Made by a program: the position numbers and the translations under genes
Origin: an uncultured Bacilli bacterium
Lineage (GTDB): Bacteria; Bacillota_I; Bacilli_A; RF39; UBA660
Assembly (NCBI GenBank): GCA_947632405.1
Contig: CANRPE010000010.1
Coordinates: 1-39,006, forward strand
DNA: 39,006 bases
Direction of reading: 5' to 3'
Part shown: positions 1 through 39,006 of the stretch, one piece after another
Position numbering within the stretch: position 1 is the stretch's first letter
Layout: every line of letters starts with the position of its first letter
Notes under the pieces: model-generated
Told to the model about the DNA's origin: nothing
Databases searched by the model: none
The model's input: only the letters and a program-made list of their open reading frames with translations

Positions 1-335
1 TGATATTCGTTTTCTTTGACATAATATTTGATAACTGTTCCTTGTTTACATGTTTTTCCTTTTTTATAACAATCTGTCTTTACACATGTTTTTTCTTCTC
101 CATTTATACATTTTGGATCTTGTTCACTATATTCATAGGCTACTATTGAAGGTTTTAAAAAACTTTTATCATATACTTCGTCTATTGCATCTTGAACATT
201 ATCTGCTATTAATTTAGAATTTTCATTACTATATTCAACATTTATACTTGATATGATAGTTGCCGCATACACTGTTGTTCCTGTCAGTATTGCTCCTAAT
301 ACAAACATAATTAACATTTTTATTCTTTCTTTCAT
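1..335 (-). CDS. Variable surface-protein paralog, copy F (partial, 3' end outside window)
   Basis: Only the first 111 codons are visible; the gene runs off the left edge. The start at 335 is set by an AGGTGAT Shine-Dalgarno in the repeated leader. The protein opens with a short basic stretch and one hydrophobic helix ending TGTTVYA, then ATIISSINV, a NVQDAIDEVYDKS motif and a four-Cys segment beginning at CINGEEKTC. Over the first 33 residues it matches copy B, more than 34 kb away, except that this residue stretch is followed by E rather than G (INVEY versus INVGY). It lies downstream of the GH73 hydrolase gene, so the family is not confined to the array at the right edge. The function is unknown; a membrane-anchored extracytoplasmic protein is inferred. 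Confidence 0.85.
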   Translation of the reverse strand, partial: MKERIKMLIMFVLGAILTGTTVYAATIISSINVEYSNENSKLIADNVQDAIDEVYDKSFLKPSIVAYEYSEQDPKCINGEEKTCVKTDCYKKGKTCKQGTVIKYYVKENEY

Positions 336-367
336 CCTAGATCACCTATTTTTATTTATCTAAGATT

Positions 368-398
368 ATTATACCCCCCCCCGTTTACATTTTTGCAA
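368..398 (-). promoter_or_regulatory. Promoter of copy F with G9 spacer tract
   Basis: On the minus strand, -35 TTGCAA (393-398) and -10 TATAAT (368-373) are separated by 19 nt, of which nine (374-382) are consecutive G. A 19-nt spacer is longer than the usual 17, so loss of one or two G could raise promoter strength. Confidence 0.75.
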
Positions 399-399
399 G

Positions 400-421
400 A
401 AAAAATTACACCGAAGTGTAA
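400..421 (-). terminator. TTCG-loop terminator after GH73 gene
   Basis: Minus strand TTACAC-TTCG-GTGTAA (406-421) is a perfect 6-bp stem with a stable tetraloop, followed by six T (400-405). It is only four bases past the stop codon at 426 and runs straight into the next promoter's -35. Confidence 0.75.
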
Positions 422-425
422 CTTT

Positions 426-3400
426 TTACTCTATAATTAATTCTATTCTATATCTTAAATTATTATTTATTTTGAATGAATATTTTTTACCATTTTGTTC
501 TAATTTAACATCATCTAGTGATCTAAATAATAATTCTGTTAATTCTCCATAATCACTGATATTACTTTCTGTACTAATATAAATTGCATATATACCCTTT
601 TCCATATTAGATAAATCTAACTTCGTATCAAACCAAGCTCTTGTTTTATCAAAACCATCTTCTAAAGTTGTACCTACTTTATATAAACCATCTGTAATAC
701 TTCCAATATCATATTTATATTTTTTATAATTTTCTGTATTCTCAAAAATTATTTTTCTACTTACATTAGTTTCTTTAGAAAGATTCATTCCTATAGAATA
801 AGATGTTCCCATAATTCTTAATTTATTATCTTCAAATTTAAATTCACGGAATTGATTATATGAATTAAAAGTAGAATTTGCTGTTTTCTTAGCTATTTCT
901 TCACTACGAATAATAAATTCAATAGGAATTTTACTATCTCTATAATTATTTCTAGTTGTTAATACTTTTTTATCTTGATAAGTAGAAACTTGTTCTTTTA
1001 ATACTTTATTACTAATAATTGTCTTAGCAATATAATCACTATTTTCTGTTACAATATAAGCTTGATAATCACCATCTGGAAGATTATTAATATCTATATT
1101 TGCTTTAAACCAAGAATAAGTATAATCATAAGAATCATTAGAATACACTGGACGTTCAAATTCATCTTTATTAGTAATTTTTTCTACTGGTTGAATATAT
1201 TCTTCTTTAGTTGAAATATTAACAAAGATTAAGTGATAAGTTATTTCTGAATTAATAGTATGATTAACACCTTTTATAGCATGATATCCTTTTATTTGTA
1301 ATTTGTTATTTATAACTTTTAAATAATTAAAATAGAATAAACCTTCTCTTTGTTCTTTTACTTTTTCTACTACTTCTATTTTAATATTTTTAGTAACTAT
1401 ATGACCAAAACTATCATTTACTTGATAAGTTACTTCATAATTACCTAATTGTTTTGAATTAACTGTATTTTTTATTACTTTAATATTTTTAGTAATATCT
1501 CCATCTTCTTCATCTATGGCTTTTACTTGATATAAAGCATTAAATTCAGTATTTAAACTAATTGTTCTATTAGATGCTTCAATTACTGGTGCTTTATCTT
1601 CTACTACCTCTATTGTAATTGTTTTTGTTGTTGTTAGATTACCACTATCTGTTACACTATATGTAATTTTATAATTACCAATTTTAGAGGTATCTACAGT
1701 ACCATTTATTTTTATTTTACTTGTAATATTACCATCTTCATTATCTATTGCTTCTACTATACTTAAAAGATCTATTTTTTGATTTTGAAGAATTCGTTTA
1801 TTAGATACATTTATTACTGGAGGAGTATTAGTTGCTTTATAATTATATTTTGTAATAGAAGCATTTTTTTCTGTTTTTAAAATATAACCATATGAGTTTG
1901 TATTAGAATCTAATGATACAGGAATTTTATACCAATAAGCATTATCATTATATACTTCTTCTAATATTGGGAAATAAGAGTTAGTATATTGACCTGAAAT
2001 TTTATAATTTTCTTTATCAATTGGACTACTACATACCCATTCATATTGTCCAGATAAATTTACTTTTTGTTTACCATAATCACTAGTAATAAATTGAATA
2101 TTATTTGCTGCTACCCAAGATTTTTGATCATAAAAGTAATCTGAAGTTACAAGATATGAAATTATTTGTTGATTACTATTATAAGCTGCTGCATAAACCA
2201 TTACTAATTTATCTTTTAAGACATTTTTATTTATTTTAGATGTAAGTGTAGGATCTTGATAATATGCCGTATTATTTATTATCTTAGCTACTTTTGGTTT
2301 TAAAGTAGTTTGTTCTACATATAAATCATAATTAAAATTAGAATCTTGATAATTAGTAACACTAGTTGGATAAACATATCCTTTTTTACCTTTATTAATC
2401 TTTTTTATATCTGATTTTAATACATAGACATAACTACTATCCCAATTATATGGTTTAGTATAATCTGTTTTACTACCAACTATGTTACCATTAATATCTA
2501 TATTTATATCACTAACAACTTTATAATAATTACCAACTTCTTCAACAATTACTACTTGGTCTTCTTTTTCAGGATAGGTATAGATAACTTTTGAAGAAGA
2601 ATTTGGAGAGAAATGAGCTTCAGTTGGCTTTGTAACTACTCCTAATTGATAATAATTATAATCATTGAAACCAAAGTATTTATCAAGATAATAATAATTA
2701 GAAGCCATTTTTTCACTCCAATAAGCATCTGTTGCATATTTTACATTCATTCCATTTAATTTATCTCCAAAAGCTGGACCAAAATAACGCCAATCAGTAG
2801 CATAACTATAACCATATGAATTCCATTTAGAAGCATATCCTAAAATACTAGATGAAAATGTTGCATAGTAACTAGCACCTTCATATGGATTTGAATCAAC
2901 TGCATCTAATCCAAAACCATTATTTTTATTAATAGCTAAATTACTACGTCCATTTCCAGTTTCATTACGACTTAAACTATATGATAATATTGCATTAATT
3001 CCATATTTTTGTTGACTATTATAAAAAATTGGTCCTTCACCATAAAGTCTTGAAGTTCCTGTCTTAGCTGTATCTCCATAAACATTTTTTGTATAGCCAA
3101 GTGATTTTGTATATTCATCGATATTTAAACTTGAATATGTTGTTTTTGTATGATTTGATAAATACATATAGTAATTATAATAAGCAGAATTATTATTAAC
3201 TGAATTAGTAAATGTATCATTTTTATAATCTTTAAGCATTTTAAGAAGGGAGGTATAAAAATAGTGACCATCATAACTATAATAAGTTCCTTCATTTAAC
3301 ATTTCTGGTTTAGGTCCTATTGTTCTTATATTACCACTACTAGCAGTTTTTACATTAGTAATATAATTATGTTTGATTTCTGTTGAGGTTACTGTATAAC

Positions 3401-3899
3401 TACTACTTGCTTTTACCCATGGGAGTGGTACAATTTCATAATTATTTTTTTCTATCCACCCTGTAAAGTTAGCAATTTTTACTTTAGCTGCATAATTATT
3501 TGGATCTATATCTATTAATGCTGCATCTACTCCACCATAAGATGCATTTGTATTTATACCCATGTATTGTCTTGTTGTTAATGATGGTGATTCATAAAAG
3601 TATGTTAATGAGTTTACAGTTAAATCAACTAAAGCATATTTTGCTCCTATAATTTTTACTGTTGATCTTTCATCTAAAATTATTGTATTATCAGAACTAT
3701 AACTATTCATTTTATTTTTTGCTTCTTGATATGTATTATGACAACTAATTGAAGTAATGGAACCATTTGCATTTGCTACAGCGACTTCAAAATTAGGACA
3801 TGTATGTCTATTATCATAAGATGTAGCAGCATAAGTATATTTAGGAAAAATAAATACACCAACAAGAAAAATTATAATATAACTTATTTTTTTTCTCAT
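426..3899 (-). CDS. Secreted GH73-type glucosaminidase with SH3-like and DUF5011 domains
   Basis: A 1157-residue exported cell-wall hydrolase. Residues 1-24 are a signal peptide ending TYAA. A Cys-containing N-terminal region is followed by a glucosaminidase (GH73, LytD/N-acetylglucosaminidase type) region around residues 200-405. The likely catalytic Glu is near 313 in SRNETGNGRS, with the family-typical KNNGFGLDAVD downstream. SH3-like segments follow at about 415-680. Two DUF5011-type Ig-like domains lie near 692-765 and 770-845, each with the EDGDIT/EDGNIT and GNYxVTYxVxDS signatures. The C-terminal 300 residues hold two related beta-rich modules of unknown function, seen from the repeated LxIxGxxxxxG and AWFxxxxDxxxLxxGxYxxYIxTE patterns. 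It should cleave GlcNAc-MurNAc bonds during wall turnover. It has its own extended -10 promoter, divergent from the LCP gene. Confidence 0.85.
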   Translation of the reverse strand: MRKKISYIIIFLVGVFIFPKYTYAATSYDNRHTCPNFEVAVANANGSITSISCHNTYQEAKNKMNSYSSDNTIILDERSTVKIIGAKYALVDLTVNSLTYFYESPSLTTRQYMGINTNASYGGVDAALIDIDPNNYAAKVKIANFTGWIEKNNYEIVPLPWVKASSSYTVTSTEIKHNYITNVKTASSGNIRTIGPKPEMLNEGTYYSYDGHYFYTSLLKMLKDYKNDTFTNSVNNNSAYYNYYMYLSNHTKTTYSSLNIDEYTKSLGYTKNVYGDTAKTGTSRLYGEGPIFYNSQQKYGINAILSYSLSRNETGNGRSNLAINKNNGFGLDAVDSNPYEGASYYATFSSSILGYASKWNSYGYSYATDWRYFGPAFGDKLNGMNVKYATDAYWSEKMASNYYYLDKYFGFNDYNYYQLGVVTKPTEAHFSPNSSSKVIYTYPEKEDQVVIVEEVGNYYKVVSDINIDINGNIVGSKTDYTKPYNWDSSYVYVLKSDIKKINKGKKGYVYPTSVTNYQDSNFNYDLYVEQTTLKPKVAKIINNTAYYQDPTLTSKINKNVLKDKLVMVYAAAYNSNQQIISYLVTSDYFYDQKSWVAANNIQFITSDYGKQKVNLSGQYEWVCSSPIDKENYKISGQYTNSYFPILEEVYNDNAYWYKIPVSLDSNTNSYGYILKTEKNASITKYNYKATNTPPVINVSNKRILQNQKIDLLSIVEAIDNEDGNITSKIKINGTVDTSKIGNYKITYSVTDSGNLTTTKTITIEVVEDKAPVIEASNRTISLNTEFNALYQVKAIDEEDGDITKNIKVIKNTVNSKQLGNYEVTYQVNDSFGHIVTKNIKIEVVEKVKEQREGLFYFNYLKVINNKLQIKGYHAIKGVNHTINSEITYHLIFVNISTKEEYIQPVEKITNKDEFERPVYSNDSYDYTYSWFKANIDINNLPDGDYQAYIVTENSDYIAKTIISNKVLKEQVSTYQDKKVLTTRNNYRDSKIPIEFIIRSEEIAKKTANSTFNSYNQFREFKFEDNKLRIMGTSYSIGMNLSKETNVSRKIIFENTENYKKYKYDIGSITDGLYKVGTTLEDGFDKTRAWFDTKLDLSNMEKGIYAIYISTESNISDYGELTELLFRSLDDVKLEQNGKKYSFKINNNLRYRIELIIE

Positions 3900-3926
3900 A
3901 CTACCACTCCCATTATCTTTGGTTTT

Positions 3927-3935
3927 ATTATAACA
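3927..3935 (-). promoter_or_regulatory. Extended -10 promoter of GH73 gene
   Basis: Minus strand TGTTATAAT has the TGn extension and a perfect TATAAT about 28 nt before the ATG. No good -35 lies at 17 nt. A GGGAGTGG Shine-Dalgarno lies just upstream of the start. Confidence 0.6.
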
Positions 3936-4022
3936 AGAATTAATTTAACAATATACACATTTTACACTTTTTTATATTTCTATTTACATTTTTTTACAGT
4001 TGTATATATCTTCATGAATAGG

Positions 4023-4051
4023 TTGAAAAATTATAAAATCTTAGGTATAAT
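4023..4051 (+). promoter_or_regulatory. Promoter of LCP gene
   Basis: TTGAAA (4023-4028), 17-nt spacer, TATAAT (4046-4051), followed by TTGGAGG and the ATG at 4088. It is divergent from the GH73 promoter. Confidence 0.8.
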
Positions 4052-4087
4052 ATTAGATAGTTACAAAAGAATATTGGAGGCTGTTAT

Positions 4088-6061
4088 ATGAAAAGAAATA
4101 GTGTAGATATAGAAGAACAAAGTAATAATGAAATTCAAATAAAAAAAGGATTAAAGATTTTTATTTTATTATTATTTATAATATCACTTTGTTGTAGTAT
4201 TTATTGTATTTATAATGTTTTACTTTTAAGTGGTATTGAAAATTTAATTAGATATTTAGGAATTGGAATTTTTATAATTACAGATTGTATTTGTTTTTTC
4301 AAAGTTCTAAATATATGGAAAAATAAAGTTCCTACGAAAAAGAAGAAAAAACCATCAAAGAGAATTGGATTTATTATTTTCTTAATAATTTATTCATTAC
4401 TAGGATTTATAATTGGTTATTTAATTAATTATTTATATGGATCGATTAATAATATTAATAAGAAGTATATTACATATTCATCTAGTTTAGTTGTTTTAAA
4501 AGATAATGCTGCTGATAAAATTTCTGATATAAAAGATTATAAGATTGCAATATTAAAGGATAAAAATTCTCCTGAGGGATATATTATTCCTCAGAAAATT
4601 ATAAAAGAAAACAAATTACATGATGAAAATGATATTATTGAATATGAAAGTTATACAGAAATGATTGCTGATTTATATACAAATGATTTAGATGCAATAT
4701 TTTTATCAAGTGAATATCCAAGTATATATAGTAGTATTGCTGGATATGAAAATATTGGTGATGAAACTAAAATTATAATTAGTAAAAGTCAAAAAATGTT
4801 AAAGTCAGAAATATCTCAAAAAGAAAATTCTTCTACTGGTAAATCAATAAAAGAACCTTTTACAATTCTTTTAATGGGAATTGATTCTACAGATGAAGTT
4901 TTAACAAAGAATGCTGTTGCTAATGGTGATTCCTTAATTTTAATTACATTTAATCCTAAAACATTAAATGCAACAATGTTATCTATTCCAAGAGATAGTT
5001 ATGTTCCTATTTCATGTTGGCCTGGTAAAAAAGAAAATAAAATAACTCATGCGGCTGCTTATGGAAATGATTGTATGATTAATACAATTGAAGAATTCTT
5101 TGATGTTGATATTGATTATTATGCCAAAATTAATTTTAAAGGATTAGTTAGATTAATCAATGCTTTAGGAGGTATTGATGTAGATGTTCCTCAAGATTTA
5201 TGTACAGATAATTCCAATCGTGAAGAAGTTGTATGTATTAAAGAAGGAAGACAACATTTAGATGGTGAAGGAGCTTTAGTTCTTTCTCGAAATCGAAAAC
5301 AATTAGTCAATGGTGACTTTGGGCGTGGACAAAATCAACAATTAGTAATTCAAGCTATGCTTGAAAAAATTAAATCTATTAATAGTGTAAATAAATTTAC
5401 AGAAATATTTAATACTGTATCTAATAGTATTGATACTAATCTTACTACTAAACAAATTTTATCTTTCTATAGCATTGCTAAAGATATTGTAAAAACAGGT
5501 TTAAGTAGTAATCATTCTAATATTGTTACAATTGATCAATTATATTTATATGGACAAAGTGCAATGATTTATGATACTAGTATGAGAATGGTTTTATATA
5601 ATTATGTTCCTAATACATATAGCCGTGATGATATTACAAAAGCTATGAAAATAAATCTAGAATTACTTGATCATAATGAAACTAAAAAGTTTAGTTTCTC
5701 TATCAATGAACCATATGAGAAAGAAATAGTTGGACAAGGTCCATATAAATCAACATTTGATCCTTCAAAATATCCAAAAGCTCCTGCAGAAGAAATTGAA
5801 GAAGATGCCGACGAAACAAATGAGAAAAAGGACACTACTACTACTGATAATAACAAAACTACCAAAGATAAGAATATAATAACTGATGATAAAGATACTG
5901 ATAATGATACAACTAGTGATAATACCGATGATAACATTACTGGTGAAGAAAAGGATAATAATAGTGCTGGCACTACTACTGGTGATTCTAATAGTAAAGA
6001 AAATGATACAACTAATGGAGGTACTAATTCTGAATCTGACACAACTAATAACACTGAATAA
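4088..6061 (+). CDS. LytR-CpsA-Psr (LCP) wall-polymer phosphotransferase
   Basis: A 657-residue membrane protein. Three hydrophobic segments occupy about residues 22-115. Residues 130-245 resemble half of a solute-binding protein (KISDIKDYKIAILKD, later DLDAIFLSSEY), an arrangement seen in some Firmicute LCP proteins. The LCP domain runs from about 257 (ILLMGIDS) to 425, with the lipid-pyrophosphate-binding Arg in SIPRDSY near 302 and the RNRK and GDFGRGQNQQ motifs near 400. The family transfers undecaprenyl-linked teichoic acids or polysaccharides to peptidoglycan. From about 566 to the end the protein is a Thr/Asp/Asn/Ser-rich low-complexity tail that may span the wall. It is the only rightward gene in the first 20 kb. 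An SD (TTGGAGG) sits about 7 nt before the ATG. Confidence 0.92.
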   Translation: MKRNSVDIEEQSNNEIQIKKGLKIFILLLFIISLCCSIYCIYNVLLLSGIENLIRYLGIGIFIITDCICFFKVLNIWKNKVPTKKKKKPSKRIGFIIFLIIYSLLGFIIGYLINYLYGSINNINKKYITYSSSLVVLKDNAADKISDIKDYKIAILKDKNSPEGYIIPQKIIKENKLHDENDIIEYESYTEMIADLYTNDLDAIFLSSEYPSIYSSIAGYENIGDETKIIISKSQKMLKSEISQKENSSTGKSIKEPFTILLMGIDSTDEVLTKNAVANGDSLILITFNPKTLNATMLSIPRDSYVPISCWPGKKENKITHAAAYGNDCMINTIEEFFDVDIDYYAKINFKGLVRLINALGGIDVDVPQDLCTDNSNREEVVCIKEGRQHLDGEGALVLSRNRKQLVNGDFGRGQNQQLVIQAMLEKIKSINSVNKFTEIFNTVSNSIDTNLTTKQILSFYSIAKDIVKTGLSSNHSNIVTIDQLYLYGQSAMIYDTSMRMVLYNYVPNTYSRDDITKAMKINLELLDHNETKKFSFSINEPYEKEIVGQGPYKSTFDPSKYPKAPAEEIEEDADETNEKKDTTTTDNNKTTKDKNIITDDKDTDNDTTSDNTDDNITGEEKDNNSAGTTTGDSNSKENDTTNGGTNSESDTTNNTE

Positions 6062-6063
6062 AT

Positions 6064-6093
6064 AAAAAAAACTTCAAATTGAAGTTTTTTTTA
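6064..6093. terminator. Bidirectional terminator between converging genes
   Basis: ACTTC-AAATT-GAAGT is flanked by A8 on the left and T8 on the right, so it can end transcripts in both directions. It serves the LCP gene and the converging DUF5684-like gene, whose stop codon overlaps it. Confidence 0.85.
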
Positions 6094-6483
6094 TTTAGAT
6101 ATTCCTACATAATTTGAATCTCCAAATCCTAATATTAACATAAATATTGGATTTAAGAAATATAAACCTACTGCAAAACCTGTTCCCTTACCAAATGCTT
6201 TAGCAAGTCTACTAGCTTGAATAATTGATATTACAAATATAGCAATATAATTAACTAGTGGAACAATATATAAAAGTAGTAACCATGGACTTAAACCAAT
6301 AATTTGGAATAATACTACCATATTATAAATAGGTATAATAGAAGCCCAACCTGGTTTACCAGCTTTTACAAATACTTTCCACATTGCTACTATTGATAAA
6401 ATACCAACAATTGCAAATACAACTAGTGTTGATGTTGCTATTCCTTGACCTAATGCAGCACTATAATCGTATGAGTTTCCCAC
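6091..6483 (-). CDS. DUF5684-like small membrane protein
   Basis: A 130-residue protein with about four hydrophobic segments and the signature WKVFVKAGKPGWASIIPIYN at residues 41-60, typical of DUF5684-type membrane proteins found near secretion and envelope genes. The biochemical role is unknown. The start is GTG at 6481-6483: a perfect AGGAGG (6492-6497) lies eight bases upstream and no ATG is better placed. A TATAAT at 6505-6510 is the likely -10. It is monocistronic, bounded by the bidirectional terminator downstream and a separate terminator upstream. Confidence 0.75.
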   Translation of the reverse strand: MGNSYDYSAALGQGIATSTLVVFAIVGILSIVAMWKVFVKAGKPGWASIIPIYNMVVLFQIIGLSPWLLLLYIVPLVNYIAIFVISIIQASRLAKAFGKGTGFAVGLYFLNPIFMLILGFGDSNYVGISK

Positions 6484-6504
6484 TACTTCTTCCTCCTTTT
6501 ATTC

Positions 6505-6510
6505 ATTATA
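6505..6510 (-). promoter_or_regulatory. -10 box of DUF5684-like gene
   Basis: TATAAT on the minus strand, about 22 nt before the GTG start and just ahead of AGGAGG. The -35 is weak. Confidence 0.5.
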
Positions 6511-6541
6511 CTATAAAATTTAAATTTTATATATAATTATT

Positions 6542-6573
6542 AAAAAAAACGATCAAAATCTTATTCTTGATCG
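6542..6573 (-). terminator. Terminator of the LtaS-like operon
   Basis: Minus strand CGATCAA and TTGATCG pair around a 10-nt loop, then T8 (6542-6549). The stem includes the last codons of the upstream gene, whose stop at 6561 lies in the loop. Confidence 0.85.
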
Positions 6574-7214
6574 TCATCTGTTATTTCTACTAAAACTAAT
6601 TTTTTACCATCATGAACAAAAATAAATGTATTTTCTGTTTGATAGTCATTAGCAATTGTAGGGTTTTTATATGTCCAACTAGCTTTAACTTTATATGCTT
6701 CTTCATCAATTTCTTCTAAATAAGAAAATTCAGTTTTTTCAATACTTTCTATTGTTATTTTATCAACAATAGGTAATTTTTGTTTTCTTTGACCATAAAT
6801 ATCACTTTCAATATATTTATATAATGTATCTTCTGCTTTTAAAATAAAATTATCTAAAGCATCTTTATGAATAAACTCAACTCCACCAACATCTGTTTTT
6901 GCAGTTTTATCATTTAATGAGTAAAAATCTACAATAAACATTTTGGTAATTATCTTTGCATATTCTTTTTCATTTACTTTTTTGGCACTTAATACTTCTT
7001 TTAAATTATTAAATAATTTTTTATAAGCACTACTCTTATTACTTTTTAATGAATATCCATAGTTATTTATTTTTGATACTACTTTTGCTTCTTTTACTTT
7101 ATTATTTTGAATAAAAGATTTATATGAAATAATACCACTAACTATTAATATTATTATTAACAGTAAAATAATAAGGATTCTTTTTGGTCTCTTTTTTAAT
7201 TTTTTCATTTTCAC
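6561..7214 (-). CDS. Single-pass membrane protein of unknown function, coupled to LtaS-like gene
   Basis: A 217-residue protein with a Lys/Arg-rich start, one hydrophobic helix at about residues 13-30 and a mainly hydrophilic extracytoplasmic part ending in an acidic tail. I do not recognise the family. The start is GTG at 7214: its GTGA overlaps the TGA stop of the LtaS-like gene, and AGGAGG lies 10 nt upstream. An ATG two codons later (7208) is possible but sits farther from the SD. The four-base overlap implies translational coupling, so a role alongside the LtaS-like enzyme (partner, regulator or wall lipoprotein-like factor) is inferred from context only. Confidence 0.75.
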   Translation of the reverse strand: MKMKKLKKRPKRILIILLLIIILIVSGIISYKSFIQNNKVKEAKVVSKINNYGYSLKSNKSSAYKKLFNNLKEVLSAKKVNEKEYAKIITKMFIVDFYSLNDKTAKTDVGGVEFIHKDALDNFILKAEDTLYKYIESDIYGQRKQKLPIVDKITIESIEKTEFSYLEEIDEEAYKVKASWTYKNPTIANDYQTENTFIFVHDGKKLVLVEITDDDQE

Positions 7215-9298
7215 TTTTTGGCATCCTCCTTATAATTTAATAACTGCTTTTCTTCTTTACTTTTTTGAATTAAATCATAAACAATAACATTGTTAGATAC
7301 ACTAAGTAATTTAGATGCATATTCATTATTTTTCTTAATTTCTTCTTCACTAATAGCACTACCATCTAATGATAAATATTCTTCTTTTTGACTATTATAA
7401 TAAACTGTATTAGTCACCCAATTTCCTGTTGGAAATACTACGATATTATCAGACTTAATATTAAAGATATCATGACCTAATTGATATTTGTTGTAGAAGC
7501 CAAACATATTTCCTAAAGTAGGCATAACATCATACATTCCCATAACATCTTTAACTTCCATATTAAGTTGTGAATCTTTCATATCTTTAGTCCATATAAT
7601 AAATGGAACTTTTCGACCTAATTCGTATTGATATGAATCATATTCTTTGTAATTAGCATCATCTTTATCATACATTTTTTCAGTTTCTTTATTATAGTTA
7701 TATAGATAGTTATAATCACTTCTAGGAAGTCTAGCATCATGATCTCCATATATAACTACAACAGTATTATCTAAGAAACCATTTTTATCTAAATTATCAA
7801 ATAATTCTCCTAAAGCTTCATCTGCATAATGAGCTGATTTAAAGTAATTTCCTAATTTTCTTCCTTCCATATATGGATGTGATATTTCTTCTGTTGTACC
7901 ATCTTCATTAGTAATAGTTTCTTTCATATCAACATCAAATTCACCATATTTTTCAACATCAGAAAATGGTGTATGGTTAGAAAGCATAATCATTACTCCA
8001 TACCATTTATCATGTTTTTGAGTAATCTTTTTTAATTTTTCTACTGATTGTTTGAAAAATTCTTTATCACTAAGACCTAAACCAACAATATCTTCTTTTT
8101 GAACTTTATAAGTTTCTTTACTATAAAATTTATCATATCCTAAATGTTCATACATACTTCTACGATTCCAAAAATCAGCATTATTAGCATGCATACTAAA
8201 TGTATAATAACCTTTTTCATGCATTAATTTTGGAATAGCATTATAAGTTCTATCAAAGTAAGAAACAAAAGCAGTTCCACTTTGAGTTGGCATTAATGAT
8301 GTATTAAATGTAAGTTCCGAATCACTACTAGTACCTACACTAACTTGAGAATAAAAATTAGAAAAATACATTCCTTCTTCAGATAATCTTTTTAAATTTG
8401 GTACAACTGCTTGTCCATTAAACTCTAAATTTAATAAATTATTTTGCATACTTTCAGCATGAATAACTAAGACATTTTTTCCTTCAAAGATATTAGTATA
8501 ATCATTTGTCTTTTCTGGTGTTGAACTAACATTATCATAATATTCTTTAAATTCTTTCATTGCTTGATCATAACCAAATAAAGAATTAATTTTAGGTTGA
8601 ATTGATGTAATTACATCATTAAATTGATAAATAAAAATTCCAAAACGCATAACAATATATTCACGATTCCATTGTTTTGCAAAACGACTTACATCTAGTG
8701 GTGTTAAAGTTACAGTAAATATTACGGCTAAAATACCTGCAGCTGTTAATGTCTTTAGTGTTTTTTTCTTTCGCTCTGTTTTTAATTCAATTTTTTTATA
8801 ATAATTTTGTTTTTTTAATTTATTATGAACTAAAATTAATATAATTGGACCAATAATATAAATTAAATCTTTTAATTGCAAAACATTTTCAACAACTGCA
8901 TCACCCACTGAAGTAATATATTGAGTTAAAGATAACATTGATACAGAAGCAAAAGATGTATAAAACGTGTAATATACTGAATTTATTGTACAGATTGCTG
9001 TAAAAAAGATTTCCCAAATCATATAGTATATAAATCTATTTTTACCTTTGATAAGATAACCAAAGGCACCTACTAATATTAAAATTACAGCATCAGCTAA
9101 TATTGGTTTAATTGCTAAATAATTTTCTAAGGTATGCATTGTAAAAAAACGAAGTAATGTTGAATTTAATAAGCATGTTAAAACAAAAGTAATAAATAAA
9201 ACATTATTATTTATATACTTTTTAATTAAATGTTCTTTTTTTACCTTTTTACAAAATTTAACTATTTTTTCTTTATAATTATGTATTTTCTTTTTCAT
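7211..9298 (-). CDS. LtaS-like membrane sulfatase (glycerol-phosphate polymerase family)
   Basis: A 695-residue protein with five N-terminal membrane helices (about residues 30-230) and an extracellular sulfatase-fold domain. Family hallmarks are visible: the nucleophile Thr in SVGTSSDSELTF near residue 323, MHANNADFWNR with the substrate-site His, and GDHDARLPRSDY near 520 with metal-binding Asp-His. LtaS enzymes polymerise glycerol phosphate from phosphatidylglycerol onto a lipid anchor outside the cell. The longer ORF begins with a TTG at 9352, but that TTG is the first base of a near-perfect promoter, so translation must begin at the ATG at 9298 (MKKKIHN), preceded by GATGAGG. It is co-transcribed with the small gene overlapping its 3' end. 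Confidence 0.9.
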   Translation of the reverse strand: MKKKIHNYKEKIVKFCKKVKKEHLIKKYINNNVLFITFVLTCLLNSTLLRFFTMHTLENYLAIKPILADAVILILVGAFGYLIKGKNRFIYYMIWEIFFTAICTINSVYYTFYTSFASVSMLSLTQYITSVGDAVVENVLQLKDLIYIIGPIILILVHNKLKKQNYYKKIELKTERKKKTLKTLTAAGILAVIFTVTLTPLDVSRFAKQWNREYIVMRFGIFIYQFNDVITSIQPKINSLFGYDQAMKEFKEYYDNVSSTPEKTNDYTNIFEGKNVLVIHAESMQNNLLNLEFNGQAVVPNLKRLSEEGMYFSNFYSQVSVGTSSDSELTFNTSLMPTQSGTAFVSYFDRTYNAIPKLMHEKGYYTFSMHANNADFWNRRSMYEHLGYDKFYSKETYKVQKEDIVGLGLSDKEFFKQSVEKLKKITQKHDKWYGVMIMLSNHTPFSDVEKYGEFDVDMKETITNEDGTTEEISHPYMEGRKLGNYFKSAHYADEALGELFDNLDKNGFLDNTVVVIYGDHDARLPRSDYNYLYNYNKETEKMYDKDDANYKEYDSYQYELGRKVPFIIWTKDMKDSQLNMEVKDVMGMYDVMPTLGNMFGFYNKYQLGHDIFNIKSDNIVVFPTGNWVTNTVYYNSQKEEYLSLDGSAISEEEIKKNNEYASKLLSVSNNVIVYDLIQKSKEEKQLLNYKEDAKK

Positions 9299-9323
9299 TT
9301 TAACTCTAACCTCATCTTTTAAT

Positions 9324-9352
9324 ATTATAACACTATTCACCTCAGTTTTCAA
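9324..9352 (-). promoter_or_regulatory. Promoter of LtaS-like operon
   Basis: Minus strand TTGAAA (9347-9352), exactly 17 nt, TATAAT (9324-9329). It lies inside the in-frame extension of the ORF, which rules out the upstream TTG start. Confidence 0.85.
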
Positions 9353-9390
9353 TCACTTACACATTAAAACTTTAATCGATTAGTAGTTAT

Positions 9391-9418
9391 AAAAAATAAA
9401 AATTCCATATAGGAATTT
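9391..9418 (-). terminator. Terminator of giant surface-protein gene
   Basis: Minus strand AAATTCC-TATAT-GGAATTT followed by a T-rich run (9391-9400), beginning seven bases past the stop codon. Confidence 0.8.
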
Positions 9419-9424
9419 CTATTC

Positions 9425-12400
9425 TTAACTAATAAGTCGATTTAATGCGTCAATTGCACATTGTACATCAGTACATTTATTACCACTACTATCTGTTAAT
9501 CCTGTAGCAGTATTATCATAGCCTAACTCTGCAGCTATAGCAATTCTTGATTTAGCTGTATATGATGCATCGGCTTTTAAAGTGATTTTAGCATTTGCTT
9601 GGGCATCAGGATTATTTCCTGAATTAGTTGAAATAAACCATCCTAGCACTACATAACCTTCTGAAGCTGTTATTGATGGTGCTGTTATATCACATTCTGT
9701 AGATTGTACTTTACCACCATTGCCATTCCTTATTTCATCTATAGTACATGATTGCTTTTGAGAACCAATTTGTTTAATATTTGCTCCTGCTGTAAATGTT
9801 GCTGATCTAGTTACAGCTGCTTTATATGTTTGTGCATAATAATCATCAGAAGCACTAACTGTTTTTTCAAAATTACTTGCCCAATCATTTTCATATCTAG
9901 TACTTCCTGTAGAATAACCTCTTACGGTTGGAGTTGCATCTGTTCCTTTTATCGTTGGTGATTTTATATTACAAGAATCTGTTAAATTATAAACAGTACA
10001 ACTTTCTGTTACTTTTTCTTCTGTTGATGCAGCTTTTCCATTTGGAGTTTGACTAGCTGCTCCATTCAAATGGAAAGTAATTGTTATATTCTTTTTATAA
10101 ATTGCATATAAAGTAACATCTGTTGTTCCCATATTCATAGGTTGCATAGCTTTAGTCTCATCAGGATTAGTATTCCAACCAACAAATGTATAACCAGCTC
10201 TAGGAGTAGCAACTGGAGTTAAACTAATTGGATCATTATAATTTACAGTTGCAGTTTTAACTGTAGAATCTGTTCCACCATTTCTTTCATAATTATATGT
10301 AACTGTATGTGAATCTATCTGCCATCTTGCATATAAACTTAATTTATTATTAGCAATACCTTTTTGTCCATTTATAAAAGTCCATGTTCCTGAGAAATTA
10401 GTCCATCCAAAGCTATCATCATTACCATTTGCATCAGTTGTCCAGCCTTTATATGTATGACCTGTTTTTGTGAAAGTATTACTTGCTACTGTAAATTCTT
10501 GACCATACGTTGCTGTTTGAGAATCAATACTTCCTTCTCCACCATTATTATTATATGAAACTGTATAAGTAGTAGCCTTAGCTTTAGCAACATAATCTTT
10601 ACTTTGTGAAATTGATATAGTTTGTTCCGCATCACCAACATGTGATTCATCTTCATACCAACCTAAGACATCATATCCAGTTTCAGCAGTAATTGTTGGT
10701 AAATTAATATTACAACTTAAACTACTTCCTTCTGTTACACAGCTATCTTGATTTTTTCCAATGTTAGATATATTGCTTCCACTTGTATATCTAACAGTAT
10801 ATGTTTTTCCATTTACAGTTATATTTTCACTAGTTTGTCCTTTATTTAGATTATTATCATTATCTTTTATAACGTCTGCATTTAAACTTACAGTAAATGT
10901 TCCAACAGATAAACCTTTAACTGTAACAGTATATTTAAATCCTTTTGAAATAGCAACTGGATTTTCAACATTTGTTACTTCTCCATTTTCAGAAGATACT
11001 GTAAAATCAGTATTTGATAAATTTTGACTAGCTACTCCACTTCCTAAATCTGTACAAGATAAAGTTAAAGTAGTCGTATCACCTGTTGTAATAGGAACTG
11101 GACTTGTCCAACTACATACAGGTGCTGTTTGGTCTTTCCAAACTGCATACAAAGATATATTTCCACCATCTTCAGTAACAAAATCAGTTACAGTATCACC
11201 ATTTGAATATTTTTTATCAGAACCATTTTCAGTAGACCATCCAGTAAATGTATAACCTTCTTTACTAAAATCCATACTTTCTGCTGTTTGCAATTTTACA
11301 GATTGTCCTACTGTTGCTTGCTGACTAGATTTTAACTCAGTATCATCATAATAATTAATTGTATAAGTATTTCCAGTTAAAGCTCTAGCATAATAAGTAG
11401 CAACTGAACTAGAAACTTCTTCTTCTGAAGAAATACCACTTTCTGCAAGTTCACTATCACCCCAAAATCCATTTTTATAACCTGTTTCTTCATAGATTTT
11501 TGGTGATTTTACTGAACAATTATCAGCTTGTTCCTCACCATTATGAGTAGCTTCTATAGTACATTTTACTGTGATTTTATCATCTGTATCATTAACTATT
11601 TTTGAATCATTTTCTATTTTTGATACATGTGAATTTTTACCTATTTTAAAATCAACGCTTTTTTCTGTAGCTTTATGCATAGTTTGAGCATAGTAATCAC
11701 CATTAGAACTAACGTTTTGTTTAGCACCACTTTCCCATGTACTAATATAGTCATCACTTGAAGTTGAATATCCTATTACATCAGGTGTTTCATCACTTCC
11801 TACAATTACAGGAGCAGTAATATCACATCCTTTAGCTTGTTCTTCCCCATTATAACTTGGCTCTATATTACATTTTTTAGTAACTACTTCTTCAGCTTCT
11901 CCATCCAAAGTCTTTGCATTATTTAAATGGAATCTTACTTCTATTTCTTTAATATCTTGTTTTGTAATAGCATAGTAATTTTTATCAGATTTCAATGTTA
12001 ATTCTTCTTCTGCTCCAATACTTGCAGAAATAGCTTCAGCATCTTCACTAAATCCTAAGACATTTGGAGTAAGGTCACTTGCTTGAATAGAAGGAGTTGT
12101 TATACTACACTCTGTTTCTGGTGGTTCATTATTAAATACTTCTTTTAGCTTACATGTTTTTACTACTGGATCTATGTCTTGATTATCTAATGAAGTTGCT
12201 CCATTCTTATAAAATTTAGCTGTTAAAGTAACTTCTTTTTTCTTACTAATTGAATAAAAAGTAGTAATTTCTTTAGTTAAAGTTATTTCATCACCTGGAG
12301 CAATTCCTGTTTTTTCATCTTCTTCCTCATTCCAACCAATAGCAACATATCCATCTTTTACATCAATAGTTGGAGCAGTAACTTTACAATATTCTGCTTG

Positions 12401-14968
12401 AGAATTTCCATTATAAGTTGCCTTGATTACACAATTTAATGTCTTATCACCTATTCCTGTTACTCCTAAACCACTTTGTTCAAAATTTGCTGTTTTTGTA
12501 ACATCTTCATTTGTTGTAATTGCATAATATGTACCATTTGTTGTTACTGTTTTCACAGTATCTTGTGCCCAACTACTTTCTTTAGCATCTGCTTGTTCAT
12601 TATATCCTAAAACATTTGGGGTTGCTTCACTTGGAGTAATAACTGGTGATTTTACTGAACAATTAGCTTCATCATTATAAATATTACAGTTTCTTTCTAC
12701 ATTTTCTTCTACTTCTATTCCTGCTTCATTAGTTTGTTTAATAGCACCATTTAATTCAAATTTAATTTTAATTGGTTTAGCACTAATTGAATAGAATACT
12801 GTATTATCACTAATATCAACTTGCGTACCTATCTCATGACCATCATGAGCTTCTTTATTTTCATTCCAACCAATAGCATTATATCCCTCTGATACAATAA
12901 TATTTGGAAGTGTTACTTTACATTTTCCTGTATCATCTATAATTTCACAAGTTTCTCTATCTTTTTCAGAACGAATAACTCCACTACCATTTTTAGTAAA
13001 ATATGCTGTAATTGTTTTAACAACTGTTACTTCTACTTCTTGTTTGATTCCTTTATTTGATTCAGTTACACTAATAGTAGCAACTCCAGGAGATACAGCT
13101 TTTACAACACCAGTAGTTGTAACTGTTGCTACAGCTCCATTATTAGAATCATAACTAATTGTACCTAAATTTTCTCCTGTTACTTCAATTTGTTCTTCTG
13201 TTTTACCATTAATATCTAGTTTTATTTGCTTATTACTTATATTCATTTCTACAACTTGAATACTTTCTGATGTTACTTCATCATTTAAGTTTCCAGCAAA
13301 GTCACTAATTTTATTACTTAGTAATTTTAAAGTAAAGGTTCCAGCTTTATTTGCTTTTACTACAATTGGATATTGATATCCATCTTGAACTTTTACTGCT
13401 TCTTTAATTTCTTTTATACTACCAGTATCATTACTAATTTCTATATCTTTAGTTGTAATACTGTTAATAGCAATATCAGCAGGATCTGTACAAGTTAAAT
13501 TAATTTGTTTTTCTTCATTTACTTCTAGATAACCACCATCTTCAAATCTACAAGTTGGTTTTGTTTGATCAATATTTGATACTGTTATTTCTTCACTTTT
13601 TTCATTACCTTCACTATCTTTAATAAAGATATAGTATGTTCCATTTTTTACAATTGTTTCTTCATTATAATATGAGCCTGTAAATTCTTCAAGAGGACTC
13701 ATTTCTTTGTACTCATCTTCATTTGGTTTTTCATTAGTTGTTTTTATAGCGTAAAATACTTTATCAGATGTTGTTGTTGCTGAAATTTTAATTTTACTAT
13801 TAATATTTTTATTTTCTTCTTGAGTAACTGATATTTCTAATGATTCTTTTTTATTAACAATTACTTGTCTAGTATCACTAGCAGTATTACCACTAGAATC
13901 TTCTACTAAATATTTTATAATATATGTTCCTGCTACTTTTTCATTTACTGTTCCAATAACAACTACTTTAGAAGTTAAATCACCATCTTCTACATCTGAT
14001 GCATCATAGCCAGGTTCTTCATATTCTTGACCATATTCTAATGTAATAATACGATTTCCTCTTAAACTAATAGTTGGATTATTAGTATCAGTCTTATAAA
14101 CATTTACTACTCTTGTTGCAACACCCTTATTTCCTTTACTATCTGAAATTTCATAATATATGTAATAAATTCCAGCTTTATTTGTATCAATTTTATCTAC
14201 AGTTTCAGTTGTACTACCATTGTAATACTCATATTTTTTTTGAACATTTTCTATTTTTAAATCTTCACTAGAATCGATTGAACTAACTCCAGCATCAACG
14301 TATTCACTACCTAATTCTACTTTAACAACACTTTCTCCTTGTAGTTTAATAATTGGATTTGTTGTTACAATTGGAGTAGCATTAGATTGTACTGTATCTA
14401 CAACAATTTTAGCACTATAGCTTTGGCCTTGAACCTCATTAGGGGCATCTTCTTTTAGCCACATTTTAATTTGATATGTAATATCTTTTTCACTTTCTAG
14501 AATTCTATCTTCTACTAAAACTAAACCACTTGATAGTAATGTAGGTTCACTCCACTCACCATCGCCTTCTTTAATAGAATACTTAATATTTTCTTTATTT
14601 AAAGTATTTCCATCTTTTTCTTCCAAACTAATTGTATATTTTCCATCTAATGTACCAACATTATGAATATTGAAAGTATATGGAACAGTCTTTAATCCTT
14701 CTTCATTACTAAGAGGAACTGCTTTACTTAAATTAATTACATTATTATCTTTATACTCTATTTCTAAAGTACCAGAAACTATTTCAACTTTTTTATGACC
14801 ATTAGCCACAGTTGAAAATAATGCATAACTTCCTCCTATTGTTATTATCAAAAGAAAAATTGCTAATGTAATTATTTTAGCATATTGTCTTTTATTTTGT
14901 TTTTTTAATGATTCATGAGAAATTTTTACTTTTCTAAAACGATTTCCTATCTTACCTTTTTTCCCCAT
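9425..14968 (-). CDS. Giant repeat-built surface protein (DUF5011, BIG2, two-Cys and InlB-type repeats)
   Basis: A 1847-residue exported protein. After a basic start there is a membrane-anchor or signal segment near 30-50 ending GGSYALFSTVANG, followed by a TasA/SipW-substrate-like beta domain. Two DUF5011-type domains (about 200-380), Ig-like modules and a BIG2-like domain (LDINGKTEE...SPGVATISVTE) follow. Nine repeats of about 75-95 residues then occur, each with a Cys pair (such as KTCKL..ECSITTPSI), a GWNE/GYS turn and a closing YYAI/FYSI. They are interrupted by an Ig-like module and three InlB/Flg_new-type repeats (GYTFTGWSTENG, GHTYKGWTTD, GYTFVGWNT). The C-terminus is CTDVQCAIDALNRLIS, with no LPXTG. 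An adhesin or stalk role is inferred. The ORF extends to a GTG at 14989, but the ATG at 14968 has AAAGGTG upstream and fits the promoter. Confidence 0.85.
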   Translation of the reverse strand: MGKKGKIGNRFRKVKISHESLKKQNKRQYAKIITLAIFLLIITIGGSYALFSTVANGHKKVEIVSGTLEIEYKDNNVINLSKAVPLSNEEGLKTVPYTFNIHNVGTLDGKYTISLEEKDGNTLNKENIKYSIKEGDGEWSEPTLLSSGLVLVEDRILESEKDITYQIKMWLKEDAPNEVQGQSYSAKIVVDTVQSNATPIVTTNPIIKLQGESVVKVELGSEYVDAGVSSIDSSEDLKIENVQKKYEYYNGSTTETVDKIDTNKAGIYYIYYEISDSKGNKGVATRVVNVYKTDTNNPTISLRGNRIITLEYGQEYEEPGYDASDVEDGDLTSKVVVIGTVNEKVAGTYIIKYLVEDSSGNTASDTRQVIVNKKESLEISVTQEENKNINSKIKISATTTSDKVFYAIKTTNEKPNEDEYKEMSPLEEFTGSYYNEETIVKNGTYYIFIKDSEGNEKSEEITVSNIDQTKPTCRFEDGGYLEVNEEKQINLTCTDPADIAINSITTKDIEISNDTGSIKEIKEAVKVQDGYQYPIVVKANKAGTFTLKLLSNKISDFAGNLNDEVTSESIQVVEMNISNKQIKLDINGKTEEQIEVTGENLGTISYDSNNGAVATVTTTGVVKAVSPGVATISVTESNKGIKQEVEVTVVKTITAYFTKNGSGVIRSEKDRETCEIIDDTGKCKVTLPNIIVSEGYNAIGWNENKEAHDGHEIGTQVDISDNTVFYSISAKPIKIKFELNGAIKQTNEAGIEVEENVERNCNIYNDEANCSVKSPVITPSEATPNVLGYNEQADAKESSWAQDTVKTVTTNGTYYAITTNEDVTKTANFEQSGLGVTGIGDKTLNCVIKATYNGNSQAEYCKVTAPTIDVKDGYVAIGWNEEEDEKTGIAPGDEITLTKEITTFYSISKKKEVTLTAKFYKNGATSLDNQDIDPVVKTCKLKEVFNNEPPETECSITTPSIQASDLTPNVLGFSEDAEAISASIGAEEELTLKSDKNYYAITKQDIKEIEVRFHLNNAKTLDGEAEEVVTKKCNIEPSYNGEEQAKGCDITAPVIVGSDETPDVIGYSTSSDDYISTWESGAKQNVSSNGDYYAQTMHKATEKSVDFKIGKNSHVSKIENDSKIVNDTDDKITVKCTIEATHNGEEQADNCSVKSPKIYEETGYKNGFWGDSELAESGISSEEEVSSSVATYYARALTGNTYTINYYDDTELKSSQQATVGQSVKLQTAESMDFSKEGYTFTGWSTENGSDKKYSNGDTVTDFVTEDGGNISLYAVWKDQTAPVCSWTSPVPITTGDTTTLTLSCTDLGSGVASQNLSNTDFTVSSENGEVTNVENPVAISKGFKYTVTVKGLSVGTFTVSLNADVIKDNDNNLNKGQTSENITVNGKTYTVRYTSGSNISNIGKNQDSCVTEGSSLSCNINLPTITAETGYDVLGWYEDESHVGDAEQTISISQSKDYVAKAKATTYTVSYNNNGGEGSIDSQTATYGQEFTVASNTFTKTGHTYKGWTTDANGNDDSFGWTNFSGTWTFINGQKGIANNKLSLYARWQIDSHTVTYNYERNGGTDSTVKTATVNYNDPISLTPVATPRAGYTFVGWNTNPDETKAMQPMNMGTTDVTLYAIYKKNITITFHLNGAASQTPNGKAASTEEKVTESCTVYNLTDSCNIKSPTIKGTDATPTVRGYSTGSTRYENDWASNFEKTVSASDDYYAQTYKAAVTRSATFTAGANIKQIGSQKQSCTIDEIRNGNGGKVQSTECDITAPSITASEGYVVLGWFISTNSGNNPDAQANAKITLKADASYTAKSRIAIAAELGYDNTATGLTDSSGNKCTDVQCAIDALNRLIS

Positions 14969-15006
14969 TACAACCAGCACCTTTCGCACCTTAATATACT
15001 ACTATA

Positions 15007-15035
15007 ATTATAACTTATAAATTTTGTTTTTACAA
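15007..15035 (-). promoter_or_regulatory. Promoter of giant surface-protein gene
   Basis: Minus strand TTGTAA (15030-15035), 17-nt spacer, TATAAT (15007-15012). The implied start site near 15000 leaves about 30 nt of leader to the ATG at 14968 and too little for a GTG start at 14989. Confidence 0.65.
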
Positions 15036-15044
15036 TAAAAAAAG

Positions 15045-15395
15045 TCATTTTTTAATTTTATTATTATTTGTTAGTATTTTTCTTGCTTTAAAAATAAGAT
15101 TAATACTAATAAAAATACAACAATCTAATATAATTAATTTTCCAATTAAAGAAAAATTTATAATTTTTTGAAAACCTAATAGTAATAAAATTCCAATACT
15201 TAAACCAAAAATTGAAAAAAGTATTTTCTTTTTTTTAAAAAGTCTTAAAAAAAATGGAATAATTATAAAAAGAGTCCACCAACCATCAAAGAAAGTTTCT
15301 ATATTCCAAAAATTTAAATTATTTCCTAGTAAGATAATACCTAATCCTAAGAAAATAATCCCCCAAATTAAATTTGAAATTCTTTTTTCTGTCAT
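15045..15395 (-). CDS. LiaF/LiaI-type (DUF5668-like) membrane protein
   Basis: A 116-residue protein with about four hydrophobic helices. LGLGIILLGNNLNFWNI and GWWTLFIIIPFF match the LiaF-TM/DUF5668 pattern (a Gly-rich helix, a short linker, then WW-x-L-F-I-I-x-P). Such proteins take part in cell-envelope stress signalling in Firmicutes, but no LiaRS-like two-component system is in the window, so that role is not shown. It lies 21 bp downstream of the FemABX gene in the same direction and is probably the last gene of that operon. There is no strong hairpin after it; only an A-rich run precedes the next promoter. Confidence 0.7.
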   Translation of the reverse strand: MTEKRISNLIWGIIFLGLGIILLGNNLNFWNIETFFDGWWTLFIIIPFFLRLFKKKKILFSIFGLSIGILLLLGFQKIINFSLIGKLIILDCCIFISINLIFKARKILTNNNKIKK

Positions 15396-15416
15396 ACTAA
15401 TTTATACCTACTCCCT

Positions 15417-16643
15417 CTATTTTCTGATATTATGAATTAATTTCATAACATAATACATTTTTTGAATTGGTAATTCAAACTCTCCAATAAGTTCTTCAAC
15501 ATAACCATTAAAACCTCTTTTAAATTCATAAATACCATAATCTTTTGGTTTTTGATTAATATTTTCTGGAATTCCATAAAAATTGTATTTCTTAAAATGA
15601 TGCTTAATTCCATATTTTATCATTTCCCACTGAATTAAATACTGAGAATTAAAATGCAAATACTCTTTATAATTTCCACTAGATAAATAAATAATTTCAG
15701 GCTGTATCATAATAAACATTGATCCTGATAAAACTATTTTATTTTTACCAGCTTTTTCAATCATCTCCTGAGTTTGATTTATTTTTTTAGTAAAAGACTC
15801 TATTTCTTGATTTAATGATTTTCTTTTTCCTTCATTATATTTTGCATTATTTAATTTTTCTAATTCTTTTTTTCTTTGTTGTTTTTCTGCTTTTAGATTT
15901 TTTAAATAATCTTTTAAATTTAATTCTGTTACTAAATATTTAATTTGATTTTTATCATGAAATAATTTATACATTTGTTGATAGTAAGAAAGTTTTCTAA
16001 CTGAAAATTTTTTTCTTTCACCTGTTTCAATCATAATATCTTGAAATTGATCTAATTCATCATAAGTTAATTCTCTAATAGTAATACCTAACTTAGAAGC
16101 TTTTCGAATAGTATTTCTTGTATTTGGTTTCATTTCATTTAAAATTTCTTCTTCACTTTTTCCTACTAAGTCAAGAGAAAACATCCAACCTACTTGTTCC
16201 ATATTAGAAGTTTCTACTTTTTTAAAACCTAATTGGTATAAATGTTTAACAACTTGACTATGATCAATTCCACCTTCAACAATTTCTCCATCAATATCTC
16301 GTTGTTTATATATTAAATAAGGATCTATTCTTAAAACATAACCATTTTTCTTTTTAATAAACTTTTTTAATTCTTCAGTAAAAAATGTAACTACATCATT
16401 ATTTTCAAAATCAATTAAATAACCACGAGGTGAATAAAATTCTCTTTTACCAAATTTCCTAACTTTAGAAACTAACATAGTAGCCGCAATAAGTTTTTTA
16501 TTTAATTCAACTCCAACATAATCAACATCCCATTTACTTTCTTGTCTTAATTTACCAATCTCTTTGCTTGATAAAAATGTCTTTAATGGATGATTCATCC
16601 AAAAGTCAGTATATTTTTTTTCATCTAGTTCAATAAACTTCAT
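15417..16643 (-). CDS. FemABX-family lipid II aminoacyltransferase
   Basis: A 408-residue cytoplasmic enzyme with two GNAT-like lobes. Family features include GREFYSPRGYLIDF near residue 88, MKPNTRNTIRKASKLG near 170, a long Lys/Glu-rich coiled-coil arm at about 240-300 and the C-terminal NFYGIPENINQKPKDYGIYE with GFNGYVEELIGEFELP. The family adds amino acids from aminoacyl-tRNA to the peptidoglycan stem-peptide Lys to build cross-bridges; the amino acid used cannot be read from sequence. An AGAGGTG Shine-Dalgarno precedes the ATG. It sits 17 bp after a membrane-protein gene and 21 bp before the LiaF-like gene, consistent with one three-gene operon. Confidence 0.92.
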   Translation of the reverse strand: MKFIELDEKKYTDFWMNHPLKTFLSSKEIGKLRQESKWDVDYVGVELNKKLIAATMLVSKVRKFGKREFYSPRGYLIDFENNDVVTFFTEELKKFIKKKNGYVLRIDPYLIYKQRDIDGEIVEGGIDHSQVVKHLYQLGFKKVETSNMEQVGWMFSLDLVGKSEEEILNEMKPNTRNTIRKASKLGITIRELTYDELDQFQDIMIETGERKKFSVRKLSYYQQMYKLFHDKNQIKYLVTELNLKDYLKNLKAEKQQRKKELEKLNNAKYNEGKRKSLNQEIESFTKKINQTQEMIEKAGKNKIVLSGSMFIMIQPEIIYLSSGNYKEYLHFNSQYLIQWEMIKYGIKHHFKKYNFYGIPENINQKPKDYGIYEFKRGFNGYVEELIGEFELPIQKMYYVMKLIHNIRK

Positions 16644-16660
16644 CCAAACACCTCTTTCTC

Positions 16661-17467
16661 TTAAATTATTTCAATATCTTCTTCTTTTTCTTTAGTTTTA
16701 GTTTGACCTGTTTTTTTAGTTTCATTACTTTGGTCTTTCTTCTTAGTATCTTTTTTAGTAGTTTTTTCTTCCTTTTTGGCTTTTTGTTTTGAAGCATTCT
16801 TTTTAGATGATGCTTTTTTAGTAGTTTTTTTAGTTTTCTCATTCTTTTCTAATTTAGTGCTTTTGTCAAAAATAGTATAAATTAAAATCAAAAAAATTAT
16901 TAGTGCACTAATTAATAAAATTAAAACTCGATAATTTAAGGTATCTAATTTTTCTTGGGTAGTATCTAAATATGTATTAGTTAAATATTTTTCAAAATTA
17001 TCATCATTTATAATAACTTCATTTTCAACAGGTACAAAATTTTTGATATTTTTAATAGCTAAAGTTTTAATTTTTTTTGGAATTTCTACAGGATAACCAT
17101 AAACTTTAATAGTTTTAGGAGATACTTTAACTCGTTCATAAGTATAATCAATAATTTGCTTGTATTTGGAATAATCTTTAGAATTTATCGCAATTAAATA
17201 AGTATGCCATGCTCCTGAAACTTCTTTTTCCATTACAAAATGAATTTGTTTATTTCCTATTTTAGCAAAAGCTTCACTCATTTGATTAATTTCTAAATAA
17301 GCATATTGATTTGTTTTTTCAATATTTTTCCATTCTACTATTTTTTTATCTTCTGTAAAAATTTTAAAAGACGAATATAGAAGTATTGCTATCACAGAAA
17401 GATATATAACTGATAGAATTAATTTAATTAAAATTATTTTCTTATTCCGATAATTTTTCTTTGCCAT
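16661..17467 (-). CDS. Two-helix membrane protein with Lys-rich tail, unknown function
   Basis: A 268-residue protein I do not recognise. One hydrophobic helix lies near residues 12-32 and a second near 178-200, with about 140 hydrophilic residues between them that would be outside the cell. After the second helix comes a strongly basic Lys/Thr/Glu-rich tail of about 65 residues (KKTTKKASSKKNASKQKAKK), predicted cytoplasmic and possibly nucleic-acid- or membrane-binding. A good GAAGGAG precedes the ATG at 17467. It is the first gene of the FemABX operon, so a role in wall assembly is inferred from context. Confidence 0.75.
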   Translation of the reverse strand: MAKKNYRNKKIILIKLILSVIYLSVIAILLYSSFKIFTEDKKIVEWKNIEKTNQYAYLEINQMSEAFAKIGNKQIHFVMEKEVSGAWHTYLIAINSKDYSKYKQIIDYTYERVKVSPKTIKVYGYPVEIPKKIKTLAIKNIKNFVPVENEVIINDDNFEKYLTNTYLDTTQEKLDTLNYRVLILLISALIIFLILIYTIFDKSTKLEKNEKTKKTTKKASSKKNASKQKAKKEEKTTKKDTKKKDQSNETKKTGQTKTKEKEEDIEII

Positions 17468-17512
17468 ATTAGCTCCTTCTGAACCCTTATTGTTAATTTT
17501 AACATAAAAGCT

Positions 17513-17534
17513 AAAAAAAAACTACTATTAGTAG
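17513..17534 (-). terminator. Terminator after dut
   Basis: Minus strand CTACT-AAT-AGTAG followed by T9 (17513-17521), two bases past the stop codon. The stem is short (5 bp), so efficiency is uncertain. Confidence 0.6.
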
Positions 17535-17535
17535 C

Positions 17536-17994
17536 CTATTTTTGATCTGTAGAACCAAAACCTCCTTGACGAATTCCTTCTGCAGTATCATCATCAACTG
17601 TCAAATATTTTTGAAAAATAACTTGACCTATGACATCACCTTTTTTTACTTCTAAGTCATGATCAGAAAAATTAAAATATTGAAAATAGAAATGTCCTTC
17701 ATTTGATTCATTATTATAATAATCACTATCTACAATTCCAATACTATTTGCCATAACAAAACCTTTTTTAGGACCACTACTTCGATTAACTAATATATAA
17801 AATTCATCTTCTGGACAATATGCTTTTAATCCTGTTGGAATTAATGTTGGTTTAGTTCCAAATTTATAAGCTGGAATAATAATATCTTCAGCAGCTTCAA
17901 CATCATAACCTGCTGAAAATCTTGTTTTACGAACAGGAAGATGAATATCTTTATCTTTATATTCTGAAATTACTTCAAATCCTCTTTTTCTCAT
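17536..17994 (-). CDS. dut: dUTP diphosphatase (trimeric type)
   Basis: A 152-residue protein showing the five dUTPase motifs in order: AGYDVEA (about 28-34), RSSGPKKG (71-78), GIVDSDYYNN (85-94, with the catalytic Asp), GDVIGQVIFQKY (118-129) and RQGGFGST at the C-terminus. It hydrolyses dUTP to dUMP, keeping uracil out of DNA and feeding thymidylate synthesis. Its ATG overlaps the TGA of nrdG (ATGA), so it is translationally coupled and belongs to the nrdD-nrdG-dut operon for anaerobic deoxynucleotide supply. Confidence 0.95.
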   Translation of the reverse strand: MRKRGFEVISEYKDKDIHLPVRKTRFSAGYDVEAAEDIIIPAYKFGTKPTLIPTGLKAYCPEDEFYILVNRSSGPKKGFVMANSIGIVDSDYYNNESNEGHFYFQYFNFSDHDLEVKKGDVIGQVIFQKYLTVDDDTAEGIRQGGFGSTDQK

Positions 17995-18536
17995 TTTATT
18001 TTTTCTCCTTCTTTTTTTAATTTATATTCAACAACTTTTTTTGATTTTAAACTTTTTTGAACATCGATAATTCTTTGATTAGAACTTCCTCTAAAATAAA
18101 GTGTTCGATTCAATAAACTTTCAATAAATCTTCCATCAACTAAAACGTCTATATAAGATAAAAATTCTTTTGTAAAATCATTTTCAAGCATCATTTGATC
18201 TACAATTTCTTTATCAAATAAATACCCTGTATAACACCAAATTGTTTTATTAGGATACTTTTCTTTAACTTTATGAAGAAAAGGAATTAATCTTTGTTGA
18301 TGAGCTGGCCACATAGGTTCTCCGCCTAATAAAGAAAGGCCTTGAATAAAATCTTGACCTAAAAAATCTAAAATATCTTGTTCTTCTTTTTCTGTAAATT
18401 CTTGACCATATTGAAAATCCCAAGCTTCTTGATTAAAACAATTTTTACAATGATGAGGACATCCACTAACAAAAAGAGAAATTCTAATTCCTTCTCCATT
18501 TGCAATATCAAATTTTTTTATGGATGCATAATTCAT
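17991..18536 (-). CDS. nrdG: Anaerobic ribonucleotide reductase activase (radical SAM)
   Basis: A 181-residue radical-SAM protein with the NrdG-type cluster motif CPHHCKNC (CX3CX2C, residues about 26-33), the SAM-binding GGEP near 72 and IWCYTGY near 98. It uses a [4Fe-4S] cluster and SAM to install the glycyl radical on NrdD. It starts 11 bp after nrdD and overlaps dut by four bases. Confidence 0.95.
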   Translation of the reverse strand: MNYASIKKFDIANGEGIRISLFVSGCPHHCKNCFNQEAWDFQYGQEFTEKEEQDILDFLGQDFIQGLSLLGGEPMWPAHQQRLIPFLHKVKEKYPNKTIWCYTGYLFDKEIVDQMMLENDFTKEFLSYIDVLVDGRFIESLLNRTLYFRGSSNQRIIDVQKSLKSKKVVEYKLKKEGEKIK

Positions 18537-18547
18537 ATTGTTTCCTC

Positions 18548-20671
18548 CTAAATATGTGTTACTCTAGATTTTATTTCTTTTGTTTTACCAACATTCCAAA
18601 AATTTTCTCCTAAATAACCACAAGTTCTTCTTGCAACATTCATTTTATTTTTATCTTTATTTCCACATTCTGGACATTCCCATTCAAAATTATCATTTAT
18701 CTTAATCTCTCCAGTATAACCACAAACATGGCAATAATCAGATTTTGTATTAAATTCAGCATATTGAATATTATCATAAATAAATTTAACAATTTCTTCC
18801 ATAGCTTTTAGATTTTTTTCCATATTTGGAACTTCGACATAAGAAATACATCCACCAGATGAAATTGGTTGAAATTGACTTTCAAATTTAAATTTAGAAA
18901 AAGCATCAATTTTTTGTCTAACATCTACATGATAACTATTTGTATAATATCCTTTATCTGTTACATTCTTAATTGTTCCAAATTTTTCCTTATCAATTCT
19001 AGCAAAACGATAACATAAACTTTCTGCTGGTGTTCCATATAAAGCAAAGCCTAAACCAGTTTCTTTTTTCCATTCATCACATTTTTTACGCATATATTTC
19101 ATAACTTCTATAGCGAATTGTTCTCCTTCTGGTTCAGTTTGTGGAACCCCTTTCATTAACATTGTTAATTCATAAATTCCTATATAACCTAAAGATAATG
19201 TTGAATAACCACCTTTTAAGTATTTATCTATTTTTTCACCTTTTCCAAGTCGTGAAATTGCACCATATTGCCAATGTATTGGAGAAGTATCACTTAAAGT
19301 TCCAAGTAAAGCTTCATGTCTACACATTAATGCTTCACGACAAAGTTCAAGTCTTTCATCAAATAATTTCCAAAATTTTTCTTCATCACCTTCAGCAATG
19401 ATACCAATTTGAGGTAAGTTAATTGAAACAACACCTTGATTAAATCTTCCTTCAAATTTATAATTTCCATCTTCATCTTTCCATGGTGATAAGAAACTTC
19501 TACAACCCATGGGACTAAAGACATTTCCTTTATAATTTTTACGCATTTCTTTAGCACTAATATAATCAGGATACATTCTTCTTGCAGAACATTTTACAGC
19601 TAAACGTGTTAAATAATCATATTTTCCACCTTTTAAGCAATTATTCTCATCTAAAACATAAACTAACTTTGGAAAAGCTGGAGTAATATATACACCTTTT
19701 TCATTTTTAATTCCTTCATATCTTTGTCTAATAACTTCTTCAAATAACATAGCATTTTCTTCTATATATGGATCATCATCTTTTAAATGCATAAATAAAG
19801 TTACAAAAGGAGATTGACCATTTGTTGTCATTAATGTATTAATTTGATATTGAATAGTTTGAACTCCTGCTTTTACTTCGTCTTTTAAACGCTCTAAAGC
19901 AATAGATTCTATAACATCTTCTTTTAAATCTTTATGATTTTTCTTAATACTTTTAATAAATTTATTTTTACTGATTTTAACAAATTTTCCTAAATGAGAA
20001 AGATCAACAGATTGTCCTCCATATTGATTAGATGCAACAGCTGCGATAATCTGAGTCATAACAGTACATGCTACTTGAAAACTTTTTGGTGGTTCAATCA
20101 TTTTTCCATTCATAACAGTTCCATTTTCTAGCATATCTTTAATATTAATTAGACAACAATTAAATATTGGTTGTACAAAATAATCAGAATCATGGAAATG
20201 TAATACAGCATCATCATGTGCTTTACTAATTTTTTCTGGCAATAAAATTCTACGAGTTAAATCACGTGAAACTTCTCCTGCAATATAATCTCTTTGTGTA
20301 GAAGCTAATACTGTACTTTTATTAGAATTTTCTTCAGCCAATTCTTTATTTGTATTTTTTATTAAACTAAGAATTGATTCATCTGTTGTATTACTTTTTC
20401 TAACTAGTGCTCTTGTATAACGATATGTAATATATTCTTTTGCTAAAGCATATTTTCCAAGATTCATAATTTTTTCTTCAATTATATCTTGAATATCTTC
20501 AACAAGCATTCTTTTCTTTTTTAATCCTTCAATATATTTTACTATATTTTCTATTTGACGATCAGTTACTTTGTCATCATCACTAACGCAATCATTTGCC
20601 TTTCTAATAGCGATTCTAATTTTCTCACGATCGAAATCAACACTTTTACCATCACGTTTTACAACTTTCAT
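18548..20671 (-). CDS. nrdD: Class III (anaerobic) ribonucleoside-triphosphate reductase
   Basis: A 707-residue protein. Residues 1-92 form an ATP-cone (VVKRDGKSVDFDREKI). The reductase barrel includes FHDSDYF, NQYGGQSVDLSHLG and MGCRSFLSPW. A zinc site is made by CHVCG and CPECG (about 637-663). The C-terminal RTCGYLG carries the glycyl-radical Gly near 685. It reduces ribonucleotides to deoxyribonucleotides without oxygen, normally using formate as reductant. The ATG at 20671 is preceded by AGAGAGGT. The promoter faces a divergent Crp/Fnr-family gene with a 16-bp palindrome between them. Confidence 0.97.
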   Translation of the reverse strand: MKVVKRDGKSVDFDREKIRIAIRKANDCVSDDDKVTDRQIENIVKYIEGLKKKRMLVEDIQDIIEEKIMNLGKYALAKEYITYRYTRALVRKSNTTDESILSLIKNTNKELAEENSNKSTVLASTQRDYIAGEVSRDLTRRILLPEKISKAHDDAVLHFHDSDYFVQPIFNCCLINIKDMLENGTVMNGKMIEPPKSFQVACTVMTQIIAAVASNQYGGQSVDLSHLGKFVKISKNKFIKSIKKNHKDLKEDVIESIALERLKDEVKAGVQTIQYQINTLMTTNGQSPFVTLFMHLKDDDPYIEENAMLFEEVIRQRYEGIKNEKGVYITPAFPKLVYVLDENNCLKGGKYDYLTRLAVKCSARRMYPDYISAKEMRKNYKGNVFSPMGCRSFLSPWKDEDGNYKFEGRFNQGVVSINLPQIGIIAEGDEEKFWKLFDERLELCREALMCRHEALLGTLSDTSPIHWQYGAISRLGKGEKIDKYLKGGYSTLSLGYIGIYELTMLMKGVPQTEPEGEQFAIEVMKYMRKKCDEWKKETGLGFALYGTPAESLCYRFARIDKEKFGTIKNVTDKGYYTNSYHVDVRQKIDAFSKFKFESQFQPISSGGCISYVEVPNMEKNLKAMEEIVKFIYDNIQYAEFNTKSDYCHVCGYTGEIKINDNFEWECPECGNKDKNKMNVARRTCGYLGENFWNVGKTKEIKSRVTHI

Positions 20672-20702
20672 AATGTGTACCTCTCTTTCTATTTACAAAT
20701 TC

Positions 20703-20708
20703 ATCATA
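20703..20708 (-). promoter_or_regulatory. -10 box of nrdD operon
   Basis: Minus strand TATGAT; no recognisable -35 lies 16-18 nt upstream. The predicted start near 20696 puts the palindrome centre at about -41.5, the usual class II activator position for Crp/Fnr proteins. Confidence 0.5.
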
Positions 20709-20729
20709 TTTCTAATTTTGAAAAAATAC

Positions 20730-20745
20730 TGTTGCAATTGCAACA
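20730..20745. promoter_or_regulatory. 16-bp palindromic operator between nrdD and Crp/Fnr gene
   Basis: TGTTGCAATTGCAACA is a perfect inverted repeat, of the size and symmetry bound by Crp/Fnr-family dimers. Its left part contains the -35 (TTGCAA, 20732-20737) of the rightward regulator gene, so binding there should block that promoter. It also lies upstream of a -35-less nrdD promoter. The best candidate ligand is the adjacent regulator. Confidence 0.7.
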
Positions 20746-20760
20746 ATTTTACATTATAAT
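20732..20760 (+). promoter_or_regulatory. Promoter of Crp/Fnr-family gene
   Basis: TTGCAA (20732-20737), 17-nt spacer, TATAAT (20755-20760). The -35 is embedded in the palindrome. Confidence 0.7.
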
Positions 20761-20788
20761 TTTATTAAGGATTTAGGAGGTGTTCAAA

Positions 20789-21424
20789 ATGCTTGAAAAA
20801 CCTAGAATTTATCAAAATATTGAACAAAAAAATTTAAAAAAATTATTAAACAGTTTACAGTCAAATACACTTTTTTACAAAAATAATCAAACTATTGCCT
20901 ACTCTATTGGTAATAGAGAAATTATAGGAATTATTGAAGAAGGAAAAGCAAATTTAGTTAGATTTGACTATGATGGAAAACGAACTATTTTAGAAGAAAT
21001 GAATGAAGGAGATATTTTTTCAGATTTATTTATTTCTACCGATAATGGAGAATTATCAGTAATTTCAACAACTGATTGTAAAGTTACTTTTATTGAATAT
21101 CCTGAATTAATTGAAGAAGCTAAAAAATCTCATACTGCTTTACTTGTTATTAATAATTTAATTCAATTAATGGCAAATAAATTAGTAAAAAGAAATGAAA
21201 GAATTGAATTACTAACAACTAGAAGTATTCGAAATAAATTACTAAATTATTTTGAATTACAAGCTAAGAAAAATAATTCTAAATCTTTTAATTTAGAATA
21301 TTCATATACAGATTTAGCTGATTATTTATCAGTAGATCGTAGTGCCATGATGAGAGAATTAAAGAATTTAAAAGATGATAATTTAATTACAGATACTAAT
21401 AAAAAAATTACTATTTTATATTAA
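20789..21424 (+). CDS. Crp/Fnr-family transcription regulator
   Basis: A 211-residue regulator. Residues about 15-115 form the cyclic-nucleotide-binding-type beta-barrel (IIGIIEEGKANLVRFDYDG, EEMNEGDIFSDL). A long helix follows, then a winged helix-turn-helix with YTDLADYLSVDRSAMMREL as the recognition region. There is no Cys cluster of the FNR [4Fe-4S] type and the phosphate-binding cassette of CRP is not evident, so the signal is unknown. The start is the ATG at 20789: AGGAGGTG lies just upstream, and the longer GTG start at 20780 is inside that SD. Context suggests autoregulation and control of the divergent anaerobic nrdD-nrdG-dut operon. Confidence 0.88.
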   Translation: MLEKPRIYQNIEQKNLKKLLNSLQSNTLFYKNNQTIAYSIGNREIIGIIEEGKANLVRFDYDGKRTILEEMNEGDIFSDLFISTDNGELSVISTTDCKVTFIEYPELIEEAKKSHTALLVINNLIQLMANKLVKRNERIELLTTRSIRNKLLNYFELQAKKNNSKSFNLEYSYTDLADYLSVDRSAMMRELKNLKDDNLITDTNKKITILY

Positions 21425-21425
21425 T

Positions 21426-23579
21426 TTATCTTTCAAGTAAGCTTAAACTTACTTTTTCTTTTTCTAATGAAATATCATCGACATAACAATCAACAATATC
21501 ACCAACACTAAATAAATCAGATGGATGTTTTATAAAGTTTTTACTTAATTTAGAAATATGGGCAAGTCCATCATTATGAAGACCAATATCAATAAATAAA
21601 CCAAAGTCAACTACATTTCTAACTGTTCCTTGTAATTTCATACCTACTGCTAAATCTTTAATTTCTAAAATATCACTTTTGAGGATAGGTTGTGGCATTT
21701 CATCTCGTGGATCTAAATTTGGTTTTTTCAAAGAAGAAATAACATCTTCTAAAGTATAACTATCTGTTTGTAATTTTTTAGTCATCGTTTCAATTGAAAT
21801 TTCATCTAATTTTTTTATTAATTTATCAGTTCCAATATCTTCTTTTGTACAGTTTATTTCTTCTAATAATTTTAGTACGATTTCATAACTTTCAGGATGA
21901 ATTGCTGTTGCATCTAAAACATCTATTCCATCAGTAATTCTTAAAAATCCAATTGCTTGAAGATAGGCTTTGTCTGTTAATAATTTTTGTTTTTTGATTT
22001 CTAATCTTGAAGTTATTTTTCCTTTTTGTTCACGATAAGCTATTATCTTGTCAATTGCTTTTTTTGTAAGACCTGAAACATATTTCAATAAAGATGGTGA
22101 TGCAGTATTAATATTAACTCCCACACTATTAACACATTTTTCTACAACAAAATCTAACAAATTTGATAGTTTTTTTTGACTAACATCATGTTGATATAAT
22201 CCTACACCAATTCCTTCTGGTGGAATTTTAACAAGCTCAGCTAAAGGATCTTGTAATCTTCGACCAATGCTTACTGCACTACGTTTTTCAACAGCTAAAT
22301 TAGGAAATTCTTCAATAGCTACTTTAGAAGCACTATAAATAGATGCTCCTGCTTCTGAAACAATGACATATTTACATGATAAATTATATTTCTTTATCAT
22401 ATTTATACAAAATTTTTCTGATTCACGAGAAGCAGTACCATTTCCAATAGCAATAACATCTACATTATATTTATTAATTAAAGCTACAACATTTTCCATT
22501 TCTTTATTTAACTTTTCTAAAGGAATATTATTTAAAAATGGTTTAATTACTGTTGAATCTAAATATTTACCTGTTTTGTCAATAACAGCTAATTTACAAC
22601 CATTGACAAAACCTGGATCAAAAGCTAAAACAACTTTTTCTTTAAGTGGTGGCGTTAAAAGTAATGCCTCTAAATTTTTACCAAAATTTTCAATAGCCGC
22701 TTCTTCACCTTTTTCAGTTAAATCACTACGAATTTCTCTTTCAATAGATGGCGCAATTAATCTTTTATAAGAATCTTCAATAGCTTCTTTAATATAGTTA
22801 ACGACAAAACTATTTTCATTTTTAATTAATTTTTTTTCTAAAAAAGTAATAATTTCTTGTTTTTCTACATTTAAAGAAACTGTTAATACTTTTTCATTTT
22901 CACCACGATTTAAAGCAAGTATTCTATGAGCCTTAATCCACTTTATAGGTTCTTGATAAGAATAGTACATTTCATAAATTTTACCTTCATCATTTGCTTT
23001 AGCTTTTTTACTAGATGTGATAACCCCATTTTTATAAAAATAATTACGAATCCATTTTCGATAACTAGCATTATCACTAATCCATTCTGCAATAATATAT
23101 TTTGCTCCTTCTATACATTTAGAAAGAGGTAAATCTTCTTTTATAAACTTAGCTGATAACTCCTCAATAGTTCCTGTTAAAGGATATGACATCATCATCT
23201 TAGCTAGTGGTTCTAAACCTAAAGCTATGGCTTCAGTAGCCTTAGTTTTTTTCTTCTCTTTATATGGACGATATATATCTTCTACTTCTACTAATTTAGA
23301 ACAATTTAAAATAGCCATTTTTAATTCATCTGTTAAAAGATTTTTTTCATCTATTAATCTAATAACATCTTCTTTACGTTTTAATAAATTTTCTTGATAA
23401 AGATATACTTCATTAATTTTTCTTATCATTTCCTCATCTAAAGCATTAGTTGCTTCTTTTCTATATCTTGCAATAAAAGGAACTGTATTTCCTTCACTAA
23501 GTAAAGTTAATACTGTTACTACTTGCTTTTGTGTAATATTTAAATCTTCACTAATTTCCTTAATAATAAACTCATTCAT
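21426..23579 (-). CDS. tex: Tex-type S1 RNA-binding transcription accessory protein
   Basis: A 717-residue Tex homologue of normal length. The N-terminal helical region begins with EISEDLNITQKQV and includes VPFIARYRKEATNALDE. A YqgF-like RNase H fold sits near residues 325-430 (FDPGFVNGCKLAVID), helix-hairpin-helix segments near 490-560 (SVGVNINTASPSLL), and an S1 domain at the C-terminus (GTVRNVVDFGLFIDIGLHNDGLAHIS). Tex proteins bind nucleic acid and affect transcription and stress survival. Its stop codon is one base from the stop of the converging Crp/Fnr gene, so no terminator lies between them. Confidence 0.95.
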   Translation of the reverse strand: MNEFIIKEISEDLNITQKQVVTVLTLLSEGNTVPFIARYRKEATNALDEEMIRKINEVYLYQENLLKRKEDVIRLIDEKNLLTDELKMAILNCSKLVEVEDIYRPYKEKKKTKATEAIALGLEPLAKMMMSYPLTGTIEELSAKFIKEDLPLSKCIEGAKYIIAEWISDNASYRKWIRNYFYKNGVITSSKKAKANDEGKIYEMYYSYQEPIKWIKAHRILALNRGENEKVLTVSLNVEKQEIITFLEKKLIKNENSFVVNYIKEAIEDSYKRLIAPSIEREIRSDLTEKGEEAAIENFGKNLEALLLTPPLKEKVVLAFDPGFVNGCKLAVIDKTGKYLDSTVIKPFLNNIPLEKLNKEMENVVALINKYNVDVIAIGNGTASRESEKFCINMIKKYNLSCKYVIVSEAGASIYSASKVAIEEFPNLAVEKRSAVSIGRRLQDPLAELVKIPPEGIGVGLYQHDVSQKKLSNLLDFVVEKCVNSVGVNINTASPSLLKYVSGLTKKAIDKIIAYREQKGKITSRLEIKKQKLLTDKAYLQAIGFLRITDGIDVLDATAIHPESYEIVLKLLEEINCTKEDIGTDKLIKKLDEISIETMTKKLQTDSYTLEDVISSLKKPNLDPRDEMPQPILKSDILEIKDLAVGMKLQGTVRNVVDFGLFIDIGLHNDGLAHISKLSKNFIKHPSDLFSVGDIVDCYVDDISLEKEKVSLSLLER

Positions 23580-23610
23580 AAACTACACCTCGTTCTTATC
23601 ATACCAAAAT

Positions 23611-23633
23611 AAAAAATCAATAAAAAGTATTGA
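23611..23633 (-). terminator. Terminator after trxB
   Basis: Minus strand TCAATA-CTTTT-TATTGA followed by T6 (23611-23616). The stem is AT-rich and may be leaky; tex has only a weak promoter (TATGAT at 23598-23603), so read-through into tex is possible. Confidence 0.6.
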
Positions 23634-23639
23634 CTTTTT

Positions 23640-24542
23640 TTATTTTTTATTTTTGTTTATATAGAAAATAGCTTCAGTTGCCGCGATAGCACCATCTGAG
23701 GCAGCTGTAACTAATTGTCGTAATTTTTTTTGTCTAATATCTCCTGCTACAAACACACCTTCAATATTAGTATGACAATTTTCACTAGAAGAAATATAAC
23801 CATCATCAGTTAATTCTAAAACTTTAGCTAAACTATAATTATTAGGATTTTTTCCTATAGCAATAAATAATCCAGAAATAGAAATATCTTTAATATTATT
23901 TTCTTTATCAATAATTTCTACTCCTTCTAAAAATTCATTACCATAAATTTTATTAACCTTAGAATTACAAATAATTTCTACATTTTCTTTAGTTTTTAAC
24001 TGTTCTAATGAAGATTCTGCTGCTCTAAATTCATCTCTACGATGAATTAAATATACTTTATGACAAAGATTAGATAAATAGAGAGCTTCTTCAATAGCAG
24101 TATTTCCTCCACCTACTACCATAACATCTTTATTTTTATAGAAATTACCATCGCAAGTAGCGCAATAAGAAACTCCTTTTCCTAAAAATTGCTTTTCACC
24201 ATTTATTTCTAAATTTCTAGGTATTAAGCCTGTTGCAATAATAATTGCTTTTGCTTGATATTTTGCTTTATTAGTAATTACTTCTTTATTTTCTGTAATA
24301 TCTTTTACTTCTTCATATTTAATTTCTCCATTAAATTCTTTTACTTGTTGATAAATATTAGTAGCTAAATCATAGCCACTTATATTTAAAAAACCAGGAT
24401 AATTATTAACTGAAGAAGATTTAATAATTTGTCCTCCATAGTTATCTTTTTCTAAAATAAGAACTTTTTTATTTGCTTGAAGTGCATAAATAGCACTAGT
24501 AAGTCCTGCAATACCTGCACCAACAATAATAATATCGTACAT
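23640..24542 (-). CDS. trxB: Thioredoxin reductase
   Basis: A 300-residue flavoprotein. The FAD-binding GAGIAGLTSAIYA is at residues 8-20, the redox-active CATC near 132-135, the NAD(P)H-binding GGGNTAIEEALYL near 150 with HRRDEFRA (typical of NADPH preference), and the second FAD motif GVFVAGDIR near 262. It reduces thioredoxin. Its ATG shares one base with the trxA stop (TAATG), giving tight coupling. Confidence 0.95.
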   Translation of the reverse strand: MYDIIIVGAGIAGLTSAIYALQANKKVLILEKDNYGGQIIKSSSVNNYPGFLNISGYDLATNIYQQVKEFNGEIKYEEVKDITENKEVITNKAKYQAKAIIIATGLIPRNLEINGEKQFLGKGVSYCATCDGNFYKNKDVMVVGGGNTAIEEALYLSNLCHKVYLIHRRDEFRAAESSLEQLKTKENVEIICNSKVNKIYGNEFLEGVEIIDKENNIKDISISGLFIAIGKNPNNYSLAKVLELTDDGYISSSENCHTNIEGVFVAGDIRQKKLRQLVTAASDGAIAATEAIFYINKNKK

Positions 24543-24853
24543 TATATTTCTAAAAACTCCTTTAATTCATCCATACTTTTAAAACCAATTGAGCTTTTGA
24601 TTACTTCTTTATTTTCAAAAACAAATAAAGCAGGAATAGACATAATACCATAAGTTTTAGCAATTTTTTCAGCATTATCAACATTTAATTTAACAAAATT
24701 ATATTTAGTTGTTTCCGTTGAAAGTTTATCTATAATTGGACTTAACATTTTACATGGACCACACCAATCTGCATAAAAATCTACTACTACTTTTTCCTTA
24801 GAATTTAAAACTTTTTCTTCAAAATCTGCTTCTTTTATTTCAAGTACTGCCAT
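24542..24853 (-). CDS. trxA: Thioredoxin
   Basis: A 103-residue thioredoxin with the active-site WCGPC near residue 29 and the cis-Pro loop IMSIPALFVF near 70. It is reduced by the adjacent TrxB and serves as a general disulfide reductase. The start is the ATG at 24853: AGGAG (24863-24867) is nine bases upstream, whereas the ATG at 24862 abuts the SD. It is the first gene of trxA-trxB, with an extended -10 promoter just upstream. Confidence 0.95.
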   Translation of the reverse strand: MAVLEIKEADFEEKVLNSKEKVVVDFYADWCGPCKMLSPIIDKLSTETTKYNFVKLNVDNAEKIAKTYGIMSIPALFVFENKEVIKSSIGFKSMDELKEFLEI

Positions 24854-24876
24854 TATTTTCATCTCCTTTTTTATTC

Positions 24877-24885
24877 ATTATATCA
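24877..24885 (-). promoter_or_regulatory. Extended -10 promoter of trxA-trxB
   Basis: Minus strand TGATATAAT with no strong -35, about 24 nt upstream of the trxA ATG. Confidence 0.6.
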
Positions 24886-24932
24886 TATAGAAAATTAAAT
24901 CAAATTTTTTTTAAAAAAATTGTATTTTTTTG

Positions 24933-24964
24933 TTGACAAATTATTTACTTTCGGTTAGTATAAT
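24933..24964 (+). promoter_or_regulatory. Promoter of candidate small RNA
   Basis: Consensus TTGACA (24933-24938) followed by TAGTAT at 17 nt (24956-24961) or TATAAT at 20 nt (24959-24964). The -35 is the only perfect TTGACA I noticed in the window. Confidence 0.65.
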
Positions 24965-24965
24965 A

Positions 24966-25071
24966 ATCACCAATTCGGCATTAGGCGAATTGGTCGCTAG
25001 TATCACACTAGCCAACCCCTTTTTATTCTTTTTGGAGACTGCCCTCAGGGGGTGCAGTCTCTTATTTTTTT
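24966..25071 (+). ncRNA. Candidate structured small RNA (three hairpins)
   Basis: Between the promoter and a terminator lie three strong hairpins: ACCAATTCG/CGAATTGGT (24969-24994, 9 bp), GCTAGT/ACTAGC (24996-25012, 6 bp) and GAGACTGC/GCAGTCTC (25035-25061, 8 bp, loop rich in C and G). The last is followed by TTATTTTTTT. Between hairpins two and three is a single-stranded CCAACCCCTTTTT segment. No ORF with an SD fits, and no rightward gene follows, so it is not a leader. It does not match tRNA, 6S, tmRNA or SRP RNA as I know them. The C-rich segments could pair with Shine-Dalgarno sequences, but targets are unknown. Confidence 0.65.
25035..25071 (+). terminator. Terminator of small RNA
   Basis: 8-bp GC-containing stem GAGACTGC/GCAGTCTC with an 11-nt loop, followed by TTATTTTTTT. 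Confidence 0.85.
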
Positions 25072-25092
25072 AATTATATAAAATTTTAATAT

Positions 25093-25118
25093 AAAAAAAT
25101 GATAATTTTTTTTATCAT
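25093..25118 (-). terminator. Terminator of nifJ
   Basis: Minus strand ATGATAA/TTATCAT stem followed by T7. A second copy of the ATGATAA arm (25124-25130) lies just upstream, so two alternative pairings exist. Confidence 0.65.
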
Positions 25119-25134
25119 TTTTTTTATCATTTTT

Positions 25135-28100
25135 TTATTTTTTTTCTAAACTCTCATAAAATTCATATCTTTCTTCAGCATTAATTTTATTTTGTTCTAA
25201 TTTATCTTTATAATCTTTGGAAATTTTCTTTAGAGAACGATATCTATCTTCACCACCAATAAATTCATAATATTTAGAAAAATCTGCTTTAGCATCCATT
25301 TTAAATTTCTTAGTTTCTGGATTATAATGAAATATTGGAAAATATCCTGATTCTGTAGCTAATTTTTCTTCTAATATGCTATTATTCATTCCTTTTATGA
25401 TTCCTTGAGCAATACATGGAGCATAGCAAACAATAATAGATGGACCATCATATTGTTCTGCTTCTTCTAATACTTTTATAGCTTGATTAGGATTAGCTCC
25501 AAGCGAAATAGCTCCTACATATACATGAGAATAAGTAAGTGCAATTTTTAATAAATCTTTTTTTTCAGCACTTTTACCACTAGAAGCAAATTTAGCAACA
25601 GCTCCTTTTCTTGTTGACTTAGAAGCTTGACCACCTGTATTAGAATATACTTCTGTATCAAGAACTAAAATATTAACATTTTCATGATTTGCTAGAATAT
25701 GATCAATTCCATTATAACCAATATCATAAGCCCAACCATCGCCACCAATAATCCAAAAAGAACGTGGTCTAATAAAATCTTTTAATTCTAACAATTCATC
25801 TATTTTTGTTTCATCAATAATTTTTAATAATTCATCTGCTGTTTCTAAAGTAATATCAGCACAATAATTTTTATATATTTTTTGTTCACTTTTCTTAACT
25901 AAATTTAAATTATTTTTAATTAGAGTAACAATTCTATTTTTCATAGAAATATCAGCAATTTTCATACCATAACCATATTCAGCATTATCTTCAAATAACG
26001 AATTGGCCCAAGGAACAGAATATGGCATATTAGGTGCACTCGCTCCATAAATAGAAGAACAACCTGTTGCATTAGCGATAATTAAACGTTCACCAAATAA
26101 CTGAGTTAATAACTTTAAATATGCAGTTTCTCCACAACCAGCACATGCTCCACTATATTCAAATTTAGGAGTTTTAAATTGACTATTTTTAACTGTATTT
26201 AAAGGAAATACTTCTTTTTCTTTTACATCATTAAATAAATAATTATGAATTTCATCTAATTCTTGTTCTAATTCTTCATTTTTATCTTTCATAACAATAG
26301 CTTTTTGTTGTTTTTTACCAGGACAAATACTACTACATAATGAACAACCTGTACAATCTTTTGGACTAATACCAATTGTATATTTATAGTTTTTATCTTT
26401 AATATTGGCATCTATTAATTGTTTTTGAACAATATCTGGAGCATCAATAACTTCTTTTTCATCTAATAAAAATGGTCTAATAACTGCATGTGGACAAACT
26501 AATGAGCATAAATTACATGTAATACAGTTTTCACTATTAAAACAAGGTAAACTTTCACTAATATTGCGCTTTTCTAATTTTGTTGTTGCTATTTCAAAAG
26601 AACCATCTGGATTTTTAATAAAATCAGATACTTTTAACTTGTCGCCCTCCATTGAATTAATAATCTCAAAAGTTGTTTTTTTCTTTTCAATTTCTTCAGT
26701 AAAATCAACATCCGGAATTTTTACTTGAATAATATTATCTAATACTTCATCAATAGCTTTTAAATTTTTAGCAGTAACATCGCCACCCTTATTTTGAAAT
26801 CTTTTTTCAATACTTCTTTTAATTTCTTCTTTAGCATAATTAAAATCAATAACTTTTCCTAATTTAAAGATTAATATTTCCATCATTGCACTAATTTTTC
26901 CAGGAATTTTATTTTCTCGTGCAATTTTACTAGCATCTACAATATAAAATCTAATGTTTCTACGTTGTAAAATCTTTTTATCTTTTGAAGACATATTTTT
27001 TAAAACTTCATCAGGAGTCATACTAGTATTTAATAAGAAAATTCCATTTTGTTTAATTTTATCTAACATTCTAAGTCTAGATAAATATCTATCTTTAGTA
27101 CATACAATTAATGAAGCTTTTTCAATATAGTATGTAGATCTAATTGTTTTTTTATCAAAACGCATATGACTAACTGTAACACCACCAGATTTTTTAGAAT
27201 CATATTGAAAATAGCCTTGAACATACGCTCTAGTAGCTTCTCCTGTTATTTTCATTAAATCTTTAGTTGCTGATACCATTCCATCAGAACCATATCCATA
27301 AACTAAAAATTCTGTACTAGTTGTAGGTAAGGTAAATGATTCATCATATGAAATTGATAATTTTGTAATATCATCTACAATTCCTACTGTAAAATTAGAA
27401 TGACATTCTCGACTATCTAAAAAATCATATACACCTTTTATCATTGCTGGAGTTGTATTTTTACTAGCAAGACCATATCTTCCTCCAACTACTGTTACTT
27501 TAGCATCTTTTTCTTTTAAGACTCTAACAACATCTAAATAAAGTGGTTCACCATTACTACCTGCCTCTTTAGTACGATCTAAAACAGCTATTTTTTTAAC
27601 AGTTTTAGGTAGAGCACTTAAAAAATATTTTGTACTAAATGGCCTATATAAATGAACTTCTATTAACCCAATTGTTTGGTTTTTTTCTTCAACAAGATAA
27701 TCAATTGTTTCTTTAATTGTTTCACATACAGATCCCATGGCTACAATAACTTTAGTAGCATCTTTATGACCATAATATTGAAAAGGAGCATAATTTTTTC
27801 CTGTAATTTCATTTATTTTTTCCATATATTCATTTACAATATCTGGTAGCTTATCATAATATTCATTTCTAACTTCAGTCGCTTGAAAATAAATATCTTC
27901 ATTTTGATTAGTTCCTTTAATTACTGGTTTTGAAGGATTTAGTGCTCTGTTACGAAATTCTTTTAATTTTTTTTGGTCTATTAATTCCTTTACTTTTTCA
28001 AAATCAATAACATCAATCTTTTGTAACTCATGGGAAGTTCTAAATCCATCAAAGAAATTAAGAAATGGAATACTACCTTTAATTGCTGCTAAATAACTAA

Positions 28101-28554
28101 CGTTTGTTAAATCGTGAACTTGTTGAACAGAAGATGAAGCAAGAAAAGCAAAGCCAGTTGTTCTTGCTGCATAAATATCTTGATGATCACCAAAAATTGA
28201 CAAAGCATGAGTAGCTAAACTTCTCGCAGCAACATTAATAACACAAGGCAACATTTCACCTGCAATTTTATACATATTTGGTAACATCAATAAAAGTCCT
28301 TGGCTAGCTGTATAAGTAGATGTCAAACAACCTAATTGTAACGAACCATGAATCATCCCAGCTGCTCCTGCTTCACTTTCCATTTCTACTATTTTTACAG
28401 GAGTACCAAAAAAATTAAGTTTCCCACTATTTGACCATTTATCTGTTATTTCAGCCATATAAGATGCAGGAGTAATTGGATATATCCCAGCTACTTCTGT
28501 AAAGTTATAAGCAGATAAGGCACAAGCCTCATTACCATCTATAATTTTTTTCAT
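25135..28554 (-). CDS. nifJ: Pyruvate:ferredoxin (flavodoxin) oxidoreductase, single chain
   Basis: A 1139-residue enzyme, about the usual length. Domains in order: the N-terminal pyrimidine-binding region with GIYPITPASYMAE and EAGAAGMIHGSLQ, a transketolase-C-like region, two [4Fe-4S] sites (CITCNLCSLVCP near 676-687 and CTGCSLCSSICP near 733-744), then CAGCGETAYL near 805 (proximal cluster) and the thiamine-diphosphate motif GGDGWAYDIGYNG near 936 with DTEVYSNTGGQ. It oxidises pyruvate with CoA to acetyl-CoA and CO2, passing electrons to ferredoxin or flavodoxin, the central step of anaerobic fermentation. AGGAGG precedes the ATG. It is monocistronic, with hairpins on both sides. Confidence 0.97.
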   Translation of the reverse strand: MKKIIDGNEACALSAYNFTEVAGIYPITPASYMAEITDKWSNSGKLNFFGTPVKIVEMESEAGAAGMIHGSLQLGCLTSTYTASQGLLLMLPNMYKIAGEMLPCVINVAARSLATHALSIFGDHQDIYAARTTGFAFLASSSVQQVHDLTNVSYLAAIKGSIPFLNFFDGFRTSHELQKIDVIDFEKVKELIDQKKLKEFRNRALNPSKPVIKGTNQNEDIYFQATEVRNEYYDKLPDIVNEYMEKINEITGKNYAPFQYYGHKDATKVIVAMGSVCETIKETIDYLVEEKNQTIGLIEVHLYRPFSTKYFLSALPKTVKKIAVLDRTKEAGSNGEPLYLDVVRVLKEKDAKVTVVGGRYGLASKNTTPAMIKGVYDFLDSRECHSNFTVGIVDDITKLSISYDESFTLPTTSTEFLVYGYGSDGMVSATKDLMKITGEATRAYVQGYFQYDSKKSGGVTVSHMRFDKKTIRSTYYIEKASLIVCTKDRYLSRLRMLDKIKQNGIFLLNTSMTPDEVLKNMSSKDKKILQRRNIRFYIVDASKIARENKIPGKISAMMEILIFKLGKVIDFNYAKEEIKRSIEKRFQNKGGDVTAKNLKAIDEVLDNIIQVKIPDVDFTEEIEKKKTTFEIINSMEGDKLKVSDFIKNPDGSFEIATTKLEKRNISESLPCFNSENCITCNLCSLVCPHAVIRPFLLDEKEVIDAPDIVQKQLIDANIKDKNYKYTIGISPKDCTGCSLCSSICPGKKQQKAIVMKDKNEELEQELDEIHNYLFNDVKEKEVFPLNTVKNSQFKTPKFEYSGACAGCGETAYLKLLTQLFGERLIIANATGCSSIYGASAPNMPYSVPWANSLFEDNAEYGYGMKIADISMKNRIVTLIKNNLNLVKKSEQKIYKNYCADITLETADELLKIIDETKIDELLELKDFIRPRSFWIIGGDGWAYDIGYNGIDHILANHENVNILVLDTEVYSNTGGQASKSTRKGAVAKFASSGKSAEKKDLLKIALTYSHVYVGAISLGANPNQAIKVLEEAEQYDGPSIIVCYAPCIAQGIIKGMNNSILEEKLATESGYFPIFHYNPETKKFKMDAKADFSKYYEFIGGEDRYRSLKKISKDYKDKLEQNKINAEERYEFYESLEKK

Positions 28555-28589
28555 TATGATCCTCCTCCACTATTTTTACTAACAATATA

Positions 28590-28595
28590 ATTATA
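28590..28595 (-). promoter_or_regulatory. Probable -10 of nifJ
   Basis: TATAAT on the minus strand about 36 nt before the ATG, followed by GGAGGAGG. A clear -35 is not visible. Confidence 0.45.
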
Positions 28596-28601
28596 TACTA
28601 A

Positions 28602-28643
28602 ATAAAAAAAAAAGTGAACCTTTTCAAAATTTTAAGCTCACTT
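28602..28643 (-). terminator. Terminator after SGNH hydrolase gene
   Basis: Minus strand AAGTGA and TCACTT pair around a 20-nt loop, followed by a run of T (28602-28611). The stem begins in the stop codon. Confidence 0.7.
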
Positions 28644-29355
28644 AATCATTAATATATTGATACAACACTTTCGTTATCTTCAAATATCCTAAATCACTAA
28701 TATGAATACCTTCTGTTGTATATTTCAAACTAAGATTACCTTCATTATCCACTAATTCACTATACATATCAATATATGTATAATTATTATCTTTACAATA
28801 TTTTTTTAGTTTTTTATTAATTTCTCTAATTTGTTCATTTGTTCTATTACTAACTGATTCATGATTTATTTTTTCATCATTTGTATCATTAATTGGATAA
28901 ATAGATTCTATATATATTTTTGTTTTAGGTCTTTTTATTAATATATTATTTACTATCTTATCAATATTATCTACAATTTCTTCAGTTGTTTTTCCAATTT
29001 TAATATCATTAGTACCAATTAAAAGAAATACTTTAGTAGGATTATATACAGATACCATAGAATCTATATTATTTAAAATATCATCAGTTGTATAACCTGG
29101 TACTCCACTATTAACAACAGCAATATCATCATATAATTCATTCAAAGGATAATATGCTGTTAAAGAATCACCTAAGAAAATAAAATTATCTCTAGGGGAT
29201 GCCTTTAATTGATATGGATTATTAGCACTTGACTTAATACTATATTGAAAAAATATAAATTCGCTAACTAAAAGAATAAATAATAAAATACATATTATTA
29301 ATAAAATAGATGGTTTTGATATAAAGATTTTTTTATCTGTTTCTTTCTTTTTCAT
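28642..29355 (-). CDS. Membrane-anchored SGNH/GDSL hydrolase
   Basis: A 237-residue protein with one hydrophobic helix (about 16-36) and an extracytoplasmic SGNH domain. The four blocks are visible: FLGDSLT (Ser near 63), NSGVPGYT (Gly), LIGTNDI (Asn) and TEGIHISDLGY (His near 219). The Asp usually three residues before the His is Glu here. Relatives hydrolyse esters, often removing acetyl groups from polysaccharides or peptidoglycan; the substrate is not readable. It is the last gene of the glycan cluster but has its own extended -10. GGGAGG precedes the ATG. Confidence 0.85.
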   Translation of the reverse strand: MKKKETDKKIFISKPSILLIICILLFILLVSEFIFFQYSIKSSANNPYQLKASPRDNFIFLGDSLTAYYPLNELYDDIAVVNSGVPGYTTDDILNNIDSMVSVYNPTKVFLLIGTNDIKIGKTTEEIVDNIDKIVNNILIKRPKTKIYIESIYPINDTNDEKINHESVSNRTNEQIREINKKLKKYCKDNNYTYIDMYSELVDNEGNLSLKYTTEGIHISDLGYLKITKVLYQYIND

Positions 29356-29380
29356 AGCTAACCTCCCTGATTAATAAGTT

Positions 29381-29389
29381 ATTATATCA
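29381..29389 (-). promoter_or_regulatory. Extended -10 promoter of SGNH hydrolase gene
   Basis: Minus strand TGATATAAT located between the preceding terminator and the gene start. Confidence 0.6.
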
Positions 29390-29399
29390 TATCTTTAAT

Positions 29400-29422
29400 A
29401 AAAAAACACTATTAAAGTGTTT
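29400..29422 (-). terminator. Terminator after phosphodiester glycosidase gene
   Basis: Minus strand AAACACT-TTAAT-AGTGTTT continuing into T-rich sequence. It overlaps the stop codon at 29421. Confidence 0.7.
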
Positions 29423-30524
29423 ATTTTACAATCCAAAAAGTTGACATATCACGTAAACCATTTTTTCCTCCTGCCACAGGAGTATTTATGATTTTATTAT
29501 TAATTACTAATTCAGAAGAACTTCCTCCATCTAAATTAGCTGCATTTATTGCTCCATAGTTTTCCATAATTTCTGTTAAATCACCCATGTCTGCACCAAG
29601 ACTAGTAGCAAGACGTCCATTAATAACTAAAAATAAGGCAATTCCATCTTTTCTTTGACCAATAGCAGTACGAGGTGCAATTCCCCAACCACCATTACCT
29701 TTAACAAAAGCACTTTTACCATTAATAATTAAGAATGGTCCAAATTCAACAGCATCACGAATTCCCATTTCAATAGCTTGATTCTTAGTATATTTTCCTA
29801 AAATCAATTTATTACTTTTATCAAATCCAATAAAGCCTCCACCCATGTTAGCATCAGCATAATCACTTACTACTTTTCCATTCGAAATGACTGTTCCATG
29901 TGGAATTGCTCCATTACTGTTCCAGTCTGGATCATAAAAACCGCCTGCATTCATTGCAATGATAGCATTATTTTCTTTAGCAACAGTTGTTATTGCTTCC
30001 CCACGTTTTCCAAGATATTTAGAAGTTGCAATAGAAATTCTAGAAGGATCATAAATAGCCACTAAAAAACCTTGATAATTTTTTCCTTCAATATTAATGA
30101 CTTTATATAAATCTTTTTCATCACGATCTAAAATTTGTTCCTCAAATTTATTTTTATAAGAACTAGACTTTTTATATTTACTAAATTTAATTAAAGAAGT
30201 ATTAGTCTTTCCTTCTGGTTCAATAATTGAATTATTTCTTAATACTTCCTGTATTGTTTTATCACTATATAAAGAGGTTGCTAAATAGCGATGATTCATT
30301 GTTGTCATCGCAGTTGTAATCCAAAAATTTCTAAATGTTGGCCAAGGACCATATAATAAGAAAAGTCCAATTCCAAATACTCCTACTATACTACTAAGCC
30401 CAAGTATTAATTTTTTTCTCTTTTTTTTAGGTTTCTTTTTTTGTCTTTTAGAAGTATCATCAGATTCAACTTTTTCTTCTAAAGTTAATAATTCTATTAC
30501 TTCATCTTCTTTCATCTTTATCAC
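29421..30524 (-). CDS. Phosphodiester glycosidase (NAGPA-domain) membrane protein
   Basis: A 367-residue protein with an acidic then Lys-rich cytoplasmic start, one membrane helix near residues 40-60 and an extracytoplasmic NAGPA domain. Motifs include IIAMNAGGFYDPDW near 190, GGGFIGFD, WGIAPRTAIGQRKDG near 280 and INAANLDGGSSSELV near 330, the family signature. The family removes GlcNAc-1-phosphodiester or related sugar phosphodiesters, and in bacteria often sits with exopolysaccharide or teichoic-acid genes. The start is uncertain: a GTG at 30524 and an ATG at 30515 share the same GAGG, three and twelve bases upstream. It lies 12 bp after the coiled-coil gene and is probably co-transcribed with it. 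Confidence 0.88.
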   Translation of the reverse strand: MIKMKEDEVIELLTLEEKVESDDTSKRQKKKPKKKRKKLILGLSSIVGVFGIGLFLLYGPWPTFRNFWITTAMTTMNHRYLATSLYSDKTIQEVLRNNSIIEPEGKTNTSLIKFSKYKKSSSYKNKFEEQILDRDEKDLYKVINIEGKNYQGFLVAIYDPSRISIATSKYLGKRGEAITTVAKENNAIIAMNAGGFYDPDWNSNGAIPHGTVISNGKVVSDYADANMGGGFIGFDKSNKLILGKYTKNQAIEMGIRDAVEFGPFLIINGKSAFVKGNGGWGIAPRTAIGQRKDGIALFLVINGRLATSLGADMGDLTEIMENYGAINAANLDGGSSSELVINNKIINTPVAGGKNGLRDMSTFWIVK

Positions 30525-30536
30525 TTTCCTCTTTAA

Positions 30537-31127
30537 TTATTTTGTTTCTTCTCTACCAGAATATTGTCCATCTTTATTGTAATCAATATATTTCTTTTTA
30601 GTTTCGTAATTTTCTAAATGAATACTATCTTGCTTATTTTCACTATCTAACCAAGCATTATATTGTTGTAAATTATTATTATAGCTATTAATATCATCTA
30701 CAAAATAATTAACCATTTCTTCATAACCTTGCTTATAAGCTGCACACTTACTATTAACATCAGAAGATGAATAATATATATCATCAGTACAATATTTTCT
30801 TAAATTATTTTTAGTACTCAAACTAATTTTAGAAACTAGTTCTTCATATGATTTTAATTTATTTTTAAATTCTGCATCTTGTGTTTCTAGAGTATCATAA
30901 TAAACTTTATCCAAAAACTCTGTATGTAATTGATCTCTCATTGTATTAAATTCTTCCATCTTTTTACTAAAATTATTATAAGATTTAACAATAGTGTCCA
31001 TCCTTGAATTCATCTCTTTTTGATCTTTTTTAACACTACTAATAAACATAGTTATAAATCCCCAAATAACACAAGTAATACCAATTAAAACTAATATTTT
31101 AATTTTTTTACTTTTTTTCTCATCCAT
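30537..31127 (-). CDS. Membrane-anchored coiled-coil protein with EF-hand-like loop
   Basis: A 196-residue protein of no family I recognise. A hydrophobic helix at about residues 10-30 is followed by a long helical region with heptad-like spacing, two Cys (CTDDIYY, KCAAYK) and, near the C-terminus, DYNKDGQYSGRE. The latter fits the 12-residue EF-hand/dockerin calcium loop (D-x-N-x-D-G-x-x-S-x-x-E) except for Tyr at the usual hydrophobic position. A single loop without a paired one makes calcium binding uncertain. It has its own promoter and leads into the phosphodiester glycosidase gene, so a partner role outside the membrane is inferred. Confidence 0.75.
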   Translation of the reverse strand: MDEKKSKKIKILVLIGITCVIWGFITMFISSVKKDQKEMNSRMDTIVKSYNNFSKKMEEFNTMRDQLHTEFLDKVYYDTLETQDAEFKNKLKSYEELVSKISLSTKNNLRKYCTDDIYYSSSDVNSKCAAYKQGYEEMVNYFVDDINSYNNNLQQYNAWLDSENKQDSIHLENYETKKKYIDYNKDGQYSGREETK

Positions 31128-31150
31128 ACTATCTATTCTCCTACTACTTT

Positions 31151-31179
31151 ATTCTAACAAAATTACCTTCTATTGTAAA
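31151..31179 (-). promoter_or_regulatory. Promoter of coiled-coil/phosphodiester glycosidase operon
   Basis: Minus strand TTTACA (31174-31179), 17-nt spacer, TAGAAT (31151-31156). The -35 abuts the stop codon of the Alg13-like gene. Confidence 0.65.
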
Positions 31180-32031
31180 TTAATTTTTTTTCCTTTTAAA
31201 ACAATATTTAATAATAATATAATTAAAAATCATAATTAGAAAAGATATTATAACTTTAGAAAATAACAAATTAAAATTTAATTTCTGATATGCAATGTAC
31301 ATAAATACTATTTCTAATAATAAAGAACAACTATTAACAATAATATAATCAACTATATTATATTTTATATCATTTAAGAAATTAATAAGTAAATTAATAA
31401 ATATAGTAGTAAAAAAAGATATTAATATACTATTAATTAAAGTATATTTAGAAATAAGTATATTAAAAATTATAATATTAATAAGTGTTATTAAAAAACC
31501 TCTATATCCATGAGTAGTTAATTCTCTATATTTATTAAACCAACTAGTATGATTATCTTCATTTATATATTTCTCAATATTATTTGTAAATTTTTTTGTA
31601 TTACTAATAAATTTATTAGGTTTAAAATTTTCAATTTCTTTTAATAATTCTCCAAGTTTATTAAAATCTTCTAATTCTAAAAGATAACCTCTATTTTTAA
31701 ATTCATTAATAATTTGTTTTTGGTGATTATTAGTATGTTCTTTATATTTTTTTAGACGAGCTGCTGCAATAATTGGTTTATTATTTTGTAATCCCATTAA
31801 AATAGAGCCTACTCCTCCATGAGTAATTAAAATTCTACATTCTTTAACTAATTTTTCTAATTCTTCTTGAGAAATCAAATCAAAAATTTCCATATTTTTT
31901 GATTTATATTTTGTATATCCTGCTTGAACAATTACTTTTTCTTTAATATTATTATTTTTTATTTCTGTATCAATAGCTTTTAATAAACGCTTAAACTCTT
32001 TATCTTGTGTTCCCAATGTAACTAAAATCAT
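31180..32031 (-). CDS. Alg13-like glycosyltransferase fused to a GtrA-like membrane domain
   Basis: A 283-residue protein. Residues 1-150 resemble the GT28 C-terminal/Alg13 catalytic half: MILVTLGTQDKEF at the start, LITHGGVGSILMGL near 70 for nucleotide-sugar binding, and KEHTNNHQ near 105. From about 165 the protein changes to four hydrophobic helices beginning THGYRGFLITLINIIIFN and ending FNYIIIKYCFKRKK, the layout of GtrA-type proteins. The start is set at the ATG at 32031, which shares a base with the upstream stop (TAATG) and matches the family start; the ORF also extends four codons upstream to an ATG at 32043. With the Alg14-like protein it should form a two-part membrane glycosyltransferase. 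Confidence 0.82.
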   Translation of the reverse strand: MILVTLGTQDKEFKRLLKAIDTEIKNNNIKEKVIVQAGYTKYKSKNMEIFDLISQEELEKLVKECRILITHGGVGSILMGLQNNKPIIAAARLKKYKEHTNNHQKQIINEFKNRGYLLELEDFNKLGELLKEIENFKPNKFISNTKKFTNNIEKYINEDNHTSWFNKYRELTTHGYRGFLITLINIIIFNILISKYTLINSILISFFTTIFINLLINFLNDIKYNIVDYIIVNSCSLLLEIVFMYIAYQKLNFNLLFSKVIISFLIMIFNYIIIKYCFKRKKN

Positions 32032-32501
32032 TAATAAATCCATCCCCCATCTATTGCTTTTGGATATATCTTTTTCATACTACTCCACTGAACAATAAAT
32101 TTATCAGAAATAGGATATAAAAGTTTACCCGTTATTGTTTTTGATATCATGTTTGCAAAAGTTTCAATATAAATAACTCTACTTCCAAATATTTTTCCAA
32201 TTATACACATTGGTCCTGCAGTATGAGCACCAGTTGTAATAATATAATCTGGATGAATCCTAAAATATAAAAATAAACTTTTAAAACAATTAAATAATAA
32301 TTTAAATGGATAAGAAAGTAAATGATCTTTTGTTCCATATATTAAATAACTTATCTTATTTTTATATTGTTCTTTCAAATTTAAATTAGATTTTGTTTTT
32401 TCTGTAATAATATAATAATCATAATGTTTAAACATACTTTTTAACTGCATCATTTCAGATAAATGACCACCAGTAGATGAAATAAATAAAATTTTTTTCA
32501 T
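32031..32501 (-). CDS. Alg14-like glycosyltransferase subunit
   Basis: A 156-residue protein matching the Alg14/PssD/CpsF family: FISSTGGHLSEMMQL at the N-terminus, YYIITEKT, then DYIITTGAHTAGPMC near 85-99 and the ending FIVQWSSMKKIYPKAIDGG. Alg14-type subunits anchor and activate an Alg13-type catalytic subunit, here encoded by the next gene, whose start overlaps this stop by one base. The pair usually adds the second sugar to a lipid-linked sugar in polysaccharide synthesis. It starts four bases after the GT4 gene. Confidence 0.9.
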   Translation of the reverse strand: MKKILFISSTGGHLSEMMQLKSMFKHYDYYIITEKTKSNLNLKEQYKNKISYLIYGTKDHLLSYPFKLLFNCFKSLFLYFRIHPDYIITTGAHTAGPMCIIGKIFGSRVIYIETFANMISKTITGKLLYPISDKFIVQWSSMKKIYPKAIDGGWIY

Positions 32502-32505
32502 ATTA

Positions 32506-33639
32506 TCACTTTCTTTCTATTAAATTATACCAATATTTTATAACTTCTTCTCCACTATATTTTTTAATACTTTTTCTACTTTCATTACCAATTTTTTTTC
32601 TAATATTTCTATTTTCTATTAAATCTTCTACCTTTTTTATATAAACATCAAAATTGCGATTCTTAATTAAATAACCATTTCTTCCACTATCGATTAATTC
32701 TCTAGCTCCTTCAGCTGAAGAAAATGCTATACAAGGAAGTCCATGACTCATAGCCTCAATTAAAACAATCCCAAAACTCTCTGTATAAGATGTCATTAAA
32801 TAAATAGATGATTTATGTAATAATTTATCAATATAATCTTTATTTTGAAAACCATGCAAAGTTACCTTTTCTTCTAAATGATGATCTTTAATATATTTTT
32901 CTAATGCTGATCTTTGAGAACCATCTCCAATAATATCTAAAGTCCAATTAGGATACTTTTCAATAATTTTAGTATAAATAAAAAGTAAATCTAAAAAACC
33001 TTTTTCTGGAGAAAGCCTACCGACAGATACTAATCTTTCTTCCTTTAAAGATGCTACCCTTAATGGTATTTTATCTACAATATTGGGAATATAAATACAC
33101 TTACATTTTGTTTTTTCTAATTCTTTTTTATAAAACTCCTCAAGATTTTTTGATACTAGTACTAAATAATCTAACTTAGAAGCAGCCCTAGTTACCTCTC
33201 CAGCATATTTTAAATTATCATGATAATGATTATGTTCCCAACCTATTTTTAAAATATTATTAGAACCATATTCACCTAACCAATCATCAAATATATCACG
33301 AGTCGCAATAACAATATCACTATCAGTATGAGTAATATAATTAATCATCGTTTTTCTTCTTTTTATTAAACATTTAACTCCTTTAATTACTTCTTTAAAT
33401 AAACTTAAAAACTTCTTTTTATTCCATGCTTGTTTTAATTCATTATGATTTGGTTTAATATCTGTTAAATATTTTACTTTTACTTTTTTATTTAAATCAA
33501 ATACTGGTTTCTCATATAATTTATATGTACATGCTATTTCTACTTTATATTTATCTACTAAAAGATTAGCTAAAGCACAAATACTTTTTTCAATTCCACC
33601 ATATCCTAAATGAAGTGATAAAATAGATATTTTTTTCAT
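32506..33639 (-). CDS. GT4-family glycosyltransferase
   Basis: A 377-residue GT-B enzyme. The N-terminal lobe begins KKISILSLHLGYGGIEKS. The C-terminal lobe carries LVSVGRLSPEKGFLDL near 205, WTLDIIGDGSQR and the family's E-x7-E in ESFGIVLIEAMSHGLP near 285. Such enzymes retain anomeric configuration and transfer sugars from nucleotide donors to glycans or lipids; donor and acceptor are not readable. The start is the ATG at 33639 with AGGTG six bases upstream; the longer GTG start at 33648 lies inside that SD. It is the first gene of the GT4-Alg14-Alg13/GtrA operon. Confidence 0.9.
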   Translation of the reverse strand: MKKISILSLHLGYGGIEKSICALANLLVDKYKVEIACTYKLYEKPVFDLNKKVKVKYLTDIKPNHNELKQAWNKKKFLSLFKEVIKGVKCLIKRRKTMINYITHTDSDIVIATRDIFDDWLGEYGSNNILKIGWEHNHYHDNLKYAGEVTRAASKLDYLVLVSKNLEEFYKKELEKTKCKCIYIPNIVDKIPLRVASLKEERLVSVGRLSPEKGFLDLLFIYTKIIEKYPNWTLDIIGDGSQRSALEKYIKDHHLEEKVTLHGFQNKDYIDKLLHKSSIYLMTSYTESFGIVLIEAMSHGLPCIAFSSAEGARELIDSGRNGYLIKNRNFDVYIKKVEDLIENRNIRKKIGNESRKSIKKYSGEEVIKYWYNLIERK

Positions 33640-33656
33640 TAAAATCACCTACTATT

Positions 33657-33665
33657 AGTATACCA
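33657..33665 (-). promoter_or_regulatory. Extended -10 promoter of glycosyltransferase operon
   Basis: Minus strand TGGTATACT (TGn plus near-consensus -10) about 18 nt before the ATG, after the terminator of the paralog array. Confidence 0.5.
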
Positions 33666-33680
33666 TTAATTTAACTCAAT

Positions 33681-33708
33681 AAAAAGAAAAAGTCTATTTT
33701 AAGACTTT
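33681..33708 (-). terminator. Terminator at the end of the paralog array
   Basis: Minus strand AAAGTCT/AGACTTT with a 6-nt loop, followed by TTTTCTTTTT. It differs from the TTCG-loop hairpin found after the other copies. Confidence 0.8.
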
Positions 33709-33722
33709 ACATAACATTGTTT

Positions 33723-34730
33723 TTATTTTTTAGTAATTTCAACAACAGCACGAGCACCAAAACTAGTAGTAGTAGTGCCGCCGGTGTAGTTGTGCAAATG
33801 ACCTGCACGATGCACATACCACGCATCAGTAGTGTTACGAGAGAAAGCCGACATAGTCCAATATTCATAGTCATATACTCCATTTTCATTTACTGTATTA
33901 TTATTATAACTTCCTCCACAATCTGTAGATTGCCATAAGTAATTATGCATCCAATCTGGACAGGATCCTCTATTATATGCATCTATACTAGGTAGAATAA
34001 TATTAGGATATTTTTCTCCATCTTTGTATACCAGACAACCTGTTGATGAAGCTTCAAGTGCTGTTATCATTCTTGCTCGTGCTTTTCTTGTTCCTAAGAC
34101 TGTACTTGTATATGTGTTCTTCTCACATCTTATTTTATAATCTCCTGAAGTACCTTCATTATATGTACAACCTGTGTAAGCATTTTCATATAATGTGGTT
34201 ACTCCAGGTTCATATTCTAGTACATTTACATTTACCCACGTTGAAGTTGCTGCTTCTAATTGTGGTAAGATTGTATCTGGTCCTTTACTATTATCATTTA
34301 CTCCTGCATGCCATGCTATATTTCTTATTGTATTTTCTCTTTGTTGCATTGTTATTGTTGTTCCATTGTCATGTAATACATAGAAATAATAGAATTCATG
34401 ATTATTAACATAATACTTTATAACTGTTCCTTGTTTACATGTTTGCCCTTTTTTATAACAATCTGTTTTTACACATGTCTTTTCTTCACCGTTTATACAT
34501 TTATTTGGTTCTTGTTCATGATATTCATATGCAGTTATTAATTCTTTATTAAAACTTTTATCATATACTTCATCTATTGCTTCTTGAACATTATCTGCTA
34601 CTAGTTTTGAATTTTCATTACTATAACCAACATTTATACTTGATATTATAGTTGCGGCATATACTGTTGTTCCTGCTATTAAAAATCCTATTATTATTCC
34701 TACTATCAATTTATAATTTTTCTTTATCAT
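33723..34730 (-). CDS. Variable surface-protein paralog A
   Basis: A 335-residue protein. Residues 5-27 are a hydrophobic helix ending TTVYA; then ATIISSINVGY, DNVQEAIDEVYDKS (about 45-58) and a Cys-rich segment (CINGEEKTC..DCYKKGQTC, about 78-97). A conserved beta-rich body includes ITMQQRENTIRNIAWHAG, STWVNVNVLEY and ARARMITALEAS. The C-terminus has YWTMSA, a variable stretch of 30 residues (296-325) with AWYV and GHL anchors, and GARAVVEITKK. I do not recognise a named family for the body; the C-terminal pattern resembles FGE/C-type-lectin-fold modules. Extracytoplasmic display by an uncleaved signal anchor is inferred. It is the last copy of the tandem array and ends at its own terminator. 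Confidence 0.85.
   Translation of the reverse strand: MIKKNYKLIVGIIIGFLIAGTTVYAATIISSINVGYSNENSKLVADNVQEAIDEVYDKSFNKELITAYEYHEQEPNKCINGEEKTCVKTDCYKKGQTCKQGTVIKYYVNNHEFYYFYVLHDNGTTITMQQRENTIRNIAWHAGVNDNSKGPDTILPQLEAATSTWVNVNVLEYEPGVTTLYENAYTGCTYNEGTSGDYKIRCEKNTYTSTVLGTRKARARMITALEASSTGCLVYKDGEKYPNIILPSIDAYNRGSCPDWMHNYLWQSTDCGGSYNNNTVNENGVYDYEYWTMSAFSRNTTDAWYVHRAGHLHNYTGGTTTTSFGARAVVEITKK
33756..33845 (-). other. Hypervariable 3' region of copy A
   Basis: Thirty codons between YWTMSA and ARAVVE. Twenty-five end in C or T, and 43 of 90 bases are G or C, in a genome where coding sequence is strongly A/T-rich with many NNA codons. The non-NNY codons are mostly the fixed anchors (GCG TGG, GTG, TTG). 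Confidence 0.7.
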
Positions 34731-34762
34731 CCTAGATCACCTATTTTTATTTATCTAAGATT

Positions 34763-34793
34763 ATTATACCCCCCCCCGTTTATATTTTTGCAA
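34763..34793 (-). promoter_or_regulatory. Promoter of copy A with G9 spacer tract
   Basis: TTGCAA (34788-34793), 19-nt spacer with G9 (34769-34777), TATAAT (34763-34768). Confidence 0.75.
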
Positions 34794-34794
34794 G

Positions 34795-34816
34795 AAAAAA
34801 TTACACCGAAGTGCAA
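34795..34816 (-). terminator. TTCG-loop terminator after copy B
   Basis: Minus strand TTGCAC-TTCG-GTGTAA then T6; the stem has one mismatched pair relative to the perfect copies. Confidence 0.6.
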
Positions 34817-34817
34817 T

Positions 34818-35747
34818 TTATGATTTGGTTATTTCAACAACAGCACGACCACCATATCTATTTATATTAGCTTCAATTTTGTCAACATACATGACTCCAT
34901 TTGCTCTAATATGAACAGCAATGCCAGAAGAAATCGTCATAGTATAATAACCAAGATAAGCTTGATAATCATTAACTGTTCCCTCATAAGTCATTGACCT
35001 TTGTAAATAATTATATAACCATATTGGACATGTTGGGATATTAGTACCATCACTAAATTTGCAACCTAATATTGTAGCCTCTTGAACTGTAATCATTCTT
35101 ACATTTACTTCTTTTTTATCTAATTCATAGATATTAATATTACAGTTAGAATAAAAACAACCTGAATAACCTAATGTTGAATTTTCTCTCCCTATTGAAT
35201 AATTAAATTTATTTACATTTGTCCAAGTTGAAGTTTTATTTTCTAGAATATTTAATACGTTATTTATATTCGTATTACTATCTTCATTTAAATTCCATGG
35301 TATATTATATTCAATATTTTTTTGACTTTGTAATGTTAATTTTTCTCCATCATCATGCACTACATGAAATCTTATTTTTTCTTTTTCATTTACCATATAT
35401 TCTACTATTGTTCCTGGTGAACAACTTCCTTCTGTATTATTTAAATAACAAGTATTAACTTTACATGTTTTTTCATCGCCTGTTACACAAAAGTCTTCTG
35501 ATTCCTTATTTTCATCATAATAATACATTGCTTTTATATTTTCATTTTTTGGTTGAGGAGCTTTACTTTCACTAGCTTTTTTATACACTTCATCTATTGC
35601 ATCTTGAACATTAGTTGCTACTAGTTTTGAACTTGCATTATTATATCCAACATTTATACTTGATATTATAGTTGCTGCGTATACTGTTGTTCCTGTCAGT
35701 ATTGCTCCTAATACAAACATAATTAACATTTTTATTCTTTCTTTCAT
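34818..35747 (-). CDS. Divergent variable surface-protein paralog B
   Basis: A 309-residue family member that keeps the N-terminal helix (matching copy F over the first 33 residues), ATIISSINVGY, NVQDAIDEVY, a four-Cys segment (CVTGDEKTC..TCYLNNTEGSC) and the GGRAVVEITKS end, but is strongly diverged in between. The anchor before the variable part is GYYTMT rather than YWTMSA and the AW.V anchor is absent. It is much less similar to A, C, D and E than they are to each other, although it sits between A and C and has the same promoter cassette. It may have a different partner, or be an older copy outside the exchange among the others. Confidence 0.82.
   Translation of the reverse strand: MKERIKMLIMFVLGAILTGTTVYAATIISSINVGYNNASSKLVATNVQDAIDEVYKKASESKAPQPKNENIKAMYYYDENKESEDFCVTGDEKTCKVNTCYLNNTEGSCSPGTIVEYMVNEKEKIRFHVVHDDGEKLTLQSQKNIEYNIPWNLNEDSNTNINNVLNILENKTSTWTNVNKFNYSIGRENSTLGYSGCFYSNCNINIYELDKKEVNVRMITVQEATILGCKFSDGTNIPTCPIWLYNYLQRSMTYEGTVNDYQAYLGYYTMTISSGIAVHIRANGVMYVDKIEANINRYGGRAVVEITKS
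34851..34934 (-). other. 3' region of copy B matching the hypervariable position
   Basis: Twenty-eight codons between TMT and GRAVVE. NNA codons (AGA, GCA, GGA, AAA, GAA, ATA) are common here, unlike in A, C, D and E, so this copy shows little of the NNY signature. Confidence 0.5.
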
Positions 35748-35778
35748 CTTAGATCACCTATTTTATTTATCTAAGATT

Positions 35779-35809
35779 ATTATACCCCCCCCCGTTTATA
35801 TTTTTGCAA
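35779..35809 (-). promoter_or_regulatory. Promoter of copy B with G9 spacer tract
   Basis: TTGCAA (35804-35809), 19-nt spacer with G9 (35785-35793), TATAAT (35779-35784). Confidence 0.75.
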
Positions 35810-35810
35810 G

Positions 35811-35833
35811 AAAAAAATTACACCGAAGTGTAA
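35811..35833 (-). terminator. TTCG-loop terminator after copy C
   Basis: Minus strand TTACAC-TTCG-GTGTAA (35818-35833) followed by T7. Confidence 0.75.
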
Positions 35834-35834
35834 T

Positions 35835-36824
35835 TTAGGGTTTGTTTATTTCTACGACGGCACGCGCACCATCGGCATTAGTAGTAGTATTACCAGTGTT
35901 GTCTAGGTAACCGGAATTAAGTACACGCCACGCAAAAGTAACGATGTCAAAATTAGCTGACATAGTCCAATAACCACCATCATATACTCCATTTTCATTT
36001 ACTATATCGCTATTATAATTTCCTCCATAACTTGTAGATTGATATAAGTAGTTATACATCCATCTTGGGCAGGAACCCCGATTATTTGCATCTATACTTG
36101 GTGGTATAATATTAGGATTTATTTTTTCATCTTTCCATACTAAGCATCCTGTTGCTGAAGCTTCTAATGCTGTGATCATTCTGGCTCGTGCTTTTCTTGT
36201 TCCTAATACTGAATTTGTATAGGTATTTGTTTCGCACTTTATTTTATAATCAGCTGTATATGTACAACCTGTGTAAGCATTGTCATATAATGTGGTTACT
36301 CCAAGTTCATATTCTAGTACATTTACATTTACCCATGTTGAAGTTGCTGCTTCTAATTGTGGTAATATTGTATCTGGTCCTTTACTGTTATTATTTTCTC
36401 CTGCATGCCATGCTATATTCCTTATTGTATTTTCTCTTTGTTGCATGGTTATCTTTATTCCATCATCTCTTAGTACATAAAAATAATGAAATTCACTATC
36501 ATTTACATAATACTTTATAACTGTTCCTTGTTCACATGTTTTACCTTTTTTATAACAATCTGTTTTTACACAGTTTTTTTCTTCGCCATTTATACATTTT
36601 GGATCTTGTTCACTATATTCATAAGCAGCTATTGGAGTTTTTGAAAAACTTTTATCATATACTTCGTCTATTGCATCTTGAACATTATCTGCTATTAGTT
36701 TTGAATTTTCATTACTATAACCAACATTTATACTTGATATTATAGTTGCCGCATATACTGTTGTTCCTGTTAATATTGCTCCTATTATTATTCCTAACAT
36801 AAATTTATAATTTTTCTTTAGCAT
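35835..36824 (-). CDS. Variable surface-protein paralog C
   Basis: A 329-residue family member. Its first residues (MLKKNYKFMLGIIIG) resemble copy A, while the segment after the helix (KSFSKTPIAAYEYSEQ) is like copy E, and its body again matches A (KGPDTILPQLEAATSTWVNV). One of the Cys-segment residues differs (EEKNC). The variable part (residues 291-319) reads as unrelated residues around AW.V and G.L anchors, ending GARAVVEINKP. It is transcribed from its own G9-spacer promoter, 87 bp downstream of copy D. Confidence 0.85.
   Translation of the reverse strand: MLKKNYKFMLGIIIGAILTGTTVYAATIISSINVGYSNENSKLIADNVQDAIDEVYDKSFSKTPIAAYEYSEQDPKCINGEEKNCVKTDCYKKGKTCEQGTVIKYYVNDSEFHYFYVLRDDGIKITMQQRENTIRNIAWHAGENNNSKGPDTILPQLEAATSTWVNVNVLEYELGVTTLYDNAYTGCTYTADYKIKCETNTYTNSVLGTRKARARMITALEASATGCLVWKDEKINPNIIPPSIDANNRGSCPRWMYNYLYQSTSYGGNYNSDIVNENGVYDGGYWTMSANFDIVTFAWRVLNSGYLDNTGNTTTNADGARAVVEINKP
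35868..35954 (-). other. Hypervariable 3' region of copy C
   Basis: Twenty-nine codons, 25 ending in C or T; the exceptions are the anchor codons GCG, TGG, GTA and CTA. Residues between the anchors share almost nothing with copies A, D or E. Confidence 0.7.
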
Positions 36825-36856
36825 CCTAGATCACCTATTTTTATTTATCTAAAATT

Positions 36857-36887
36857 ATTATACCCCCCCCCGTTTATATTTTTGCAA
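36857..36887 (-). promoter_or_regulatory. Promoter of copy C with G9 spacer tract
   Basis: TTGCAA (36882-36887), 19-nt spacer with G9 (36863-36871), TATAAT (36857-36862). Confidence 0.75.
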
Positions 36888-36889
36888 GA

Positions 36890-36910
36890 AAAATTTACAC
36901 CGAAGTGCAA
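36890..36910 (-). terminator. TTCG-loop terminator after copy D
   Basis: Minus strand TTGCAC-TTCG-GTGTAA (36895-36910) followed by AATTTTT; one stem mismatch and a shorter T-run make it weaker than the C and E copies. Confidence 0.55.
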
Positions 36911-36911
36911 T

Positions 36912-37901
36912 TTATGGCTTGGTTATTTCTACTACTGCTCGTGCTCCTTGGTTAATATCAACAGTTCCATGAACGTCGTACAAGTGACCCCCACGGTCAA
37001 CAATCCACGCAACAATAGTGTTATTTGAGTCAGCCGACATGGTCCAATAATTATAATCATATTTTCCATCCTCGTTTACTGTATCGTTATTATAACTTCC
37101 TCCCCAATTTTTTGATTGATATAGATAATTATACATCCAGTCTGGACAGGAACCATTATTATAAGCACTTATGCTTGGTGGAATAACATTACTATCTTTT
37201 GAACCATCTTTCCATACTAAACAACCTGCTGCTGAGGCTTCTAATGCTGTTATCATTCTGGCACGTGCTTTTCTTGTTCCTAATACCGAACTTGTATATG
37301 TGTTCTTTTCGCATCTTATTTTATAGTCTTCTGTTGTTGAACAACCTGTATTTGCATTTTCATATAATGTTGTTACTCCAGGTTCATATTCTAGTACATT
37401 TACATTTACCCAAGTTGAAGTTGCTTTTTCTAAGACTGGTAATACTGTATCTGGTCCTTTGCTGTTATCATTTGCTCCTGCATGCCATGCTATATTCCTT
37501 ATGGTATTTTCTCTTTGTTGCATGGTTATCTTTGTGCCATCATCATGTAATACATAGAAATAATGAAATTCACTATCATTTACATAGTACTTTATTACTG
37601 TTCCTTGTTTACATGTTTTTCCTTTTTTATAACAATCTGTTTTTACGCATGTTTTTTCTTCGCCATTTATACATTTTGGATCTTGTTCACTATATTCATA
37701 CGCTGTTATTAATTCTTTATTAAAACTTTTATCATACACTTCGTCTATTGCTTCTTGAACATTATTAGCTACTAACTTGGAGTTTTCATTATTATACTCT
37801 ACATTTATACTTGATATGATAGTTGCTGCATATACTCCAATTCCTCCTAGAGTTATTCCTCCTAATACAAAAATAATTAACATTTTTATTCTTTCTTTCA
37901 T
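36912..37901 (-). CDS. Variable surface-protein paralog D
   Basis: A 329-residue family member whose N-terminal helix is like B and F (MKERIKMLIIFVLG) but whose next segment (KSFNKELITAYEY) is the A type. It keeps the four-Cys segment, the ITMQQRENTIRNIAWHAG body and ARARMITALEAS. The variable part (residues 291-319) includes AWIV, GGHLYD and an ending GARAVVEITKP. Four extra bases in its leader put the SD AGGTGAGTGAT slightly farther from the ATG than in the other copies. Confidence 0.85.
   Translation of the reverse strand: MKERIKMLIIFVLGGITLGGIGVYAATIISSINVEYNNENSKLVANNVQEAIDEVYDKSFNKELITAYEYSEQDPKCINGEEKTCVKTDCYKKGKTCKQGTVIKYYVNDSEFHYFYVLHDDGTKITMQQRENTIRNIAWHAGANDNSKGPDTVLPVLEKATSTWVNVNVLEYEPGVTTLYENANTGCSTTEDYKIRCEKNTYTSSVLGTRKARARMITALEASAAGCLVWKDGSKDSNVIPPSISAYNNGSCPDWMYNYLYQSKNWGGSYNNDTVNEDGKYDYNYWTMSADSNNTIVAWIVDRGGHLYDVHGTVDINQGARAVVEITKP
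36945..37031 (-). other. Hypervariable 3' region of copy D
   Basis: Twenty-nine codons, 21 ending in C or T, with 38 of 87 bases G or C. Third positions in the following ARAVVE segment are all A here but T, G or C in other copies. Confidence 0.7.
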
Positions 37902-37937
37902 CTTAGATCACTCACCTATTTTTATTTATCTAAGATT

Positions 37938-37968
37938 ATTATACCCCCCCCCGTTTGTATTTTTGCAA
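37938..37968 (-). promoter_or_regulatory. Promoter of copy D with G9 spacer tract
   Basis: TTGCAA (37963-37968), 19-nt spacer with G9 (37944-37952), TATAAT (37938-37943). Confidence 0.75.
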
Positions 37969-37970
37969 GA

Positions 37971-37991
37971 AAAATTTACACCGAAGTGTAA
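37971..37991 (-). terminator. TTCG-loop terminator after copy E
   Basis: Minus strand TTACAC-TTCG-GTGTAA (37976-37991), perfect stem, followed by AATTTTT. Confidence 0.65.
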
Positions 37992-37992
37992 T

Positions 37993-38937
37993 TTATGATT
38001 TTGTTATTTCGACAACTGCTCGCGCACCATTGTGATTTTCAGTAATACTGAAGTAGTCGTTACCATAGCCTATACTACCACTAGTACTTACATACCATGC
38101 CTTAACAGGATTACTAGAGATAGCTGACATGGTCCAATAATGATAATCATATACTCCATTTTCATTTACTGTATCATTATTATAACTACCACCATAGTTT
38201 TTTGATAGATTTAAGTAATTATGCATCCAGTCTGGACAGGAACCTTCTTTATTTACTGAACAACCTGTTGATGATGCTTCTAATACTGTTATCATTCTGG
38301 CTCTTGCCTTTCTTTTTCCTAGGATTGAACTTGTATATGTATTTGTATCACATGTTATTTTATAATCTTCTGTTGTTGAACAACCTGTGTAGGCATTTTC
38401 ATATAATGTTGTTACTCCAGGTTCATATTCTATAACATTTACATTTACCCAAGTGGATGTTGCTTGCTCTAAGGCTGGTAAAACAGTGGTTGGTCCTTTA
38501 CTATTATCTTTTTCTCCTGCATGCCATGGTATATTTCTTATTGTATTTTCTCTTTGTTGCATCGTTATTGTTGTTCCATCATCTCTTAGTACATAAAAAT
38601 AATGAAATTCACTATCATTTACATAATACTTTATAACTGTTCCTTGTTTACATGTTTTTCCTTTTTTATAACAATCTGTTTTTACACATGTCTTTTCTTC
38701 GCCATTTATACATTTTGGATCTTCTTCACTATATTCATAAGCAGCTATTGGAGTTTTTGAAAAACTTTTATCATATACTTCATCTATGGCATCTTGAACA
38801 TTATCAGCTACTAACTTGGAACTTTCATTACTATATCCGACATTTATACTTGAGATTATGGTTGCTGCGTATACTGTTGTTCCAGTTAGTATTACACCCA
38901 ATATAAAAGCTACTATTATTTTTATTTTCTCTTTCAT
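37993..38937 (-). CDS. Variable surface-protein paralog E
   Basis: A 314-residue family member, shorter because it lacks about 20 residues between the last Cys-containing anchor (STGCSVNKEGSCPDWMHNYL) and the preceding helix. Its N-terminus (MKEKIKIIVAFILGV) is distinct, the next segment (KSFSKTPIAAYEYSEE) is shared with C, and the TGCSTTEDYK segment is shared with D. The variable part (residues 273-304) is the longest, with an inserted stretch before HNGARAVVEITKS. It is the most upstream visible gene of the array; its promoter lies at the right edge and another family member may follow outside. Confidence 0.85.
   Translation of the reverse strand: MKEKIKIIVAFILGVILTGTTVYAATIISSINVGYSNESSKLVADNVQDAIDEVYDKSFSKTPIAAYEYSEEDPKCINGEEKTCVKTDCYKKGKTCKQGTVIKYYVNDSEFHYFYVLRDDGTTITMQQRENTIRNIPWHAGEKDNSKGPTTVLPALEQATSTWVNVNVIEYEPGVTTLYENAYTGCSTTEDYKITCDTNTYTSSILGKRKARARMITVLEASSTGCSVNKEGSCPDWMHNYLNLSKNYGGSYNNDTVNENGVYDYHYWTMSAISSNPVKAWYVSTSGSIGYGNDYFSITENHNGARAVVEITKS
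38026..38121 (-). other. Hypervariable 3' region of copy E
   Basis: Thirty-two codons, 26 ending in C or T. Length differs from the other copies by three codons, so insertion or deletion as well as substitution has occurred. Confidence 0.7.
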
Positions 38938-39006
38938 CCTAGATCACCTATTTTTATTTATCTAAGATTATTATACCCCCCCCCGTTTGTATTTTTGCAA
39001 GAAAAA
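38938..39006 (-). repeat. Promoter cassette repeat upstream of E (cut by window edge)
   Basis: Leader, TATAAT, G9, TTGCAA and the start of the A/T run are present; the expected TTCG-loop hairpin lies beyond the edge. Its presence predicts another gene ending just outside the window. Confidence 0.8.
38970..39000 (-). promoter_or_regulatory. Promoter of copy E with G9 spacer tract
   Basis: TTGCAA (38995-39000), 19-nt spacer with G9 (38976-38984), TATAAT (38970-38975). Confidence 0.75.

Follow-up and report, generated by a model that had tools for sequence, protein, structure and literature searches.

The window, meaning the whole 39,006-nt stretch analyzed here, carries five tandem genes (A–E) that occupy exactly positions 33723–38937 on the minus strand, and, near its other end, a sixth member of the same family that is cut by the contig end (Table 1). 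Genes A, C, D, and E each have a hypervariable core bounded by the anchors YWTMS and GARAVV, as an initial annotation made from the sequence alone had described; copy B has lost the anchors. The compositional claims of that annotation were also borne out by a recount. NNY codons make up 24/29, 24/28, 21/28, and 25/31 of the four cores (25/30, 25/29, 21/29, and 26/32 in the earlier count), and 33–41 of 84–93 core bases are G or C, compared with a fraction of ∼0.30 in the gene bodies; our counts differ slightly because the core ends were drawn differently. The variable regions (VRs) in the window stop 12–18 bases short of the stop codon, at the 3′ end of each target gene.

The same annotation had proposed that a diversity-generating retroelement (DGR) produced this pattern, correctly stating that the window holds no reverse transcriptase (RT), Avd gene, or template. 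All three were found elsewhere in the same genome (a 1.35-Mb draft), where a complete DGR on another contig, C3, supports the proposal. The cassette has the order targets, template repeat (TR), MSL, Avd, RT, targets. The RT matches PHROG 1423 at 8.6e-83, and its best PDB sequence match is 8ub7 (“Reverse transcriptase”). The Avd gene (43.8 bits against a PF22296 cut-off of 40, with a score under the NCBIfam cut-off) and the gene for MSL, an accessory protein already described from DGRs (PMC10053308), either overlap the RT gene or lie next to it. The TR lies in noncoding DNA between a target and MSL, ∼1.1 kb upstream of the RT, and answers to the A-rich template of ∼90–130 bp with AAC/AAT codons that the initial annotation had expected alongside a DGR-type RT. 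Its codon design excludes stop codons and allows ∼1e19 protein variants per VR. The TR and the freshest VRs have in common a G+C-rich 3′ stretch, GGTGCGCGTGCCGTCGT, which is a candidate IMH-like element, although its silent positions vary in other VRs. A shared 3′ hairpin was considered as a homing signal and rejected: the hairpin and T run that follow many targets resemble an ordinary terminator, and several of the freshest VRs are not followed by one. No relatives emerged from viral contigs scanned with either the target alignment or the target of a related locus (L061, described below), and the RT scan yielded only three distant ones (29%–36% identity); these scans thus gave no sign that the element might be phage-borne.

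Table 1. Features of the target array (window coordinates) and of the DGR cassette (G000, contig C3)
Feature	Position	Strand	Description
Sixth family member, 5′ part only	3..335	-	85% identical to copy D, residues 1–112; VR unassembled; poly-G promoter at 368–383
Target gene A	33723..34730	-	ORF, 335 aa; C-terminus very probably DGR-diversified; 78% identical to copy D
VR of gene A	33741..33851	-	TR alignment: 18/34 A sites, 7/71 other sites changed, p = 3.3e-6
Promoter of gene A	34763..34778	-	Poly-G (G9) abutting TATAAT; TTGCAA 19 bp upstream
Copy B	34818..35747	-	Divergent paralog, 49% identity, no recognizable VR
Poly-G promoter of copy B	35779..35794	-	
Target gene C	35835..36824	-	ORF, 329 aa
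VR of gene C (old)	35853..35960	-	18/34 A sites, 16/71 other sites changed, nominal p = 0.002
Poly-G promoter of gene C	36857..36872	-	
Target gene D	36912..37901	-	ORF, 329 aa
VR of gene D (old)	36930..37037	-	16/34 A sites, 15/71 other sites changed, nominal p = 0.007
Poly-G promoter of gene D	37938..37953	-	
Target gene E	37993..38937	-	ORF, 314 aa
VR of gene E (old)	38011..38127	-	17/34 A sites, 15/71 other sites changed, nominal p = 0.003
Poly-G promoter of gene E	38970..38985	-	
TR	G000:C3:16751-16855		105 bases, A-rich
MSL (MutS-I-like accessory)	~C3:17196-17621		MutS_I PF01624
Avd	~C3:17614-17958		PF22296; PHROG “Avd protein of DGR”
RT	G000:C3:17921-19051		377 aa; DGR motif IGNMTSQ, YMDD

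We found ∼75 related genes on 24 contigs, of which 67 had a VR that could be aligned to the TR. Genes A, C, D, and E of the window belong to this family, and their variable 3′ ends align as well. Some copies may be alleles from strains binned together (2.8% contamination), although 69 of the 75 share their contig with at least one other copy. Codons ending in C or T made up 76% of the variable stretch versus 44% of the gene bodies (67 VR genes). In the 11 freshest VRs, located on seven contigs, 189 of 374 template-A sites were changed versus 32 of 781 other sites (p = 5e-76), and two VRs had no differences from the TR at any of the 71 non-A sites. Fresh VRs on different contigs showed different patterns of changed adenines, and an AAC context was preferred for the change. 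For VRs that differ from the TR at no more than 12 non-A sites, the excess at TR adenines was 0.41; the maximum in 20,000 column permutations was 0.19, and chance is therefore excluded. The variable C-termini are very probably the VRs of a DGR working in trans. An alternative without a retroelement, in which a multigene surface family underwent ordinary diversifying selection and recombination between tandem copies, would suit the tandem, surface-like character of the family and the old VRs, which have many non-A differences and, in the 19 oldest, a weak A excess (p = 7e-6). However, the genome holds an A-rich template, an RT, Avd, and MSL, and selection at the protein level is blind to which base of a distant noncoding repeat is an A. 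This explanation is refuted for the fresh VRs, which changed almost only at template adenines, and we consider it extremely improbable overall.

Accepting a DGR, we turn to the age of its VRs. The eight freshest kept C at all nine AAC third positions, and older VRs had progressively more T there (up to 9/9), together with other AT-ward changes. The objection in the initial annotation that third positions with C in one copy and T in another are beyond one template thus falls: the loss of C is gradual as a VR ages, so the mixture reflects decay after homing and a second template is not needed. It is still conceivable that several templates, present or past, were involved and that old VRs derive from a TR that has since been lost or has diverged; at some positions (e.g., TR positions 13–14), a G or C of the TR is frequently replaced by A or T in the older VRs, VRs differ in length by multiples of 3, and Treponema denticola populations hold several TR types (PMC4891356). 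We regard this as rather unlikely, given that a single TR was found in the assembled genome, that third-position C loss rises smoothly with age and does not form two groups, and that the differences run AT-ward, as drift predicts.

Adenine-specific change was significant singly in 21 of 67 VRs and not individually significant in the other 46. The VRs in the window are middle-aged to old; gene A is the only individually strong case, with C, D, and E nominal (p = 0.002–0.007). Some of the 67 VR genes are therefore likely to be ex-targets. We give even chances to a stricter version, in which the DGR serves only the freshest 11–21 targets and the rest, including C, D, and E, are frozen or decaying ex-targets that form a library of selected binding variants. 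This version agrees with the wide spread of VR ages within the family and with genomes of the same genus and the same family that have no RVT_1 match and keep 11–23 family matches with old-looking VRs; comparable leftovers occur in T. denticola, in which strains that lost the RT retain old targets (PMC4891356). On the other hand, fresh VRs are spread over many arrays, often beside old VRs (e.g., contigs C25, C13, and C38), so no sequence feature clearly bars homing.

In front of nearly every target, the promoter spacer between the −35 and −10 elements contains a poly-G run (75 copies; −35 TTGCAA, 19-bp spacer). The pattern occurs at 75 sites in the genome versus one for a reversed-pattern control. 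Relatives have a poly-G run in the same spacer with other flanks and 9, 10, 11, or 12 G, which alters the −35/−10 spacing. Because relatives share this design with varying tract length, as in the porA promoter, the comparison suggests that the poly-G promoters may be phase-variable. Within this genome, exactly nine G are present in 73 of the 75 copies, whereas repeat numbers range broadly in the vlhA promoters of Mycoplasma gallisepticum (PMC6258824), and the run could instead be a fixed recognition motif, a real possibility that we place somewhat short of even. A fixed motif fits poorly with the tract lengths, flanks, and spacing of the relatives, and one consensus length per locus is all that a short-read assembly reports.

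Scans of the target proteins against Pfam, NCBIfam, and PHROG returned no real match, and relatives had weak matches to DUF6273 and Lcl_C. AlphaFold models of the domain reached a pLDDT of 37 (five sequences) and 54 (seven sequences); a Foldseek search with the latter produced no significant match, and the names among its weak matches included C-type lectin and DUF6273. For the C-type-lectin or FGE fold raised in the initial annotation, these searches provide weak hints. The targets are probably located on the cell surface, where they may have a ligand-binding, lectin-like role.

We propose that the single C3 cassette would make a TR RNA, that the RT with Avd would copy this RNA with errors at adenines, and that the mutagenized cDNA would home in trans, replacing the homologous 3′ ends of ∼70 dispersed paralogs, the tandem genes of the window included. 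A VR no longer overwritten would decay toward A+T, leaving the family with VRs of every age. Every target forms a separate transcription unit, and slippage in the poly-G spacer may switch expression of single variants. We tentatively suggest, at just under an even chance, that the system serves antigenic variation, one DGR hypermutating ∼70 surface-protein tips in trans and slippage-prone poly-G promoters selecting the variants displayed. The ∼70 target proteins amount to some 5%–6% of the 1.35-Mb genome. If this holds, the cell would maintain old, selected variants alongside fresh ones and sample from this repertoire.

Published DGRs usually have one or a few targets, and in the literature consulted, the largest well-supported single-genome sets comprise about 15–18 loci, divided among two to nine DGRs. 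In the present, very small genome, dozens of genes bear the footprints of a single RT and a single template. We did not take a report of dozens of TR–VR pairs from one TR (PMC6642488) as a precedent; its sets are atypical, with non-A substitutions. VR age can be read from third-position decay, so the frequency and location of homing become measurable inside a single genome. They could be compared, for instance, with target orientation, a factor that matters in a reconstituted Escherichia coli DGR system (PMC12875486). If the poly-G promoters switch, this would be, as far as we know, the first case of a DGR repertoire combined with phase variation; a full-text literature search for the two together found no paper on such coupling.

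The nearest relative of the RT (55% identical) is at locus L061 (SVAS01000002.1, uncultured Bacillota), which has the same MSL–Avd–RT set, a homologous target domain with the same anchor layout, and about ten further dispersed TR matches. It differs in having the TR downstream of the RT, a prepilin-type N-terminus on its target, and far fewer targets. Among described systems, the T. denticola DGR (TvpA and paralogs) likewise combines one RT and one TR with several dispersed surface-protein targets that have 3′ VRs (PMC4891356), but its strains have two to eight targets each (here, 21 are certain and 67 possible), and it has an HRDC-type accessory in place of MSL and Avd, and no reported poly-G promoters. 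Remote paralogous targets are also known from Trichodesmium erythraeum, other cyanobacteria, and Thiohalocapsa PB-PSB1, where trans action best explains the diversification (PMC8867640, PMC7517822, PMC10907252); in those sets, two DGRs serve 18 loci and nine DGRs serve 15 targets, and the targets are signaling or conflict proteins that do not form a tandem surface family. The DGR of Bordetella phage BPP-1 shares the RT, Avd, TR, A-specific mutagenesis, and preferred AAC context (PMC12875486), although it has one phage target and not a chromosomal multigene family. On the promoter side, Neisseria meningitidis porA has a poly-G tract in its −35/−10 spacer (PMC3899988) in front of a single gene, whereas here some 75 near-identical promoters precede DGR targets and may switch by analogy. 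The vlhA genes of M. gallisepticum form a large variable surface-protein family with near-identical, repeat-bearing promoters (PMC6258824); their GAA repeats lie upstream of the promoter and no retroelement is involved, in contrast to the spacer homopolymer and DGR described here.

Genes A, C, D and E of the tandem array have 73%-78% of their residues in common with a reference copy and are nearly unrelated between the motifs YWTMS and GARAVV. The initial annotation had described these variable cores as rich in NNY codons and in G+C, and a recount bore this out: 21-25 of 28-31 codons per stretch were NNY, and the stretches were G+C-rich, in a window of 39,006 bases (contig C10) with 26% G+C. 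Across the whole family, codons ending in C or T made up 76% of variable repeats (VRs) versus 44% of gene bodies. The window also encodes two surface-type proteins with Ig-like repeats, the longer with List_Bact_rpt repeats and the shorter with a glucosaminidase domain.

The searches proposed at the outset were run on the draft genome (G000; 1.35 Mb, 54 contigs, 96.5% complete). A Pfam search for a diversity-generating retroelement (DGR) reverse transcriptase (RT) found a single RVT_1 protein, on contig C3, carrying the motifs IGNMTSQ and YMDD and matching PHROG 1423 (8.6e-83). Among solved structures it is closest in sequence to 8ub7, the BPP-1 DGR reverse transcriptase. The locus reads target, target, template repeat (TR), MutS-I-like accessory (MSL; 141 aa), Avd (114 aa), RT (377 aa), target, target. 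Avd matched PF22296 over the cut-off as well as the PHROG "Avd protein of DGR." The first small gene of the cassette matched MutS domain I (PF01624, 2.4e-8), the Pfam family of MSL, a known DGR accessory (PMC10053308). The expected A-rich template was also there: TCGGCTAAC...GTCGTA contains 34 adenines, of which almost all fall in AAC, AAT, ACT and GAA codons; by computation these codons allow ∼1e19 protein variants and zero stops. Judged by sequence, the G000 system is a DGR, with every core sequence feature present.

Locations of the features discussed
Feature	Location	Strand	Remark
Five tandem genes	window 33723-38937	minus	
Sixth family gene	window 3-335		cut off, other end of window
Poly-G promoters	window 34763-34778, 35779-35794, 36857-36872, 37938-37953, 38970-38985, 368-383		G9 abutting TATAAT
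Template repeat	C3:16751-16855		105 bases
G8 promoters	C3:15484-15498; C36:13129-13143		
∼404-aa paralogues	L045 (G000:C39) 114-1328, 7804-9015, 9100-10311; G000:C8:23381-24601		
Surface-type proteins	window 9425-14989; 426-3899		1854 aa; 1157 aa
DGR L177 (genome G079)	2-1246 and 2558-2634		

A genome search with the TR returned one self match and then VRs on many contigs. An anchored VR was recovered from 67 genes, and every one of these VRs was aligned to the TR. The VRs of genes C25:1148 and C3:15507 differed at 19 and 18 of the 34 adenines and at 0/71 other bases. For the 11 VRs with five or fewer non-A differences, 189/374 A sites differed versus 32/781 other sites (P = 5.4e-76). Where VRs had 6-12 or 13-20 non-A differences, the A-site rate was ∼50% in both classes, with other sites at 11% and 26% (A-site excess in the latter class, P = 2e-32), and the excess was weak in the 19 oldest VRs (P = 7e-6). 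Tested singly with correction, 21/67 VRs were significant, which makes no fewer than 21 targets certain; 67 is the number of genes with a TR-alignable VR. Gene A was clearly significant on its own, and C, D and E nominally so. The first A of AAC and AAT changed at a rate of 58%-67% and the A of ACT at 23%, in keeping with the AAC preference of the BPP-1 system in Escherichia coli (PMC12875486).

The initial annotation had held that third positions with C in one copy and T in another are inexplicable by one template. This does not hold, as the TR carries AAC plus AAT and ACT codons and VRs decay. The eight freshest VRs kept C at all nine AAC third bases, and in older VRs the count of T at these bases climbs in a graded series, up to nine of nine. 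Third positions differed in 0.7% of cases in the freshest class and were the most-differing position in the older classes (14% and 33%), as synonymous drift predicts; the commonest non-A differences were C>T, G>A and C>A. Several templates, also suggested there, are conceivable but not needed given this decay. Fresh VRs were all distinct, so copying of finished genes does not explain their spread: the closest pair with 12 or fewer non-A differences agreed at 20/33 A sites (mean 12.6). Gene pairs with 94%-95% identical bodies had VRs and 3' ends just 77%-87% identical.

Fresh VRs lay on seven contigs; nineteen contigs carried VRs whose non-A differences numbered no more than 12. We infer that a single cassette serves many genomic places in trans.

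Where upstream sequence is available, almost every family gene is preceded by TTGCAA-10 nt-G9-TATAAT. A genome-wide pattern search found 75 sites (73 G9, two G8) versus one for the reversed pattern; several lie at contig ends, so copies exceed those assembled. One G8 promoter drives C3:15507, which adjoins the cassette and has one of the two freshest VRs. The ∼404-aa paralogues have the family N-terminus and poly-G promoter; their C-terminus is different, lacks a VR, matches the GLUG motif and ends in ...NNKNGGNPILKWESR. They look like a second effector end on the expression cassette of the VR targets. The relatives G017, G079 and G011 have a G9-G12 run in the spacer behind TTGACA, with different flanks; most such sites of G017 and G079 immediately precede family genes. 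Meningococcal porA is known to switch through a poly-G spacer of variable length (PMC3899988). G000 copies are near-uniform G9, and relatives range over G9-G12. The poly-G promoters may well be phase-variable, the uniform G9 in G000 being a ground for caution.

Target proteins have a hydrophobic N-terminal segment, a Cys-rich middle and a hypervariable C-terminal tip, a layout that suggests surface display. A target relative at L061, a DGR locus of an uncultured Bacillota, has a prepilin-type N-terminus. DGR targets usually carry lectin-like domains, and weak DUF6273 and Lcl_C matches in relatives fit a putative domain of this kind. The target proteins probably bind to variable surfaces of hosts, phages or neighbors, or help to escape them.

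L061 is the nearest relative, with a 55% identical RT, the MSL-Avd-RT set in common, a homologous target domain and ∼ten further template matches on several contigs. RT relatives occurred in 62/145 genomes of the taxonomic family, and the G000 target family in only a handful. Another DGR of the taxonomic family, L177, has its VR mid-frame, near the N-terminal side (GARPALTF), and not at the 3' end. In G017, a member of the same genus, and G104, of the same taxonomic family, there were 11 and 23 target-family matches without an RVT_1 match, and the C-termini resemble old VRs (NNY 0.64-0.66 versus 0.46-0.49). Both genomes have apparently lost the DGR and kept the repertoire, or else their assemblies are incomplete; old VRs were likewise reported for Treponema denticola, in strains where the RT had been lost (PMC4891356).

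Compared with known DGRs in the open-licence literature without preprints, beyond which a larger case may be published, scale and promoter type are new. Remote paralogous targets as such were already noted with DiGReF. T. denticola has two to eight targets per strain (PMC4891356); Thiohalocapsa has 15 targets for nine DGRs, Trichodesmium 18 loci for two DGRs, and cyanobacteria 121 targets over 21 genomes.
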